64,000 nt of DNA from positions 1,364,001 to 1,428,000 of the forward strand of contig NZ_JARUND010000001.1 in the NCBI RefSeq assembly GCF_036898825.1, in the 5' to 3' direction. The stretch comes from Streptomyces sp. B21-083. Its GTDB lineage: Bacteria > Actinomycetota > Actinomycetes > Streptomycetales > Streptomycetaceae. Both the position numbers and the translations under genes were made by a program. The notes below the pieces were generated by a model. It was not told the origin of the DNA. It was given only the letters and a program-made list of their open reading frames with translations, and searched no databases. Positions 1 to 64,000 of the stretch are shown one piece after another; position 1 is the first letter of the stretch; every line of letters starts with the position of its first letter.

Positions 1-1131
1 CGACGCGACGCCGTCCTGCTCCATCTGTTCGGCGATCTTCATCGCCTCCTCGATCAGGGTCTCCACGATCTTCGACTCGGGTACGGTCTTGATGACCTCG
101 CCCTTCACGAAGATCTGCCCTTTGCCGTTGCCGGAGGCGACCCCGAGATCGGCCTCCCGCGCCTCGCCGGGGCCGTTGACCACGCAGCCCATGACCGCGA
201 CGCGCAGCGGGACCTCCATGCCCTCCAGGCCGGCCGTGACCTGGTCGGCGAGCTTGTAGACGTCGACCTGCGCCCGCCCGCAGGACGGACAGGACACGAT
301 CTCCAGCCGCCGTTGCCGCAGGTTCAGCGATTCCAGGATCTGGATGCCGACCTTGACCTCCTCGACCGGCGGCGCCGACAGCGAGACCCGGATGGTGTCC
401 CCGATGCCCTCGCTCAGCAACGCCCCGAAGGCGACAGCGGACTTGATGGTCCCCTGGAAGGCGGGACCGGCCTCGGTGACGCCCAGATGGAGCGGGTAGT
501 CGCACCGTTCGGCGAGCAGCCGGTAGGCGTTGACCATGATCACCGGGTCGTTGTGCTTTACCGAGATCTTGATGTCCCGGAAGTCGTGCTCCTCGAAGAG
601 CGACGCCTCCCACAGCGCCGACTCCACGAGCGCCTCGGGCGTCGCCTTCCCGTACTTCTGGAGCAGCCTCCGGTCCAGCGAACCGGCGTTGACCCCGATC
701 CGGATCGGTGTGCCGTGCTCCTTGGCCGCCCGGGCGATCTCCTTCACCTTGTCGTCGAACTGCTTGATGTTGCCGGGATTGACACGAACGGCCGCGCAGC
801 CGGCCTCGATCGCGGCGAACACGTACTTCGGCTGGAAGTGGATGTCGGCGATCACCGGTATCTGCGACTTGCGCGCGATGGTCGCCAGCGCGTCCGCGTC
901 GTCCTGCGTGGGGCAGGCGACGCGGACGATCTGACAGCCGGACGCGGTGAGTTCGGCGATCTGCTGGAGAGTGGCGCCGATGTCCGACGTACGCGTCGTC
1001 GTCATCGACTGCACCGACACGGGGGCCCCGCCCCCGACCGCCACCGGCCCGACCTCGATGCGCCGGGAGACCCGGCGCTCGGCGATCGGACGGGCCGGTA
1101 CCTCGGGAACGCCCAAGGAGACGGCGGTCAC
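1..1131 (-). CDS. ispG: 4-hydroxy-3-methylbut-2-enyl diphosphate synthase (flavodoxin/ferredoxin), 3' end cut by window
   Basis: IspG/GcpE performs the penultimate step of the MEP pathway, reducing MEcPP to HMBPP with a [4Fe-4S] cluster. The 377 codons present include the cluster cysteines in a CPSC motif (rc of about 270-290) and the [10 protein letters not shown] segment near 165-190. GTG at 1131 lies 4 nt past the hpnH stop, so it is the last visible gene of the hopanoid operon. Only a few C-terminal residues should be missing. Streptomyces often keeps a second ispG elsewhere; this copy would feed isoprenoid precursor to squalene. Confidence 0.95.
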
Positions 1132-1135
1132 GGCG

Positions 1136-2158
1136 TCACTCCCTGTTTCCGGCGACGGTCTCACGCATGGCGCGCAGGGACTCCTTGAGGGACCCCATGG
1201 TGGCCATGACGGCCGTCGGCTCGTAGCCGCAGTGCGCCATGCAGTTGGCACACCGGTCGTCCTTGCCGCGGCCGTAGGAGTCCCAGTCGGTCTTCTCGAT
1301 GAGGTCCTTGTACGTCGTCACGTACCCGTCGCTCATCAGGTAGCAGGGCTTCTGCCAGCCGAACAGCGAGTAGTTGGGGATCGCCCACGCCGTGCACGGG
1401 AAGTCGACCTTGCCCTCCAGGAAGTCCAGGAAGAGCGGGGAGTGGTTGAGCCGCCAGCGTCGCCGGTTGCCGCCCCCGAAAGCCTTCTTGAACAGCTCAC
1501 GGGTCTGCTCGACGCCGAGGAAGTGCTCCTGATCGGGCGCCTTCTCGTAGGCGTAGGCGGGAGAGATCATCATCTCGTCGACCTGAAGGTCGTCGTTGAG
1601 GAAGTTGAGCACCTCGATGATGGTCTGCGGGGTGTCGGTGTTGAAGAAGGTCGAGTTGGTGGTGACCCGGAAACCGCGCTTCTTGGCCTCCTTGATGGCG
1701 GCCACGGCCTCGTCGAACACCCCCTCCTTCGCGACGGACTCGTCGTGCCGCTCCCGCAGGCCGTCGATGTGCACGGCGAACGCGAAGTACGGCGACGGCG
1801 TGAACTTGTCCATCTTCTTGCGGAGCAGCATGGCGTTGGTGCAGAGGAAGACGTATTTCTTCTTCGCCACCAACTGCCGGACGATCTCGTCGATATGAGG
1901 GTGCATCAGGGGCTCGCCGCCCGCGATGGACACCATCGGGGCCCCGGATTCGAGCACCGCCCCGACGGCCTGGGCGACCGGCATGCGCTGCTTGAGCACA
2001 CCGGCCGGGTGCTGGATCTTGCCGCAGCCCTCGCACGCCAGGTTGCAGGCGTAGAGCGGTTCGAGCTCGACGATCAGCGGGAACTTGTCCCGTTTGCGGA
2101 TTTTCTGTTCAGCCAAATATGTAGCGATCTTGATGGTCTGGCGGAGCGGCATGGCCAT
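1136..2158 (-). CDS. hpnH: Adenosyl-hopene transferase HpnH, radical SAM
   Basis: HpnH joins the 5'-deoxyadenosyl group of SAM to hopene (diploptene), giving adenosylhopane, the first step of C35 bacteriohopanepolyol synthesis. The 340-residue protein has the radical-SAM triad CX3CX2C at C38/C42/C45 and the GGEP SAM-binding segment near residue 80. A second cysteine group ([11 protein letters not shown]) near the C-terminus is usual for the family. I chose ATG 2158 (MAMPLRQT...) because GGAGGTGAG precedes it; a longer reading to 2197 would put that ribosome-binding site inside the gene. It follows hpnG by 5 nt. Confidence 0.95.
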
Positions 2159-2163
2159 CTGAC

Positions 2164-2799
2164 TCACCTCCTGGGGAGCAGCAAGGAACGGTGCCATTCG
2201 ACAAAAGCGGGAAGGACCGAACGAAGGACGCGGAAGGCCGATATTCCACCGCGAAGCGTTCCGATCCGGACGAGTTCATGTTCTGGAGCGTCCACGACCA
2301 CCCGTACGGCCGCAACGGGGCGCACGCCCGTGCGCACGGCGCTGTGGAGCGTGGCCGCCGACTCCATGTCGACCGCGATTGCGCCGGTCGCGAGCAGCTC
2401 CGACCGTTCGTGACCGCGCACGACGTGATCGGAACCGGTGAGCGGGCCGGTGTGCACCGTCCGCCCGGGTACGGCGCGCACCAGTTCCTTGACGAGCAGT
2501 TCGGTGCCGGCACAGGGTGTGACGCCCCCCGGACCCCGGGTCTCCTCGGCGACCACCAGGTCACCGGGGTGCATACCGGGGGCGAGTCCCGCGCAGAATC
2601 CGGTGGCCAGCAGGACGGCGTCACGCAGCGCCGGTTCTGCGAGAGCGCGGGTGACGGCCGCCGAGGCCGCCTCGGGACCCATTCCCGTACGCAGCACGGT
2701 GACGGGTCCGTCGCCGTGTCCGCCCCGGCGCAGGGCGAGCCGTTCGATGCCGAGCGCGCAGGCGATCAGCAGCGGGGCCGGCTCGGGCCGCCTGTCCAT
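2164..2799 (-). CDS. hpnG: Adenosylhopane nucleosidase / phosphorylase HpnG
   Basis: A 211-residue protein of the purine nucleoside phosphorylase / MTA-SAH nucleosidase fold. HpnG removes adenine from adenosylhopane to give ribosylhopane. The sequence shows the family pattern GMGPEAA near residue 40 and the late VDMESAATLHSA segment, where the Met-Glu pair contacts ribose. ATG 2799 overlaps the shc stop by one base (TGATG), implying translational coupling. If shc is truly frameshifted, ribosomes on the broken frame would not reach this junction normally, so expression of hpnG could also suffer. Confidence 0.9.
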   Translation of the reverse strand: MDRRPEPAPLLIACALGIERLALRRGGHGDGPVTVLRTGMGPEAASAAVTRALAEPALRDAVLLATGFCAGLAPGMHPGDLVVAEETRGPGGVTPCAGTELLVKELVRAVPGRTVHTGPLTGSDHVVRGHERSELLATGAIAVDMESAATLHSAVRTGVRPVAAVRVVVDAPEHELVRIGTLRGGISAFRVLRSVLPAFVEWHRSLLLPRR

Positions 2800-4795
2800 C
2801 AGCCCCCCTTGACGTCGGCGAAGGGCTCTCCGTGGACGTACCGGCCGAGTGCGGTGAGCGGGAAGACCAGGCGGTAGAGGTGGTAGTTGATGGAGAAGTC
2901 CCAGGGGAAGCCGGTGCCGGTGAAGTACGGCTCGTCCCAGGAGCCGTCCGGCAGCTGGGTCGCGGCCAGCCACTCGACACCGCGTTCGACGGCCTTCGAG
3001 TCGTGCTCCCCGGCGGCGAGCAGGGCGAGCAGGGCCCAGGCCGTCTGGGAGGGGGTCGAGGCGCCCCGGCCGCTCCAGCCCGCACTGTCCTGGTAGGAGC
3101 GCAGGTCCTCGCCCCAGCCGCCGTCGTCGTTCTGGACCTTCTCCAGCCAGCCCACCGCGCGCCGGATCGCCGGGTGCGCGGCGGTCAGGCCGGCGGCGGT
3201 CAGCGCGGGCACCACCGAGCCGGTGCCGTAGACGTAGTTGACGCCCCAGCGCCCGAACCACGCGCCGCTCGGCTCCTGTTCGGCGAGCAGCCACTCGATG
3301 CCGCGCCGGGTGCGCGGATCGTGGGACATGCCCTCGACGGCGAGCATCTCCACGACATGGGCGGTGACGTCGGCGGACGGCGGGTCGATGACCTCCCCGA
3401 AGTCGCAGAACGGCAGCTTGTTGGGGAGCGTGCTGGTGTTGTCGACGTCGAAGGCGCCCCAGGCACCGTTCTTGGACTGCATTCCGAGGTTCCAGCGCAC
3501 CCCGCGCCCGATGGCCTTCTCCACCCGCTCCGGGTCGTGGTGCCGGACGCGGCGCAGGGCGAGGACAACCTCCGCGGTGTCGTCGGTGTCGGGGTAGTTG
3601 TCGTTGTGGAACTCGAACGCCCAGCCCCCGGCGGCAGTTCGGGCCGGCGTACGGACCAGTCGCCGGGCCGGACCACCTGCTCGCCCAGCATCCAGTCGGC
3701 GGCCTTGACCAGTTGGGGGTGGTCGGCGGGCAGGCCCGCGTCGGCGAGGGCGATGACGGCGAGGCAGGTGTCCCACACCGGCGACTGGCAGGCCTCGATC
3801 ATCCGGGCGCCGTCCTCCCGCCACACCGTGAAGCGGTCCAGGGACTGCAACCCGGCCCGCATGACCGGGTGTTCGAGGTCGTAGCCGAGCAGGTGCAGGG
3901 CGATCAGCGAGTAGACGGCGGGCGGCTGGATGCCGCCCCAGCAGCCGTCGTTCTCCTGGCGCTCGATGATCCAGCGGGCTGCGGCGTTCATGGCCGCCTT
4001 GCGCAGCCGGCGCACCGCGACCTTGCGGTAGCCGTGCAGGACCTTGTCGAGACGCTGGAACGCACCGCCCCAACTCGCCAGCGGAGCAAGGGACTTGCCC
4101 GGGTTCGGCAGGTCGGGGTCGGTGTGCAGCTCGTCGAGCGGGAAAGGCGCCGGGCGGACCGGACGCTTCGCGCTGACGATGGTGAGCGGCACGATGGTCT
4201 GCCGGGCCCAGCAGCCGAAGTCGTAGATGTTGAGCGGCATCCACTTCGGGAAGTAGATGAGTTCCGGCGGGAGTTCGGGGAGGTCGTCCCACTTCCACCA
4301 GCCGAACAGGGCCAGCCAGATCCGGGTGAAGACCCGGGCGGCGGCGATGCCTCCCCGGTCGCGGATCCAGGCGGACGCTCTCGCCATGTGCGGCGCTTCG
4401 GGTGCGTCCCCGGCCATCCGCAGGGCGACGTACGCCTCGACGGTGGCGGAGAGGTCGGCGGGTCCGCCGTGGAAGGTGGCCCAGGTGCCGTCCTCGCGCT
4501 GCTCGCCGCGGATGAACAACGCGGCCGCCTGCGTGGTCTGTTCGTCGCGGATGCCCAGGAACTGACGGAGCAGCAGATCCTCGGCGTCCATCGAGACGTT
4601 GGTCTCCAGGTCGCCCTTCCACCAGCCCTGGGCGTCCTGCCGCGCGAGCAGGGAATCCGTGGCGCGCCTCATGGCACGCTCGGCGGCATCCTGAACCCCT
4701 GCCGCCACTGGGGTGTTGGTGTCGGTGTCGGTTTCGCTGGCCGAGGCAGCGCGGGGCGGGAGTGCCCCGGTGCTTCCGTCGGTCGTCGCTGTCAT
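2799..4795 (-). pseudogene. shc: Squalene-hopene cyclase, interrupted by a single-base frameshift
   Basis: Shc cyclises squalene to hopene/hopanol at the membrane. The reading frame from ATG 4795 (GGGGAAG upstream) runs as a normal Shc for about 388 residues to ...DWSVRRPELPPG. It then leaves frame, and the remaining 275 or so residues continue in another frame from GGWAFEFHNDNYPDTDD to the TGA at 2799. Joining them would need one more G in the G-run at 3625-3629 (five seen, six expected for Pro-Pro-Gly-Gly-Trp). The acid motif DxDD (PDTDDT) and later QW repeats lie wholly after the break, so the first fragment alone cannot be active. Either a real null mutation or a homopolymer sequencing error; the intact downstream frame suggests a recent event or error. 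Confidence 0.9.
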
Positions 4796-4909
4796 GGCTT
4801 CCCCTTCGTGCAGTGGCATGTCTCTGCTGACTGGGTCCGCCGTCGGCCGGTGCGCCACTGAACGCGACGCCGGCCGGCGACTACGCGAGGCTTATTCGAC
4901 CGATAGTGA

Positions 4910-6040
4910 TCATCTCTTTCGTACGACGACGAAGTCGGCGAGCGCCGTGAACTGCGCGCGCACCCGGTCGGGCATGTCGATGGCGCTCAGTGCGTCGACG
5001 GCGATGGTGTGCTGCCGGCGCGCCTCCCCGGCGGTCCATTCCCGGCCGCCCGCCTGCTCGATCAGGGCGGCGCGGGCGGCGAACTCCTCCTCGGAGAAGT
5101 TCTCGAAGTCGCTGCTCTTCGCGTCGGCGGCGAGGAGTTCACCGAGCCGCTCGGCGGCCGGGCCGCTCGCCGCGAGGGCGGCGACGACGGGCAGGGACTT
5201 CTTGCGCTGACGCAGATCGCTCCACGTCTGCTTGCCGGTGGCCTCCGGGTCGCCCCAGATGCCGAGGAGGTCGTCGACGGCCTGGAAGGCCAGGCCGAGG
5301 TGGTAGCCGTACTTCTCCAGCGTGTCGGCGGTGTGGTCGTCCGCGCCGCCGAGGACCGCGCCGATGGAGCTGGCGCAGGCGAGCAGGGCGCCGGTCTTGT
5401 TGCCCTCCATCTCCAGGCACTCCTCGACGCTCACGCGGTCGCGGTGCTCGTAGGAGATGTCCTGCGCCTGGCCGTCGATGAGGGCACGGGTCGCGGTGGT
5501 GAGGCGGCGGGTGGCCCGGCCGGCCTCGACGGTGCCGAGTTCCAGGAGGATCTCATTGGCCAGCGCGAACAGTGCGTCGCCGACCAGGATGGCCTGGGCG
5601 GGACCGTGCACCTTCCAGACGGTGTCGCGGTGGCGGCGCTGTTCGTCACCGTCCATCAGGTCGTCGTGCAACAGCGAGAAGTTGTGCACCAGTTCGACGG
5701 CGACGGCGCCGGGGATGCCGACCTCGGGGGCGGCCCCGGTGACCTCGGCGGACAGCACGGCGAGCGCGGGACGTACGGCCTTGCCGCCGTCGCCGGCCGC
5801 CGGCCTGCCCTGGGCGTCGATCCAGCCGAAGTGGTAGGCGGAGACGGTGTCCATGGGCGCCGCGAGACGGTTGATCGCCGCCCGCAGTACCGGGGTGGCC
5901 AGGGTCCGGCCGCGCTCCAGGAGCACGGTCACGTCCACGGCGTCGGCGGCTTTCGGGGCCGGGGGCACAGTGGGCACAGTCTCTCCTCTTGTTGCGGTGC
6001 TGGGGGTGCGGGGACCTGCCGTGTGCTGATGATCGAGCAT
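4910..6040 (-). CDS. Polyprenyl (farnesyl/geranylgeranyl-type) diphosphate synthase
   Basis: A 376-residue trans-isoprenyl diphosphate synthase, probably making farnesyl diphosphate for HpnD. The first Asp-rich motif DDLMD is at residues 126-130. The second is DDLLGIWGD at 256-264, a variant that ends GIWGD instead of DDxxD, as in many actinobacterial members. Residues 1-35 are a Pro/Thr-rich, probably disordered extension. ATG 6040 overlaps the hpnE stop (TGATG). A 114-nt gap separates it from shc, the widest spacing inside this operon. Chain length cannot be read from the sequence alone. Confidence 0.88.
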   Translation of the reverse strand: MLDHQHTAGPRTPSTATRGETVPTVPPAPKAADAVDVTVLLERGRTLATPVLRAAINRLAAPMDTVSAYHFGWIDAQGRPAAGDGGKAVRPALAVLSAEVTGAAPEVGIPGAVAVELVHNFSLLHDDLMDGDEQRRHRDTVWKVHGPAQAILVGDALFALANEILLELGTVEAGRATRRLTTATRALIDGQAQDISYEHRDRVSVEECLEMEGNKTGALLACASSIGAVLGGADDHTADTLEKYGYHLGLAFQAVDDLLGIWGDPEATGKQTWSDLRQRKKSLPVVAALAASGPAAERLGELLAADAKSSDFENFSEEEFAARAALIEQAGGREWTAGEARRQHTIAVDALSAIDMPDRVRAQFTALADFVVVRKR

Positions 6041-7458
6041 CAGGCCGCCTCCTCGACATCGAAGAGGTGGTGGCGGGGCCGGCCCAGGGCGCCCAGCGCG
6101 GCGCCGGCCGCACCGACTCCGCTGCGGACCGCACTCTCCATGGTCGCGGGCCACCCGGTGGCGGTCCACGAACCGGCCAGGTACAGGCCGGGGGCGTTGG
6201 TACGGGCGCCGGGCCGCAGCCGGCCGACGCCGGGGGTGGGGGCGAACGTCGCTGTCCGCTCCCGGGTGACGAAGAAGTCCCTTACTCCGGCGCCCCGCGT
6301 GCGGGGCAACAGCCGCTCCAGCTCCGGCAGATACCGCTCGCGCAGCGCCGCCACGGGCTCGTCGATCTCGTCGTGCGCGGCCGACTGCGACAGCGCCAGA
6401 TACTGGCCGTCGCCGCCGAGCCCGGACGCCTCGGTCCGGTCGAAGACCCACTGCACCGGGCTGCCCAGCGCCGCGAGGAACGGCGTGTTCAGCACCTTGC
6501 GGTCGTACACCACATGCACGTTGAGGATGGGCGCGGTGCCGATCTCCAGCAGCCGTTCGGGGGCGTCGAGCGCGCCCTCCGGCAGCAGATCGTGCGCCTC
6601 GCGCTGGGCCACGGCGAGCACGACGGCGTCCACGTCGAGCGTCTCGCCGGGAACCGACACGGTCCAGCGGCCGTTCTCGTTGTGTCGCACGGAGGTGACG
6701 CGTGTACGGACTTCGGTACGCACGCCCGCGGAGTCGAGCGCCTTGCGGGCCAGAGTGTCGTGCAGTTCGCCCAGCGGGACACGCGCCCAGCCGATGTCGG
6801 CCGCGCCCGGGTCGGACAGCAGACCGGTCTTGAACACCATCGCGGCGAGCCCCAGGGACGAGTCCCCGGCCACCGCGTTGAGGGTGGCGACCCCCACCAG
6901 GTCCCACAGTGCCTCGACTGCACGCGGCGACTGACCGTGCGCGGCCAGCCAGCTGCCGAAGTTCTGCGCGTCCAGCGCCGGGTCGGCGAGGTCCAGCGCC
7001 TTGAGCGCGAGCGCGGCGCGTCCCACTCCGGCGCGCTCGGCGAGCGAGAGATGCGGATAGGTGGCCAGGCTACGCCCGAGATGCAGAGGTACGGGCAGCG
7101 CGTCGCGCCGGAGTCTCCCCAGGCGCCGGCCGGCCGGCTTCGCCATGTCGACGACAGGTACGTCGAGACGGGCCTGCACCGGAGCGAGCGCGGCGCCGTC
7201 GATACGGTCGAGGAACCAGCGGTACGCGGTGCAGCACCGCAGGTACACGTGCTGGCCGTTGTCGACGGTCAGTCCGTCGCGCTGGAAGGAGAAGGCGAGG
7301 CCGCCGAGGCGAGGCCGGCCTTCGAGCAGCGTGACACGGACACCGGCGTCGGCGAGCGAGAGCGCCGCGGTGATGCCTGCCAGTCCGCCGCCGACCACCA
7401 CGGCGCTCTTCTCACCGCGGTGTCCCGGACGTTCCCCGGGCTGGGTGCTCCCGCTCAT
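6040..7458 (-). CDS. hpnE: Squalene-associated FAD-dependent desaturase HpnE
   Basis: HpnE reduces hydroxysqualene to squalene in the three-enzyme HpnC/D/E route. The 472-residue flavoprotein has an N-terminal dinucleotide fold (VVGGGLAGITAA, about residues 20-32), the following EGRPRLGG stretch, and a C-terminal AGSWTATGWPATMESAVRSG FAD segment. ATG 7458 has a purine-rich AGGGGGGAG upstream and overlaps the stop of the small upstream ORF (ATGA). Phytoene-dehydrogenase annotation is the common alternative, but its position between hpnD and a prenyl synthase in a cluster with shc favours HpnE. Confidence 0.92.
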   Translation of the reverse strand: MSGSTQPGERPGHRGEKSAVVVGGGLAGITAALSLADAGVRVTLLEGRPRLGGLAFSFQRDGLTVDNGQHVYLRCCTAYRWFLDRIDGAALAPVQARLDVPVVDMAKPAGRRLGRLRRDALPVPLHLGRSLATYPHLSLAERAGVGRAALALKALDLADPALDAQNFGSWLAAHGQSPRAVEALWDLVGVATLNAVAGDSSLGLAAMVFKTGLLSDPGAADIGWARVPLGELHDTLARKALDSAGVRTEVRTRVTSVRHNENGRWTVSVPGETLDVDAVVLAVAQREAHDLLPEGALDAPERLLEIGTAPILNVHVVYDRKVLNTPFLAALGSPVQWVFDRTEASGLGGDGQYLALSQSAAHDEIDEPVAALRERYLPELERLLPRTRGAGVRDFFVTRERTATFAPTPGVGRLRPGARTNAPGLYLAGSWTATGWPATMESAVRSGVGAAGAALGALGRPRHHLFDVEEAA

Positions 7459-7595
7459 CGCGCACTCCCCCCTGCACACCCGTCGCGCCGGACGAACGCC
7501 GCACGGCAGGCCGTTGAAGTCAGGGACGCCGTCCCCGGCCGGAGGGTTGCGCGCCGGTTCGCCGCGGGCGCGTCGTCCTGGACCGAATCGTCCAT
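7455..7595 (-). CDS. Small 46-residue ORF wedged between hpnD and hpnE
   Basis: The reading frame begins MDDSVQDDAP and ends ...CAGGSAR. Its ATG shares a base with the hpnD stop (TGATG) and its TGA overlaps the hpnE ATG (ATGA), so it fills the inter-gene space exactly. That arrangement, and an Asp-rich start followed by an Arg/Thr/Ser-rich basic part, make it a real translated unit more likely than chance. I recall a similar short uncharacterised protein at this place in other Streptomyces hopanoid clusters. There is no recognisable domain, signal or membrane segment, and the function is unknown. It may serve mainly to couple translation of hpnD to hpnE. Confidence 0.65.
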   Translation of the reverse strand: MDDSVQDDAPAANRRATLRPGTASLTSTACRAAFVRRDGCAGGSAR

Positions 7596-8545
7596 CAGAC
7601 CCGCCTCCTGACGGTCCGCCGGGACACATGCCGGGCGTCCAGGCCGGACAGGCCGCGCACCGCGACGTACGCCTTCTCGCGTCCCGGCAGGGAGACCCGG
7701 CCGCGCAGCACGGCCTCCGGCTCGCGCTCGATGCGGTCGAGGAGCCGTCGGTAGATGCCGGCCATGGCGGCGACACAGGCGCCGCTGCGCCGGTCGAGCA
7801 TGGGCAGCAGGCGGTAGCCCTCGGCGAACAGGGTGCGGGCGCGCCGTACTTCGAAGTGGACGAGGCCCGCGAAGTCGGAGCCCTCCGGCGGGTTCGGGCC
7901 GTTGAACCCGGCCGAGCAGCCGAACTTGGCGAGGTCGTCGGCGGGCAGATAGGTCCGCCCGCTGTCGGCGTCCTCGCGGATGTCCCGCAGGATGTTGGTG
8001 AGCTGGAGGGCGAGCCCCAGCGTGTCGGCGTACTCGAAGGCGCGTTCCGAGCCGCGCGCGCCCCGCTCCGTACCGAACACCCCCAGGGACAGCCGCCCGA
8101 TGGCCCCGGCCACACAGCGGCAGTAGACCTTCAGGTCGTCCCAGGTCTCGTACGTCTCGCCGTGTACGTCCATCACGACGCCGTCGATGAGTTCGTCGAG
8201 GCCGCCGAGCGGGATCGGGAAGTGTGTCCCCGCGTGGCTGAGGGCGACCGCGACCGGGTCGGTGTCGTCCTCGCCGATCGCGCCCTCGCGCACCCGTGCG
8301 AGCAGTGCTCTGGTGTCCTCCAGCCGTGCCGCCTTGACCTCCGGGGCCAGCGGGCCGTCACCGATGTCGTCGACGCGGCGCGAGAACGCGTACAGGGCCG
8401 ACATCGCGCGCCGCTTCGACGTAGGCAGCAGTCTGATGCCGTAGGCGAAGTTGCGGGCCTGGTGACCGGTGACGGACTCGCAGTAGGTGTAGGCCGCGAG
8501 TACCGGTGCGGACACGTGTGGTTCCGACTCCACGCTCCGGATCAC
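7595..8545 (-). CDS. hpnD: Presqualene diphosphate synthase HpnD
   Basis: A 316-residue squalene/phytoene synthase family enzyme that condenses two FPP molecules to presqualene diphosphate. Both Asp motifs are present: RRVDDIGD near residue 57 and LTNILRDIREDADSGRTYLP near residue 183, which bind the Mg2+-diphosphates. GTG at 8545 overlaps the hpnC stop (GTGA). A start a few codons later (VSAPVLAAYTY) is possible. Distinguished from HpnC by the canonical second motif and by its position after hpnC in the operon. Confidence 0.92.
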   Translation of the reverse strand: MIRSVESEPHVSAPVLAAYTYCESVTGHQARNFAYGIRLLPTSKRRAMSALYAFSRRVDDIGDGPLAPEVKAARLEDTRALLARVREGAIGEDDTDPVAVALSHAGTHFPIPLGGLDELIDGVVMDVHGETYETWDDLKVYCRCVAGAIGRLSLGVFGTERGARGSERAFEYADTLGLALQLTNILRDIREDADSGRTYLPADDLAKFGCSAGFNGPNPPEGSDFAGLVHFEVRRARTLFAEGYRLLPMLDRRSGACVAAMAGIYRRLLDRIEREPEAVLRGRVSLPGREKAYVAVRGLSGLDARHVSRRTVRRRV

Positions 8546-9444
8546 CCCTTTCCTCGCAGGGTTGTGCCCGCCTCGCGCAGCAACTGGATCCTGCCGGGCT
8601 TGGGCGGGCCGGGAAGTACGTCGTATTCGGCGGCGGCGATCGCCTGGATCGCCGCCTTTCCCCCCGCCACGAAACCCGCGAGCAGCAGCTTCAGCCTGCC
8701 GTGGACGCTACCCACGAGGGGGGTGCCTTCATTCAGCAGGCGGCGCGCTCGTTCCGCTTCGTATGCGATCAGTGCGCGCACGGACGCGTCCGCGGTGGGA
8801 GCGGCGAGATCCGACTCCTGGACGCGGAAGCGCTTCATGTCCTGGGCGGGCAGATAGATCCGGTCTCGGCCGAGGTCCTCGGCGACGTCCTGGAGGTGCT
8901 CGACGATCTGGAGGGCGGTGCACACGGTGTCGGAGCGGCGGATCCGCTCGGGCGTCGCGGTGCCGGTGACGGCGAGGACGAGGCGTCCGACGGGGTTGGC
9001 GGACAACTCGCAGTAGGCGAGGAGGTCGTCGTACGTCTCGTACCGCTTGACCAGCTGGTCCTGGCGATTGGCGGCGATCAGGCCGAGGAACGGCTCGGGG
9101 GTCAGCGAACGGCTGCGGACGGTCGGCTGCAGCCTGCGCAGCAGGGGGTGGCGCGGGGTGCCGTCGAAGACCCTGCGCAGGTCGGCCTCGAACGCGTCGA
9201 GGAGGACGAGCCGGTCGTCGGCCTCGGCGGGCACCACGCCCAGCAGGCGGGCGTCGGCGCCGCCGGGGGCCAGGTCGCCGTCGCCGATGTCGTCGACCAG
9301 GCGGGCGAAGCCGTAGACGGCCATCAGGTCGGTGCGCCAGGCCCTGGGCAGGAAGAACGGTGCCACGGGGAAGTTCTCGTGCGCGGCCTTGTCGAGCGTG
9401 CCGCGCTCAGTATCGTCGGTCCGCGTGGGGCCGGTCGCCGTCAC
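8542..9444 (-). CDS. hpnC: Hydroxysqualene synthase HpnC
   Basis: A squalene/phytoene synthase family protein of about 300 residues that converts presqualene diphosphate to hydroxysqualene. The motifs are ARLVDDIGDGD near residue 50 and a divergent second motif HLQDVAEDLGRDRIYLP. Start choice is uncertain. GTG 9444 (VTATGPTRTDD) is preferred because a 21-codon ORF with a good GGGAGA site ends in a TGA overlapping it (GTGA); GTG 9474 would lengthen it by 10 Arg/Pro-rich residues and has no visible ribosome-binding site. It is the first enzyme gene of the operon. Confidence 0.9.
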   Translation of the reverse strand: MTATGPTRTDDTERGTLDKAAHENFPVAPFFLPRAWRTDLMAVYGFARLVDDIGDGDLAPGGADARLLGVVPAEADDRLVLLDAFEADLRRVFDGTPRHPLLRRLQPTVRSRSLTPEPFLGLIAANRQDQLVKRYETYDDLLAYCELSANPVGRLVLAVTGTATPERIRRSDTVCTALQIVEHLQDVAEDLGRDRIYLPAQDMKRFRVQESDLAAPTADASVRALIAYEAERARRLLNEGTPLVGSVHGRLKLLLAGFVAGGKAAIQAIAAAEYDVLPGPPKPGRIQLLREAGTTLRGKG

Positions 9445-9506
9445 CGTTCGCTGCCCGGGGCGGGGACGGCGCACGCTGTGGGGAGCTGGGGAGTTTCCGT
9501 AGCCAT
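9441..9506 (-). CDS. Possible 21-codon leader ORF before hpnC
   Basis: ATG 9506 follows GGGAGA at a suitable distance and reads MATETPQLPTACAVPAPGSER before a TGA at 9443-9441. That TGA overlaps the GTG 9444 proposed for hpnC. It could couple translation to the operon, or mark a +1 indel that detached an original hpnC N-terminus. No function is evident. Confidence 0.35.
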   Translation of the reverse strand: MATETPQLPTACAVPAPGSER

Positions 9507-9757
9507 CGCCGTCACATCTCCCGTTCTACACTGCGGACCCAATGGGCACTATTTCGGACACGCCGCCCAGCCGTCCACGCGGCGGTCCGATGCCGGATGT
9601 CGCGCGTTATCGCCCCACTTGCCGCGATTCAGCACTGGTACAGCTTACGTTGTACAACGCGACATGGTCCGTCGGGGTGTCCCGCGCATCACAAGAACAC
9701 ACCGATTGGCGTCAAGATTCCTAGGGTGCCCGGGAGTTGACGTTTCCTTTGCAGACG
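9507..9757. promoter_or_regulatory. Hopanoid operon upstream region
   Basis: Read on the minus strand it holds GGAAT at 9721-9717, an exact 18-nt spacer, then GTT at 9698-9696. This fits the GGAAT-N18-GTT pattern known for the Streptomyces oxidative-stress sigma factor SigR. Further in is a perfect 12-bp palindrome, CGTTGTACAACG (9648-9659), a plausible repressor or activator site. A start near 9690 would give an untranslated leader of about 180 nt. The promoter assignment is inference from motif match only. Confidence 0.4.
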
Positions 9758-9792
9758 CGGGGCCCCACCGGAACAGTTCCGGCGGGGCCCCG
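9758..9792 (-). terminator. Strong hairpin after the ABC exporter operon
   Basis: CGGGGCCCC...GGGGCCCCG forms the outer stem, with a CCGGAAC/GTTCCGG inner stem and a one-base loop. It lies 34 nt past the ABC ATPase stop (9826) and before the hopanoid promoter. No U-tract follows, as is common in Streptomyces. It should separate the two same-strand operons. Confidence 0.75.
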
Positions 9793-9825
9793 ACTCGCCC
9801 GGCGACACGCCGGTGTACCGCCCGG

Positions 9826-10605
9826 CTACTTGCCGGTGAACTTCTCGTACTCCTTGAGGACCTCGTCCGTCGGGCCGTCCATGCGCAGTTCGCCGCGTTC
9901 CAGCCACAGGACGCGGTCGCAGGTGTCGCGGATGGACTTGTTGTTGTGGCTGACGAGGAACACCGTGCCGGCGTGCTTGCGCAGTTCGCGGATCCGGTCC
10001 TCGGAGCGCTTCTGGAAGGACCGGTCGCCGGTCGCCAGCGCCTCGTCGATCATCAGTACGTCATGGTCCTTGGCGGCGGCGATGGAGAACCGCAGCCGCG
10101 CCGCCATACCGGAGGAGTAGGTGCGCATCGGCAGGGTGATGAAGTCGCCCTTCTCGTTGATGCCGGAGAAGTCGACGATCTGCTGGTAGCGCTCCTTGAT
10201 CTCCTCGCGGGACATACCCATCGCGAGGCCGCCCAATATGACGTTCCGTTCGCCCGTGAGGTCGTTCATCAGGGCGGCGTTGACGCCGAGGAGAGAGGGC
10301 TGCCCGTCCGTGTACACGTAGCCGCTCTCGGCGGGGAGCAGACCGGCGATGGCACGCAACAGGGTCGACTTGCCGGAACCGTTGGAGCCGATCAGCCCGA
10401 CGGCCTCACCCCGGTACGAGACGAAGGAGACGCCCCGTACGGCGTGCACCTTGCGTACGCCCGGTGAGTCGCCGCGCCTGATGATGCGGCTGAGGGCGGA
10501 GGTTGCGCTGCCCTTGCCGGTCTTGGCGCCGTTGACGCGGTAGACGATGTGGAGCTCGTCCGCGATGACGGTGGGGATCTTGTCCCCGGGGATCGGGTCA
10601 GCCAC
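9826..10605 (-). CDS. ABC exporter ATPase (Wzt/TagH type, polysaccharide or teichoic-acid-like export)
   Basis: A 259-residue nucleotide-binding subunit with Walker A GSNGSGKS near residue 73, signature YSSGMAARLRFSIA near 168 and Walker B DVLMIDEA near 186. The Wzt/TagH family drives export of finished lipid-linked polymers. There is no C-terminal carbohydrate-binding domain, so recognition of a modified chain end is not expected. GTG 10605 overlaps the permease stop by 8 nt. It is the last gene of the seven-gene surface-polymer cluster and is followed by a strong hairpin. Confidence 0.9.
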   Translation of the reverse strand: MADPIPGDKIPTVIADELHIVYRVNGAKTGKGSATSALSRIIRRGDSPGVRKVHAVRGVSFVSYRGEAVGLIGSNGSGKSTLLRAIAGLLPAESGYVYTDGQPSLLGVNAALMNDLTGERNVILGGLAMGMSREEIKERYQQIVDFSGINEKGDFITLPMRTYSSGMAARLRFSIAAAKDHDVLMIDEALATGDRSFQKRSEDRIRELRKHAGTVFLVSHNNKSIRDTCDRVLWLERGELRMDGPTDEVLKEYEKFTGK

Positions 10606-11527
10606 GACCGTACCTCTCCTCCGACTGCCAGAAGTACACGAATCCGCCGACGGCGAAGAGCGCGGCCCAGGCGCCGGCGACCGCCCAGACGTGCGGCGGC
10701 AGGTTCTCCGGGCCGTAGCCGTCGATGAGCGCGAAGCGCATCAGGTCCATGTAGATGGCGGCCGGGTTCCACTGGAGGGCGTCGGCGACCCACCTGGGTT
10801 TGTCGGCGAGCATGACCGGGATGGAGAACATCACGCCGGACGCGTACATCCACGTGCGCATCACGAACGGCATCAGCTGGGCGAGGTCGGGAGTCGCCGA
10901 GCCCCACCGGGCCATGATCAGCGCGAGGCCGGTGTTGAACAGGAACTGGAGTGCCAGCGCCGGGACGATCAGCAGCCAGGACGCCTTGGGGTAGCTGCCG
11001 AAGCCGATCGACACCACGAACAGCACGAGCATCGAGAAGAGCAGCTGCTGGAGTTGCTGCAGCGCGAAGGAGACCGGCAGCGCGGCGCGCGGGAAGTGCA
11101 GGGCGCGCACCAGACCGAGGTTCCCGGAGATCGCGCGGACGCCCGCCATCACCGAGCTCTGCGTGAAGGTGAACACGAAGACGCCCGTGACGAGGAACGG
11201 GATGTACACCTCGCGGGGCATGCCGCGGTCGGCTTTGAGGATCACGCCGAAGATGAAGAAGTACACGGCCGCGTTCAGCAGCGGTGTGGCCACCTGCCAC
11301 AGCTGGCCGAGTTTGGCCTGGCTGTACTGGGCGGTCAGTTTCGCCTGCGAGAAGGCGAGGATGAAGTGACGCCGTCCCCAGAGCTGGCGGACGTACTCGA
11401 CGAGTCGAGGGCGGGCGCCGCTCACGGCGAGCCCGTACTTCGCGGCGAGTTCGGCCGCGGAGAGGCCGTCGTCGGGTGACGGTCGGTCGCTCACCGCGAC
11501 ACCGCCGTCATGCGTTGTCTCACTCAC
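10598..11527 (-). CDS. ABC-2 type exporter permease (Wzm/TagG type)
   Basis: A 309-residue membrane protein of the ABC-2 family. About 60 hydrophilic N-terminal residues precede six hydrophobic segments (for example AAVYFFIFGVIL, FLVTGVFVFTF, LLFSMLVLFVVSIGF, LLIVPALALQFLF, VWAVAGAWAALFAVGGFVYF). It pairs with the downstream ATPase to move polymer or lipid-linked glycan across the membrane. The GTG 11527 start has a poor ribosome-binding site; an internal GTG (VSDRPSPDD) is an alternative. A 99-nt gap separates it from the glycosyltransferase gene. Confidence 0.9.
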   Translation of the reverse strand: MSETTHDGGVAVSDRPSPDDGLSAAELAAKYGLAVSGARPRLVEYVRQLWGRRHFILAFSQAKLTAQYSQAKLGQLWQVATPLLNAAVYFFIFGVILKADRGMPREVYIPFLVTGVFVFTFTQSSVMAGVRAISGNLGLVRALHFPRAALPVSFALQQLQQLLFSMLVLFVVSIGFGSYPKASWLLIVPALALQFLFNTGLALIMARWGSATPDLAQLMPFVMRTWMYASGVMFSIPVMLADKPRWVADALQWNPAAIYMDLMRFALIDGYGPENLPPHVWAVAGAWAALFAVGGFVYFWQSEERYGRG

Positions 11528-11626
11528 AAATGGAAACTTTCGTCTTCAATATGCGCAGCTGAACGGGGCAGAGCGCGGGCCGGGTCCAGGATTCGGCCGG
11601 CCCGCGGGGCTCTCGGAGAGAGCTTG

Positions 11627-12511
11627 TCAGATCACTGGGGGGCGGCCCAGTCGGGTCAGCCGCCACACCGTACGCCACCGGATGGGCCGGCGGGGTCCGC
11701 ACGGGGTGGTCAGCCCCTCCTTGAACCCGCCCCACCAGGCTCTGAGCGCCGGGCGGGAGGGTCGGCGGAGAAGTGTGAGGAGCAGCCAGTCCCCCAGGTA
11801 GACCGGCACCAGGGGGGCGGGGAGGTTGCGGCGGGCCAGCCAGACCCGGTTGCGGGCGACCATGCGGTGGTAGACCGCGTGCCGCGAGGGCGCGGTCGCC
11901 GGATGGTAGAGCAGCATGTCGGCCCGGTAGTCGATCATCCAGCCGGCGTCGAGGGCCCGCCAGGCGAGGTCGGTCTCCTCGTGGGCGTAGAAGAACTCCT
12001 CGGGGAGGATGCCCACTTGGGCGAAGACCTTCGTACGGACGGCGTTGGCGCCGCCGAGGAAACTGGTGACGCGGGAACTGCGCATCGGGTCCGTGGTGCC
12101 CGGGCGGGGCACGTGGCGGCGCTGGGTGAGGCCGGTGTCGGGGTCGGCGATGCGGAAGCTGATGATGCCCAGGCGAGGGTCGGCGGTGAAGGCCCGGCGG
12201 CACAGTTCGGCGGTGTCCTGGTGGCCGAGGAGGCCGTCGTCGTCCAGGAACATCAGGATGTCGACGTCGCTGCCCGCCGGGCCGAACGCCTCGATACCGA
12301 CGTTGCGTCCGCCGGGGATGCCGAGGTTCTCGGGCAGCTCGACGCTCCGTACGCCCTCGGGGAGGTCCGGGACGGGCGAGCCGTTGCCGACCACGACGAC
12401 CTGGACCGGGTCGCCCTCCTGTTTGGCGATCGAGTCGACGAGGGCGCGCAGTTCGTCGGGGCGGTTGCCCATGGTGATGATCACCGCGCCGACTCTCATC
12501 CCGGTACTCAC
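11627..12511 (-). CDS. Family 2 glycosyltransferase
   Basis: A 294-residue GT-A fold enzyme. Residues 8-110 show the nucleotide-sugar domain: VGAVIITMGNRPDELRALVDSI, then FLDDDGL holding the metal-binding DxD, and later EEFFYAHEETDLAWRA, the acceptor/base ED-type motif. The C-terminal third is basic (RRPSRPALRAW...), suggesting membrane-surface association. GTG 12511 overlaps the preceding stop (GTGA). It probably adds a sugar to the product of the two CDP-alcohol phosphotransferases; the sugar and linkage cannot be read from the sequence. Confidence 0.88.
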   Translation of the reverse strand: MSTGMRVGAVIITMGNRPDELRALVDSIAKQEGDPVQVVVVGNGSPVPDLPEGVRSVELPENLGIPGGRNVGIEAFGPAGSDVDILMFLDDDGLLGHQDTAELCRRAFTADPRLGIISFRIADPDTGLTQRRHVPRPGTTDPMRSSRVTSFLGGANAVRTKVFAQVGILPEEFFYAHEETDLAWRALDAGWMIDYRADMLLYHPATAPSRHAVYHRMVARNRVWLARRNLPAPLVPVYLGDWLLLTLLRRPSRPALRAWWGGFKEGLTTPCGPRRPIRWRTVWRLTRLGRPPVI

Positions 12512-13290
12512 CGCAACCTGCTCGACGCGAGGATGGACACGAGGTGCAGCACGGTCTGCAGGATCGCGATACCGGCCAGGACCGCGATGCCCAGGCGGGT
12601 CCAGAACAGGTCGCCGCCGATGACGTCGAGGAGCGCCACGAAGAGGATGAACAGGCTCGCCTCGATGCCGCCGATCAGCCGGTGGAACCTGAGCGCGGCG
12701 GCGGCCTTACGCGCCAGGGCGAGCCCCTCGGAGCGCGGCACCGACAGCTCGTCCTTGGCGGCGGCCAGACCGCTGCGGGTCCTGGCGACGTCCACCAGGT
12801 CGGTCTCCGCCTTGATCAGGATCGCGCCGAGAGCGGCCAGGGTGCCGATGAACGCCCACAGCCACTCGGGGCTCCCGGAGCCGTCCCACAGGTCGGCGCC
12901 GCGCAGGCCGAAGCCGATCAGCAGGGCCGCCTCGGAGAGGTAGTGGCCGATGCGGTCGAGGTACACGCCGGTGATCGAGGTCTGGTTGCGCCAGCGGGCG
13001 AGTTCCCCGTCGACGCAGTCGAGGAGCAGGTACAGCTGCATCAGTACGACGGCCAGGACCGCGCCGGTGAGGCCCGGCACCAAGAGCGCCGCGCCTGCCG
13101 TGCCGCCCGCGACGACCATCAGGTACGTGAGCTGGTTGGGCGTGATCCTGGTGTCCACCAGGTAGCGGTCGACCCGCAGGGACACCTCGCGCATGTAGAG
13201 GCGTCCCGCCCAGTGCTCGCCGCTGCGCCGGTCCTTCACCCCTTCGGGGTGGACGACGGGGCGTAGTTCAGCTACCGATGGCCTTGACAT
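12508..13290 (-). CDS. CDP-alcohol phosphotransferase family membrane protein, variant active site
   Basis: 260 residues with about six hydrophobic segments. The family motif DX2DGX2ARX8GX3DX3D is present as D91, D94-G95, A98-R99, G108 and D112, but the last Asp is His116 (DRIGHY). That Asp is normally the catalytic base, so this copy may use another residue, have changed specificity, or be a partner of the second, canonical paralogue at 15066-16919. ATG 13290 overlaps the dehydrogenase gene by 23 nt. Confidence 0.85.
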   Translation of the reverse strand: MSRPSVAELRPVVHPEGVKDRRSGEHWAGRLYMREVSLRVDRYLVDTRITPNQLTYLMVVAGGTAGAALLVPGLTGAVLAVVLMQLYLLLDCVDGELARWRNQTSITGVYLDRIGHYLSEAALLIGFGLRGADLWDGSGSPEWLWAFIGTLAALGAILIKAETDLVDVARTRSGLAAAKDELSVPRSEGLALARKAAAALRFHRLIGGIEASLFILFVALLDVIGGDLFWTRLGIAVLAGIAILQTVLHLVSILASSRLR

Positions 13291-14329
13291 AGTCCGCGTA
13301 CGTGTCCTTGATCTGGTCGTATCTGAGGTCGAGGTGTTCCAGGATCGTGTAGCGACCGGGTCTGGTCTGCGGGGCGTACTCGACGACCCGTACGAACTCG
13401 TCCGTGGTGAAGCCGATCTCCTCCGGCAGCACCGGCAGCCCGTGCCGGCGCAACACCTCGGCCATGTACGCCGACTCCTCGTGCGCGCCCCGCAGATGCA
13501 TGGCGAAGGCGGCGCCGAGGCCGCACTGTTCGCCGTGGCTCGCGGCCCGCCTGGGGTACAGCAGGTCGAAGGCGTGGTTGATCTCGTGGCAGGCGCCGGA
13601 GGACGGGCGGGAGTCGCCCGACACCGACATGGCGATACCGGTGAGGACCAGGGCCTCGGCCAGCACCTGGAGGAACGCGTTGTCGCCGACCCCGCCGGGG
13701 TGGCGCAGCACGGCCTCGCCCGCCTGGCGGGCCATCGCGGCGGCGAGGCCGTCGATCTTCTCCCCGTTGACCTGACTTGCCAGCTCCCAGTCGGCGACCG
13801 CGGAGATGTTCGACATGGCGTCGCCGATCCCGGAGCGCACGAACCGCGCCGGGGCCTCGCGGATCACGTCGAGGTCGATGACGACCGCGATCGGGTTGGG
13901 TACGCCGTACGAGCCGCGCCCCGCGTCGTTGTCGAGGGTGGCGACCGGGGAGCAGAGACCGTCGTGCGCGAGGTTGGTGGCGACGGCGACGAGGGGCAGC
14001 CCGACCCGGGCGGCGGCGAACTTGGCGCAGTCGATGATCCGGCCGCCGCCGAGGCCGACCACGGCGTCGTAGTGGCCGGACTTGATGGCGTCGGCCAGCC
14101 GGATCGCGTCGTCGATGGTGCCGCCGGCGACCTCGTACCAGCTGGCGCCGGGCAGCGCGGGGGTGAGCCGCGCGCGCAGCTTGGCGCCGGAACCGGAACT
14201 GACCGCGACGGCGATCTTCCCGGAGTGCGAGATCCGCTGGTCGAACAGCACGTCCGCCAGGTGGTCCAGGGCCCCCCGGCGGATGTCGACGACGACCGGC
14301 GAGGGGATCAGCCTCGTCAGTACCGGCAC
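13268..14329 (-). CDS. Glycerol-1-phosphate dehydrogenase-like protein (iron-containing ADH / DHQS superfamily)
   Basis: A 353-residue protein of the family that includes archaeal G1P dehydrogenase and Bacillus AraM. It shows the NAD-binding GLGGGRIIDCAKF stretch near residue 92, TNLAHDGLCSP, and metal-ligand candidates in SGIGDAMSN, CHEINHAFD and SHGEQCG. The likely reaction is reduction of DHAP to sn-glycerol-1-phosphate. GTG 14329 overlaps the nucleotidyltransferase stop by 13 nt. Its position between a nucleotidyltransferase and CDP-alcohol transferases suggests it supplies the polyol phosphate that is activated and transferred. Substrate identity is inference. Confidence 0.8.
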   Translation of the reverse strand: MPVLTRLIPSPVVVDIRRGALDHLADVLFDQRISHSGKIAVAVSSGSGAKLRARLTPALPGASWYEVAGGTIDDAIRLADAIKSGHYDAVVGLGGGRIIDCAKFAAARVGLPLVAVATNLAHDGLCSPVATLDNDAGRGSYGVPNPIAVVIDLDVIREAPARFVRSGIGDAMSNISAVADWELASQVNGEKIDGLAAAMARQAGEAVLRHPGGVGDNAFLQVLAEALVLTGIAMSVSGDSRPSSGACHEINHAFDLLYPRRAASHGEQCGLGAAFAMHLRGAHEESAYMAEVLRRHGLPVLPEEIGFTTDEFVRVVEYAPQTRPGRYTILEHLDLRYDQIKDTYADYVKAIGS

Positions 14330-15069
14330 GCGATCTCCCGTCCTCGGGCGAGATCGGCGTGGTTGTCTATCTCGACCCACGGGACCTCGCCGATGGGTGC
14401 CACGTCGATGCGGAAACCACGGTCGACCAGTTCCTGGTAACCGTGCTCGTAGAACTGCTGGGGGTCGGACTCCCACACGGTCTTCAGGGCGTCGGCCAGG
14501 TCGGCGGCGGCGGCGCCCTCGATGAGGGTGACGCCGATGTACTCACCGGTGGCCGCCGCGGGGTCCATCAGCTTGGTGATCTTCCGTACGCCCTGTTCCG
14601 GGTCCACGATCACCTTCATCTCCTCGTCGGCGAGATCCTTCACCGTGTCGAGGGCCAGGATGATGCGCTTCCCGTCACCGCGCGCGGCGAGCAGCGTCCG
14701 CTCGACGGAGACGGGGTGCACGGTGTCGCCGTTGGCGAGGATCACCCCGTCGGCGAGGGCGTCCCGGCCGCACCAGAGGGAGTAGGCGTTGTTCCACTCC
14801 TCGGCGCGGTCGTTGTCGATGAGGGTGAGCTTCAGCCCGTACTTCTTCTCCAGGGCCGTCCGCCGCTCGTACACGGCTTCCTTGCGGTAGCCGACGATGA
14901 TCGCCACCTCGCTGAGGCCGATCTCGGCGAAGTTGGCGAGGGTGAGGTCGAGCACGGTGGGGCCGTCCTCGTCGCCCGCTGGGCCGACCTGCACGAGAGC
15001 CTTGGGCAGGCTGTCGGTGTAGGGGCGCAGACGCCGTCCGGCGCCGGCCGCCAGCACGAGGCCGATCAT
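14317..15069 (-). CDS. NTP-transferase family sugar/polyol-phosphate nucleotidyltransferase
   Basis: 250 residues. It starts with the Rossmann-like signature LVLAAGAGRRLRPYTDSLPKAL (residues 4-25), where the Gly-rich loop and Lys bind the NTP. NGDTVH near 117 provides the metal-binding Asp, and VEIDNHADL near 238 the second Asp. Relatives include choline-phosphate and inositol-phosphate cytidylyltransferases, so a CDP-alcohol is the natural guess in this context. ATG 15069 overlaps the preceding stop (ATGA). Confidence 0.85.
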   Translation of the reverse strand: MIGLVLAAGAGRRLRPYTDSLPKALVQVGPAGDEDGPTVLDLTLANFAEIGLSEVAIIVGYRKEAVYERRTALEKKYGLKLTLIDNDRAEEWNNAYSLWCGRDALADGVILANGDTVHPVSVERTLLAARGDGKRIILALDTVKDLADEEMKVIVDPEQGVRKITKLMDPAAATGEYIGVTLIEGAAAADLADALKTVWESDPQQFYEHGYQELVDRGFRIDVAPIGEVPWVEIDNHADLARGREIACRY

Positions 15070-16919
15070 GCGGGTACTCCTTCGTCGTGGACGGCGGGGG
15101 CGCCGCCCTGGTGGGCGATCACCCAGTAGCGGATGCTCTCGGCGAGCACCAGCAGGGCCACGGCCACGGCGAGGACCGTGAGCGCGACCACGAACTGCGA
15201 GGCGGTGAGCAGCGCGGCCAGTACGACGACCACCAGTGTCCGGCCCTCGTGCCCGCCGCTCGCCCGTACCAGCCAGCGCGGGGGCGCTCCGGCGTTGCCA
15301 CGGATGCGGTACACCGTGTCGTAGTGATGGTAGGCGACGGCGGCCACGAGGCCGAAAGCCGCGGGAAGTGCTCCATTTGCCTCCGCTTTGCCCGCGAGAA
15401 GGAGGACTGTGCCGTATTCGGCGGCCCGGAAGAGCGGGGGGACGAGCCAGTCGAGGCGGCCCATGAGGGGCAGTGCGACCGCGCCGCCCGCGCTGAGCAC
15501 GTACAACACGGAGAGGGCCACGGGGATCGGGCTGCCGTACCCGCACGCCCATACGGCGAAGATCAGCACCGCCGTACCTTCCAGCGCGAGGAGGAGGCGC
15601 GAGCCGCCCGTTGTACGCCCGGGGACGCGCCCGACCAGCTCCGCGAGCGGCCCGCTGTCCGCGAGGTCCGCCAGGGCCTGTGCAGCGCGCTCGGTGCGCT
15701 GGGCCTTTCGGGTGAGTGAGCGCAGGACGCGGCCCGCCGTGGTGTACGTGGCCGCGAAGCCGCAGCCGACGAGCAGCACGGTGAAGGTGGCCCGGGGAGT
15801 GGTGAGGGCGGTGAGCACGGCGATCAGGGCCCAGCGCTCGCCGATCGGCAGGACGATCATCCGTCGCACCCAGACCGTCCAGCCGACGCCGTCCAGACGG
15901 TCGGAGAGGGCGGCCGTGGGGCTGGTGTTCGCCGTCGCGGCCGGGTCTCCGGCGTTCGCCTCGTTGAAGGCGAAGTCGACGACGTGCCGGCAGCTCTGCA
16001 GGACCATCGCGCCGAGGGCCAGCGCCCATACGTCGTCGCCGGCGCGTGCCGCCCCGAGTGCGAGGCCCGCGTAGAAGGCGTACTCCTTTGCGCGGTCGAA
16101 GGTGGCGTCCAGCCAGGCGCCGAGCGTCGAGTACTGGAGGGAGTAGCGGGCGAGCTGGCCGTCCGCGCAGTCCAGGACGAAGGAGACCAGGAGGAGCAGG
16201 CCCGCCGTGACGTAGCCGCCGCGGGTGCCGGTGGCCGCGCAGCCGGCCGCGATCAGCGCGGTGAGCAGCGAGGCGGTGGTGACCTGGTTCGGGGTGAGGC
16301 CCCGGCGGGCGCACCAGCGGGCCAGATAGCGGGAGTAGGGGCTGACGCAGAAGGTGGTGAAGAAGCCGTCCCGGGACTTCACGGCCGACTTCAGGCGTAC
16401 GGCCTCGTCGTCGACGGCGGCGACGGCCCGCCGTGCCTCGTCGCGGGCCTCGGGGTCGGCGGGGACGGCGGCGGTCAGGCTGCCAAGACCGGGGCGGTGG
16501 ATGTCGGCGCCGTCCGCGTCCAGGGCGAAGGCGATGCGGTCGGCGAGGCTGTCCACGGCGACGGCGGAAGCGGCGAAGGCGGCTTTGCCGGGGTTCGTCG
16601 GGGCGTCGCCGCTCGCGGAGATCTCCCGGGCCAGTACGCGGGTCAGGGCGGTGCGGCCGGCGCCGGGCTGTGCCGACAGGGCGCCCGGTACCGCGGCGAG
16701 CGGGAAGCGGGGGTCGGTGAGACCGAGGCGCAGCGCGTGGAGGTGGCCGACGAAGCGGGCGTCGACTACGGCGACCCGTTCGTCACAGGGCGATTCGGCG
16801 ATGAGGGTCTCGGTGTCGGCGACGTCGGTCGCGCTCCGCACGTCGAAGCCGAGGGACCGCAGATCGCCCTCGATCGACGATCCGGGAACCGGCTGACCCG
16901 TGAGGATGGCGGTCGGCAA
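15066..16919 (-). CDS. Large CDP-alcohol phosphotransferase membrane protein with N-terminal extension
   Basis: 617 residues. The first 180 or so are soluble and of no family I can name. From about 195 there is a CDP-alcohol phosphotransferase core with the complete motif D250, D253-G254, A257-R258, G267, D271, D275. After it come further hydrophobic segments to the C-terminus (for example LLLALEGTAVLIFAVWACG, TLVVVVLAALLTASQFVVALTVLAVAVALLVLAESI). TTG 16919 is chosen for the GGGAG at proper spacing. It is the first gene of the surface-polymer operon and carries the only canonical active site of the two paralogues. Confidence 0.85.
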   Translation of the reverse strand: MPTAILTGQPVPGSSIEGDLRSLGFDVRSATDVADTETLIAESPCDERVAVVDARFVGHLHALRLGLTDPRFPLAAVPGALSAQPGAGRTALTRVLAREISASGDAPTNPGKAAFAASAVAVDSLADRIAFALDADGADIHRPGLGSLTAAVPADPEARDEARRAVAAVDDEAVRLKSAVKSRDGFFTTFCVSPYSRYLARWCARRGLTPNQVTTASLLTALIAAGCAATGTRGGYVTAGLLLLVSFVLDCADGQLARYSLQYSTLGAWLDATFDRAKEYAFYAGLALGAARAGDDVWALALGAMVLQSCRHVVDFAFNEANAGDPAATANTSPTAALSDRLDGVGWTVWVRRMIVLPIGERWALIAVLTALTTPRATFTVLLVGCGFAATYTTAGRVLRSLTRKAQRTERAAQALADLADSGPLAELVGRVPGRTTGGSRLLLALEGTAVLIFAVWACGYGSPIPVALSVLYVLSAGGAVALPLMGRLDWLVPPLFRAAEYGTVLLLAGKAEANGALPAAFGLVAAVAYHHYDTVYRIRGNAGAPPRWLVRASGGHEGRTLVVVVLAALLTASQFVVALTVLAVAVALLVLAESIRYWVIAHQGGAPAVHDEGVPA

Positions 16920-17340
16920 CCGAACTCACTCCCTGGACACCGACGTGTGCACGCCGGTCCTGTACGTGATGGTGGGGGAACCCTGACCCACGGTGGCCGG
17001 GCAGCATGTCGGCAGAGGCTATCGGATGGTGCCTCGCCTGTGCTCACCGGCCGTTCGAGGTCCGATTCCGGCGGCCCGGCGGCCACCGAGCCCCGGTCAT
17101 CATGGGCGACCCCACCCGCCGCGCACAAACCGTCGCCCCGCACGGGCCCCGGTCCGCCGGTCGGGGCGGCGGGCGTCACCCGGCGAGCGATCACGATCTC
17201 CGCACCTTCTGACCTGCGTTTCGTTTCCGCAGGTCAGGGCACATGACAACGGTGTTCAGTGCCGCGTTGCCACATACCCCCCACCCGTAGTTCACTGATC
17301 CCGGGACGGGGCTCGGCACGAACACCAGGAGGCGGCTTCC
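16920..17340. other. Divergent intergenic region, surface-polymer operon / cation efflux gene
   Basis: This 421-bp stretch lies between two divergent genes and must hold both promoters. The clear element is a perfect 10-bp inverted repeat, CTGACCTGCG / CGCAGGTCAG (17209-17218 and 17228-17237), with a 9-nt spacer, 104 nt upstream of the efflux gene. It could be a regulator site. No coding sequence or RNA gene is convincing here. Confidence 0.5.
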
Positions 17341-18279
17341 ATGGGGGCTGGGCACGACCACGGACACGCGCACGGCGCGCCGACCACGGGTACGGCGGCA
17401 GCGGCGTACCGCGGGCGGCTGCGTTTCGCGCTGGCCATCACGCTCACCGTCATGGTCGTCGAGATCGTCGGCGGGCTCGTCGCCGACTCGCTCGCGCTCA
17501 TCGCGGACGCCGCGCACATGGCGACGGACGCGCTGGGCCTCGGCATGGCGCTCCTCGCGATCCACTTCGCGAACCGCCCACCGAGCGGCAACCGCACCTT
17601 CGGGTACGCCCGGGCCGAGATCCTCGCCGCGCTCGCCAACTGTCTGCTGCTGCTCGGCGTCGGTGGCTACGTCCTGTACGAGGCGATCCAGCGGTTCGTC
17701 ACGCCCGCGGAGACCGAGGGCGGGGTGACCGTCGTCTTCGGCCTGATCGGCCTGGTGGCGAACATGATCTCGCTGGCGATGCTGATGCGCGGCCAGAAGG
17801 AGAGCCTGAACGTGCGGGGCGCCTTCCTGGAGGTCGCCGCGGACGCGCTGGGCTCGGTGGCGGTGCTGATCTCGGCGGCGGTCATCATGGCGACGGGCTG
17901 GCAGCGGGCCGACCCCATCGCCTCGGTCGTCATCGGTGTGATGATCGTCCCGCGTACCTGGAAGCTGCTGCGCGAGACCCTGAACGTGCTCCTGGAGGCG
18001 GCTCCCCGGGACGTCGACATGGCGGATGTGCGGGCGCACATACTGGCGTTGCCCGGCGTGGAGGACGTACACGATCTGCACGCCTGGACGATCACCTCGG
18101 GGATGCCGGTGCTGTCGGCGCACGTGGTCGTCAGTTCGGAGGTGCTGAGCGGGATCGGGCACGAGAAGATGCTGCACGAGCTCCAGGGCTGTCTGGGCGA
18201 CCACTTCGACGTGGAGCACTGCACCTTCCAGCTGGAGCCCGGCGGCCACGCCGAGCACGAGTCGAAACTCTGCCTCTGA
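17341..18279 (+). CDS. Cation diffusion facilitator family metal exporter (CzcD/ZitB-like)
   Basis: A 312-residue, six-helix antiporter that expels Zn2+ or a similar metal in exchange for protons. The N-terminus is His-rich (GHDHGHAHG, residues 4-12), a likely metal-loading segment. Transport-site motifs are ADAAHMATDALGL (HxxxD, near 59-63) and LEVAADALGS in helix 5, the E-V-x-x-D variant seen in CzcD. The cytoplasmic C-terminal domain includes HDLHAWTITSG. GAGG upstream supports the ATG. Regulation may involve the inverted repeat at 17209-17237. Confidence 0.92.
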   Translation: MGAGHDHGHAHGAPTTGTAAAAYRGRLRFALAITLTVMVVEIVGGLVADSLALIADAAHMATDALGLGMALLAIHFANRPPSGNRTFGYARAEILAALANCLLLLGVGGYVLYEAIQRFVTPAETEGGVTVVFGLIGLVANMISLAMLMRGQKESLNVRGAFLEVAADALGSVAVLISAAVIMATGWQRADPIASVVIGVMIVPRTWKLLRETLNVLLEAAPRDVDMADVRAHILALPGVEDVHDLHAWTITSGMPVLSAHVVVSSEVLSGIGHEKMLHELQGCLGDHFDVEHCTFQLEPGGHAEHESKLCL

Positions 18280-18509
18280 GACCGTTCGGCGTGCGCCGTC
18301 GCCGGGACGCGGTCGTCCGGCGCGCGCCCGCGTCCCCTTCTTCAAGCCCCCTCACGGACGGTTCCCGGGCCGGGGAACAGGGCACGATGGACTATCACGT
18401 CACCGGCGGGTCGCTTTCGCGCCGGACATGCGGGGGGCGCCGCGAAGTGCCGGGAGTGCCGGATTCGTACGGCAGACTTGGGGCTCGAAGACCGAGGCGA
18501 AGGATGGGT

Positions 18510-19106
18510 ATGCCGATCACACCTGCCACCGCGACGCACAACAGTTCGTCGAACGGCACCGCAGAAGCGATCTTGCTCGAACTGGTCGACGAGAACGGCA
18601 CGACGATCGGCACCGCCGAGAAGCTCTCCGCCCACCAGCCACCGGGCCGGCTGCACCGGGCGTTCTCCGTTTTCCTCTTCGACGAGCAGGGCCGACTGCT
18701 CCTGCAACAGCGCGCGTTGGGGAAATACCACTCCCCCGGTGTCTGGTCCAACACCTGCTGCGGCCACCCTTACCCCGGTGAGGCACCCTTCGCGGCGGCG
18801 GCCCGGCGGACGTACGAGGAGCTGGGCATCTCCCCGTCGCTGCTCGCCGAGGCGGGCACGGTCCGCTACAACCACCCGGACCCGGAGTCGGGTCTGGTGG
18901 AGCAGGAGTACAACCACCTTTTCGTCGGCATGGCGCAGTCGGCGCTCGCGCCGGACCCGGAGGAGGTCGGGGACACGGTTTACGTCACCCCGGCCGAGCT
19001 GGCGGAGCGGCATGCGAAGGACCCGTTCTCGGCCTGGTTCATGACCGTGCTGGACGCGGCGCGGCCGGCGGTCCGGGAGCTGACGGGTCCGTCGGCCGGC
19101 TGGTGA
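18510..19106 (+). CDS. idi: Isopentenyl-diphosphate delta-isomerase, type I
   Basis: A 198-residue Nudix-fold enzyme that interconverts IPP and DMAPP, linking functionally to the hopanoid operon upstream. Key residues visible are the catalytic Cys and metal His in NTCCGHPYPGE and the acidic EQEYNHLFVG segment, both hallmarks of type I enzymes. ATG 18510 has AAGGA upstream; an in-frame ATG two codons earlier (18504) is possible. It converges on the ATPase-domain gene and is followed by an 85-bp nested inverted repeat. Confidence 0.94.
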   Translation: MPITPATATHNSSSNGTAEAILLELVDENGTTIGTAEKLSAHQPPGRLHRAFSVFLFDEQGRLLLQQRALGKYHSPGVWSNTCCGHPYPGEAPFAAAARRTYEELGISPSLLAEAGTVRYNHPDPESGLVEQEYNHLFVGMAQSALAPDPEEVGDTVYVTPAELAERHAKDPFSAWFMTVLDAARPAVRELTGPSAGW

Positions 19107-19119
19107 GGGCCGCGGCTAG

Positions 19120-19206
19120 CTAGGACCTGTCCGGCCGATCGAGTCGCAGGAAGGCAGCGGCTCCTGTCCGATCCCGGTGCGACATGATCGGCCGGGCAGG
19201 TCCTAA
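19120..19206. repeat. 85-bp nested inverted repeat (MITE-like or bidirectional terminator)
   Basis: Arms of 20 bp at 19121-19140 and 19186-19205 match at 19 of 20 positions. Inside, GTCGCA/TGCGAC and CAGGA/TCCTG make further stems. The flanks read CTAG on the left and CTAA on the right, like a short target duplication. It sits between convergent idi and the ATPase-domain gene, and its right arm supplies the TAG stop (19205-19203) of the latter. It could terminate transcription both ways. Confidence 0.6.
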
Positions 19207-19718
19207 GGCCGCATCGATACGGGGGTGAGCGGCAGTGCCGCCCAGACGACCTTGCCGCCGCTCGCCGTGTGCTCGATGTCGCACACCCCGCCCGCCTCCC
19301 TGGTGATCTCACGGACCAGAAGCAGCCCGCGCCCTCCGGTCCGGCCGTGGTCGGCCTCCAGGGCGCTAGGGCGGTAGGGGTGGTTGTCCTCCACCGACAC
19401 CCGGACCCATTCGGCGCCGACGGCGACCTCCACGGCGAGGGTCGGGGAGAGGAGCGCCGCGTGCCGGACGGCGTTCGTCGCCAGTTCCGAGACGATCAGC
19501 AGCAGCCCGTGCACCACGTCCGGTGCGGCCGGCACTCCCTGCCGGTACAGCAGGTCCCGGACGGCGTGCCGCGCCTGCGGGACGGAGGCGTCGACGGCGG
19601 GCGCGGTGAACCTCCAGACCCCTTCGTAGGGAAGCGGGTCCAGGGGTCTCCGCTCCGTCTCCGTCGGCCCGCCGTCGTCCGCCGGGCGTGAGCCGGACTC
19701 GCGCCCCTGGTCGTCCAT
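19203..19718 (-). CDS. HATPase-domain protein (RsbW/SpoIIAB-like anti-sigma or regulator)
   Basis: About 171 residues with a single histidine-kinase-like ATPase domain: the N box ELATNAVRHA, VEDNHPYRP and the G2 box GRGLLLVREI. Such stand-alone domains are abundant in Streptomyces, acting as serine kinases on anti-anti-sigma factors or in signalling. The first 35 residues are acidic, polar and probably flexible. ATG 19718 is chosen with a distant GAGGG; an upstream GTG pair (VVTIEREGGD) would add about 12 residues. The stop codon lies inside the 85-bp inverted repeat, so the C-terminus may have been altered by that insertion. Confidence 0.8.
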   Translation of the reverse strand: MDDQGRESGSRPADDGGPTETERRPLDPLPYEGVWRFTAPAVDASVPQARHAVRDLLYRQGVPAAPDVVHGLLLIVSELATNAVRHAALLSPTLAVEVAVGAEWVRVSVEDNHPYRPSALEADHGRTGGRGLLLVREITREAGGVCDIEHTASGGKVVWAALPLTPVSMRP

Positions 19719-19961
19719 CGTTCGGTCGCCGCCCTCGCGCTCGATTGTCACCACGAGACGAGTGTTGGTAACGAAGGGTCGCCACTGGAGAACTGAACAG
19801 AAGTCAGCACGTATCGAGCGCTTCCGACTGATCAAGCACGCCATGAGCCCACATACGACTGGACCTGGTCATGCCGTGTCGACTTCGTGAACTATTCGGG
19901 TTGTACGGGTTTGCTGCCGCCGTCGTCGGGGCGTCGGGATCCGGCGGATACGATCCGCCCC

Positions 19962-20726
19962 ATGGAGCCGCTGCTGACCCACAGTGCCGTCGACGGGATC
20001 GCCACCGTCGTCATCCGCCACCCGGCCAAACGCAATGCCATGACGGCCGGCATGTGGAGCGCGCTGCCGCCGCTGCTCGCCGGCCTGGCCGCCGACCCGG
20101 ACGTCCGCGTCCTGGTGCTCACGGGAGCGGACGGAACGTTCTGCGCGGGAGCTGACATCTCGACCCTCCAGGGTTCGCCGGAGGAGGCGCAGCGGCTGGC
20201 CGTCCGGGCGGAGGACGCCCTCGCGGCCTTTCCGAAGCCGGTGCTCGCGGCGATTCGCGGGCACTGCGTGGGGGGCGGGGCACAGCTCGCGGCGGCCTGC
20301 GATCTGCGGTTCGCCGAGGAGGGGGCGCTGTTCGGGGTGACTCCGGCGAAGCTGGGTCTCGTCTACCCGGCGTCGTCCACCCGGCGGTTGGCGGCCCTGG
20401 TGGGTCCGGCGACCGCCAAGTACCTGCTGTTCTCGGGCGAGTTGATCGACGCGGAGCGCGCGTTGCGCACCGGGTTCCTCGACGAGGTGCTGCCCTCGGG
20501 TGAACTCGACAAGCGGGTCACGGAGTTCGCCCGCGTCCTCACCTCCCGCTCGCGGCTCACCCAGGCGGCGGCGAAGGAGTTCACGGACGGACGCACCGAC
20601 CGGGACGCCTTCTGGACCGACCAGGCACGGGAGAGCGGCGAGGCCGCGGAGGGGGTCGCCGCGTTCCTGGAGCGCCGTCCCCCAAACTTCTCCTGGACCG
20701 GGCCGGTGTCGCCTACCGCACGGTGA
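19962..20726 (+). CDS. Enoyl-CoA hydratase/isomerase family protein
   Basis: A 254-residue crotonase-fold enzyme. The oxyanion-hole segments CAGADISTLQ (residues 64-73) and GHCVGGGAQLAAACD are intact. The usual first catalytic Glu position reads GLVYPASSTRRL, so hydration chemistry is not certain and another acyl-CoA reaction is possible. It stands alone between the ATPase-domain gene and a convergent PfpI-family gene whose reading frame runs back into it. Confidence 0.88.
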   Translation: MEPLLTHSAVDGIATVVIRHPAKRNAMTAGMWSALPPLLAGLAADPDVRVLVLTGADGTFCAGADISTLQGSPEEAQRLAVRAEDALAAFPKPVLAAIRGHCVGGGAQLAAACDLRFAEEGALFGVTPAKLGLVYPASSTRRLAALVGPATAKYLLFSGELIDAERALRTGFLDEVLPSGELDKRVTEFARVLTSRSRLTQAAAKEFTDGRTDRDAFWTDQARESGEAAEGVAAFLERRPPNFSWTGPVSPTAR

Positions 20727-21349
20727 ACCGGCTCCCGGGAGCGCAGGAGTTCGACCAGGTGGGCGGGTGCCTTGTGCGGGGCGCCGGCGTCGTAGGGCGG
20801 CTGCGGGTCGTACTCCGTCGCGAGCTGTACGGTCCGGGCGTGCTCGTCGCCCGCGATCCGGCCGGTCAGGGTGAGGGCCATGTCGATGCCTGAGGAGACA
20901 CCGGCGGAGGTGACGTACTTGCCGTCCGTCACGACCCGCTCCCCCGTGGGTTCGGCACCGTACTTCGGGAGCTGCTCCAGGGCCAGCCAGTGCGAGGTGG
21001 CGCGGCGGCCGGTGAGCAGTCCGGCGGCGGCCAGGAGCAGCGAGCCGGTGCACACGGAGGTCGTCCAGGTGCTGGTGGCGTCCGCGCGGCGCAGCCAGCC
21101 GAGCAATGCCTCGTTGTCCATCTGCGCGGACTGCCCCGGGCCGCCGGGAACAACCACGATGTCGGGGTTCGGTACGTCGGCCAGGGTGCGGTCGGCGATG
21201 AGCGCGAGGGTGCCACTTTCGTCGCGGACCGGCCCGGTCTCCTCGGCGACGAAGACGGTCTCGGCGTCCGGGAGCCGGCTGAGGATCTCGTACGGGCCGA
21301 CCGCGTCGAGGGCGGTGAAGCGGTCGAAGAGCAGCAGGGCGATCTGCAT
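20363..21349 (-). CDS. DJ-1/PfpI family protein with a run-on C-terminus
   Basis: Residues 1-210 are a GATase1-like DJ-1/PfpI domain: AETVFVAEETGPV, VVPGGPGQ and the nucleophile elbow SVCTGSLLLAAAG with its Cys. Members are GlxA/ThiJ-type hydrolases or isonitrile hydratase-like enzymes. The family usually ends near 220 residues; here the frame continues to 328 residues antisense to the enoyl-CoA hydratase. One base fewer near 20730-20740 would bring a TAG at 20715-20713 into frame. I treat the last 110 or so residues as probably not native. AAGG precedes the ATG. Confidence 0.8.
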   Translation of the reverse strand: MQIALLLFDRFTALDAVGPYEILSRLPDAETVFVAEETGPVRDESGTLALIADRTLADVPNPDIVVVPGGPGQSAQMDNEALLGWLRRADATSTWTTSVCTGSLLLAAAGLLTGRRATSHWLALEQLPKYGAEPTGERVVTDGKYVTSAGVSSGIDMALTLTGRIAGDEHARTVQLATEYDPQPPYDAGAPHKAPAHLVELLRSREPVHRAVGDTGPVQEKFGGRRSRNAATPSAASPLSRAWSVQKASRSVRPSVNSFAAAWVSREREVRTRANSVTRLSSSPEGSTSSRNPVRNARSASINSPENSRYLAVAGPTRAANRRVDDAG

Positions 21350-21364
21350 GACGTGGTGTGCCTT

Positions 21365-21442
21365 TCAACGGGCGGCGGGTGCGGGGCGGAAGCGGCGGCG
21401 GTACTCGGCCGGGGCCGAGCCGAGCCTTCTGACGAAGGCACG
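21365..21442 (-). pseudogene. Remnant of an AraC/GlxA-type regulator (C-terminal end only)
   Basis: The frame reads RAFVRRLGSAPAEYRRRF... and stops at 21365. That is the last part of an AraC-family DNA-binding domain, whose second helix-turn-helix ends with a FRRRLGxSPxEYRRRF pattern. Nothing recognisable as the rest of such a regulator precedes it. GlxA-type AraC regulators commonly neighbour DJ-1/PfpI genes, so this is probably the stump of a deleted partner, cut at about 21442 beside tex. Confidence 0.6.
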
Positions 21443-21593
21443 GCTATGACTAGTTCCCGCCTTTCCTGCCACGGCTGGTGTTCGTGGCCCGAAGGCCGGT
21501 GACTTGCGGGGCGTGTGGCGTCCTGCTCCCCTGATGTCGGTGCCACCTGCCACAATTGCCGCGCAACCTCAGTGGAGAAGGCGGTACGGGATC

Positions 21594-23993
21594 GTGACGA
21601 CACCCCTCGTAGGGTCCATCGAAGGCAGGATCGCCGAGGAACTCGGCGTACGGGAGCGGCAGGTGAGGGCCGCCGTCGAGTTGCTCGACGGGGGTTCGAC
21701 AGTGCCCTTCATCGCCCGCTACCGCAAGGAAGCGACCGAGATGCTCGACGATGCGCAGCTGCGCACGTTGGAGGAGCGGCTGCGCTATCTGCGGGAGCTG
21801 GAGGAGCGGCGGGCCGCGATCCTCGACTCGGTGCGCGAGCAGGGCAAGCTGACGCCCGAGGTCGAGGCGCAGATCCGCGGGGCCGAGACGAAGGCGCGCC
21901 TGGAGGACATCTACCTGCCGTTCAAGCCGAAGCGGCGGACGAAGGCCCAGATCGCGCGCGAGGCGGGCCTCGAACCGCTGGCCGAGGGGCTGCTCGGGGA
22001 CCCGTCCGTCGACCCGCTCGCCGCGGCGGCGGCCTTCGTCGACGCCGACAAGGGCGTCGCCGATCCGCAGGCGGCGCTGGACGGCGCCCGCTCGATCCTC
22101 ACCGAGCGGTTCTCCGAGGACGCCGACCTGATCGGCGAGGTGCGTGAGCGCATGTGGGTGCGCGGGCGGCTGGCCGCCAAGGTGAAGGACGGCAAGGAGG
22201 AGGCGGGCGCCAAGTTCGCCGACTACTTCGACTTCGCCGAGCCCTTCACCGCCCTGCCCTCGCACCGCATCCTCGCGATGCTGCGCGGCGAGAAGGAGGA
22301 CGTCCTCGACCTGGTCCTGGAGCCGGAGGAGCCGACGGAGGGCCCTTCCTCGTACGAGGGGATCATCGCCCACCGTTTCGGGATCGCCGAGCGCGGCCGT
22401 CCGGGCGACAAGTGGCTGAAGGACACGGTGCGTTGGGCCTGGCGGACCCGGATTCTGGTGCACCTCGGCATCGACGTCCGCCTCCGGCTGCGTACGGTCG
22501 CCGAGGACGAGGCGGTCAACGTGTTCGCGGCGAACCTGCGCGACCTGCTCCTCGCCGCCCCGGCGGGCACACGTGCGACGCTGGGGCTGGACCCCGGGTT
22601 CCGGACGGGCGTCAAGGTGGCCGTGGTGGACGCGACGGGCAAGGCCGTCGCCACGGACGTGATCTATCCGCACGTACCGGCGAACAAGTGGGACGAGGCG
22701 CTGGCCAGGCTGGCCCGGCTCGCCAAGGAGCACTCGGTCGACCTGATCGCCATCGGCAACGGTACGGCGTCGCGGGAGACGGACAAGCTCGCCGGTGAAC
22801 TCATCGCCAAGCACCCGGAGTTGAACCTCACCAAGGTGATGGTGTCCGAGGCGGGCGCCTCGGTGTACTCGGCGTCGGCGTTCGCCTCGCAGGAGCTGCC
22901 GGGCATGGACGTGTCGCTGCGCGGGGCGGTGTCGATCGCCCGGCGGCTGCAGGACCCGCTGGCCGAGCTGGTGAAGATCGACCCGAAGTCGATCGGAGTG
23001 GGGCAGTACCAGCACGACCTGTCCGAGGTGAAGCTGTCGCGGTCGCTGGACGCGGTGGTCGAGGACTGTGTGAACGGTGTCGGTGTCGACGTCAACACGG
23101 CGTCCACTCCGCTGCTCTCGCGGGTCTCCGGTATCTCCTCCGGGCTCGCGGAGAACATCGTGGCGCACCGTGACGCGAACGGGCCGTTCACTTCACGGTC
23201 CCAGCTGAAGAGTGTCGCGCGGCTCGGGCCGAAGGCGTACGAGCAGTGCGCGGGGTTCCTGCGGATCCGGGGCGGGGACGATCCGCTGGACGCGTCCAGT
23301 GTGCACCCGGAGGCGTACCCGGTGGTGCGGCGGATGGTGAAGTCCGCGGGGAACCAGGTGGCGTCGCTGGTCGGGAACACGGCGGTGCTTCGGTCGCTGC
23401 GGCCCGACGACTTCGTCGATGAGAAGTTCGGTCTGCCGACGGTGACGGACATCCTGCGTGAGCTGGAGAAGCCCGGGCGCGACCCGCGGCCCGCCTTCGC
23501 GACGGCCACGTTCAAGGAGGGGGTCGAGAAAATCGGCGACCTGGCCTCCGGGATGGTGCTGGAGGGTGTGGTCACGAACGTGGCGGCGTTCGGGGCGTTC
23601 GTGGATGTCGGCGTCCACCAGGACGGGCTGGTGCATGTGTCCGCGATGTCGAAGACGTTCGTCAAGGACCCGCACGACGTCGTGAAGTCCGGTGACATCG
23701 TCAAGGTGAAGGTGCTCGACGTCGACATTCCCCGGAAGCGGATCTCACTGACGCTGCGGTTGGACGACGAGGCGGTGGCCTCCGGCGAGGGGCAGCAGCA
23801 GGGGGGTGGGGGGCGGCCTCAGCGTGGCGGCCGCCCGCCTCAGCCCCGGCAGCGCCAGGGTCAGGGTCAGAGCCAGGGCCAGGGCCAGGGCCAAGGGAGT
23901 GGAGGGGCTCGGCAGGCGGCGCCCGCGCCGGGGAACAGTGCGATGGCGGATGCGCTGCGGAAGGCGGGGTTGGTGGATCCCAAGCGGCGCTGA
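21594..23993 (+). CDS. tex: Tex family RNA-binding transcription accessory protein
   Basis: A 799-residue Tex protein. In order: an N-terminal helical region ([27 protein letters not shown]), a YqgF/RNase-H-like domain near 330-450 ([17 protein letters not shown]), helix-hairpin-helix repeats ([16 protein letters not shown]... and [20 protein letters not shown]), and an S1 domain at about 650-720 ([31 protein letters not shown]). The last 75 residues are low complexity, Gly/Gln/Pro-rich, with a QGQGQ run from tandem hexamers. GTG 21594 is the start that matches the family N-terminus. Tex binds nucleic acid and influences transcription and RNA stability. Confidence 0.95.
23854..23896 (+). repeat. 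Hexamer tandem repeat within tex
   Basis: About seven imperfect copies of CAGGGY/CCAGGG encode a Gln-Gly run in the disordered tail of Tex. The period is a multiple of three, so copy-number change would not break the frame. Confidence 0.7.
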
Positions 23994-24105
23994 CGCTGAC
24001 GACGGGTGGGTCGCGCGGCCCGGCGCTGACGGGGCGCCGCCTGCGCCCACCCGTGCCGCCCCAGCGGCACGACTGCCCGCAGCTGGGCGGATCGGGCACA
24101 GCCCG

Positions 24106-24248
24106 TTCCAGGGGCGCGGGGAACTGCACGGCCAGCCCCCACCGCCCCGCACGCGAACAACTGAACCGACGCAGCTCCTTCCAGGGGCGCGGGGAACTGC
24201 GCGATCACCCCCCACCGGACCTGCACGCACAACTCAGCCGGCGCAGCC
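24106..24248. repeat. Two copies of a Streptomyces-type intergenic repeat
   Basis: The 22-bp core TTCCAGGGGCGCGGGGAACT(GC) occurs identically at 24106-24127 and 24179-24200, 73 bp apart, and the following 50 or so bases are also similar. The same core appears inverted near 28050-28085. It lies between convergent tex and an ABC-F gene, where it may help termination. Such elements are widespread between Streptomyces genes. Confidence 0.75.
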
Positions 24249-25892
24249 CTACGCCAACTCCCTCACCTTGCCCGCCGTCACCTCGAAGCGCCGCGTCACC
24301 CGCACCGCGTCCAGCATTCTGCGGTCGTGGGTCACCAGGAGCAGCGTGCCCTCGTAGGAATCGAGGGCCTGTTCCAGTTGTTCGATGGCCGGGAGGTCGA
24401 GGTGGTTGGTCGGCTCGTCCAGGACCAGGAGGTTCACGCCCCTGCCCTGGAGCAGGGCCAGGGCGGAACGGGTGCGTTCGCCCGGGGACAGGGTCGCCGC
24501 CGGGCGTAGGACGTGCTCCGCCTTCAGGCCGAACTTGGCCAGGAGCGTGCGGACCTCCGCCGGCTCCGTGTCGGGTACCGCCTCGCAGAACGCGTCCAGC
24601 AGCGCCTCGGGGCCGTGGAAGAGCTTGCGGGCCTGGTCCACCTCCCCGACCACCACACCCGAACCGAGCGTGGCGTGACCCTCGTCGAGCGGGATCCGGC
24701 CCAGCAGCGCGGCCAGGAACGTCGACTTGCCGGCCCCGTTCGCGCCCGTGACCGCGATGCGGTCCGCCCAGTCGATCTGTACGGTCACCGGGCCGAGCGT
24801 GAAGCCCGCGCGGCGCACCTCCGCGTCCCGGAGGGTCGCGACCACCGAGCCGGAGCGCGGGGCCGCCGCGATCTCCATCCGCAGCTCCCACTCCTTGCGC
24901 GGCTCCTCGACCACGTCGAGGCGTTCGATCATGCGCTGGGTCTGGCGCGCCTTCGCCGCCTGCTTCTCGCTGGCCTCGCTGCGGAACTTGCGGCCGATCT
25001 TGTCGTTGTCGTTGTTCGCCTTGCGCCGGGCGTTCTTGACGCCCTTGTCCATCCAGCCGCGCTGCATCTGGGCCCGGTCCTGGAGGGCGGAGCGTTTGTC
25101 GGCGTACTCCTCGAAGTCGTCGCGGGCGTGCCTGCGGGCGACGTCCCGCTCCTCCAGGTAGGCCTCGTAGCCGCCGCCGTAGAGCCTGATCTGCTGCTGC
25201 GCGAGGTCGAGTTCGAGGACCTTGGTGACCGTGCGGGTGAGGAACTCGCGGTCGTGGCTGACGACGAGCGTGCCGGCGCGCAGGCCCTTGACGAAGCGTT
25301 CCAGGCGTTCGAGACCGTCGAGGTCCAGGTCGTTCGTCGGCTCGTCGAGGAGAAAGACGTCGTAGCGGGAGAGGAGCAGGGAGGCGAGGCCCGCCCTTGC
25401 CGCCTGGCCGCCCGACAGGGACGTCATCGGCTGGTCCAGGTCCACGGTCAGGGCCAGGGAACCGGCGACCTCCTCGGCCCGCTCGTCCAGGTCGGCGCCG
25501 CCGAGGTCGAGCCAGCGCTCCAGGCTCACCGAGTACGCGTCGTCCGCGCCCGGGGCTCCGTCCACCAGCGCCTGCGTCGCCTCGTCCATCACGCGCTGTG
25601 CCTCGGCCACCCCTGTGCGGCGGGCGAGGAACTCGCGGACGGTCTCGCCCTCCCGGCGCTCCGGCTCCTGCGGGAGATGGCCGACGCTCGCGCTCGGCGG
25701 GGACAGACGCAGCTCGCCCTGCTCGGGCGGGAGCAGCCCGGCCAGCATCTTGAGGAGGGTGGACTTGCCCGCGCCGTTGGCACCGACGAGCCCGATCACG
25801 TCTCCGGGCGCGACGACGAGGTCGAGCCCGGCGAAGAGGGAGCGGTCGCCGTGGCCGGCGGCGAGGTTCTTGGCGACGAGAGTGGCAGTCAT
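24249..25892 (-). CDS. ABC-F family ATPase (ribosome-associated type)
   Basis: 547 residues, two ATPase domains and no membrane segments. Domain 1: Walker A GANGAGKS (about 37-44), signature LSGGQ, Walker B DVFLLDEPTNDLDL. A charged linker with RRKANNDNDKIGRKF and coiled-coil character lies near 270-335. Domain 2: GANGAGKS, LSPGERTR and LLVLDEPTNHLDL. ABC-F proteins act on the ribosome in translation rescue or antibiotic protection. No leader is visible upstream: only 49 nt separate it from the preceding gene. The second signature LSPGE is typical. Confidence 0.9.
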   Translation of the reverse strand: MTATLVAKNLAAGHGDRSLFAGLDLVVAPGDVIGLVGANGAGKSTLLKMLAGLLPPEQGELRLSPPSASVGHLPQEPERREGETVREFLARRTGVAEAQRVMDEATQALVDGAPGADDAYSVSLERWLDLGGADLDERAEEVAGSLALTVDLDQPMTSLSGGQAARAGLASLLLSRYDVFLLDEPTNDLDLDGLERLERFVKGLRAGTLVVSHDREFLTRTVTKVLELDLAQQQIRLYGGGYEAYLEERDVARRHARDDFEEYADKRSALQDRAQMQRGWMDKGVKNARRKANNDNDKIGRKFRSEASEKQAAKARQTQRMIERLDVVEEPRKEWELRMEIAAAPRSGSVVATLRDAEVRRAGFTLGPVTVQIDWADRIAVTGANGAGKSTFLAALLGRIPLDEGHATLGSGVVVGEVDQARKLFHGPEALLDAFCEAVPDTEPAEVRTLLAKFGLKAEHVLRPAATLSPGERTRSALALLQGRGVNLLVLDEPTNHLDLPAIEQLEQALDSYEGTLLLVTHDRRMLDAVRVTRRFEVTAGKVRELA

Positions 25893-25941
25893 CAGGAGGC
25901 CGATCCTAACTGGCGCGGGCGGCGGCCCGGCCTCCCGGATG

Positions 25942-26994
25942 TCACCGGGCCATCGGCTCCACCAGCACGGTTCCCGCCGTACGCGCCACGATGAACGACT
26001 CCCCCTTCACCGCCTTCGCCTCCAGCGGGATGCGGTGCCGGCCGGGTTCGAGGATGCCGTCGAAGACCTCCAGGGTGTGCGTGCGGTACAGACGGTCCAG
26101 CCGGTACGCGGTGAGGTGGACGCGGCAGGTGGAGGTGATCTCCATGTCCGCCTCGCCGTCGGCGGCGACCAGGCGGGTGAGACGGCGTTGTGCCGGCGGG
26201 CTGCGGTCCAGGGCGTGTTCGATCTGGGCGACGAGGAGCGGGACGATCGGGGCGAGACCGTCCACGTACGCCACCTCGACGCCCGCGTGGTCGAAGGCGC
26301 GGCGTACGGCGGCGCGTTCCTCCTCGTCGATCGTGCGGCCGAAGGCGACGGCGCCGTATCCGCGCAGTTCGTCGGCGGGGACGTCGGTGGCGTCCCGGGT
26401 GATGTCCGCGCCGATGCCGATGGTGCGCAGCGCGGCGGCGAGCCTGGCGAGGACGGCGACCCGGGCGCCGATCAGCAGGACCCGTCGGCGGGCCGCGGCG
26501 GAGTCGTCGGAGCCCACCGCCTCGGCGGCCTCCGCGGTGTCGAGGAGGGAACCGAGCGTGTCCCGGTATCCGGCGCCCGGGAAGCGGAAGGGCCCGATGC
26601 CGTGGTAGCCGTTGAGCTCCAGGTCGGCGTGGGTGTCCGTCTGCCAGGCGAAGTCGCGCCACACGTAGTCGTCGCCGTCCCTGTCGATGGCCGCCGTCAC
26701 GGCGCCGCACGCCAGGTCGGCGCACTCGGGACAGCCGTAGATGATGTACCGGCCGCCCGCCAGGGGTGCGTCGGCCTCCAGGAGCAGGCCGCGGACCTGC
26801 GTGGTGAAGATCGCGGGCGGGACGTCGGAGGCGAGCGGGGAGACCGCGTCGAGGTCGGAGAGCTGGTGGAGGAGGGGGCGTCCGTCGACGATGAAGTCGA
26901 GGAAGTCCCGGTGGACCTGGTAGTCACCGTTGGCCAGGACTCCACCGGCACGTATCGCCGGTGCCAGGCCGAAGGTCGCGTACTCGGCAGACAT
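25942..26994 (-). CDS. Protein of unknown function (350 residues)
   Basis: I do not recognise the family. Residues 80-120 hold a cysteine group, CPECADLACG, and WRDFAWQTD. Residues 175-260 look like a Rossmann or receiver-type alpha/beta unit (RRVLLIGARVAVLARLAAALRTIG... GYGAVAFGRTID). The C-terminal 70 residues are beta-rich and contain two Tyr/Arg-rich strands. There is no signal peptide or membrane segment. ATG 26994 faces the D-amino-acid oxidase gene across only 66 bp, so the two probably share a divergent promoter region. Confidence 0.75.
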   Translation of the reverse strand: MSAEYATFGLAPAIRAGGVLANGDYQVHRDFLDFIVDGRPLLHQLSDLDAVSPLASDVPPAIFTTQVRGLLLEADAPLAGGRYIIYGCPECADLACGAVTAAIDRDGDDYVWRDFAWQTDTHADLELNGYHGIGPFRFPGAGYRDTLGSLLDTAEAAEAVGSDDSAAARRRVLLIGARVAVLARLAAALRTIGIGADITRDATDVPADELRGYGAVAFGRTIDEEERAAVRRAFDHAGVEVAYVDGLAPIVPLLVAQIEHALDRSPPAQRRLTRLVAADGEADMEITSTCRVHLTAYRLDRLYRTHTLEVFDGILEPGRHRIPLEAKAVKGESFIVARTAGTVLVEPMAR

Positions 26995-27060
26995 GCTGTG
27001 AGTATCCCCAGACTGGGACCGATCTGAGCACGGCATGACATATTCCGCTACGGTCCCGGC

Positions 27061-28005
27061 GTGGAGACGCGACTGAGTGGTGAAGTGATCGTGGTCGGTG
27101 GCGGTGTCATCGGCCTGACGACGGCGGTGGTGTTGGCCGAGCGCGGCAGGCGGGTCCGGGTGTGGACGCGGGAGCCCGCCGAGCTGACGACCTCGGCGGT
27201 CGCGGGCGCGCTGTGGTGGCCGTACCGGATCGAGCCGGAGGCGTCGGCCGGGGAGTGGGCGCTCGCGTCGCTGTCCGTGTACGAGGAGCTGGCGGAGCGG
27301 CCGGATGAGACGGGCGTACGCATGGTCGAGGGTGTACAGACCGGGCTGCGGCTGGACGAGTTGGGGCCGTGGGCGGCTCGAGTGCCGGAGCTGCGGGAGA
27401 CGGGTGAGGGACTTCGGGCGCGGCTGCCGTTGATCGACATGCCGGTCCATCTGGGGTGGCTACGGGAGCGGTTCCTCGCGGCGGGTGGCGTGGTGGAGGA
27501 GCGGTCCGTCGAGGATCTCGCCGAAGCCTTCGAGTCCGACGCGGTGGACGTCGTCGTCAACTGCACGGGGCTCGGTGCGCGTGATCTCGTGCCCGATCCG
27601 GCGGTACGGCCCGTGCGCGGGCAGCTGGTCGTCGTGGAGAACCCGGGGATCACGACGTGGTTCACGGCGGTCGGGCACACCGACGCGAAGACCACGTACT
27701 TCTTTCCGCAGCCGGGCGGGCTGATCCTGGGCGGCACGGCAGAGGAGGACGAGTGGTCGCTCGTGCCCGATCCGGTGGTGGCGGAGGAGATCGTGCGACG
27801 GTGTGCGGAGGTACGGCCGGAGATCGCCGGGGCACGGGTGCTCGGTCACCGGGTCGGGCTGCGGCCCACCCGTGACGCGGTGCGTCTGGATCGTGAACTG
27901 CTCGCTGACGGGCGGGCGTTGGTCCACAACTACGGGCACGGGGGCGCGGGCGTCACGGTCGCGTGGGGTTGTGCGGGGGACGCCGCGCGGCTTGCCGGAG
28001 GGTGA
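27061..28005 (+). CDS. D-amino acid oxidase family FAD-dependent oxidoreductase
   Basis: 314 residues. N-terminal FAD fold VIVVGGGVIGLTTAVVLAERG (residues 9-29), then TSAVAGALWWPYR, the DAAO-type substrate/flavin segment. VNCTGLGARDL and the C-terminal HNYGHGGAGVTVAWGCA clamp on FAD are also typical. It probably oxidises D-amino acids to keto acids with release of ammonia and peroxide. The GTG start is supported by the fold beginning at once. Arg residues in GLRPTRD match the usual substrate-carboxylate binding site. Confidence 0.9.
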   Translation: METRLSGEVIVVGGGVIGLTTAVVLAERGRRVRVWTREPAELTTSAVAGALWWPYRIEPEASAGEWALASLSVYEELAERPDETGVRMVEGVQTGLRLDELGPWAARVPELRETGEGLRARLPLIDMPVHLGWLRERFLAAGGVVEERSVEDLAEAFESDAVDVVVNCTGLGARDLVPDPAVRPVRGQLVVVENPGITTWFTAVGHTDAKTTYFFPQPGGLILGGTAEEDEWSLVPDPVVAEEIVRRCAEVRPEIAGARVLGHRVGLRPTRDAVRLDRELLADGRALVHNYGHGGAGVTVAWGCAGDAARLAGG

Positions 28006-28029
28006 CGACCGCTGAGGGTATGCGGTTCA

Positions 28030-28090
28030 CCCCCGGCTCGGTGGGGGCTGGTCGCGCAGTTCCCCACGCCCCTGTCGGGGCGCGGGGCGC
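28030..28090. repeat. Inverted copy of the intergenic repeat
   Basis: GCAGTTCCCCACGCCCCTGT followed by CGGGGCGCGGGG forms a hairpin and is the reverse complement of the cores at 24106 and 24179, with matching flank GGTGGGGGCTGGTCGC. It lies between convergent genes and could terminate both. Confidence 0.7.
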
Positions 28091-28109
28091 GCCCGAAGAC
28101 AGCACCGGC

Positions 28110-29387
28110 TCAGCAGTCCGTGACCGCCTCCCCCGCCGTCAGGTGGTACGGCGCCCGCTCGTCGAGCAGCAGCGGTACGAGAGCGCGCAGTGACTGGCGC
28201 AGGGGAACGTACGCCCCGGCCCCGTTGATGTCCCGCCGTACCCGCACTCCGTGCAACGCCAGTTCGTCGGCCACCTCCGTGTACTGCTCGCCCGTGAGCC
28301 GGTAGCCGCATGCCGGGTTCCCGATCACCTCGGCGGGTTCGGCGGGGTCGTTGTCCGCGCCGCCGAGGTAGACCGGCCCGGTGTCCCGGTACCCGGCCAG
28401 CCGCGCGGCGCCGGTGGCCGCGTCGACCTGTCGTCCCCGCTCGCCGGCGAAGCTGAACAGCCCCTTCAGCGCGGCGAGTTGGGAGTTCACTCGGCGCCGG
28501 TTGTTGTCCGGCTCCGGGGTTCCTACCGCCGCAGGCTCGACCCGGCTCTCGATCAGCAGCCCGACCGAGTGCTTCACCCCGGACATGTTCCGCAGGATGC
28601 GCTCCTGGCCGTCCCCGGCGACCTGCCGGATCGGGTCGCCGGTGACGGGGTCGGTCCAGATGCCGTACGTGCCGGTCGTGAACCCGGCGCTCCGGGCGCC
28701 CGGCCGTACGTACGTCCGCGACAGGGTCTGTGCCTCGTCGTGCACGGCCGGGTCGGTGTTGAGGTTGCGCGGCCAGAGGTCGAACAGGTCCTTGTCGTAG
28801 TACGGGGGCGTGGCCCCGTACTCGTGCAGGTCGTAGACCACGTCGGGCTCACGGTCGCGGAGGACCGCCGCCATCGCGCGCGCTTCCGCCGTCCGCAGGG
28901 CCAGGTGGTCGCGGTTGATGTCGATGCCGTCGCTGTTGCCCCGGGTGTCGGCGGCCCGCCCGTCGGGGTTGGCGGTGGGGACGACGAGCAGCGTGGTGCG
29001 CGACAGGAACGCCTTCGTCCGCGCGTCCTTCGCGTAGGCGAGATCGCGGATCGTCGTGAGACAGGCCTCGCGGCCGGACGGCTCGTCACCGTGCTGGCTG
29101 CAGATGAGCAGCACGGTGCGGGTGGTGGGGCGTTCGCCGATGCGGACGAGTCGCAGGGGGCGGTTCTGCTCGGTGGTGCCGATGCGGGTGAGCGTCACAC
29201 GGGCGCTTCCCCGGTCGACGGCGGCGAGGAAGTCCTGCTCCTCGGGCTGACTGGTCCAGCGGGCGCCGTTCGTCTGCTCGAATCCCGTGCGCGGAGGCCC
29301 GCTTCGGCTCTCGGCAGCGTACGCGGGGGCCGACAGCAGGGGTGCGGCGAGGGTGGCGGCGAGCACCGCGGTCAGACGCGGTCTCAT
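28110..29387 (-). CDS. Secreted M14 family zinc carboxypeptidase
   Basis: 425 residues beginning with a Sec signal peptide ([24 protein letters not shown], cleavage near residue 24-25). Zinc ligands appear as HGDE ([11 protein letters not shown], near residue 99) and the later DLHEYG His; DINRDH supplies the carboxylate-binding Arg. The catalytic Glu is probably in [11 protein letters not shown] 29387 overlaps the stop of the X-Pro peptidase (ATGA), so the two exported peptidases are co-translated and may act together on peptides outside the cell. Confidence 0.9.
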
Positions 29388-31336
29388 ACGGCCCCCGGTA
29401 TGCGGCGGGCGGCGCGCGGGTCGCGGACGCCGTCGAGGAGGGACGGGCCCGGAGTGGCCGTGACGGCGCCCGCCGTGGCCCGCGCGAACGCGCCGGCACC
29501 GCCGACGAGCGGGACCCTGGCCGTCGTACGGGACAGGTCGAGCGTCAGGGTCGGGGTGGTCGACGGGGGGTCGATGAGGTCCTTGTCCGTGCCCGCGACG
29601 ATCAGGGCGAGGCGGTGGCCCGTCGGGATCACGTGGTCGCTCGCGTGCAGGGCGAGGGTGATCGTGTAGGGCTTGCCCGGGGTGAGCGGGACGCCCTTGG
29701 TGGCGGAGGCGTGGTTGCCCAGGTCGGCCCAGCCCCTGCTGAAGATCGTGTAGTCGACGGCTGTCGTCTTCGCCGCAGTCGAGCGGAAGCAGGAGCTGTC
29801 GCCGGTGGTGCTCGGGCCCCAGCAGGTGCGGTCGGTGAGCGTGGTGATGCCCTCGGCGCCGTCGGCGTAGTCCCGGATGGTGTCGGGGCCGAGGTCGACC
29901 AGGACGGCGGTGAGGTGGGCCGTCGAGGTGCTCGGGGTGGCCGTCACGGTCACCGCGGACGAGCCGGACACACGCAGGTTCTCGGTGAGGGGCTTGGTGA
30001 TGAAGCCGGCCTTGCCGGGCGTCGGGCTGTCGATCTGCGCGGACCAGTCGGTCTCGCTCAGGCTCGGGTCGTCGGTGAACTTCTCCGCGCCGGACTGCTT
30101 CCGTAGGCCCAGGGTGCCGACGCCTGGCTGTGTGCCGGTGCCGGGGCGCAGGCTCACCGTGTGCGTGGAGCGGGGCGGCCAGGTGGCGGAGGTGACCCAC
30201 TGGTCGGGGTGGCGTTCGATGTCGGCCATGGGCTCGTCGTCGATGCCGTTTTCGTATCCGAGGAGTTCGTGGTCGAACCAGCGGTGCAGGGTGTCGACCC
30301 AGGCTGCGCGGCGGAAGTCGAAGGGGTCGACGTGGCCGGTCTGCGAGAGCCAGATCTTGCGCTCGACGCCGTGCTTCGCGAGGGCGTCCCACCACTGGCC
30401 GAAGTGCTTGGGGCGGACGTTGAGGTCCTGCTGTCCGTGGATGACGAAGACGCTGGCCCTGACCTTCCGGGCGTCCTTCGCGTAGTCGCGCGCGGTCCAG
30501 AAGGACGTCCAGTCACCGCTGAGAGGGGATCCGTCCACGATCTTCTGCTGTACCGCGGCGCACTTGGCGCGGGCGGCGGGGCTCTCGACGTAGTCCGACA
30601 GCCATTCGGGGCCGGAGGCGTAGAGCGGGGCGCCCTGGGCGACGTAGTAGTCGTACCAGGAGGATATGGAGCTGATCGGGACGATCGTCTTCAGGCCCTC
30701 GACCCCGGTGGCGGCGACGCCGTTGGCGATCGTGCCGTCGTAGCTCTTACCGATCATGCCCGTCTTGCCGTTGGTCCAGTTCGCCTTGGCCCGGTCGGTG
30801 CCCGTGCGGGTCGTGTAGCCCTTGGCGCGGCCGTTCAGCCAGTCGACGACGGCCTTCGCGGACTGGACGTCGGAGCGTCCGCCGACGTCGGCGCAGCCGT
30901 CGGAGCGGTTGGTGCCGGCCAGGTCCACGCCGACGAAGGCGTAGCCGCGCGGCACGAAGTAGTTGTCGTAGAACAGCGGCATCTGGACAACGTTGCCGCC
31001 GGCGTCGTACGTCTTGCGCTGGCTCTCGTTGCCGCGTCCGCAGCAGGAGTAGTAGGGACTGGCGTCCATGATCACGGGTACTTTGCGACCCTGCGCGGCG
31101 GGTTCACGCGGCCGGACGATGTCGACGGCCACCCGGTCGGTCTTCCCGTCGCTGTCACCGTCGAGTCCGGTGTCCACCCAGACGGCCTCGCGGATCGCGT
31201 TGTCGTAGGAGTAGACGGGTCTGCTCTCCCGTGGGTCGCTGTGGGCGACGGCCGGGGTGAGCAGGGCGGCCGTGAGGGCGGCGGTGGCCGCCGTGGCGAG
31301 CGTTCTCCAGGCCGTGAGGCGCATGCGTATCGGCAT
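29384..31336 (-). CDS. Secreted Xaa-Pro dipeptidyl-peptidase (S15 family)
   Basis: 650 residues with an N-terminal signal ([21 protein letters not shown]). The alpha/beta-hydrolase catalytic triad is visible: Ser in GKSYDGT (near 198), Asp in GQQDLNVRP and His in TGHVDPFDF. The C-terminal third is the jelly-roll X-Pro peptidase C domain. It cleaves X-Pro dipeptides from exported or environmental peptides. It leads a two-gene unit with the M14 carboxypeptidase. Two ATGs (MPIRM) are possible starts, five codons apart at most. Confidence 0.9.
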
Positions 31337-31606
31337 GCGCCGGACGGTATCTCGGTCAACTCCCGTACAGAAGAGGGCAGCTGAGGGGCGGGAGGGGTGA
31401 AGGGGCTATGAGGTGGCTGAGAAGTGTCTGTGGGGTGAGGGGCGCGAGGTAGCGCGGTTCACTCAGCCGCTCGTGGCACCCTCAAGCGCCGGCCGGCATC
31501 TTCAGCCCGTCTGGGGTCCCCCCTCTGGGGGAGTTTGAGGACGAGGCCCGTTCAGGGCCGTTGCGGGGCTCTGGGGGCGGCAGCCCCCAGAGCGGGGGCG
31601 GCAGCC
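31337..31606. other. Intergenic region with repeat-like sequence and terminator
   Basis: It should hold the promoter of the minus-strand X-Pro peptidase gene and the 3' end of the FadB-like gene. The part from about 31490 carries another Streptomyces-type intergenic sequence (CCGTCTGGGGT... GAGGACGAGGCCCG). I see no gene. Confidence 0.5.
31568..31593 (-). terminator. Hairpin after the FadB-like gene
   Basis: GCTCTGGGGG pairs perfectly with CCCCCAGAGC across a six-base loop, 14 nt beyond the stop codon at 31607. Confidence 0.75.
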
Positions 31607-33799
31607 CTAGCCGTCCCCGAACCCCTCCCCCTTCGCCGCCTTCTCCACCAGCAGCGCCGGCGGTGCGAACCGCTCCCCGTACCGGTCCGCCAGCTCACGC
31701 GCCCGCGTCACGAAGCCCGGCAGGCCTCCCTCGTAGCCGTTGACGTACTGCAGGACACCTCCCGTCCACCCCGGGAATCCGATACCGAAGATGGAGCCGA
31801 TGTTGGCGTCGGCGACCGACGTCAGGACGCCCTCCTCCAGCAGCCTCACCGTGTCCAGCGCCTCCAAGAACAGCATGCGTTCCTGCATGTCCTTGAAGGG
31901 GATCCGCGTGCCCTCCGTGCCCGCCGCGTCCTCGTGCGAGAAGTGCTCCCGCAGCCCCGGCCACAGGCCCGCCCGCTTGCCGTCCTCCCCGTACTCGTAG
32001 AACCCCCCGCCGCCGCTCCGCCCGGTGCGGCCGAACTCGTCCACCATGCGGTCGATCACCGCCTCCGCGGGATGCGTCGTCCATGTACCGCCGGCCTCCT
32101 CCACCGCCCGCCTGGACTCCGTCCGGATTTTGCGGGGCAGCGTCAGCGTCAGTTCGTCCATGAGGGACAGCACCTTCGCCGGGTAACCGGCCTGTGCGGC
32201 CGCCTGTTCGATCGACGCGGGCTCGATGCCCTCGCCGACCATCGCCACGCCCTCGTTGATGAAGTGCCCGATCACGCGTGAGGTGAAGAAGCCGCGCGAG
32301 TCGTTGACGACGATCGGGGTCTTCCTGATCTGGCGGACCAGGTCGAAGGCCCGCGCCAGCGCCTCGTCCCCCGTCCGCTCGCCCTTGATGATCTCGACGA
32401 GCGGCATCTTGTCGACCGGCGAGAAGAAGTGCAGTCCGACGAAGTCGGCCTGGCGTTCGACGCCTTCGGCGAGGGCCGAGATGGGCAGCGTCGAGGTGTT
32501 GGAGCACAGCAGGGCGTCCGGTTCGACGAGGTGCTGGATCTCCTGGAACACCTTGTGCTTCAGGGCCGGGTCCTCGAAGACCGCCTCGATGACCGCGTCG
32601 CAGCCGGCCACGTCCTGGGGATCCGCGGTCGGTGTGATGCGAGCGAGCAGCGCGTCCGCCTTCTCCTGGCTGGAGCGTCCCCTGGAGACGGCCTTCGCGC
32701 ACAGCTTCTCGGAGTAGTTCTTCCCTCGGGCCGCCGCGTCGGCCGACACGTCCTTGAGGACGACGTCGATGCCCGCGCGGGCGCACGAGTACGCGATGCC
32801 CGCGCCCATCATCCCCGCGCCGAGGACCGCCACCTTGCGGACCGGGCGCGGCTCGACGCCCTTGGGGCGGTTGGCGCCCGAGTTGACGGCCTGGAGGTCG
32901 AAGAAGAACGCCTGGATCATGTTCTTCGACGTCTGTCCGGCGGCCAGTTCCACGAAGTAGCGGGCTTCGATGACCTGCGCGGTCTCGAAGTCGACCTGGG
33001 CGCCCTCGACGGCCGCCGCGAGGATGGCGCGCGGGGCCGGGTAGGGCGCGCCGTTCGTCTGCTTGCGCAGGTTGGCGGGGAAGGCGGGCAGGTTCGCCGC
33101 GAACCTGGGGTTGGCCGGGGTGCCGCCCGGGATGCGGTAGCCGGGCTTGTCCCAGGGCTGCTGCGACTGGGGGTTGGCGTCGATGAAGGCGACGGCCTTG
33201 GCCATCAACTCGTCCTGGGTGGCGGCAACTTCGTCGATCAGGCCGTTCTTCAGGGCGCGCTGGGGGTTGTACTGGGTGCCCTGGAGCAGCACCTTCAGCA
33301 GCGCGTCGGTGATGCCCAGCATGCGTACCGTACGGACGATCCCGCCGCCCCCGGGGAGCAGGCCTAGGGTGACCTCGGGGCAGCCGATCTTCGAACCCGG
33401 CGCGTCGAGTGCGACCCGGTGGTGGCAGGCCAGCGCGAGCTCGTAACCGCCGCCCAGGGCCGCGCCGTTCATCGCCGCGACCACCGGCTTGCCCAGGGTC
33501 TCGATGCGGCGCAGGTCGCGCTTGATGGCGAGGCCGCCCTCGAACAGCTCCTGGGCCGTGTCGGGAGTGACCCGGATCAGGTCGCGCAGGTCGCCGCCCG
33601 CGAAGAACGTCTTCTTGGCGGAGGTGAGGATGATGCCGCGGATGGTGTCCTTCTCGGCCTCCAGGCGGTCGGTGACCACCGCGAGGGAGTCGCGGAACGC
33701 CTGGTTCATGGTGTTCGCGGACTGGTCCGGGTCGTCGAGGACGAGGGTGACGAGACCGGTGCGGTCCTGTTCCCAGCGGATGGTGGTGCTCTGTGTCAT
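31607..33799 (-). CDS. Bifunctional enoyl-CoA hydratase / 3-hydroxyacyl-CoA dehydrogenase (FadB-like)
   Basis: 730 residues, the alpha subunit of fatty-acid beta-oxidation. The crotonase domain (1-200) has FFAGGDLRDL and NGAALGGGYELALACHH. The NAD-binding domain starts near 322 (VAVLGAGMMGAGIAY), followed by CSNTSTLPI and GLHFFSPVDKMPLVEI with the catalytic His. Two C-terminal helical domains follow. GGAG lies 11 nt upstream of ATG. It is downstream of the thiolase gene on the same strand (gap 126 nt), forming a fadA-fadB-type pair. Confidence 0.94.
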   Translation of the reverse strand: MTQSTTIRWEQDRTGLVTLVLDDPDQSANTMNQAFRDSLAVVTDRLEAEKDTIRGIILTSAKKTFFAGGDLRDLIRVTPDTAQELFEGGLAIKRDLRRIETLGKPVVAAMNGAALGGGYELALACHHRVALDAPGSKIGCPEVTLGLLPGGGGIVRTVRMLGITDALLKVLLQGTQYNPQRALKNGLIDEVAATQDELMAKAVAFIDANPQSQQPWDKPGYRIPGGTPANPRFAANLPAFPANLRKQTNGAPYPAPRAILAAAVEGAQVDFETAQVIEARYFVELAAGQTSKNMIQAFFFDLQAVNSGANRPKGVEPRPVRKVAVLGAGMMGAGIAYSCARAGIDVVLKDVSADAAARGKNYSEKLCAKAVSRGRSSQEKADALLARITPTADPQDVAGCDAVIEAVFEDPALKHKVFQEIQHLVEPDALLCSNTSTLPISALAEGVERQADFVGLHFFSPVDKMPLVEIIKGERTGDEALARAFDLVRQIRKTPIVVNDSRGFFTSRVIGHFINEGVAMVGEGIEPASIEQAAAQAGYPAKVLSLMDELTLTLPRKIRTESRRAVEEAGGTWTTHPAEAVIDRMVDEFGRTGRSGGGGFYEYGEDGKRAGLWPGLREHFSHEDAAGTEGTRIPFKDMQERMLFLEALDTVRLLEEGVLTSVADANIGSIFGIGFPGWTGGVLQYVNGYEGGLPGFVTRARELADRYGERFAPPALLVEKAAKGEGFGDG

Positions 33800-33925
33800 G
33801 ACGGGGATCTCCGTAGAAAGCTCAGAAGTCTCTTGGTGCCGCCCAAGCCGGGGCTGTGAACGACTCTCCCGGTTCGGCCGACTCGGCTGATGCCGCCGGG
33901 AAGTCGCCAGGGAGTCGCCGGCGAG

Positions 33926-35140
33926 TCAGAGCCGCTCGACGATCGTCGCGATGCCCATCCCGCCGCCCACGCACAGCGTGGCGAGGCCGTACCGCTTGTC
34001 CTGGCGCTCCAGTTCGTCGACGAGGGTGCCGAGGATCATCGCGCCGGTGGCGCCCAGCGGGTGGCCGAGCGCGATGGCGCCGCCGTTGACGTTGATCTTG
34101 TCGAGGGACAGGCCCATGTCCCGTGCGAAGCGCAGGACGACGGCTGCGAACGCCTCGTTGATCTCGACGAGGTCGATGTCGTCGATGGTCAGCCCGGCCT
34201 TTGCGAGGGCCTTGCGGGTGGCGGGCGCCGGGCCGGTGAGCATGATGGTGGGCTCGGAGCCGGAGACCGCGGCGGAGACGATCCGCGCGCGCGGACGCAG
34301 CCCGTAGCGCTCGCCGACCTCCTGGGAGCCGATCGCGACCAGCGAGGCGCCGTCGACGATGCCGGAGGAGTTGCCCGCGTGGTGGACATGGTCGATCTTC
34401 TCGACCCAGTGGTACGTCTGGAGCGCCACGGCGTCGAAGCCGCCCAGGTCGCCGATGTCCGCGAAGGACGGCTTCAGCCGGGCCAGGGAGTCGGCCGTGG
34501 TGCCGGGGCGCAGGTGTTCGTCGTGGTCGAGGACGACAAGGCCGTTGCGGTCCTTCACCGGGACCAGGGACCGCTCGAAGCGGCCCTCCTTCGTCGCGGT
34601 CGCGGCCCGCTCCTGAGACAGGGCCGCGTACTCGTCGACGTCTCGCCGTGAGAAGCCCTCGATGGTGGCGATGAGGTCGGCGCCGATGCCCTGCGGCACG
34701 AAGTTGACGGCGAGGTTGGTCATCGGGTCGTTGAACCAGGCACCGCCGTCCGAGGCCATCGGCACCCGTGACATCGATTCGACGCCGCCCGCGAGGACGA
34801 GGTCCTCCCAGCCCGAACGCACCTTGGCGGCGGCCATGTTGACGGCCTCCAGGCCCGACGCACAGAAGCGGTTCTCCTGGACGCCGGCCACGGTGTCGGG
34901 CAGCCCGGCGACGACCGCGGCGACCCGCGCGATGTCGGAACCCTGGTCGCCGACCGGTCCGACGACGCCGAGCACGATGTCGTCGATCGCGGCCGGGTCG
35001 AGGTCGGGGAAGCGGTTCCTGATCTCGTGGATGAGGCCTACGACGAGGTCGACGGGCTTGGTGCCGTGCAGGGCTCCGCTCGACTTGCCGCGTCCGCGCG
35101 GGGTGCGGATCGCGTCGTACACGTACGCTTCGGTGCTCAC
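33926..35140 (-). CDS. Acetyl-CoA acyltransferase (FadA-like thiolase)
   Basis: A 404-residue thiolase that performs the last step of beta-oxidation. The nucleophile Cys is in [12 protein letters not shown] near residue 93; [10 protein letters not shown] and CVGGGMG carry the catalytic His and second Cys. GTG 35140 is preceded by AAAGG. It is followed by the FadB-like gene and preceded, 45 nt away, by the frameshifted CoA-transferase, so the three may be one fatty-acid operon. Confidence 0.94.
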
Positions 35141-35185
35141 TGGTGGGCCTTTCGGGGAGGGTGGGCGAGCGGGCGTCGACCGAGG

Positions 35186-36321
35186 TCAGCCGCCATCCTG
35201 CAGGAGTCGGGGCACGTCCCAGTCGCGCGCCACGTCCCCCGTGTCGGCGCCGGGCCGGGCCGGGCCGCTGTGGATCGACGTGTGGCTCACGGAGAACCGG
35301 GGCGCGGGCGCGGGCTGGGTGATGCCGCTGTGGTCGGTGAAGGTGCCGCGGGCGGCCAGGTGCGGGTGGTGCGGGGCCTCGCGCAGCGAGAGGACGGGCG
35401 CCACGCAGGCGTCGGAGCCCTCGAAGACGGCCGTCCACTCGTCCCTCGTACGGGAGGCGAAGCGGGCGGTGACGGCCTCGCGCAGGTCGTCCCAGCGGGT
35501 GATGTCCTTGCGGGCGGCGGCGTGCTCCGGGAGGCCGAGCAGGTCGAGGAACTCCTCGTAGAACTGCGGTTCCAGCGCGCCGACGGCCATGTAGCGGCCG
35601 TCGGCGGTCTCGTACGTCCCGTAGTACGGGCAGCCCCCGTCGAGGAGGTTGGCGCCGCGCCGGTCCTGCCAGCCGCCCGCCGCGAGCATGCCGTGGATCA
35701 TCGCGGCGAGGTGGGCCGCGCCGTCGACGATCGCGGCGTCCACGACCTGGCCGGTACCCGTCGCGCGCGCGTGGTGGAGGGCGGCGAGCACGCCGACGAC
35801 GAGGTAGAGGGAGCCGCCCGCGAAGTCGCCGAGGAGGTTGGCCGGGACGGGCGGCGGTTCCTGCGGGCTGCCGATCATGCCGAGGATGCCGGTCGGGGCG
35901 AGGTACGCGATGTCGTGCCCGGCGCGGCGGGCGAGCGGGCCTTCCTGGCCCCAGCCCGTCATCCGGCCGTAGACGAGCCTCGGGTTGCGGGCGTGGCAGG
36001 TCTCGGGGCCGATCCCGAGGCGCTCGGCGACGCCGGGCGGTAACCCTCGACCAGGATGTCGGCGCGGGCGGCCAGATCGAGGACGCGGGAGGGGCCGTCG
36101 GCTGCCTTCAGGTCGACGATCACCGAGCGTTTGTTGCGGTTGGTCACGTCGTACTCGGGGTCGACGGCGAGTCCGGTGCCCCCCGGGCGGTCCACGCGGA
36201 CCACGTCGGCGCCCAGGTCGGCGAGGAGCATCGCGGCGAACGGTCCTGGCCCGATGCCCGCCAGCTCGACCACGCGCACTCCGGTGAGCGGACCGCTTCC
36301 CGCCGTCCCCGCCACTGACAT
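35186..36321 (-). pseudogene. CaiB/BaiF family CoA-transferase (alpha-methylacyl-CoA racemase-like), frameshifted
   Basis: The N-terminal part (from ATG 36321, [20 protein letters not shown]...) ends in frame at [10 protein letters not shown]. The rest ([29 protein letters not shown]... to DGG) lies in another frame. One base is missing at about 36033-36034, where CC is seen and CCC would restore Arg-Pro-Gly-Val. Together they make a normal protein of about 378 residues. The active-site Asp (AGHDIAYLAPTG) lies after the break. It would epimerise or transfer CoA among branched acyl-CoAs, fitting the neighbouring beta-oxidation genes. Either a real mutation or a sequencing error. Confidence 0.88.
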
Positions 36322-36414
36322 CGCGCCCCCGCTCCCGTGACCCAACCGATGTGACACTCGCGATGCTAGGAACGCGCTCGACTCGGCACAAGGCTTTACC
36401 GGGCACATATTAAG

Positions 36415-36424
36415 CAAGCGCTTG
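36415..36424. promoter_or_regulatory. Palindrome CAAGCGCTTG in divergent intergenic region
   Basis: A perfect 10-bp palindrome with a further CCAAGCG 1 bp on, between the CoA-transferase and the saccharopine-dehydrogenase-like gene. AAGC-GCTT palindromes are common TetR-family sites before acyl-CoA genes. The regulator is not identified. Confidence 0.4.
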
Positions 36425-36527
36425 GCCAAGCGACCCGCTCCGGACACCGCCCGGCCGCGAGCCTCCACTCCCCCTCACGCTAGCCTCGACCACCGACAAC
36501 GGCGCGGGACGCGCCATGAGGGGTGTC

Positions 36528-37715
36528 ATGAGCAGGTCGACCAAGGTGGAACGTCCGTACGACATCGTGCTGTTCGGAGCCACGGGCTTCGTCGGCACAC
36601 TCACCGCCGAATACCTCGCCGCACACGCGCCCGAGGGTCTGCGCTGGGCGGTCGCCGGCCGCAGCGCGGACAAGCTGGAGCGACTGCGCGAGCGCCTCGC
36701 GGGCGTGGGCAGGGCGGCCGAGATCGGGATCTTGCGGGCGGACGTGTCCGACCCGGACTCGCTGCGCGCCCTCGCGGGGCACGCGCGCGTGCTGGCCACG
36801 ACGGTGGGCCCCTATCTGACGTACGGCGAGGAGCTCGTCGCCGCCTGCGCGGACGCCGGCACCGACTACCTCGACCTCAGCGGTGAGCCCGAGTTCGTCG
36901 ACCTGATGTACGTCCGCCACGACACGCGCGCGCGGGAGACCGGCGCGCGGCTGGTGCACGCCTGCGGTTTCGACTCGGTCCCGCACGACCTGGGCGCGTA
37001 CTTCACGGTCGCGCAGCTGCCCGAGGGGGTGCCGTTGACCGTGGACGGCTTCGTGCGCTCCGACGCGATGTTCTCCGGCGGTACCTTCGCCTCGGCGCTC
37101 AACCAGTTCTCCCGGGGACCGCGGATGCTGGCCGCCGCACGCGACCGACGGCGCCATGAGCCGCGGCTGCTGGGCCGCCGGGCGACCGCCCCCGCGGGCC
37201 CGCCCCGGTACGCCGGGGAGGTCGACGCCTGGGCTCTGCCGCTGCCCACCATCGACCCGCAGGTCGTGGTGCGTTCGGCGCGCGCGCTGGAACGGTACGG
37301 CCCCGATTTCCGGTACCGCCATTACGCGGCGGTACGACGGCTGCCCTTCGTGGTGGGCGGGGTCGCCGTCGCCGGTGCCGTGTTCGCGGCGGCCCAGGTG
37401 CCGCCCGCTCGACGCTGGCTGTCCGGGCGGCTTCAGCCTGGTGACGGGCCCAGCGCGGAGCGGCGGGCGAAGAGCTGGTTCTCGGTGCGGTTCGTGGGCG
37501 AGGGTGGCGGACAGCGGGTGTTCACGGAGGTCGCGGGCGGCGACCCCGGCTACGACGAGACGGCGAAGATGTTCGCCGAGTCGGCGCTCTCCCTGGCGTT
37601 CGACGACCTCCCGGCGGCGTCCGGGCAGGTCACCACCGCCGTGGCGATGGGCGACGCGTTGATCGAACGTCTGCGCAAGGCGGGGATCACGTTCCGGGTC
37701 GCGGCCACCAGGTGA
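36528..37715 (+). CDS. Saccharopine dehydrogenase-like NAD(P)-binding protein (trans-acting enoyl reductase type)
   Basis: 395 residues. The N-terminal Rossmann fold is DIVLFGATGFVGTLTAEYL (residues 10-28), followed by AGRSADKLERL. LDLSGEPEFV and ACGFDSVPHDLGAYF are segments shared with mycobacterial trans-acting enoyl reductases and saccharopine dehydrogenase-like oxidoreductases. One hydrophobic segment near 280-295 (FVVGGVAVAGAVFAAAQV) suggests membrane contact. ATG 36528 has GAGGGG upstream. It lies beside lipid-metabolism genes, so a lipid-linked reduction is the likely job. Confidence 0.85.
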   Translation: MSRSTKVERPYDIVLFGATGFVGTLTAEYLAAHAPEGLRWAVAGRSADKLERLRERLAGVGRAAEIGILRADVSDPDSLRALAGHARVLATTVGPYLTYGEELVAACADAGTDYLDLSGEPEFVDLMYVRHDTRARETGARLVHACGFDSVPHDLGAYFTVAQLPEGVPLTVDGFVRSDAMFSGGTFASALNQFSRGPRMLAAARDRRRHEPRLLGRRATAPAGPPRYAGEVDAWALPLPTIDPQVVVRSARALERYGPDFRYRHYAAVRRLPFVVGGVAVAGAVFAAAQVPPARRWLSGRLQPGDGPSAERRAKSWFSVRFVGEGGGQRVFTEVAGGDPGYDETAKMFAESALSLAFDDLPAASGQVTTAVAMGDALIERLRKAGITFRVAATR

Positions 37716-37744
37716 CCCCGCGCCCCCGGCACGCTCCTGGGGGC

Positions 37745-37891
37745 CTACTGGGCCCAGCCCGTGACCGTGTAGATCATGCCGCCGATCCAGGCGAGTCCCA
37801 CCAGTACGGCGACGACCAGCGCCGCCGTGACGGCGCGCTCGACGGGCTGGGCGGGGCTGGTGACGGGCTTCGGGGCTCTGTGCGTGGTCAT
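37745..37891 (-). CDS. Small single-pass membrane protein (48 residues)
   Basis: MTTHRAPKPVTSPAQP begins a Pro-rich cytoplasmic tail, followed by one strong hydrophobic helix (AVTAALVVAVLVGLAWIGGMIYTV) and a short end. No family is recognised. The hydrophobic helix and coding-like composition make it likely to be real, but the upstream ribosome-binding site is weak. It converges on the saccharopine-dehydrogenase-like gene. Confidence 0.6.
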   Translation of the reverse strand: MTTHRAPKPVTSPAQPVERAVTAALVVAVLVGLAWIGGMIYTVTGWAQ

Positions 37892-38007
37892 GGGCACAGC
37901 CTGCCGACAGCTCCGGACTGCCGACATCCGTATAAGTACTCAGATCGGGTACTCAGATGATCATTTGATCCCGTCGGGCGAGTTCTGCTCCCGGACAGTC
38001 GCTTCCT

Positions 38008-38703
38008 TCAGGCAGTCGCTTCCTTCAAGGCGCGTCTGCACAGGGCGTCCGCCCGGCGGGTCGTTTCCGGGAGGCGGTACTCCGGGGTGAGCGCGAGGGT
38101 GTGGGCGCAGGCCGTGTCGAGGGAGGTGCGGTGGCCGACCGAGACGAACACCGGTTTGACCGCGTCCCGGGTGCGCAGGGCGCGGCCGACCTCCCGCGCG
38201 CCCGCCAGGAGGGGGGACGCCGATCCGCGCGGGGTACCCGGCTCCTCGTAGGTGAAGGTGAACGGGTTCTTCGCGACGCCGATCGTGGGGAGGCCGGTGA
38301 GGACGCCCAGGTGGCTGGCGAGGCCGAAGCGGCGGGGGTGGGCCAGGCCGTAGCCGTCGCAGACGACGAGGCCGGGCGGGACGGGCAGTGCCTCCAGGGC
38401 GGCCAGCACGGCCGGGATCTCCCGGAACGCGAGCAGGCCGGGCACGTACGGGAACGGGACGCGTCCGGCTGCCGTGGCCTCGGCGACGACGTCCAGGCTC
38501 GCCGCGTCGAGGACGACCGCGGCGGCCACGACGAGGTCGCGCTCGTCGTCGTAGGCGACGTCTACGCCCGTGACGTGCCCGGTTCCGGGCGGCGGGCCCG
38601 GCTCGTCCACCACCCGCAGCCGTAGCTCGTCCTGGACCGCGCGGGCCCGCTCCTCGGTCGTGGGCCAGTCCGCCGGAATGGGTACGGTCGTCGTCATCGC
38701 CAT
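38008..38703 (-). CDS. nfi: Endonuclease V (deoxyinosine 3'-endonuclease)
   Basis: 231 residues. Nicks DNA or RNA near deaminated adenine (inosine). The metal-binding residues are visible in GVDVAYDD (near 46), CDGYGLAHPRRFG (near 116) and the later CAHTLALTPEYRLPETTRRAD. GVAKN is the conserved wedge-region neighbour. ATG 38703 or 38697 are both possible, neither with a clear ribosome-binding site. Confidence 0.92.
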   Translation of the reverse strand: MAMTTTVPIPADWPTTEERARAVQDELRLRVVDEPGPPPGTGHVTGVDVAYDDERDLVVAAAVVLDAASLDVVAEATAAGRVPFPYVPGLLAFREIPAVLAALEALPVPPGLVVCDGYGLAHPRRFGLASHLGVLTGLPTIGVAKNPFTFTYEEPGTPRGSASPLLAGAREVGRALRTRDAVKPVFVSVGHRTSLDTACAHTLALTPEYRLPETTRRADALCRRALKEATA

Positions 38704-38759
38704 GGTGACGACGAGCGTACGGTCCCGCCGACCGGCCCCCGCCGCAGGTCCCCCGTCCC

Positions 38760-39086
38760 TCAGTTGTCGCCGAGGGCCTTCTTCAGCTGCGCCTTGTTCA
38801 TGTCGGAGCGGCCATGGACGTTGCGCTTCCTGGCCTCCTGGTAGAGCTGGTCGTACGTCGGCCCCTGGGCGCCCTTGTGCGAGCGCTGCCCACCCCGCTT
38901 GCTGGACGACATGTCCTGGATGGACGTACGGCTGGCGGTCTTCGACTCGCCGGAGCGGGCGCGTTCCTTGTTGACGGTCCGCGCGGCGATCTCCTCGGCG
39001 CGCTTCTCGCTCTCGCCCCGGTCCAGCGCACTGTCCTTGATGTGCTCGTACTGACGTTCCCGCTTAGGGCTCGCACCGCGTGCCAT
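38760..39086 (-). CDS. Small basic protein with Rho_N/SAP-like C-terminus
   Basis: 108 residues, strongly charged. The first half is Arg/Lys/Glu-rich helix (ERQYEHIKDSALDRGESEKRAEEIAARTVNKERAR). The end, TYDQLYQEARKRNVHGRSDMNKAQLKKAL, has the helix-extended-loop-helix pattern of Rho N-terminal or SAP nucleic-acid-binding motifs. It is often labelled a plasmid stabilisation protein without evidence. Its role is unknown. Confidence 0.8.
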   Translation of the reverse strand: MARGASPKRERQYEHIKDSALDRGESEKRAEEIAARTVNKERARSGESKTASRTSIQDMSSSKRGGQRSHKGAQGPTYDQLYQEARKRNVHGRSDMNKAQLKKALGDN

Positions 39087-39150
39087 GACCGTTCACTTCC
39101 CTCGCTCGCGCCGTCCTCTCGTTCCGTGCCGGTGAACGGGTACCCGCGCC

Positions 39151-40290
39151 TCACGATTCGAGCCGTGCCACCCGCCCCTTCTCACCGGCGGCCCAGCAGC
39201 CGAGGTCGGGGGCGCAGTCCACGGTGTCGTACGAGCCCGTGTCGACGGTCTTCCAGGTGCGCCCCGCGTCCGTGGTGAGGTCGGTGCCGGTAGGACCGAC
39301 CGCGAGCGCCGCCGTGCGGCTGTACGGGAGCCAGGCGACGCCGGAGCGGTAGGCGGGCGGGGAGGTGGCGGCCGTCGCCCAGGTGCGACCGCCGTCCGCG
39401 GTGACCGCCCCCGCGCGCGGTGAGGTCTGGTCGGCGCGGTAGTCCCCGCCGACCGCTAGTCCGTGCGTGCGGTCGCGGAAGGCGAGCGCGAAGACGCCAC
39501 GAGCCGGGTCGCCCGCCGGTATCGGTGTGTCGGAGGCCGTCCACGTGAGCCCGCGGTCGGCGGAGTGCAGCACACGCGCGCGTGCGCCCCCGCCGGTGGC
39601 CAGCCAGACGTCACGCGGCCCGGAACTGACCAGGCACTGTCCGCTCGCCGCGAAGCCCGCCTCGCCCTCCAGCGCGGCCGGCATGCCGGCGCTGGGCAGC
39701 ACGTTCCAGGAGCGTCCGCCGTCGCCGGTGGAGAGGATGCGGAACTTGCCGTCCACCGGGTCGCTCATCGCCAGGCCGTGTCGGCTGTCGAAGAAGGTGA
39801 GGCAGTCGTAGAAGGCCCTGGCGTCGGTGTTGCGGAAGGACTCGGTCCAGGTTCCGCCGCCGTCGTCGGTGCGGTAGACGCGGGAGTCCTCTCCCTCTCC
39901 GATGGCCAGGACCACGGCGCGCCGAGCGTCGAACGCCTCGATGTCCCGGAACTGGAGCTCGGCCGCGCCCGGCGGAGAGACGTTTCGCCAGCTCCTGCCG
40001 GCGTCGGTGGTGCGCAGGACGGTGCCCTGGGTACCGGCGAGCCAGGCGGTACCCCGGCTGACGGCGGACAGTCCGCGGAAGCGGACGTCGGTGGCGCCGC
40101 TGTCCTTCGCCGCCCAGTGCGGCGCCCGGTGCCCTGCACCGGACACGCCGCCCGACCCCTCATAGGCCTGTGCGGCCTGCGCGGGGGCCGCCAGTCCGGC
40201 GGCGACGGCGGCGAGTGCGGCCCCATAGGACCCGGCCACCATCGCTCGCCGCATCCGACTCGCACGCCTGTTCTGTCGCTGCATCCCCAT
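39151..40290 (-). CDS. Exported Asp-box (BNR/YCF48-like) beta-propeller protein
   Basis: About 379 residues. A basic N-terminus and a hydrophobic stretch (AMVAGSYGAALAAVAAGLAAPAQA) form a signal peptide. At least six Asp-box motifs of the form S/T-x-D-x-G-x-S/T-W follow: TTDAGRSW, RTDDGGGTW, STGDGGRSW, HSADRGLTW, TADGGRTW and TTDAGRTW. This predicts a six- to seven-bladed propeller. The function may be sialidase-like or purely structural; the catalytic residues of sialidases are not evident. Several ATGs compete: 40290 has GAGG at a good distance, 40299 does not. A TnpB transposon ends only 27 bp upstream and may have displaced the promoter. Confidence 0.82.
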   Translation of the reverse strand: MGMQRQNRRASRMRRAMVAGSYGAALAAVAAGLAAPAQAAQAYEGSGGVSGAGHRAPHWAAKDSGATDVRFRGLSAVSRGTAWLAGTQGTVLRTTDAGRSWRNVSPPGAAELQFRDIEAFDARRAVVLAIGEGEDSRVYRTDDGGGTWTESFRNTDARAFYDCLTFFDSRHGLAMSDPVDGKFRILSTGDGGRSWNVLPSAGMPAALEGEAGFAASGQCLVSSGPRDVWLATGGGARARVLHSADRGLTWTASDTPIPAGDPARGVFALAFRDRTHGLAVGGDYRADQTSPRAGAVTADGGRTWATAATSPPAYRSGVAWLPYSRTAALAVGPTGTDLTTDAGRTWKTVDTGSYDTVDCAPDLGCWAAGEKGRVARLES

Positions 40291-40316
40291 GATCCTCATG
40301 GCGGGCGAACGTAGCA

Positions 40317-40345
40317 TTGAATCCTCCCCTCCGTGGGAGGGGATT
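40317..40345 (-). ncRNA. Putative 3' end of the TnpB omega-RNA
   Basis: CCCCTCC / GGAGGGG (40336-40342 with 40326-40332) form a 7-bp stem with a 3-nt loop at the right end of the element, 10 nt past the tnpB stop. In studied TnpB systems the guide RNA comes from the tnpB 3' end plus right end, and the guide is the flanking DNA. Here the guide would be the sequence just before the Asp-box gene. The RNA itself is inferred. Confidence 0.45.
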
Positions 40346-40351
40346 TTTGGC

Positions 40352-41584
40352 TCAGGCGGCCACCGAGGGCAGCGCCCCAGGTGGTCTTGCGCCTTCGGCA
40401 CCAGCCGGGTTGAGACCAGCCCGGATGAGCATCACGTGTGCGGAGTTCTTGTCCCGTGGGGATGCGATCCCGCATACGGTGCAGGTGTAGGTGCGCTCTC
40501 CCAGCGGCAGTGCGTGCTTGGCTCTCGCTCCGCAGTGCGCGCAGTCCATCGTGGTGTGCGCGGGGTGGACCAGGTACACGGTACGTCCGTGCTTGCGCCC
40601 CATCTCGATCAGGGCCTGTTTCGTGGCGCCGATGGCGGCGTCGGCGGCCTTGCGGGCCATCGAAGTCCTGGCGAGGAACTTCGGCTTGAAGTCCTCCACA
40701 GCCAAGGCGTCATGGTCGGCCACGACGGCCTTTGCCCATTTGAGGCCGACGTCCTGGCGTCGGCGTGCGACCTTCTTGTGCAGCTTGGCACGCAGTCGCT
40801 TCACCGCGCGGTAGCCCTTCGAACCGGCCTGCCCCTTCTTCGGCTTCCAGCGGGCCATCATTCGGTCGTACCGGGTCAGCTTCTCCTTGGCCTTCTTGCC
40901 GTGCTCGGCGTGCGGGAGATCGTGGGTGTCGGATGTGGTGGTGGCGGTCTCCTTCACACCCCAGTCGATGCCGATCACTGCTCCGGTCTGCGCCAGCGGC
41001 TCGACGGCGGCGGGGACTACGAAGCTGGCGTACCAGTGGCCGATGCTGTCCTGGTAGACGCGGACACTGGAAGGGGCGGCGGGCAGGTCCCGCGACCACA
41101 CCACGGTCAGGGCGATCCCGCCCGCCACATGCAGCTGTGCGTCCTTCAGGCGGAAGCCGCGCCGGGTGTAGTTGAGGGAGGGCAGCGCCTGAAGCTTCTT
41201 CTTCCACCTGGGCATCCCGGCTCGGCGCGCCACAGGCAGCCGGTCCTTGATGTCCTTGTGCGCCTTGGCCTTGGACTTGCCGAAATCCCTGATGATCTGC
41301 TGCTGCGGGACCGAGCTGCCTTCGCGCAGCCATGGGCTCGCTCCGCGCGCCTCGGTCAACATCTTGTCCAGCTGTGCGGGGCCGCACGTCCCTTTGTCCC
41401 CGGTGGCCTTGTTGTGCAGGTGCACGGCCTTGGACTTGGCCACGCACTCGTTCCACACCCACCGGCAGCGGCCCCACTCCGCCACCAAGGATGCACGAGC
41501 AGTGGACGACACACGAAGTCGGAACGTCCACCGGGCATGCCCTACCCCGTCGGTCCCCGTGCCTGCCACCACAACATCACCCAC
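40352..41584 (-). CDS. RNA-guided nuclease / transposase accessory TnpB (OrfB)
   Basis: About 410 residues. The RuvC-like triad appears intact: Asp in VIGIDWGVKE, Glu in LAVEDFKPKF and Asp in PRDKNSAH. The zinc ribbon is CAHCGARAKH...CTVC. The N-terminal part (RWVWNECVAKSKAVH) matches the OrfB helix-turn-helix region. GTG 41584 is chosen for GGAAGGGG upstream; the frame remains open to 41629. Intact catalytic residues suggest an active nuclease and not a domesticated repressor. Confidence 0.9.
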   Translation of the reverse strand: MGDVVVAGTGTDGVGHARWTFRLRVSSTARASLVAEWGRCRWVWNECVAKSKAVHLHNKATGDKGTCGPAQLDKMLTEARGASPWLREGSSVPQQQIIRDFGKSKAKAHKDIKDRLPVARRAGMPRWKKKLQALPSLNYTRRGFRLKDAQLHVAGGIALTVVWSRDLPAAPSSVRVYQDSIGHWYASFVVPAAVEPLAQTGAVIGIDWGVKETATTTSDTHDLPHAEHGKKAKEKLTRYDRMMARWKPKKGQAGSKGYRAVKRLRAKLHKKVARRRQDVGLKWAKAVVADHDALAVEDFKPKFLARTSMARKAADAAIGATKQALIEMGRKHGRTVYLVHPAHTTMDCAHCGARAKHALPLGERTYTCTVCGIASPRDKNSAHVMLIRAGLNPAGAEGARPPGALPSVAA

Positions 41585-41600
41585 ACCCCCTTCCGTCGCG

Positions 41601-41901
41601 ATCACCCCAACCAGCGAACACAGGAACACACGTACGCCCTCAGCGGCTCCGTCGGGCAGTCTGCGACGGCGCTCCGCGCCCGGGAAGCCGATTGCGGCGC
41701 ACTCCGCATCGCCGTCACGGAATGCGATTCCTCCCCGGTGCGAACGCCGAGGGCCTCCCTTGCAAGAGCACGAGGTGAATGAACTCGGTGACAGAGGTCA
41801 CTAGAAATTCAGGTGCACTGATTGGCTCGTTCCAGCGTCTCTCTCAGTGTGCGGACCGTTCCACCCAGGAGTCCGGCAGGCCGTCACAAGGGAGCAAGTC
41901 G
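41601..41901. other. Region between tnpB and the SsgA-like gene
   Basis: The transposon left end and the promoter of the SsgA-like gene should lie here. I can fix neither. An in-frame ATG at 41779 would extend the SsgA-like protein by 41 residues, but that extension does not resemble the family. Confidence 0.4.
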
Positions 41902-42318
41902 TTGTTCACCGTCATCGAGCAGCTCGTACAGGCCCGTCTCGTCGCCGCCGCACCGCGGGTGACGAGCATTCCCGCAACCCTCACCTACGACCGGAGCGAC
42001 CCGTTCGCGGTCCGGATGACCTTCCCCGCGCCGGCCACCCTGGAGGGCGTGGAGGTCTGCTGGACCTTCGCCCGCGAACTCCTCGCCGACGGCCTGCGGG
42101 AACCGCAGGGCCACGGCGACGTGAGGGTGCGGCCGTACGGGTACGACCGCACGGTCCTGGAGTTCCACGCCCCCGAGGGCACCGCGGTCGTACATGTCCG
42201 CTCCGGCGAGCTGCGGCGCTTCCTGGCGGCCACCACCGAGCTGGTGCCCGTCGGCCTGGAGCACCTCCAGACCGACCTGGACCGCGACCTCGCGGAGCTG
42301 ATGCGCGACGCCCTGTGA
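41902..42318 (+). CDS. ssgD: SsgA-like (SALP) sporulation/cell-wall protein, SsgD-like
   Basis: About 138 residues of the SsgA/SsgB family, which controls septum placement and cell-wall synthesis during growth and sporulation and is found only in morphologically complex actinobacteria. Core pattern: VQARLVAAAPRVTSIPATLTYDRSDPFAVRMTFP, then EVCWTFARELLADGL and GDVRVRPYGYDRTVLEFHAPEG. TTG 41902 fits the family N-terminus and has GGGAGC 6 nt upstream. The ssgD assignment rests on similarity as I remember it and on gene order beside an ABC-F gene. Confidence 0.8.
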   Translation: MFTVIEQLVQARLVAAAPRVTSIPATLTYDRSDPFAVRMTFPAPATLEGVEVCWTFARELLADGLREPQGHGDVRVRPYGYDRTVLEFHAPEGTAVVHVRSGELRRFLAATTELVPVGLEHLQTDLDRDLAELMRDAL

Positions 42319-42329
42319 GAGTTAATGCT

Positions 42330-42359
42330 TTGACAGCCTGAAGCGCCTCTTCCTACGCT
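42330..42359 (+). promoter_or_regulatory. Promoter of the ABC-F leader
   Basis: TTGACA (42330-42335), an 18-nt spacer and TACGCT (42354-42359) closely match the housekeeping sigma consensus. Transcription would begin near 42366, leaving a leader of about 225 nt. Confidence 0.65.
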
Positions 42360-42382
42360 TGCAGCGGTCCTGTTGCCGTCGA

Positions 42383-42415
42383 ATGGAGAAGGACGTTGCT
42401 CTACTGAGGTCCTGA
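42383..42415 (+). CDS. Possible 10-residue leader peptide (MEKDVALLRS)
   Basis: A short frame starting about 17 nt after the predicted transcription start, ending in TGA at 42415, just before a hairpin (stem CACACC 42428-42433 with GGTGTG 42441-42446, extended by CGCG/CGCG). It has no clear Shine-Dalgarno site. The layout resembles ribosome-mediated attenuation seen before antibiotic-resistance ABC-F genes. Confidence 0.35.
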   Translation: MEKDVALLRS

Positions 42416-42591
42416 GACACCGCGCCGCACACCCTTCAGTGGTGTGTCCGCGCAGCGTGCGACCTCGGTGTACGAGCCGTCCGTTCCTCCCTCCGGAACA
42501 GGGCCTTGTCCGTGCCTCCAGGATTCCTCCGCCGGCCGTCGGTGTCTCGACACGCGTTTGCCCCCACCGAATCAAGCAACCGCGAGGCCAC

Positions 42592-44208
42592 ATGTCAGCC
42601 ACCACTTCCGTCGCCGTCACCTCCCTGTCCTTCGCCTGGCCCGACGGCACTGCCGTCTTCGACGCTCTCGACGTCGCCGTCGGCCCCGGCCGCACCGGGC
42701 TCGTCGGTGTCAACGGATCAGGAAAATCAACCCTGTTGAAGCTGATCGCCGGACAGCTCCGGCCCGCCGACGGCGCCGTCCGCGTCGCGGGCGACGTCGG
42801 CTACCTCCCGCAGTCCGTCACCCTCGACACCGCGCTGCGCGTCGAGGACGTCCTCGGTATCTCCGCCCAGCGGGCGGCGCTGCACGCCATCGAGACGGGT
42901 GACGTGGCCGAGGCGCACTTCGAGACGATCGGCGACGACTGGGACGTGGAAGAACGCGCCCTGGTCACGCTCGGCGAACTCGGGCTCGGTCACATCGACC
43001 TGGACCGCACGGTCGGCGAGGTCTCGGGCGGCGAGGCGGTCCTCCTGCGGCTGGCCGCGCTGCTCCTCGACCGCCCGGACGTGCTCCTGCTGGACGAACC
43101 GACCAACAACCTCGACCTGTACGCGCGCCGACGCCTGTACACGGCCGTCTCCTCCTGGCCCGGCGTGATGATCGTGGTCAGCCACGACCGCGAACTCCTG
43201 GACCTGGTCGACCAGATCGCCGATCTGCGCTCCGGAGAGGTCACCTGGTACGGCGGCAACTTCTCGGCGTACGAGGAGGCGCTGGCCACCGAACAGGAGG
43301 CGGCGACACGCATGGTGCGCGTCGCGGAGGCCGACCTGAAGAAGCAGAAACGCGAACTGGCCGACGCCCAGCTCAAGTTGGCCCGCCGCAAGAAGTACGG
43401 GCAGAAGATGTTCGAGCAGAAGCGTGAGCCGAAGATCGTCATGGGGGCGCGCAAACGGTCCGCCCAGGAGTCGGCGGGCAAGCACCGCATCATGCACGAG
43501 GAACGGCTAGCCGACGCGAAGGAGCGGCTCGACGAGGCGGTGGACGCCGTACGGGACGACGACGAGATCCGCGTCGACCTGCCGTACACGGCGGTGCCGC
43601 CGGGCCGTACCGTACTCACGCTCCTGGACCTGGAGTTGGCGTACGGGGCGAGCGTCGGCTCCTTCGATCTGCGCGGGCCCGAGCGGGTCGCGCTGATCGG
43701 GCGCAACGGGGCGGGGAAGACGACCCTGCTGCGGACGGTCGCCGGGGAGCTGGCCCCGGTCTCCGGGGAGGCGCGGGCGCACGTACCGCTGCGCTTTCTG
43801 CCGCAGCGGCTCGATGTGCTCGACGACGAGCTGACCGTCGCGGAGAACGTGGCACGGTTCGCCCCGGGCGCCACCAACAACCGGGTCCGCGCCCGGCTGG
43901 CCCGCTTCCTGTTCCGGGGTGCCCGCGCCGACCAGCGGGCGGCGACCCTGTCGGGCGGCGAGCGTTTCCGCGCCGCTCTGGCCGCCCTGATGCTGGCGGA
44001 GCCCGCGCCCCAGCTCCTGATGCTGGACGAGCCGACCAACAACCTGGACATGGCGAGCGCGCGACAGCTCACGACGGCTCTCGACTCGTACGAAGGCGCA
44101 CTGATCGTGGCCAGCCACGACCTGCCGTTCCTGGAGTCGATCGGGATCACCCGGTGGCTGCTGCTCGACGGGGAGCTGAGGGAGATCGATCCGGAGGAGG
44201 TGGGGTGA
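42592..44208 (+). CDS. ABC-F family ATPase with long leader
   Basis: 538 residues, two ATP-binding domains without membrane segments. Domain 1: GVNGSGKST (near 40), VSGGEAVLLRLA, VLLLDEPTNNLDL. A Lys/Arg/Glu-rich linker (residues 235-310) is predicted coiled coil with KKYGQKMFEQKREPKIVMGARKR. Domain 2: GRNGAGKTT, LSGGERFRAAL, LLMLDEPTNNLDM. Such proteins protect or rescue the ribosome, some giving antibiotic resistance. A strong promoter, short ORF and hairpins upstream suggest it is induced by translation stress. The immediate ATG lacks a strong ribosome-binding site (GCGAGG). Confidence 0.9.
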   Translation: MSATTSVAVTSLSFAWPDGTAVFDALDVAVGPGRTGLVGVNGSGKSTLLKLIAGQLRPADGAVRVAGDVGYLPQSVTLDTALRVEDVLGISAQRAALHAIETGDVAEAHFETIGDDWDVEERALVTLGELGLGHIDLDRTVGEVSGGEAVLLRLAALLLDRPDVLLLDEPTNNLDLYARRRLYTAVSSWPGVMIVVSHDRELLDLVDQIADLRSGEVTWYGGNFSAYEEALATEQEAATRMVRVAEADLKKQKRELADAQLKLARRKKYGQKMFEQKREPKIVMGARKRSAQESAGKHRIMHEERLADAKERLDEAVDAVRDDDEIRVDLPYTAVPPGRTVLTLLDLELAYGASVGSFDLRGPERVALIGRNGAGKTTLLRTVAGELAPVSGEARAHVPLRFLPQRLDVLDDELTVAENVARFAPGATNNRVRARLARFLFRGARADQRAATLSGGERFRAALAALMLAEPAPQLLMLDEPTNNLDMASARQLTTALDSYEGALIVASHDLPFLESIGITRWLLLDGELREIDPEEVG

Positions 44209-44314
44209 TCGACGCGGGGGCGCGGCCACCGGTCTGACCTCCGGGGCTTTTGTCCGCACAGGCCCGCCCTGCATGATGTGCGCGGACGCCCCCTTCCGAT
44301 ACGGAGTTCGCCTC

Positions 44315-45091
44315 GTGCCCAGCAAGAAGGCCCTCATACGTCGCCCCAGCCCGCGCCTGGCCGAGGGTCTCGTCACGCACATCGAGCGCGAGGAGATCGA
44401 CGCCGACCTCGCCGGCCGCCAGTGGGAGGCGTACGCGGAGGCGTTGCGCACGCACGGCTGGGAGACCGTCGAGGTGGACCCGGCGGACGACTGCCCGGAC
44501 TCGGTGTTCGTCGAGGACGCGGTGGTCGTCTACCGGAACGTCGCGCTGATCGCGCGGCCCGGCGCCGAGTCCCGGCGCGACGAGACCAGCGGTGTCGAGG
44601 AGGCGGTGGCCCGCCTCGGCTGCTCGGTGAACTGGGTCTGGGAGCCGGGCACCCTGGAGGGCGGTGACGTCCTCAAGGTCGGCGACACCCTCTACGTCGG
44701 CCGGGGCGGGCGGACCAACGCCGCCGGGGTGCAGCAGCTCAGGGCGGTGTTCGAACCGCTCGGTGCCCGGGTCGTCGCCGTGCCGGTCAGCAAGGTGCTG
44801 CACCTGAAGTCGGCGGTCACCGCGCTGCCCGACGGGACCGTCATCGGGTACGCGCCCCTGGTGGACACGCCGTCCCTCTTCCCGCGCTTCCTGCCGGTGC
44901 CGGAGGAGTCCGGGGCGCACGTGGTCCTGCTGGACGGCGGGAAGGTGCTGATGGCGGCGAGCGCGCCGAAGACGGCCGAACTGCTCGCCGAACTCGGGCA
45001 CGAACCGGTGCTCGTCGACATCAGCGAGTTCGAGAAGCTCGAAGGCTGTGTGACATGCCTCTCGGTGCGGCTGAGGGAGCTGTACGCCTGA
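44315..45091 (+). CDS. ddaH: Dimethylarginine dimethylaminohydrolase (dimethylargininase)
   Basis: 258 residues of the amidinotransferase fold. It hydrolyses N-omega-methylated arginines to citrulline and methylamines. Catalytic residues are visible: His163 (LHLKSAV), Cys248 in the terminal GCVTCLSVRL, the Glu/Asp pair in LEGGDVL (115-120) and Asp in DDCPDSVFVED. GTG 44315 (VPSKKALIRRP) has GGAG 9 nt upstream and matches the family N-terminus better than upstream ATGs at 44273. Monocistronic; about 100 nt separate it from the ABC-F gene. Confidence 0.9.
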   Translation: MPSKKALIRRPSPRLAEGLVTHIEREEIDADLAGRQWEAYAEALRTHGWETVEVDPADDCPDSVFVEDAVVVYRNVALIARPGAESRRDETSGVEEAVARLGCSVNWVWEPGTLEGGDVLKVGDTLYVGRGGRTNAAGVQQLRAVFEPLGARVVAVPVSKVLHLKSAVTALPDGTVIGYAPLVDTPSLFPRFLPVPEESGAHVVLLDGGKVLMAASAPKTAELLAELGHEPVLVDISEFEKLEGCVTCLSVRLRELYA

Positions 45092-45196
45092 CGGGTGACC
45101 GAGATACTCGTTCCGGCGATGACCTGCGGGTCCCGGAAGTCTCACCGCGCCCTGGCATGAACCCGCTGATCAGGGATGTTTACAACACTCTTAACC

Positions 45197-45238
45197 TACG
45201 GTGGCGTAACCTACGGGAACGTAGCCTACGATGCCGTA
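45197..45238. promoter_or_regulatory. Three tandem TACG-N4-CGTA operator boxes
   Basis: Inverted half-sites TACG/CGTA with 4-nt spacers occur at 45197-45208, 45212-45223 and 45227-45238, exactly 15 bp apart, 54-95 nt upstream of the desaturase ATG. A TTTACA at 45179-45184 may be part of the promoter. The arrangement suggests a TetR-type repressor controlling membrane fluidity; the regulator is not in this window. Confidence 0.7.
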
Positions 45239-45291
45239 GGTCGAGTCCCCTGTAGTCCGCGCACCCGCTCGCACGTCTTTCTGGAGCATTC

Positions 45292-46269
45292 ATGACGATC
45301 ACTTCTCCGCACCTCGGCAGCCCGTCCAGCGCCTGGACCGACGCTCGGCTGCTGTACGCCCTGGAAGAAGTGGTCGAGACGGAACTCAACCGTCATCTGA
45401 AGGTCGCCAAGGACTGGATGCCGCACGAGTACGTGCCGTGGAGCGATGCCCGCAACTTCCCCGGCATCTTCGAGGACGGCGAGGCCTGGGACAAGGAGCA
45501 GTCCAAGGTCACCGAGCTGGGCCGGATCGCCCTGGTCGTCAACCTCCTCACCGAGGACAACCTCCCCAGCTACCACCACGAGATCGCCAGCCTGTTCGGC
45601 CGCGACGGCGCCTGGGGCACCTGGGTGCACCGCTGGACGGCCGAGGAGGGCCGCCACGGCATCGTGATGCGCGACTACCTGCTCGCCTCCCGCGCGGTCG
45701 ACCCCGACAAGCTCGAAGCGTTCCGTATGCAGCACATGGCCGAGGGCTTCGAGTCGGACAACCGGCACTCGATGCTGCACTCGGTGGCGTACGTCGCCTT
45801 CCAGGAGCTGGCCACCCGCGTCTCGCACCGCAACACCGGCCACCAGTCCGGCGACCCGGTCTGCGACCGCATGCTGGCCCGCATCGCGACCGACGAGAAC
45901 CTGCACATGGTCTTCTACCGGAACCTGCTGAAGGCCGCCTTCGACCTCGCGCCCGACCTGACCATGCAGGCGGTACGGGACGTGATCGTCAACTTCCGGA
46001 TGCCCGGTCACGGCATGCCCGGATTCGAGCGGGCCGCCGCGCAGATGGCGATCGGCGAGGTCTACAACATGCGCATCCACCACGACGACGTGCTCCAGCC
46101 CGTCCTGCGCCACCTGAAGGTCATGGACATGGGCGACCTCGGCCCCGAGGGCCTTCAGGCCCAGGAGGAACTGGGGATGTTCATGGGCGGCCTGGACGCG
46201 GAAGCCTCCAAGTTCGACGTGAAGCTCGCGGCCCGCAAGGCCCGCATGGCGGCCCGCGCCGCCGGCTGA
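45292..46269 (+). CDS. Acyl-[ACP] desaturase (fatty-acid desaturase type 2)
   Basis: 325 residues of the soluble diiron desaturase family, putting a double bond into acyl-ACP. The two EExxH-type clusters are TAEEGRHG (near 118) and DENLH (near 204), with EEVVETEL near 25 and the NLLTEDNLPSYH segment near 86 supplying further ligands. GGAG precedes the ATG at good spacing. Upstream are three tandem TACG-N4-CGTA boxes, so it is probably repressed according to acyl-CoA/ACP or temperature signals. Confidence 0.94.
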   Translation: MTITSPHLGSPSSAWTDARLLYALEEVVETELNRHLKVAKDWMPHEYVPWSDARNFPGIFEDGEAWDKEQSKVTELGRIALVVNLLTEDNLPSYHHEIASLFGRDGAWGTWVHRWTAEEGRHGIVMRDYLLASRAVDPDKLEAFRMQHMAEGFESDNRHSMLHSVAYVAFQELATRVSHRNTGHQSGDPVCDRMLARIATDENLHMVFYRNLLKAAFDLAPDLTMQAVRDVIVNFRMPGHGMPGFERAAAQMAIGEVYNMRIHHDDVLQPVLRHLKVMDMGDLGPEGLQAQEELGMFMGGLDAEASKFDVKLAARKARMAARAAG

Positions 46270-46378
46270 CCGCCCCCGGAACACCACGCACTCCTACGCC
46301 GTCACCTCGTCCGGCGCCGCGTCCCGCACGCCGGCCCCGAGGTGGCGGCGCGGTGCTGTCAGGGCCTCGCGCCGGAAG

Positions 46379-46633
46379 TCAGTGGGTGGTGTGCGAGGCG
46401 CGTCGGAGGTGGAGCCGCTCCTTCTCGGAGAGGCCGCCCCAGACGCCGAACCGTTCGTCGTTGCTGAGCGCGTACTCCAGACACGCCGGGCGCATCTCGC
46501 ACATCCCGCAGATGCGCTTCGCCTCGCGGACCGAGCTGCCCGGCTCGGGGAAGAAGAAGTCGGCCCCGGTCTGCGCGCACAGGGCCTGCGCCTGCCAGGC
46601 GCTGTCCATCGGGGTGATCGTCTCGTAGTACAT
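46379..46633 (-). CDS. WhiB-family iron-sulfur transcription factor
   Basis: 84 residues with the four [4Fe-4S] cysteines (ALCAQTG...KRICGMCEMRPACLEYAL, CX~22CXXCX5C), the GVWGG turn, and a basic C-terminal tail (SEKERLHLRR) that contacts DNA. Wbl proteins act with the primary sigma factor in development, redox or antibiotic responses. ATG 46633 and ATG 46609 (MDSAWQAQ) are both possible starts. It cannot be assigned to a named Wbl with confidence. Confidence 0.9.
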   Translation of the reverse strand: MYYETITPMDSAWQAQALCAQTGADFFFPEPGSSVREAKRICGMCEMRPACLEYALSNDERFGVWGGLSEKERLHLRRASHTTH

Positions 46634-46909
46634 GCACCAGAGCGTGCCGGACGGCGAAAAACGTTCGCTCAACGTCCGATCAACACCGATCAACAGCGAC
46701 CACCGGAGCCGCCCGACGAGGGGCCCGGGGTGTCTCGCCGGTTCGCCCGATGATGCTCCCGCCGGAGGTACGAGCGCACGGCGGCGCGCGGAGCGTCGGC
46801 GCCCGGGACCCGCGAAAGCGTCAGGGCGGCGATTGTCAGTGGGCGGTGCGAGACTCGGCAGAGCAGGCAACGGGTCCCTCGCAACGGGCGGGGCCCACGA
46901 AGGAGGGCA

Positions 46910-47704
46910 ATGATGCTCACCACCCGTTTCGTGACCGGCGCTCCGAACTGGATCGATCTCGGCACCCCCGACATCGAGGGCGCCACCACCTTCTACCGAG
47001 CGCTCTTCGGCTGGGACTTCCGGTCGGCGGGCCCCGAGGCCGGCGGGTACGGCTTCTTCCAACTGGACGGGCGGACCGCCGCGGGCGGCATGCAGATGCC
47101 TGCGGACCAGGGTCCCCCGTCCTGGACGGTGTCCTTCCAGACCCCGGACGCCGACGCCACCGCCAAGGCCGCCGAGCAGGCCGGGGGCGGTACACCGGCG
47201 CCGCCCATGGACGTCATGGACGCGGGCCGGATGGCCATCCTCACCGACACCACCGGCGCCGTCTTCGGCCTCTGGCAGCCCGGCCGGATCAAGGGTCTTG
47301 AGGTGGCCGGCGACCCCGGTTCCCTGTGCTGGGTGGAGCTCTACACGACGGACGTGCCCAAGGTCGCCGCGTTCTACGCCACCGTGCTGGGCATGGAGAC
47401 CTCGGCGGTGCCGTTCCCGGGCGGCTCGTACACGTGCGTGAATCCGGCGGGCACCGGGGACGACGGGATGTTCGGTGGCGTCGTCGACGTGGACGACGAC
47501 CCGACGGGCGTCGAGACCACTCCGTACTGGCTGCCGTACTTCGAGGTCGCCGACACCGACGCGACGGTGGCCACGGCCCAGGAACAAGGCGGCCAGGTCC
47601 GGATGCCGCCCACGGACATCGAGGGCGTCGGCCGCATCGCCAGACTGACGGACCCGTACGGGGCACGGTTCGCGGTGATCAGGAGCGCGTCGACACAGAC
47701 GTGA
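46910..47704 (+). CDS. VOC-superfamily protein, two glyoxalase-like domains
   Basis: 264 residues built from two tandem VOC domains: residues 10-125 (NWIDLGTPDIEGATTFYRALFGWDF) and 138-258 (CWVELYTTDVPKVAAFYATVLGMET). Metal-binding residues are not obvious in every position, so a ring-cleaving or isomerase role is uncertain; hydroxylase-like annotation in databases is usually unproved. AGGAGGG precedes paired ATGs at 46910/46913. A large minisatellite follows directly. Confidence 0.88.
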   Translation: MMLTTRFVTGAPNWIDLGTPDIEGATTFYRALFGWDFRSAGPEAGGYGFFQLDGRTAAGGMQMPADQGPPSWTVSFQTPDADATAKAAEQAGGGTPAPPMDVMDAGRMAILTDTTGAVFGLWQPGRIKGLEVAGDPGSLCWVELYTTDVPKVAAFYATVLGMETSAVPFPGGSYTCVNPAGTGDDGMFGGVVDVDDDPTGVETTPYWLPYFEVADTDATVATAQEQGGQVRMPPTDIEGVGRIARLTDPYGARFAVIRSASTQT

Positions 47705-47730
47705 GCCAGACGCCCCCCGCACGGGCGCTG

Positions 47731-48296
47731 GGGGGCCGAGCTTTTGCGGGGGCGCGGAAGGCCGAACCCTTGCGGGGGCGCGGAAGGCCGAACCCCTGCG
47801 GAAGCACGGAGGGCCGAACCCTCGCGGGAGCGCGGCCGGCCGAACCCTCGCGAGGGCGCGGGAGGCCGAGCCCTCGCGGGGCGCGGCGGGCCGAACCCTC
47901 GCGGGAACGCGGGAGGCCCAACCCCTCCGAGGACACGCGGCCGGCCGAACCCTCGCGAGGGCGCGGGAGGCCGAACCCTCGCGGGAACGCGGGAGGCCCA
48001 ACCCCTCCGAGGACACGCGGCCGGCCGAACCCTCGCGAGGGCGCGGGAGGCCGAACCCTCGCGGGAACGCGGGAGGCCCAACCCCTCCGAGGACACGCGG
48101 CCGGCCGAACCCCTGCGGAAGCGCCGGAGGCGCAACCCCTGCGGGAGCGCGGCCGGCCGAACCCTCGCGGGAACGCGGGAGGCCCAACCCCTCCGAGGAC
48201 ACGCGGCCGGCCGAACCCCTGCGGAAACGCCGGAGGCCCAACACCTGCGGGAGCGCGCGGGAGGCCCAACCCCTGCGAGGACGCGCGGCCGGGCCT
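47731..48296. repeat. Minisatellite, 21 imperfect 26-bp units
   Basis: Units follow the pattern GGCCGAACCCTCGCGGGA plus GCGCGG-type joins, 26-28 bp long. A higher-order block of three units (80 bp) is repeated exactly at 47931, 48011 and 48091, and again after a 106-bp interval. Each unit has a GC-rich palindromic core (CCCTCGCGAGGG in some). It fills most of the 668-bp gap between VOC and LacI genes. Long open frames across it on both strands result from composition, as 80 is not a multiple of three. Confidence 0.9.
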
Positions 48297-48372
48297 GTCG
48301 GGCCGCGCGGTCAGACTTCTTCGGCTCGCGACACTCGCGGCAACCGAACGCGAGCCGTCCGCGCCGTGAGCG

Positions 48373-49404
48373 CTACGCCGAGGCGCGGCGGACCAGGGTC
48401 GTCGGCAGGACGAGCCCGGGCGGCGCGCCCGTCGGGGCTGTCCGCGAGGGGCCGAGGTCGCGCAGCAGCAGGCGGGCCATCAGCCTGCCCATCTCCTCGA
48501 TGTCCTGGCGGACCGTGGTGAGCGGCGGGTCGGTCTGCTCGGCGATCGGCAGCATGTCGTCGAAGCCGACGACGGCGACGTCCTCGGGCACGCGCCGTCC
48601 ACGTTCGCGCAGGACACGCAGGGCGCCCGAGGCGGTGAGGTCGTTGGCGGCGAACACGGCGTCCAGGTCCGGGCACCGGTCCAGGAGTTCGCGCATCGCG
48701 CGTTCCCCGCCCGCCGGCGTGAAGTCGCCTTCGACGACCAGTCGCGGGTCGGCGTCGGGCACGACGTCCCGGAACCCGTCGAGCCGGTCCGCTGCCGAGG
48801 TCTGGTCCAGGGCGCCCGTGATGTGCGCGATCCGGGTCCGCCCGAGGCCGACGAGATGCCGTACGGCCGTCCGGGCGCCGCCCCGGTTGTCGCTGTCGAC
48901 GTACACGGCGTCGCGGGTGCCGTCGCTCCAGCCGGGCCGGCCGCCGAACACGGTGGGCACACCGGCGCCCCGGACCAGCCCGGGCAGCGGGTCGTCGAGG
49001 TGCAGGGAGAAAACGAGGGCGCCGTCGACATGTCCGCCGGCGAGATACCGGCCGACGCGGGTGTGGTCGTCGCGGCCTTCGGTGAGCAGCAGCACGAGCT
49101 GCGAGTCGTGGGCGGTCAGCTCCTTGCTGATCCCCCGGAGCTGGAGGGCGAAGAAGGGGTCGGCGAAGACCCGGGTCTCCGGTTCGGCGATGACGACGGC
49201 GATGGCGTCGTGCCGTCTGGTCACCAGGGAGCGGGCGGCCTGGTTGGGCACGTACCCGAGTTCCTCGACGGCCTGTCGGACCCGTTCGACGAGGGGTTCG
49301 CGCACACCGTCCCCGCCGTTCACGACGCGTGACGCGGTGGCCCGGGAGACTCCCGCCCTCGCGGCCACGGCCTCCAGGGTGGGACGCGACGCGGTCTCGG
49401 TCAC
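48373..49404 (-). CDS. LacI-family transcriptional regulator
   Basis: 343 residues: an N-terminal helix-turn-helix with hinge (TLEAVAARAGVSRATASRVVNGGDGVREPLVERVRQAVEELGYVPNQAARSL) and a periplasmic-binding-protein-like sensor (VFADPFFALQLRGI, AVFAANDLTASGALR, VGFDDMLPIAEQTDPPLTTVRQD). GTG 49404 has GGAG 9 nt upstream. A perfect LacI-type palindrome lies 58 nt upstream at 49462-49473, so self-regulation is likely. It may also control the adjacent laccase and ThuA genes; the effector, probably a sugar, is unknown. Confidence 0.92.
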   Translation of the reverse strand: MTETASRPTLEAVAARAGVSRATASRVVNGGDGVREPLVERVRQAVEELGYVPNQAARSLVTRRHDAIAVVIAEPETRVFADPFFALQLRGISKELTAHDSQLVLLLTEGRDDHTRVGRYLAGGHVDGALVFSLHLDDPLPGLVRGAGVPTVFGGRPGWSDGTRDAVYVDSDNRGGARTAVRHLVGLGRTRIAHITGALDQTSAADRLDGFRDVVPDADPRLVVEGDFTPAGGERAMRELLDRCPDLDAVFAANDLTASGALRVLRERGRRVPEDVAVVGFDDMLPIAEQTDPPLTTVRQDIEEMGRLMARLLLRDLGPSRTAPTGAPPGLVLPTTLVRRASA

Positions 49405-49461
49405 TTCGGGGCTCCTCATCCGGCGGTTGCCGATCAGGATAGTCCCGGCCCGGCACCGGAT

Positions 49462-49473
49462 GAGAGCGCTCTC
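49462..49473. promoter_or_regulatory. LacI-type operator GAGAGCGCTCTC
   Basis: A perfect 12-bp palindrome with central CG between the laccase stop and the lacI start, the form expected for Streptomyces LacI regulators such as CebR. Confidence 0.6.
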
Positions 49474-49481
49474 CGATCCCG

Positions 49482-50474
49482 TCAGTGCCCGTGCGACGAC
49501 CGCGCCTCCCCCGTCCCGCTCACACCGTGCGGCTCGTAGCCCGGAATCGTCCCGTCCGCCCTGCGCACCAGGAAGAGACCCGCCATTCCCATGTCCGAGT
49601 GGCTCTGTACATGGCAGTGGTACATCCACGCGCCGGCGCCGACCCCCTCCCCCGCGATCACCTGGAAACCGAAGGAGTCCGCCGGGCCCACGATCTTGTT
49701 GTCGAGGACCTGGCTCGGGTCGTCGGGGCCGGTGAGCAGGCCGGTGCGGTTGTCCGCCCAGCGATGACCGTGCATATGGAAGGTGTGGTAGTACTCGCCG
49801 TGCGTGATCATCACGAACTCGACGCGATCACCCACCGTGGCCTCGAAGTTCGGGCTCTGGTGGCCGGGCCGGTTGTTGATCGTCATGTCGTTGAAGACGA
49901 TCGTGTAGGTGGTGTCCGGGAGGATGTCTCCCTTGCGCCGGACGATCACCGGGCCGTAGAGGCCCTTGCGGATGCCGCCGGTGCCGTGTTCGGTGCCGAC
50001 GACATGGTCGTGGTAGTGCCAGTAGCCGGCGCTGCCCGCCCGCCAGGTGCCGTCCGTGCGGCGGCCCGGGGCGTGGGTGCGCCAGGTGTAGGTGCGGGTG
50101 CCGCCGGGCTCGACATCGCTGCGGCTCAGTTTCGTCCCGTCGCTGGAGATCTCGTAGTCCATGCCGTGGACGTGCAGGCTCACGGCCACGTCCGTCGTGT
50201 TCTCCAGGGTGATGTGCGCCGTGTCGCCCTCGTTCAGTTCGATCAGCGGGCCGGGAACCGATGCCGTGCCCTTCGTGAAGCCGTAGCCCATCTGCCCGTC
50301 GGGGAGCCGCTCGGCGTACAGCTGGAGGTGCCGCACCTCGCCGCCGGCCGGGGCGGTCTTCGCGGGTGCGCCGGTGGCGGCGGTCGCACCGCCGGCCTCC
50401 GGCGCCACGGACAACGATGTCGCGACGGCCGCGCCACCCAGCAGCACCCGCCGGTTGAAGTCACGCCTGTCCAT
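49482..50474 (-). CDS. Two-domain small laccase (SLAC-type multicopper oxidase)
   Basis: 330 residues, close to the S. coelicolor small laccase. A Tat signal begins [21 protein letters not shown]. Copper sites are [20 protein letters not shown] and the type 1 site [15 protein letters not shown]. It works as a trimer, oxidising phenols or other donors with reduction of O2 to water, outside the membrane. GGGGAGT precedes ATG 50474. Divergently transcribed from the ThuA/sugar dehydrogenase gene across 194 bp. Confidence 0.95.
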
Positions 50475-50668
50475 GCCGAACTCCCCAGTCTGGTACGGAA
50501 GATGCGCAGCGGGAACGAGAGGAACCGGTGAGACGGTAGCGGTACCGAGACCGTTTATCCACACCCAGGACAAAGTTTGCCCTATCCCGGTCATACCTCT
50601 TGGCGAGCCGCCCAAAGGGGTCTAACTTCCTTTGCGTTTGCTGTGACCGAGGAGGGGTGGGTGGCCAC

Positions 50669-53200
50669 GTGCGGTTCACATCGCATCAGGAATCCAGGCG
50701 TTTACGGGAGTTGAGCGCGAGGAGCAGAGGAAGGAACGAGAGCGGGCGGAGACGGGCCTGGACGGCCACGGTCGCCGCATCGGTCGTCACCGCCGGGTTG
50801 CTGTCAGGACCCGCCGCGAGCGCCCGGCCGGCACCCGAACCAGCCGCGACAACGATGTCCGTCACTTCGCCGCCCGGTGGCAGCGGGGTACGCGTCCTGG
50901 TCTTCCACGGTTCGGCGGCGGCCGGGGACGAGTCGCCGGTCGTCAACGCCGGGATCGAGGCGATCGAGCGGATCGGGCTGTCCGGCCCGGTGGAACAGCG
51001 CTTCGACGTCGAGGCGACGGACGACGCCGCCGTGTTCACGGACGGGCCCCGGCTCGGGACCTTCAACTCCATCGTCTTCCTGACGGGGGGCGGTGACGTC
51101 CTCGATCCGGAGCAGGAAGCCGGGCTGGAGACGTACATGGAGGCCGGCGGCGGTTTCGTCGGCATCCATGACGCGGCCCGGGCGGAACCGTACTCCGACT
51201 GGTTCACCGGCCTGGTGGGCGCCCGGCCGGCGGCGACCAGCCCGACGGCCGTACAGCGGGCCACCATCGAGGTCGGTGACCGGCGGCATCCGGCCACCAG
51301 GGAGCTGCCCGTCCAGTGGAAACGGCCGGACCAGTGGCTGAACTGGGTGAAGAACCCCTCCGGTGACGTGCACACCGTGGCCCGGGTGCGCGAGTCGACG
51401 TACAAACCCGGTGCGAGCGCCAACGGCTGGGACCACCCGGTGAGTTGGTGCCGTGACTACGACGGCGGACGTTCCTTCTACACCGGCATGGGCGGCACGG
51501 TGTCGTCGTACGACGAGGCGGACTTCCGCGGTCATCTGCGCGGGGCGCTGCTGTGGACGACCCGACTGGCGCAGGCCGACTGCAAGGCGACCATCAACGC
51601 CAGTTACAAGGCGGAGCGGCTGACCGTACCCAACCAGCCGGGGCGGAGCGACCAGATCGGCGAGCCGCACGGACTGGTGACCGCGCCCGACGGGCGGGTG
51701 TTCTACATCGGGCGGGGCGGCGCCGACTCCTCGCAGCCGGTGGTCACCGACTGGAACAACCCGGCCGTCGGCAAGGGCACCGGGCAGATCCACGTCTACG
51801 ACCCGAGGACCAAAAAGGTCACTCTGGCGGGCGAGTTGACCGTTTTCGGCAACAAGGGCGGCGGAGATGAGCTGATCAAGGTCGAGGAGGGGCTGCTCGG
51901 CATCGAGCTGGATCCGTCCTTCGAGCGCAACGGCTGGGTGTATCTCCATTACACGCCCCACTCAAGGATCAACCGCGACACGAGGACGGCCGAGCGGTAC
52001 GTCTCGCGCTTCACCCTCGACCTCGCCACCAACCGGCTCGACCTGAACAGCGAGAAGGTGCTGCTCAAGTGGCCGGTGCAGATCCACAGTTGCTGTCATG
52101 CGGGCGGTGGGATGGCCTGGGACTCCAAGGGCAACCTGTACATCGCGACCGGTGACAACAACTCCAGCCAGTTCAGCGACGGTTACTCCGGCAACAACCC
52201 CCAACCCGCCTACAAGGGCGTCTCGTTCGCGGACGCGCGGCGCACCGCCGGCAACACCAACAACCTCAACGGCAAGATCCTGCGCATCCATCCGGAGCCC
52301 GACGGCACGTACACGCTCCCCGAGGGCAACCTCTTCACGGGCCGGGAGACCGACGAGGGCGGCGGAAAGACGCGCGGCGAGATCTATGTGATGGGGGTCA
52401 GGAACCCGGCCCGTATCTCCGTCGACAAGGCGACCGACACCCTGTACGCGGGCTGGGTCGGCCCGGACGCGAGCGCGCCCTCGACGACCTGGGGCCCGGC
52501 GAAGTACGACACGTTCGCCACCATCACCCGGGCGGGCAACCGGGGTTGGCCGTACTGCATGGGCAACAAGCAGCCCTACCGGGACCGCAATCTGCCCGAT
52601 CCGACGAAGCCGCTGGGCTGGTACGACTGCGACCACCCGAAGAACGAGTCGCCGAACAACGACGGTCTGGTCGACCTGCCGCCCGTCACCGGAAACAACA
52701 TCTGGTACTCGCCCCAGGGCGGCGCCCCCGACTTCCCCCGCGACGCGAACGGCATCCCGTCCTACAAGCAGGCCGAGAGCACCTATCTGCTGCCGTGGCT
52801 GAAGGGCGGCGGCCAGGCCGCGATGAACGGGCCGGTGTACCGCTACGACGCGGCGAGCACGAGCACCACCAAGTGGCCGGCCTACTGGGACGGCAAGTGG
52901 TTCGTGGGCGACTTCTACGACGGTGACCAGCCGCGCAACGCGGTGCTCACCGACCCGAAGACCCAGGGCGACGGCGGACTGCCCATCCACTCCGAGTCGT
53001 TGAAGAAGATCGTGCCGGTCGGCAACGACGGCATCAAGAACCTCATGGACTGGAAGTTCGGCCCCGACGGCGCGCTCTACGTCCTCGACTACGGCCGGGG
53101 CTTCTTCACCTCGGACGCCAAGTCGGCACTGTGGCGGATCACTTACACCGGCGGCGGCCCCACTCCCGCGGCCGGCGACCTCGCGAGGGGAGCGAAGTAG
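50669..53200 (+). CDS. Exported ThuA - PQQ-type sugar dehydrogenase fusion
   Basis: About 843 residues. The basic N-terminus with GRRRAWTATVAASVVTAGLLSGPAASA is a probable Tat/Sec signal. A ThuA (trehalose-utilisation) glutamine-amidotransferase-like domain covers about 75-305 (VRVLVFHGS, FLTGGGDVL, GGGFVGIHDAARAEP). A six-bladed glucose/sorbosone dehydrogenase domain covers about 325-830 (GEPHGLVTAPDGRVFYIGRGG, EEGLLGIELDPSFERNGWVYLHYTP, SCCHAGGGMAWDSKGNLYIATGDN, DWKFGPDGALYVLDYG). It should oxidise a sugar or polyol with PQQ. GTG 50669 follows GGAGG. The stop shares a base with the next start (TAGTG). Confidence 0.88.
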   Translation: MRFTSHQESRRLRELSARSRGRNESGRRRAWTATVAASVVTAGLLSGPAASARPAPEPAATTMSVTSPPGGSGVRVLVFHGSAAAGDESPVVNAGIEAIERIGLSGPVEQRFDVEATDDAAVFTDGPRLGTFNSIVFLTGGGDVLDPEQEAGLETYMEAGGGFVGIHDAARAEPYSDWFTGLVGARPAATSPTAVQRATIEVGDRRHPATRELPVQWKRPDQWLNWVKNPSGDVHTVARVRESTYKPGASANGWDHPVSWCRDYDGGRSFYTGMGGTVSSYDEADFRGHLRGALLWTTRLAQADCKATINASYKAERLTVPNQPGRSDQIGEPHGLVTAPDGRVFYIGRGGADSSQPVVTDWNNPAVGKGTGQIHVYDPRTKKVTLAGELTVFGNKGGGDELIKVEEGLLGIELDPSFERNGWVYLHYTPHSRINRDTRTAERYVSRFTLDLATNRLDLNSEKVLLKWPVQIHSCCHAGGGMAWDSKGNLYIATGDNNSSQFSDGYSGNNPQPAYKGVSFADARRTAGNTNNLNGKILRIHPEPDGTYTLPEGNLFTGRETDEGGGKTRGEIYVMGVRNPARISVDKATDTLYAGWVGPDASAPSTTWGPAKYDTFATITRAGNRGWPYCMGNKQPYRDRNLPDPTKPLGWYDCDHPKNESPNNDGLVDLPPVTGNNIWYSPQGGAPDFPRDANGIPSYKQAESTYLLPWLKGGGQAAMNGPVYRYDAASTSTTKWPAYWDGKWFVGDFYDGDQPRNAVLTDPKTQGDGGLPIHSESLKKIVPVGNDGIKNLMDWKFGPDGALYVLDYGRGFFTSDAKSALWRITYTGGGPTPAAGDLARGAK

Positions 53201-55410
53201 TGCGCAGACGCAGGCAGCTCTGGACGGCCCTGTTGGCGTCCCTGTTCATGGTCCTCGGGCTGGCGTCGGCGGCAGGGGCGCGCACCGCCGCGGAACCCGC
53301 CGCCGAGCCGACCGCCGCCGCTCAGGTGCTCACCTGGACGGCGGGTGACGACATCACCAAGTACGCCTCCGTGCCGGTCACGGCGGTGGCGGGCGCGACG
53401 ACGATCGTCTTCGAGAACAGTGCGGCGACCGGCAACACCATGGGAATGCCGCACACGTTGACGTTCGACGTCTCCGACCCGGAGTACAACAACGACGTTC
53501 CGCTCAACATCCTCGCCAACCCGAACGACGACCAGGGCGGCCGGCACACCGCCGAGGTCACGCTCGCCCCCGGCCGTTACCGCTACCACTGCACCATTCC
53601 GGGCCACGGCCAGATGCAGGGCATTCTCGTGGTGACCGAGGGCGGCGGCGCGGACACGACGGCCCCGGAGACCTCGGCGACCGTCTCCGGTGCGCAGAAC
53701 TCGCAAGGCGCGTACGTCGGTTCGGCGAGCGTGGCGATCGGCGCGAGTGACGAGGGTTCCGGCGTCGACCGGGTCGAGTACGCGATCGGCACGGACGGCG
53801 CCTGGCAGCCGTACACCGTACCGGTCGTGATCGACCAGGTCGGCGGTCATTCGGTGCGCTACCGGGCGTTCGACAAGGCGGGCAACGCGGCTGCCGAGAA
53901 GAGCGTCACGTTCACGGTGGTCCCGCCGCCGACGGATGACACCGCGCCACCGGAGACCTCGGCGACGGTGAGCGGCGAACAGAACCCGGCCGGGGCGTAT
54001 CTCGACATGGCGACGGTCACCGTCTCCGCGTCGGACACCGGGTCCGGGGTCAACACGGTCGAGTACGCGGTGAACAACGGGAGTTGGCAGCCGTACAGCG
54101 GGCCGGTGATGGTGCACCAGGTCGGCAGTCACACCGTCCGGTACCGTGCCACCGACAAGGCGGGCAACGTCTCCCCGGAGAAGAGCGTCGCCTTCACCGT
54201 GGTGGCACAGCCAGCCGAGGACACCGTGCCGCCCGTGACCGGGGTGACCGTCGAGGGCACCCGGAACGCGAACGGCGCCTACGTCAACAGCGCCAGGGTG
54301 ACCGTCAGCGCGACGGACCACGGCGGCTCGGGTGTCGCCACGGTCGAGTACTCACTCGACGGCGGACCCTATCTGGCGTACACCGCGCCGGTGGTCGTCG
54401 ACCGGGCGGGGGCGCACACCCTGACCTACCGGGCGAGCGACAAGGCGGGCAACAGCAGCGACGCGCGCTCGGTGAGCCTCACGGTCGTGGCGGGTGGCGG
54501 GGTCCCGGCGCCCAACTGCCCGGAGTACGACGAGCGGTTGACGGTGATCGTCGGCGCGGTCGACTCCGGGGTCCCCAACCGTGTCACCAACAACCGTTGC
54601 CGCATAGGCGAGTTGATCGAGGACGAACGGGAGTGGACGTCCCACGCCCTGTTCCTCAAGCACGTCCGGACCGTCCTCGACCGGCTCTTCAAGGACGGCG
54701 CCGTCGACGAACGGGAGGACACGGCGATCGAGGAGGCGGCCCGCGCGTCCGGTATCGGCAGGCCCGGCCAGACCGAGGGGTACCGCACGATCCTCGACGG
54801 TACGGCCGCGTCCTTCGCCAAGTGGCAGCAGGTGGGCGGTGGTTCGTTCACGCCGAACGGCGACGGGTCGATCACCAGCAGCACGACGGTCGCGGGGATG
54901 GGCATGCTGTGGTTCCCGGAGCGGAAGTACGGCGACTTCTCCCTGAAGCTCCAGTGGCGTGACGACGCGCCGGGCACGGGCAATGCCAACGCCGGTGTCT
55001 TCGTGCGGTTCCCGTGGGTCCACGGCCATCCGGAGGAGGACCGGCCCGAGTGGGTCGCCATCAAGTACGGGCATGAGGTGCAGGTGCTCGACCGGCCCGA
55101 CGGCGACATGTACAAGACGGGCTCGGTCTACGGCTTCGACCGGGTGGGACTCGCTGGGGCCGGCGTCACCCAGAAGGGCACCTGGAACGACTACGAGATC
55201 CGCGTGGTCGACCAGCACTACTCGGTGTTCCGCAACGGCGTGCTGATCAACGAGTTCGACAACACCGGCGGCCAGGACTTCACCCCACCGCGCTCGGACG
55301 ACCCGGGCACGGACGGGCGGCGGTTCGCGTCCGGCTACCTCGGCCTCCAGGTGCACGGCACGACCGATGTGGTCTCGTACCGGGACGTCCGGATCAAGGA
55401 ACTGTCCTGA
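53200..55410 (+). CDS. Exported cupredoxin - Ig-like repeats - DUF1080 protein
   Basis: 736 residues. Signal peptide 1-30. A plastocyanin-like domain covers 42-146 with copper ligands H85, C131, H136 and M139 (MPHT and YHCTIPGHGQM). Three related Ig-like/OmpL47-type repeats lie at about 151-240, 247-334 and 341-430 (each starting DT-APPETSATVSG-like and ending YRAxDKAGN...KSVxFTVV). A linker of about 90 residues is followed by a DUF1080 / 3-keto-disaccharide hydrolase-like LamG fold from about 530. GTG 53200 overlaps the preceding stop by one base. It may accept electrons from the dehydrogenase while binding its carbohydrate. Confidence 0.88.
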   Translation: MRRRRQLWTALLASLFMVLGLASAAGARTAAEPAAEPTAAAQVLTWTAGDDITKYASVPVTAVAGATTIVFENSAATGNTMGMPHTLTFDVSDPEYNNDVPLNILANPNDDQGGRHTAEVTLAPGRYRYHCTIPGHGQMQGILVVTEGGGADTTAPETSATVSGAQNSQGAYVGSASVAIGASDEGSGVDRVEYAIGTDGAWQPYTVPVVIDQVGGHSVRYRAFDKAGNAAAEKSVTFTVVPPPTDDTAPPETSATVSGEQNPAGAYLDMATVTVSASDTGSGVNTVEYAVNNGSWQPYSGPVMVHQVGSHTVRYRATDKAGNVSPEKSVAFTVVAQPAEDTVPPVTGVTVEGTRNANGAYVNSARVTVSATDHGGSGVATVEYSLDGGPYLAYTAPVVVDRAGAHTLTYRASDKAGNSSDARSVSLTVVAGGGVPAPNCPEYDERLTVIVGAVDSGVPNRVTNNRCRIGELIEDEREWTSHALFLKHVRTVLDRLFKDGAVDEREDTAIEEAARASGIGRPGQTEGYRTILDGTAASFAKWQQVGGGSFTPNGDGSITSSTTVAGMGMLWFPERKYGDFSLKLQWRDDAPGTGNANAGVFVRFPWVHGHPEEDRPEWVAIKYGHEVQVLDRPDGDMYKTGSVYGFDRVGLAGAGVTQKGTWNDYEIRVVDQHYSVFRNGVLINEFDNTGGQDFTPPRSDDPGTDGRRFASGYLGLQVHGTTDVVSYRDVRIKELS

Positions 55411-55491
55411 ACAAGCCTGAGCAAGGGGGTCACCTCCCGTCCGGTGGCGTAACCGCGCCGAACGGGAGGTGCCCCCGCACGGTTGGCCAAG

Positions 55492-56502
55492 TCACTCCTT
55501 GCGGGCCCGACTTGGCTGTACGCGCTTGGGCTCGCCCGGCATCTTCGGGTACTCGGGGGGATACGGCAGGTCACCGAGTCCGTGCTCGTGTTCGTCACGG
55601 CGGGCCAGTTCGAGGAGGGTGTCGAGGGAGAACGCGTGATCGTCCATGTCCGCGTGGACGTCACCGAGTTCGGCGAAACGGCCGGGCATGGTCGCGAGGT
55701 CGAAGTCGAGTGGCCGCGCGTCCGCCACCTCCTCCCACGTCAACGGCGCCGAGACGGGGGCGTGCGGCCGGGGCCGGACGGAGTAGGCGGAGGCGATGGT
55801 GCGGTCGCGGGCGGTCTGGTTGTAGTCGACGAAGATCCGCTCCCCGCGCTCCTCCTTCCACCACTTGGTCGTCACCTGCTGCGGCATCCGCCGCTCCAGC
55901 TCCCGCCCGACGGCGATCGCGGCCCGCCGGACCTGGGTGAACGTCCACCGCGGTTCGATCGGCACGAAGACGTGGAGACCCCGCCCGCCGGAGGTCTTCG
56001 GCCAGCCACGCAGACCGCCGAACTCATCGAGCACGGCGCGTAGTTCGTGGGCGGCACGCACCGCGTCCTCGTAGTCCGTACCGGGCTGCGGGTCGAGGTC
56101 GAGGCGCAGTTCGTCGGGGTGGTCGACATCGGCGCGTCGCACCGGCCAGGGATGGAAGGTGAGGGTGCCGAACTGGGCGGCCCAGAGCACGGCGGCCACT
56201 TCGGTCGGGCACATCTCGTCGGCGCTGCGACCGCTGGGAAAGGTGATGTGGGCGGTCGGGATCCAGTCGGGCATGTTCTTGGGCGCCCGCTTCTGGAAGA
56301 AGTTCTCGCCGCTCACCCCGTCCGGATAGCGCTCCAGGGTGGTGGGCCGGTCGCGCAGCGCACGCAGAATGCCGGGGCCGACGGCGAGGTAGTACTGGGC
56401 GAGGTCGAGCTTGGTGAAGCCGCGCTCCGGAAAGAAGACCTTGTCCGGACTGGACAGCCGCACCGTCCGACCGAACGCTTCCAGCTCCACCGCTTCACCC
56501 AT
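55492..56502 (-). CDS. ligD: NHEJ polymerase (LigD polymerase-domain protein)
   Basis: 336 residues, only the primase-polymerase domain of bacterial LigD, which fills ends during Ku-dependent non-homologous end joining. Visible are SSPDKVFFPERGFTKLDLAQYY, LRLDLDPQPGTDYEDAV (metal-binding DLD), TSGGRGLHVFVPI and FVDYNQTARDRTIASAYSVRP. It is split from a ligase domain, as usual in Streptomyces. ATG 56502; its ligase partner is divergent, 74 bp away. Confidence 0.92.
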   Translation of the reverse strand: MGEAVELEAFGRTVRLSSPDKVFFPERGFTKLDLAQYYLAVGPGILRALRDRPTTLERYPDGVSGENFFQKRAPKNMPDWIPTAHITFPSGRSADEMCPTEVAAVLWAAQFGTLTFHPWPVRRADVDHPDELRLDLDPQPGTDYEDAVRAAHELRAVLDEFGGLRGWPKTSGGRGLHVFVPIEPRWTFTQVRRAAIAVGRELERRMPQQVTTKWWKEERGERIFVDYNQTARDRTIASAYSVRPRPHAPVSAPLTWEEVADARPLDFDLATMPGRFAELGDVHADMDDHAFSLDTLLELARRDEHEHGLGDLPYPPEYPKMPGEPKRVQPSRARKE

Positions 56503-56576
56503 GCGAGCCACGGTAGGCGTACCGCGCGAAGCTCGCATACCGGGCGACAACGGTCATGGACGCGCAGAATCGAACC

Positions 56577-57647
56577 ATGGATCTCCCGGTCATGCCCCCC
56601 GTGAAGCCCATGCTCGCCAAGTCCGTGGCGCGGATCCCCCCGGACATGCAGTACGAGGCGAAGTGGGACGGCTTCCGGGCGATCGTGTTCCGTGACGGAG
56701 CCGAAATCGAGGTCGGCAGCCGTACCGGCAAATCGCTGACCAGGTATTTTCCGGAGCTGGTGGCGGCGCTGCGGGAGCGGTTGCCCGAGCGGTGTGTGGT
56801 GGACGGCGAGATCGTGATCGCGCTCGGCGGGCGCCTCGACTTCGACGCGCTGACCGAGCGTATCCACCCCGCCGAGTCCCGGGTGCGGACGCTGGCCGAG
56901 CGGAACCCGGCCTCGTTCGTCGCGTTCGATGTGCTGGCACTGGCCGACGAGTCGCTCGTCGACGTCCCGCTGGCCGACCGGCGCGCGCTGCTCACCATGG
57001 CCTTGTCCGGAGTGACCCCGCCTGTTCATGTGGCGCCGGCGACCACCGACATCGAGGTGGCGCGGCGGTGGTTCGAGCAGTACGAGGGGGCTGGCCTCGA
57101 CGGTGTCATCGCCAAGCCGCTCACCCTGCGCTACCGGCAGGACGAGCGGGTGATGTTCAAGGTCAAGCACGAGCGGACGGCGGATGTCGTGGTCGCCGGG
57201 TACCGTCTGCACAAGAGCGGTCCGATCGTGGGCTCGCTGCTGCTCGGGCTGTACGACGCCCGGGGCACCCTCCAGCATGTCGGGGTGAGCGCGGCGTTTC
57301 CGATGAAGCGGCGGGCCGAACTCGTCGAGGAACTGGAGCCGCTGCGGCTGGCGGACGTCGGCGAGCATCCGTGGGCCGCCTGGACGGACGAGACGGCGCA
57401 CGAGTCGGCGCGGCTGCCGGGGGCGCCGAGCCGCTGGTCCACGAAGAAGGACTTCTCGTGGATCCCGCTGCGGCCCGAACTGGTGGCCGAGGTGGCGTAC
57501 GACCACATGGAGAACGGGGCGCGCTTCCGGCACACGGCCCGTTTCCGCCGCTGGCGCCCGGACCGTACGGCCGACAGCTGCACGTACGACCAACTGGAGG
57601 AGCCGGTGGGGTACGACCTCGCGGAGATTCTCGGGCCGCAGGACTGA
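56577..57647 (+). CDS. ATP-dependent DNA ligase (LigC/LigD ligase-domain type)
   Basis: 356 residues. The catalytic Lys is in YEAKWDGFRA near residue 29; further nucleotidyltransferase motifs are VVDGEIVI, FVAFDVLAL, EGLDGVIAK-like (GAGLDGVIAKPL) and MFKVKHERTADVV, followed by an OB fold. It seals breaks in end joining together with Ku and the neighbouring polymerase. ATG 56577 (MDLPVMPPVKPMLAK) matches family starts; ATG 56556 would add seven residues. Confidence 0.92.
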   Translation: MDLPVMPPVKPMLAKSVARIPPDMQYEAKWDGFRAIVFRDGAEIEVGSRTGKSLTRYFPELVAALRERLPERCVVDGEIVIALGGRLDFDALTERIHPAESRVRTLAERNPASFVAFDVLALADESLVDVPLADRRALLTMALSGVTPPVHVAPATTDIEVARRWFEQYEGAGLDGVIAKPLTLRYRQDERVMFKVKHERTADVVVAGYRLHKSGPIVGSLLLGLYDARGTLQHVGVSAAFPMKRRAELVEELEPLRLADVGEHPWAAWTDETAHESARLPGAPSRWSTKKDFSWIPLRPELVAEVAYDHMENGARFRHTARFRRWRPDRTADSCTYDQLEEPVGYDLAEILGPQD

Positions 57648-57789
57648 GGTCACCCTTGGACCACCTCCTCCGTGGGCCGTTCGGCCCCTATAACACGCGC
57701 GATCAGAACCGATCGGGTATGGCCACCAATGACCGGATAAGCGCACAATCGTAGACACGGACTTGGTGGCGACGGTGGGTATGCGACAG

Positions 57790-58788
57790 ATGACGCGAAC
57801 GACACGGACGTGGCGGCACGGAACGGTCGCGGCGGCGCTGGTGGCCGCCACCGTGACGGCCTCTCTGATGGCCGGCTGCACGAGCGGTGGCCGCCCCTCC
57901 GACGACGGACGCGGGCAGACCCACAGCCGGAGCGAGGAGCCCGACCACCCCGAATCGCACGCTCCGGCGAGCGCCGGCCCAGTACTCGCCGTGAAGATCG
58001 ACAACGTCCCGGGGGCCCGCCCCCAGACCGGCCTGGAGGCGGCGGACATCGTGTACGCCGAGCAGGTCGAGGGCGGCCTGAGCCGGCTGATGGCGATCTA
58101 CGCGACCCGGCTGCCGGAGGCCGTCGGGCCGGTGCGCAGCGCACGCGAGTCCGATCTGGAGCTGCTGGGTCAGTTCGACAAGCCGACGCTCGCCTTCTCC
58201 GGGGCCCAGCGCAAGCTGCTGCCGCTGATCGACCGGGCGCCACTGACGGCCGAGCCCCCGGAGTCGGCGGCTTCCGGCGCCTACTACCGGGGCACAGACA
58301 GGGCGGCGCCGCACAACCTGTATCTGCGGCCGCAGAAGCTGGTCGGCACCGCCCCCGGAGCGGACGCGCTGACCACCGGCTTCCGCTACGGCGCCGCGCC
58401 CGAGGGCGGCGCCCCGGAGAAGTCGCGCACCGTCCGCTTCCCGTCGGCGCGCTTCACGTTCACCTGGTCCGCGGAGCGGCACGGCTGGCTGGTGTCGATG
58501 GACGGCACCCCGACCGTCGCGGGCGACGGCAAGCGGATCGCCGCCCCGACGGTCGTCGTGCAGTACGTGAAGGTGCGCGAGTCGCGCTTCCACGACGTGC
58601 TCGGCAACAACTCGCCGTACACCCAGTCCGTGGGCTCGGGCCGGGCCCAAGTACTGCGTGACGGGCGGGCCTTCGACGTCAAGTGGCGGCGTGCGGCGGC
58701 CCCGGACGGGACGGACTTCACGACGGCGGCCGGTACGCCGGTGAACTTCGCGAAGGGGCAGGTGTGGGTACTGTTCGCGAGGGCCTGA
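57790..58788 (+). CDS. DUF3048 (YerB-like) lipoprotein
   Basis: 332 residues with a lipoprotein signal ending in the lipobox LMAGC (Cys30), then a Gly/Ser/His-rich linker. The DUF3048 domain starts with VLAVKIDNVPGARPQTGLEAADIVYAEQVEGGLSRLMAIY and has RSARESDLEL and YLRPQKL segments, ending with a C-terminal beta domain with WRRAA and GQVWVLFA. Function is not established; the family is membrane-anchored and outward facing. ATG 57790 is one of three in-frame possibilities (57763 GTG, 57781 ATG). Confidence 0.85.
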   Translation: MTRTTRTWRHGTVAAALVAATVTASLMAGCTSGGRPSDDGRGQTHSRSEEPDHPESHAPASAGPVLAVKIDNVPGARPQTGLEAADIVYAEQVEGGLSRLMAIYATRLPEAVGPVRSARESDLELLGQFDKPTLAFSGAQRKLLPLIDRAPLTAEPPESAASGAYYRGTDRAAPHNLYLRPQKLVGTAPGADALTTGFRYGAAPEGGAPEKSRTVRFPSARFTFTWSAERHGWLVSMDGTPTVAGDGKRIAAPTVVVQYVKVRESRFHDVLGNNSPYTQSVGSGRAQVLRDGRAFDVKWRRAAAPDGTDFTTAAGTPVNFAKGQVWVLFARA

Positions 58789-58900
58789 CGAGGCAGCCCA
58801 TCGCCCTGTGCGCGAAGCGCTGCCCCGGACCGGCCGCCCCACCGCAGTCCCCCACATCGCCCCGGCGGCACCAAGCACAGCACCCGCCCCTCCACGACAC

Positions 58901-59173
58901 GCAGCGGGCAGCGGGCACCGGGCACCGGGCACCGGGCACCGGGCACCGGGCACCGGGCACCGGGCACCGGGCACCGGGCACCGGGCACCGGGCACCGGGC
59001 ACCGGCCACCGGGCACCGGCCACCGGCCACCGGCCACCGGCCACCGGCCACCGGCCACCGGCCACCGGCCACCGGCCACCGGCCACCGGGCACCGGGCAC
59101 CGGGCACCGGGCACCGGGCACCGGGCAGCGGGCAGCGGGCAGCGGGCAGCGGGCAGCGGGCAGCGGGCAGCGG
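58901..59173. repeat. Tandem heptamer tract, 39 copies
   Basis: Unbroken GCASCGG/CCACCGG heptamers. In order: 2 GCAGCGG, 13 GCACCGG, 1 CCACCGG, 1 GCACCGG, 10 CCACCGG, 5 GCACCGG and 7 GCAGCGG, total 273 bp. The variants form a nested, nearly mirror-like block order. Long open frames on both strands are composition artefacts. The tract fills most of the 460-bp gap between the DUF3048 and IclR genes; nothing else is seen there. Confidence 0.95.
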
Positions 59174-59248
59174 CACGCAACCATGCCCGCGCGGGCGCGA
59201 CCACCTCCAGCGGAGCCGGGTCGAACAGCGCAGCCGGCGGAGCCCTCC

Positions 59249-60034
59249 TCAGGCCTCGAACGGCAGTCCCGCCCGCGACAGTTCCCCCGCTGCCTCGCGC
59301 AGCGCCGCCTCGAACCGTGTCACCCGCTCCGGGGTGAACCGCGTGCTCGGGCCGCCGAAGGACAGCGCGGCCAGTACAGCCCCGCTCCTCCCCCGCACCG
59401 GCACGGCCACCGCCGACAGCCCCTCCTCGCGTTCGCCGTGACTCACGGCGTACCCGTGATCGCGGGCCTCCTCGATCCAGGTCCGGAGGGTCGCCAGATG
59501 TCCGGCCCCGTACGGTGAGGCCTGCGCGACCCGCAGCAGCAGCCCGTCCGAGGCGTCCAGCAGCAGCGCCTTGGCCACGCCGCCCGCCCACAGCGGGAGT
59601 TCGTCGCCGACCCGCACGACCTGGCGCAGCGCCTGCGGACCCTCCTCCTGGGCGATGCAGACGCGGTGGATGTCCCGGCGCACATACAGGTGCACGGTCT
59701 CCTTGTGCTCGGCGGCGAGGTCGCGCAGCAGTGCCCGGGCCGCGGCCGGCAGCCGCCAGGCCTGCTCGGCGAGCCGGGACCAGCGCAGCAGGGCGGGGCC
59801 CGCGAGGTAGCGGCCGTGCTCGTCGACCCAGAGCAGGCCGTTGAGCCGCAGGGTCTGGAGCAGTCGCAGCACCGTGGTCTTGGGCAGCCCGGAGGCGCTG
59901 ACGATCTCGCGGAGGGACAGCGCGGGCCGGATCTCGTCGAAGAGCCCCAGGATGTCGATGGCCCGCTGGACGGTACGCATCCCCGCGGGTTCGGACTCTG
60001 CCGGGCCTCCTGTCCCGGATCCTCCGGCTGCCAT
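59249..60034 (-). CDS. IclR-family transcriptional regulator
   Basis: 261 residues. The N-terminal winged helix is MRTVQRAIDILGLFDEIRPALSLREIVSASGLPKTTVLRLLQTL; the C-terminal effector domain contains ELPLWAGGVAKALLLDA, GYAVSHGEREEGLSAVAVPVRG and LAALSFGGPSTRFTPERV. GAGGAACAGGG sits just before the ATG. It lies beside pcaV, so regulation of aromatic acid catabolism is a reasonable guess; its ligand is not known. Confidence 0.9.
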   Translation of the reverse strand: MAAGGSGTGGPAESEPAGMRTVQRAIDILGLFDEIRPALSLREIVSASGLPKTTVLRLLQTLRLNGLLWVDEHGRYLAGPALLRWSRLAEQAWRLPAAARALLRDLAAEHKETVHLYVRRDIHRVCIAQEEGPQALRQVVRVGDELPLWAGGVAKALLLDASDGLLLRVAQASPYGAGHLATLRTWIEEARDHGYAVSHGEREEGLSAVAVPVRGRSGAVLAALSFGGPSTRFTPERVTRFEAALREAAGELSRAGLPFEA

Positions 60035-60143
60035 CCCTGTTCCTCCTCGGCTCCGGACCGCCCCACGTCCGGGCCGCGGTCTCGCCTCGCACGGTATCCG
60101 CTCCAGGTCCGCTGAGCGGACCCGGCCTGCCGCGGAAGCGCGG

Positions 60144-60617
60144 TCAGCGCGGGGAGCTGGGGGAGGCGAGAGGTTCCACCGGGTTGCGCAGCCCCTCCGC
60201 CGCGTCGGCCACGCGCTGGATGAGGTCGAGGAAGACGGTCTGTTCGTCGGCGGAGAGCGGGGCCAGGAAGACCTGGTTCATCCGGGCCGTCCGTACGGTC
60301 AGCTTGCGGTGCGTACGCACCCCGTCCTCCGTGGGGCGCAGCAGCGAGCGGCGGCCGTCCTCCGGGTCGCGCACCTTGTCGATGAGTTCGCGGCGGCCGA
60401 GCCTGCTGACGACCTCGGCGACCGTGGACCGGTCGAGGCCCACCCGCTCCCCGACCGTGCGCTGGTCGAGGCCCGGTTCGGCGACCAGCGCGTTCAGGAC
60501 CGCGAACTGCGGCGAGGTGATCTCCTCGGAGACCATCGTGTTCCACAGCAGGTAGTGCGCCTGCTGCAGCCGCCGGGCGAGGTGCCCGGGGTGGGTGGAG
60601 AGGTCCACCGCGGCCAT
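60144..60617 (-). CDS. pcaV: MarR-family repressor of the protocatechuate pathway
   Basis: 157 residues, nearly the same as I recall for S. coelicolor PcaV (SCO6704), a MarR protein released from DNA by protocatechuate. Winged-helix segment: LDQRTVGERVGLDRSTVAEVVSRLGRRELIDKVRDPEDGRRSLLRPT, with the Arg-rich wing. ATG 60617 has GGAGCGGAC upstream. Divergent from pcaI, so it can block both genes from the shared 222-bp region. Confidence 0.92.
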   Translation of the reverse strand: MAAVDLSTHPGHLARRLQQAHYLLWNTMVSEEITSPQFAVLNALVAEPGLDQRTVGERVGLDRSTVAEVVSRLGRRELIDKVRDPEDGRRSLLRPTEDGVRTHRKLTVRTARMNQVFLAPLSADEQTVFLDLIQRVADAAEGLRNPVEPLASPSSPR

Positions 60618-60839
60618 GTCCGCTCCTGGGATCGTCGTCTTCTGAGGGCAGAATTTAGTTGGTGTACTGACGATACAGTCCCAGCCATCTCCATGTCTCC
60701 CGTCTGGACACACCTGACTCCACGTGCTGTTTTCTCACGACTCTTGACGCCGTGTCCGACGAGTGGCAGCGTGAGGGAAACCTTGCCGAAATACTCAGTG
60801 CCCTGAGTAATTGCGCTCGGAAGAGATGGGGCTACACGG
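60618..60839. promoter_or_regulatory. pcaV-pcaI divergent control region
   Basis: It holds the promoters of pcaV and the pca operon. A perfect inverted repeat TACTCAG-TGCC-CTGAGTA (60792-60809) lies 31 nt before pcaI. Near pcaV, ACTG-ACGATA-CAGT (60667-60680) is a weaker one. TTGACG (60744-60749) could be a -35 element for pcaI. Confidence 0.5.
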
Positions 60840-61595
60840 ATGGACAAGGTGGTCGCCACAGCCTTGGAGGCGGTGGCCGATGTGCCGGACGGCGCGTCGC
60901 TCGCGGTGGGTGGTTTCGGACTCAGTGGAGTTCCGAACGTGCTGATCGCGGCGTTGTACGAGCGCGCGGTCTCGGGGCTGTCGGTGGTGTCCAACAACTG
61001 CGGGGCCATGGAGTCGGGTCTCGCGGTGCTGCTTGCGGCGGGCCGGATCGCCCGCGTCACCGGGTCGTACATCGGTGCGAACAAGGAGTTCGCCCGCCAG
61101 TACCTGGCCGGTGAGCTGGAGGTCGAGATGATCCCGCAGGGCACGCTCGCCGAGCGGCTGCGCGCCGGCGGGTCGGGTATTCCCGCCTTCTACACGCCCG
61201 CCGGGGTCGGCACCCAGGTCGCGGAGGGCGGTCTGCCCTGGCGGTACGACGGCTCGGGCGGTGTGGCTCTGGCGTCACCGCCGAAGGAGGTACGGGAGTT
61301 CGACGGCACGCAGTACGTGCTGGAGCGCGCCATCCGTACCGACTTCGCGCTGGTGCGGGCCGCAAGGGGCGACCGGCACGGCAACCTGGTCTTCAACAAG
61401 TCCACCCGGAACTTCAACCCCCTCGCGGCCATGGCCGGCCGGATCACGGTCGCCGAGGTCGAGGAGCTGGTCGAGCCCGGCGAGATCGGCCCGGACGCGG
61501 TGCATCTGCCGGGCATCTTCGTGCAGCGAGTGATCGCACTGACGCCCGAACAGGTGGCCGACAAGCGGATCGAGCAGCGGACGGTGAGCAGCTGA
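60840..61595 (+). CDS. pcaI: 3-oxoadipate CoA-transferase, subunit A
   Basis: 251 residues, class I CoA-transferase alpha subunit. It has [12 protein letters not shown] near residue 24, the family pattern GGFGLxGxP, and [34 protein letters not shown]. With PcaJ it transfers CoA from succinyl-CoA to 3-oxoadipate. The TGA overlaps the pcaJ ATG (TGATG), ensuring equal synthesis. Confidence 0.95.
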
Positions 61596-62242
61596 TGGCC
61601 TGGACCAGGGAAGAGATGGCCGCCCGGGCCGCGCGGGAACTGCGCGACGGGCAGTACGTGAACCTGGGCATCGGTCTGCCGACGCTGATCCCCAACTACC
61701 TCCCCGCCGATGTCGAGGTGATCCTGGAGTCGGAGAACGGCATCCTGGGCACCGGCCCCTATCCGGCCGAGGGCCAGGTCGACCCCGATCTGATCAACGC
61801 GGGCAAGGAGACGGTGACCGTCCTGCCGGGCGCCTCCTTCTTCGACTCGGCGCTCTCCTTCGGGATGATCCGGGGCGGGCACATCGACGTCGCCGTACTG
61901 GGCGCGATGCAGGTGTCCGCCGGGGGTGACCTGGCGAACTGGGCGATTCCGGGCAAGCTGATCACCGGGATCGGCGGTGCCATGGACCTGGTGCACGGGG
62001 CTCGTACGGTCATCGTGGTCATGACGCACACCGCGAAGGACGGCTCCCCGAAGATTTTGGAGCAGTGTGAACTGCCGCTCACCGGCAAGGCATGTGTGAA
62101 CCGGGTCATCACCGACCTGGGTGTTCTCGATGTCACCGGCGACGGGCTGGTGCTGGTGGAGACCGCGCCGGGCGTCACCGTCGAGGAGATCGTGGCGAAG
62201 ACCGCCGCGAAGGTCCGTACCCCGGAGGAGATCCAGCCGTGA
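61595..62242 (+). CDS. pcaJ: 3-oxoadipate CoA-transferase, subunit B
   Basis: 215 residues. The catalytic Glu is in [11 protein letters not shown], and the start pattern [18 protein letters not shown] is typical of class I beta subunits. It forms the heteromer with PcaI. ATG overlaps the pcaI stop, and its own TGA overlaps the pcaF GTG (GTGA). Confidence 0.95.
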
Positions 62243-63450
62243 GCCGTCTGAAGGACGTCTACATCGTCGACGCCGTACGCACCCCGATCGGCCGCTACAA
62301 CGGCGCCCTGGCCGGTGTCCGTCCGGACGACCTCGCCGCGCACGCCATCCGTGAACTCCTCGCCCGTACGCCCGGTCTGGACCCCTCCCGTGTCGATGAC
62401 GTCTACTTCGGCAACGCCAACGGCGCCGGTGAGGACAACCGCAACGTCGCCCGTATGGCCGGTCTGCTCGCCGGACTGCCCACCTCCGTCCCCGGCGTCA
62501 CCGTCAACCGGCTGTGCGCCTCGGGCCTGGAAGCGGTGATCCAGGCCGCCCGTGCCATCGCCGTCGGCGACGCCTCCATCGTGCTCGCGGGCGGTGTGGA
62601 GTCCATGACCCGCGCCCCCTACGTCCTGCCCAAGAACGACCGGCCCTTCCCCGCCGGGCACACCGAGCTGTACTCGACGACGCTCGGCTGGCGTATGACC
62701 AACCCGAGGATGGACCCGCGCTGGACCATCCCGCTGGGTGAGTCCGCCGAACTCATCGCCGACAAGCACAAGATCACCCGCGAGCAGCAGGACGAGTTCG
62801 CCCTCACCAGCCACCGCAAGGCCGCCGCCGCCCAGCAGACAGGCCTGTTCGACGCCGAACTCGCACCCGTCCCCATCCCGCAGCGCAAGGGTGACCCGGT
62901 CACCTTCGCCGCCGACGAATCGGTACGCGCCGACGCCTCCCTGGCAGCCATGGCCAAGCTCAAGCCGTCCTTCCGTACGGACGGCGGCACCGTCACGGCC
63001 GGCAACGCCTCCCCCCTCAACGACGGCGCCGCCGCTCTCCTCCTGGTCGACGAGGAAGGCCTGAAGGCCACCGGCCGCGAACCTCTCGCCCGCGTGTCGG
63101 CGACCGGCGTCTCCGCGATCGACCCGGACTACTTCGGCCTCGCTCCCGTAGAAGCCGTCAACCGGGCACTCGCCAAGGCGGGCAAGGCATTTGACGAGCT
63201 GTCAACTCTCGAACTGAACGAGGCGTTCGCCGCCCAGGTCGTCGGCTGCGTCGCCGAATGGCCCGAGTTCGACCCGGCGGTCCTCAACCCGCAGGGCGGC
63301 GCCATCGCCCTCGGCCACCCGCTCGGCGCCTCCGGTGCCCGGCTCGCCGGGACCGTCGCCCACCAACTCGCCCGCAAGGGCACGGGAGTCGGTGTCGCCA
63401 CCCTCTGCATCGGCGTGGGCCAGGGTCTCGCCCTCGTCCTCGAACGCTAG
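62239..63450 (+). CDS. pcaF: 3-oxoadipyl-CoA thiolase
   Basis: 403 residues. Thiolase motifs: [11 protein letters not shown] (nucleophilic Cys near 91), [15 protein letters not shown] and TLCIGVGQG (second Cys near 390). It cleaves 3-oxoadipyl-CoA to succinyl-CoA and acetyl-CoA. Placement after pcaIJ and before pcaH distinguishes it from fatty-acid thiolases. GTG 62239 overlaps the pcaJ stop. Confidence 0.95.
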
Positions 63451-63459
63451 GAACTCCCC

Positions 63460-64000
63460 ATGGCTCTCTCCCAGTCGGACATCGACACCGAGGTCAGCGA
63501 CCTCCAGGACGCCTACGACAAGGCGGTCGCGGAAGGCGCGCCCGTGCAGAACCATCCGCCGCGCGACTACGCCCCGTACCGCAGCTCGGTGCTGCGGTAC
63601 CCGAAGCAGCCGCTGGTCGCGGTGAGCGGTGGGGACCCCGAGACGGTCGAGCTGTCGGGGCCGGTGTTCGGAGTCACCGACATCACCGAGATCGACAGCG
63701 ACCTGACCATCCAGCACCAGGGCGAGCCGCTCGGCGAGCGCATCACCGTCTCCGGCCGGCTCCTCGACCGGGACGGGCGCCCCGTGCGCGGTCAGCTGAT
63801 CGAGCTGTGGCAGGCCAACGCCTCCGGCCGATACGCGCATCTGCGGGACCAGCACCCGGCGCCGCTCGACCCCAACTTCACCGGTGTGGGACGGGTCCTG
63901 ACAGACGATCAGGGACGGTACCGGTTCACCACGATCAAGCCGGGCGCCTACCCGTGGCGCAACCACACCAACGCCTGGCGCCCGGCGCACATCCATTTCT
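63460..64000 (+). CDS. pcaH: Protocatechuate 3,4-dioxygenase beta subunit, cut by window end
   Basis: The first 180 residues. It opens the ring of protocatechuate between the hydroxyls. Iron-ligand candidates are Tyr125 (SGRYAHLRD), Tyr164 (GAYPWR), His177 and His179 (WRPAHIHF), as expected for the Fe(III)-binding beta subunit. Start ATG lies 9 nt past the pcaF stop. pcaG should follow outside the window. Confidence 0.94.
   Translation, partial: MALSQSDIDTEVSDLQDAYDKAVAEGAPVQNHPPRDYAPYRSSVLRYPKQPLVAVSGGDPETVELSGPVFGVTDITEIDSDLTIQHQGEPLGERITVSGRLLDRDGRPVRGQLIELWQANASGRYAHLRDQHPAPLDPNFTGVGRVLTDDQGRYRFTTIKPGAYPWRNHTNAWRPAHIHF

What the first reader, a model, noticed from the sequence alone, without database searches (positions are those of the whole stretch)
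9826..16919. Seven-gene cluster likely making and exporting a glycerol-1-phosphate-based surface polymer
A G1P-dehydrogenase-like enzyme (archaeal-type stereochemistry), a nucleotidyltransferase, two CDP-alcohol phosphotransferases, a GT2 enzyme and a Wzm/Wzt-type ABC exporter are overlapped into one operon. Together they suggest DHAP to G1P to CDP-glycerol-type donor, then phosphodiester transfer, glycosylation and export. I know of no described product for this set in Streptomyces.
Basis: inference. Interest (0 to 1): 0.75.

Follow-up and report, generated by a model that had tools for sequence, protein, structure and literature searches.

The report
Teichoic acid operon using glycerol-1-phosphate
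A seven-gene operon conserved in Streptomyces and related bacteria looks like an unstudied part of the machinery that makes and exports wall teichoic acid, apparently using an archaeal-type enzyme to supply a mirror-image glycerol phosphate instead of the usual building block.

Summary
The seven genes are real and correctly placed (9826-16919, minus strand). A-F occur in 82 of 82 and G in 80 of 82 Streptomyces loci examined. Outside Streptomyces the same enzymes lie in wall teichoic acid (WTA) loci beside TagF-type polymerases or LCP ligases: 14 of 18 B-bearing loci against 1 of 17 control loci. This genome has one TagF elsewhere, next to an exporter 66%/82% identical to this one; searches found no second PF04464 gene (TagB), no TagD and no PcrB. 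In 148 class genomes the nucleotidyltransferase goes with PF04464 (34 of 35) and never with a strong TagD; outside the class the TagF link is weaker. Best reading: the operon makes sn-glycerol-1-phosphate, activates it to CDP-glycerol, and primes and exports WTA, replacing TagD/TagB. WTA membership is well supported; G1P stereochemistry is inferred from homology; the linkage-unit role is least certain. New oddity: the second CDP-alcohol phosphotransferase lacks the catalytic-base aspartate in every orthologue checked, while the first keeps it. A 2026 synteny paper already ties this region to teichoic acid; I found no mechanism in print.

The parts
15066..16919 (-). Gene A: N-terminal soluble domain + CDP-alcohol phosphotransferase (CAP) domain + C-terminal membrane domain DUF5941 (617 aa, TTG start)
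   Evidence: Pfam PF01066 and PF19365. TTG start agrees with homologues, whose consensus begins MPTAILTGQ. All 8 CAP signature residues kept in 81 of 82 Streptomyces loci, 1 unaligned. CAP part and DUF5941 are separate ORFs in several other actinobacteria.
14317..15069 (-). Gene B: nucleotidyltransferase of the LicC kind, proposed CTP:glycerol-1-phosphate cytidylyltransferase (250 aa)
   Evidence: PF00483 (found in the longer frame 14317-16314); best PDB match LicC 1jyk, then 4jd0; with the profile 6pd1 is third; ATGA overlap with A.
13268..14329 (-). Gene C: glycerol-1-phosphate dehydrogenase-like Fe-ADH_2 enzyme (353 aa, GTG start)
   Evidence: PF13685; PDB hits 3ce9, 4rgq; NCBIfam G1PDH model 228.8 bits, below its cut-off of 413; Asp/His/His metal ligands invariant 13 of 13 and 82 of 82.
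12508..13290 (-). Gene D: second CDP-alcohol phosphotransferase, without the fourth signature Asp (260 aa)
   Evidence: PF01066; nearest PDB AF2299; position D4 is His here, His 13 and Ala 2 of 15, Ala 78 and His 4 of 82 Streptomyces loci.
11627..12511 (-). Gene E: family 2 glycosyltransferase (294 aa)
   Evidence: PF00535; alignment A4 of 12 sequences.
10598..11527 (-). Gene F: ABC-2 permease of polymer-export type, TagG-like (309 aa)
   Evidence: PF01061; 66% identical over 292 aa to the permease at the TagF locus of the same genome.
9826..10605 (-). Gene G: ABC ATPase of polymer-export type, TagH-like (259 aa)
   Evidence: PF00005; best NCBIfam model TagH, 182 bits, below its cut-off of 320; 82% identical over 255 aa to the ATPase at the TagF locus of the same genome.

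Best explanation
The operon is the donor-supply, priming and export arm of wall teichoic acid (WTA) synthesis. Step 1 (inferred from family and metal ligands): C reduces DHAP to sn-glycerol-1-phosphate. Step 2 (inferred from family and B-C pairing): B joins it to CTP, giving CDP-glycerol of the opposite handedness from TagD's product. Step 3 (inferred): E adds a sugar to the polyprenyl-diphosphate-linked sugar made by a TagO-like enzyme, and the membrane CAP enzyme A, helped by its DUF5941 domain and by the base-less partner D, transfers glycerol phosphate onto it to form the linkage unit or primer; this takes the place of TagB and, where TagA is absent, of TagA. Step 4: a TagF-type polymerase encoded elsewhere extends the chain (the gene is shown, the reaction inferred). 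Step 5: F/G export the lipid-linked polymer and LCP enzymes attach it to peptidoglycan. My estimates by part: WTA membership about 0.85; C and B making CDP-activated G1P about 0.7; priming rather than main-chain or capping role about 0.45.
For: Context in other actinobacteria: PF04464, IspD-like, short-chain dehydrogenase, GDPD and LCP genes beside A-E; A, D and E beside a large TagF in L181, L182 and L183, and B-C-ABC-TagF with LCP genes in L180 (TagF of L183). WTA markers in 14 of 18 B-bearing and 18 of 21 D-bearing loci against 1 of 17 control loci. Co-occurrence in 148 class genomes: PF04464 at E 0.001 in 34 of 35 B-positive and 32 of 113 B-negative genomes; at E 1e-50, 32 of 35 and 13 of 113 (my count of the rows). 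Strong TagD (E at most 1e-30) in 0 of 34 genomes with B and PF04464, and in 7 of 32 with PF04464 but no B. Own genome: one PF04464 gene, next to a paralogous exporter and a TetR gene; no TagD match; PF00953 genes present. B-C pairing persists outside the class, in 5 of 6 strong B loci. Print: S. griseus WTA is ribitol phosphate with a terminal glycerol phosphate (PMC13274773, passages); tagO could not be deleted in S. coelicolor (PMC7300013, passages).
Against: No enzyme of the set has been assayed. C scores below the curated G1PDH cut-off and G below the TagH cut-off. Outside the class, only 2 of the 6 strong-B genomes (G315, G503) have PF04464 at E 1e-50 (weaker matches were not listed), and L172 and L174 hold A-G without a TagF or LCP marker in 15-16 kb. 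One B-positive class genome, G098, has no PF04464 match. This genome does hold one TagA-family gene (PF03808) on another contig, and 11 of 35 B-positive genomes have a match, one of them below the cut-off, so TagA is not cleanly replaced. Four of 11 Streptomyces have a diverged TagD-like match of 62-66 bits (one read as an ORF). In Streptomyces the operon lies beside hopanoid genes, not beside TagF. Co-occurrence was not corrected for shared ancestry. D lacks the catalytic base, so its part in step 3 is a guess.
Confidence: 0.55

Rival explanations
1. The operon makes its own second glycopolymer, separate from TagF-built WTA, with its own dedicated exporter; A and D are the polymerising phosphotransferases of a poly(glycosyl glycerol-1-phosphate).
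For: In Streptomyces the operon stands apart from TagF and carries its own exporter copy. Outside the class, 4 of 6 strong-B genomes show no PF04464 at E 1e-50. Two CAPs and one GT2 could in principle build a glycosyl-glycerol-phosphate repeat.
Against: Elsewhere A, D and E lie beside a large GT2-TagF polymerase (L181-L183), and within the class B occurs with PF04464 in 34 of 35 genomes.
Confidence: 0.17
2. C and B feed CDP-glycerol to TagF for the main chain, or to end or side decoration of ribitol WTA; A, D and E only add terminal or branch glycerol phosphate.
For: No strong TagD in any of the 34 class genomes with both B and PF04464; terminal glycerol phosphate seen in S. griseus WTA (PMC13274773, passages).
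Against: Decoration alone would not readily explain why A-E are kept in all 82 Streptomyces loci examined together with an exporter.
Confidence: 0.15
3. C acts on another polyol or keto phosphate, so B makes a different CDP-alcohol.
For: C is below the curated G1PDH cut-off, and its top PDB hit is deposited as a glycerol dehydrogenase; LicC-like enzymes have varied alcohol phosphate substrates (recalled).
Against: Most of C's other near relatives of known structure are G1PDHs, and C shares the SRPxSG motif with the M. jannaschii enzyme.
Confidence: 0.09
4. The genes make archaeal-like ether lipids, as proposed for Streptomyces with G1PDH (PMC6431249).
For: That paper lists Streptomyces among bacteria with G1PDH, GGGPS and DGGGPS orthologues (passages seen).
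Against: No PcrB/GGGPS family match in this genome, while the same search rings in archaea and B. subtilis; the operon has a polymer exporter and a GT2.
Confidence: 0.02
5. The operon makes a soluble phosphodiester osmolyte (as AF2299/IPCT-DIPPS relatives suggest) that is then exported.
For: D and A are nearest to AF2299 and IPCT-DIPPS by sequence.
Against: WTA gene context and the polymer-type exporter.
Confidence: 0.02

Closest known systems
Wall teichoic acid pathway of Bacillus subtilis / Staphylococcus aureus (TagO, TagA, TagB, TagD, TagF, TagGH, LCP)
   Same: TagF-type polymerase and TagGH-type exporter; PF00953 (TagO-class) genes in the genome; LCP ligases beside the set in relatives.
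   Different: No TagD match and no second PF04464 gene in this genome. Instead a G1PDH-like enzyme, a LicC-like nucleotidyltransferase, two membrane CAPs and another GT2.
Archaeal/bacterial G1P dehydrogenase (EgsA, AraM; names recalled)
   Same: Fe-ADH_2 family, metal ligands, SRPxSG motif.
   Different: Below the curated equivalog cut-off; paired with a nucleotidyltransferase, and no lipid-forming PcrB match in the genome.
LicC and related cytidylyltransferases (1jyk; 4jd0 and 6pd1, which I recall as IPCT and PntC)
   Same: Best solved relatives of B.
   Different: Paired with a dehydrogenase; the partner genes of the known enzymes are recalled, not tested.
AF2299 and IPCT-DIPPS CDP-alcohol phosphotransferases
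   Same: A and D share the CAP core.
   Different: A carries DUF5941; D has lost the base Asp; they sit with a polymer exporter.
tagG/tagH (orf4758/orf4757) and their paralogues orf659/orf658 of S. roseosporus (PMC10269677, passages)
   Same: Streptomyces genomes have one or two copies of this exporter; the pair regulated by the TetR protein TagR was complemented by B. subtilis tagG. This genome likewise has a second pair, beside a TetR gene.
   Different: That the operon's F/G correspond to orf659/orf658 is my inference.

Membership tests
Wall teichoic acid machinery (type I) | CDP-glycerol-type polymerase TagF (PF04464) in the genome | tested here: met
   One gene, G000:C1:3819000, E 1.2e-119; not in the operon.
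Wall teichoic acid machinery (type I) | TagB primer transferase (second PF04464 gene) | tested here: not met
   Only one PF04464 match in this genome. Other Streptomyces in the sample have 2 to 10; which of those are TagB-like was not tested.
Wall teichoic acid machinery (type I) | TagD glycerol-3-phosphate cytidylyltransferase | tested here: not met
   No match at E 0.001 in this genome; none of 148 genomes above the curated cut-off, although two come within a bit of it.
Wall teichoic acid machinery (type I) | TagA (PF03808) | tested here: inconclusive
   One gene in this genome on contig C2, E 2.9e-59; among 11 Streptomyces strong in 2 (this one included) and below the cut-off in 1.
Wall teichoic acid machinery (type I) | TagO-class primer (PF00953) | tested here: inconclusive
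   Three matches in this genome; MraY belongs to the same family (recalled).
Wall teichoic acid machinery (type I) | TagGH exporter | tested here: inconclusive
   G best matches TagH but at 182 bits against a cut-off of 320; F best matches the Wzm/RfbD permease model at 48 bits against 380. Close paralogues lie at the TagF locus.
Wall teichoic acid machinery (type I) | LCP ligase near the set in relatives | tested here: met
   12 of 18 B-bearing non-Streptomyces loci, 1 of 17 control loci. In the Streptomyces loci this was not tested.
sn-glycerol-1-phosphate dehydrogenase | Fe-ADH_2 domain and Asp/His/His metal ligands | tested here: met
   PF13685 6.8e-27; ligands 13 of 13, 82 of 82.
sn-glycerol-1-phosphate dehydrogenase | Curated equivalog score (NF002022, 413 bits) | tested here: not met
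   228.8 bits. I therefore call C G1PDH-like, not a filed member.
sn-glycerol-1-phosphate dehydrogenase | DHAP reduction to the sn-1 product | not testable with these tools
   Needs an assay.
CDP-alcohol phosphotransferase, gene A | Eight-residue signature D1xxD2GxxAR...GxxxD3xxxD4 | tested here: met
   81 of 82 Streptomyces loci, 1 unaligned; D4 is Asp in 17 of 17 sequences where the motif was found.
CDP-alcohol phosphotransferase, gene D | Same signature, including the catalytic base D4 | tested here: not met
   The seven other residues are kept in 15 of 15; D4 is His or Ala in 15 of 15 and 82 of 82. The other 6 CAPs of this genome keep it.
CTP:alcohol phosphate cytidylyltransferase (LicC-like) | Closest to CTP-using members of the NTP transferase family | tested here: met
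   Profile of B: LicC 5.4e-19, 4jd0 6.8e-16, 6pd1 2.2e-14, ahead of sugar nucleotidyltransferases (the CTP use of the last two is recalled). The named CTP:inositol-1-phosphate enzyme 2xme ranks below several of these (1.2e-06). CTP use by B itself was not tested.

The most novel reading that the evidence does not exclude
Actinobacteria start wall teichoic acid by a separate route: an archaeal-type dehydrogenase makes sn-glycerol-1-phosphate from DHAP, a LicC-like enzyme makes the mirror-image CDP-glycerol, and a membrane pair of CDP-alcohol phosphotransferases (an active one, A, fused to or partnered with DUF5941, and a base-less one, D) primes the lipid-linked sugar, replacing TagD and TagB. 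The base-less partner either pairs with A as a non-catalytic subunit or uses an acceptor, such as a phosphate, that needs no base. This would give G1PDH-like genes of this type a role in the wall rather than in membranes.
Probability: 0.4. Interest if true: 0.8.

Novelty: new variant of a known kind. Interest (0 to 1): 0.6.

Why it matters
If right, it supplies missing steps of teichoic acid synthesis in Streptomyces, where tagO could not be deleted in S. coelicolor (PMC7300013, passages). It gives a concrete alternative to the archaeal-like-lipid idea for G1PDH genes in actinobacteria (PMC6431249, passages). It predicts WTA glycerol phosphate of the enantiomer usual for lipoteichoic acid rather than for WTA (that the two are enantiomers and that GlpQ tells them apart: PMC7086022, seen only as title and abstract start in the listing; which is which is recalled), so an enzyme test is at hand. 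It also points to an unusual CDP-alcohol phosphotransferase without its catalytic base, and to a role for DUF5941.

Tried and rejected
Archaeal-like lipid reading: rejected because no PcrB match was found. Hopanoid link: the operon neighbours hopanoid genes in 81 of 82 Streptomyces loci, but none of the loci L036-L053 outside the genus matched hpnC or hpnD (E 1e-5), so I treat the neighbourhood as a Streptomyces-specific position. DUF5941 as a second CAP: profile comparison gave nothing, and the only PDB sequence hit was a chance one at E 1.9.

The A homologues in L043, L047 and L050 gave no CAP motif hit; the L047 one has no Pfam hit. They are missing from the D4 counts. Paper search was mostly noise.
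Full report
What is there. The finding's interval holds seven minus-strand genes, here A to G: A 16919-15066, B 15069-14317, C 14329-13268, D 13290-12508, E 12511-11627, F 11527-10598, G 10605-9826. Neighbours overlap by a few bases except E and F, which lie 99 bp apart. Domains: A has a CDP-alcohol phosphotransferase (CAP) domain plus DUF5941, B is a nucleotidyltransferase, C a Fe-ADH_2 dehydrogenase, D a second CAP, E a family 2 glycosyltransferase, F and G an ABC-2 permease and ATPase. The A start is a TTG, and the homologues align from that residue. Downstream are hopanoid-type genes (SQS_PSY pair at 9474-7595); upstream and divergent are a cation efflux gene and an ORF that I take for isopentenyl-diphosphate isomerase (18478-19044; name recalled, the gene is followed as 'idi').

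Conservation. With the window proteins as queries, A to F were found in 82 of 82 Streptomyces loci and G in 80, in the same order, with hpnC/hpnD beside them in 81. The 80 loci are the nearest relatives that the scan kept; 2 more came. In 148 genomes drawn from the class, B is present in 35 and DUF5941 in 37, including all 11 Streptomyces of the sample in both; 28 genomes have both. In 396 genomes drawn from the phylum, B matched in 31 at E 1e-30, of which six outside the class matched at better than 1e-100. In five of these six, C follows B at once; the sixth, L158, showed no C in its 3.7-kb locus. Weaker B homologues in L159, L163-L166 and L168 also have a C homologue next to them, while L160, L161, L162, L167 and L169 do not. 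B and C are therefore an old pair, which is the main reason to think that C's product is B's substrate.

Why wall teichoic acid. In the loci fetched outside Streptomyces (L036-L053) the set is not next to hopanoid genes. It is next to genes for PF04464 (TagF-like), LCP ligases, an IspD-type nucleotidyltransferase with a short-chain dehydrogenase (TarI/TarJ-like; that reading is recalled), GDPD and GT2 enzymes. In L181, L182 and L183, A, D and E lie beside a large TagF protein; in L180, B and C lie with an ABC exporter, such a TagF and LCP genes (L183). TagF, TagF-like or LCP markers were found in 14 of 18 B-bearing and 18 of 21 D-bearing loci, against 1 of 17 control stretches. L180-L183 were fetched because TagF was nearby; without them the counts are 13 of 17 and 15 of 18, and part of the matches are self-matches, since some reference proteins came from these loci. 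In the 148 class genomes, PF04464 is present at E 0.001 in 34 of 35 B-positive and 32 of 113 B-negative genomes (Fisher p 5e-14, with no correction for shared ancestry); at E 1e-50 the rows give 32 of 35 and 13 of 113.

Against it. Outside the class the link to TagF is weaker: of the six strong-B genomes only G315 and G503 have PF04464 at E 1e-50 (weaker matches were not listed), and L172 and L174 hold A-G with neither TagF nor LCP within 15-16 kb. In Streptomyces the operon is far from TagF.

This genome. It has a single PF04464 gene, on C1 at 3,819,000, whose locus carries GT87, an epimerase and a second exporter pair. That pair is 66% (permease) and 82% (ATPase) identical to F and G and lies beside a TetR gene. 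In S. roseosporus a TetR protein, TagR, represses such a pair, B. subtilis tagG complements it, and a second pair is expressed constitutively (PMC10269677, passages). That F/G correspond to this second pair is my inference. There are three PF00953 genes, one TagA-family gene on another contig, no TagD match and no PcrB match. Across the class sample, a strong TagD (E at most 1e-30) occurs in 0 of the 34 genomes with B and PF04464 and in 7 of the 32 with PF04464 alone (p 0.004, likewise uncorrected). Four of 11 Streptomyces have a weaker TagD-like match of 62-66 bits, one of which I read as a cytidylyltransferase-like frame. So the replacement of TagD is not proven for every Streptomyces.

The enzymes. 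C's best PDB hits are 3ce9 (145 bits, deposited as glycerol dehydrogenase) and M. jannaschii G1PDH (141 bits); other G1PDHs follow at 120 and 81 bits, and the remaining glycerol dehydrogenases reach at most 66. C scores 228.8 on the G1PDH equivalog model, below the cut-off of 413, against 93 on the glycerol dehydrogenase model, so I call it G1PDH-like. The three metal ligands are invariant. B's best solved relatives are LicC, 4jd0 and 6pd1, the last two recalled as an inositol-phosphate and a phosphonate cytidylyltransferase. A keeps all eight CAP signature residues in 81 of 82 Streptomyces loci, the last being unaligned, and D4 is Asp in 17 of 17 sequences where the motif was found and in 7 more. 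D keeps the seven other residues in 15 of 15 but never D4: His 13 and Ala 2 of 15, Ala 78 and His 4 of 82, His in the 8 good D orthologues. The other five CAPs of the genome and A keep D4. In the M. tuberculosis PIP synthase, a D4-to-N change nearly abolished activity without hurting substrate binding (PMC4634129, passages). So D probably binds a CDP-alcohol but does not use the normal base. Three divergent CAPs near B-like genes in L170, L177 and L178 do have Asp at D4; I do not count them as D.

How it most likely works. C makes sn-glycerol-1-phosphate, B makes CDP-glycerol, E and A (with DUF5941 and D) build a primer on a polyprenyl-linked sugar, a TagF elsewhere extends it, and F/G export it. 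Shown: gene content, conservation, context, distribution, residues. Inferred: every reaction. The least certain step is whether the glycerol phosphate enters the linkage unit, the main chain or a decoration. The S. griseus polymer is ribitol phosphate with a terminal glycerol phosphate (PMC13274773, passages and section 9), which leaves linkage and decoration open.

What is known. In searches I found no paper that assigns a reaction to these genes or describes a G1P/CDP-glycerol route to actinobacterial WTA. One 2026 paper on 929 Streptomyces genomes names a syntenic region with CDP-alcohol phosphatidyltransferase, GT2, nucleotidyltransferase, crtB, tagH, tagG and araM as associated with teichoic acid (PMC13118837, passages); its make-up matches this region. 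Another proposed that Streptomyces with G1PDH may make archaeal-like lipids (PMC6431249, passages). The library holds only open-licence papers, so subscription papers may say more.

Verdict. A real, conserved operon and a new variant of a known kind of system.

Noticed in passing
window 1136-9474, minus strand: Hopanoid-type gene cluster: radical SAM with DUF3463, polyprenyl synthetase, amine oxidase, and two squalene/phytoene synthase-like genes, directly downstream of the operon (the reading as hopanoid genes is recalled).
   Followed up: partly
L041 and L045 (also L048): A further DUF5941/CAP pair; in L041 undecaprenyl diphosphate synthase and recO genes lie next to it, L045 has the same neighbours and L048 shares one. 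Their genomes also have B. A link between this CAP and polyprenyl metabolism is possible.
   Followed up: no
L177 (8448-10007) and L178 (2976-4641): B-like nucleotidyltransferase next to a CAP with an intact signature but without a dehydrogenase match, perhaps the same module for another alcohol phosphate.
   Followed up: no
L039 and L040: A and D with an exporter and a different nucleotidyltransferase (26% identical to B) but no dehydrogenase match; LCP-type genes alongside.
   Followed up: no
window 50600-55407: ThuA/glucose-sorbosone dehydrogenase-like protein followed by a protein with a 3-keto-disaccharide hydrolase domain and Ig-like domains.
   Followed up: no
window 21504-23993: Tex-like RNA-binding protein gene.
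   Followed up: no
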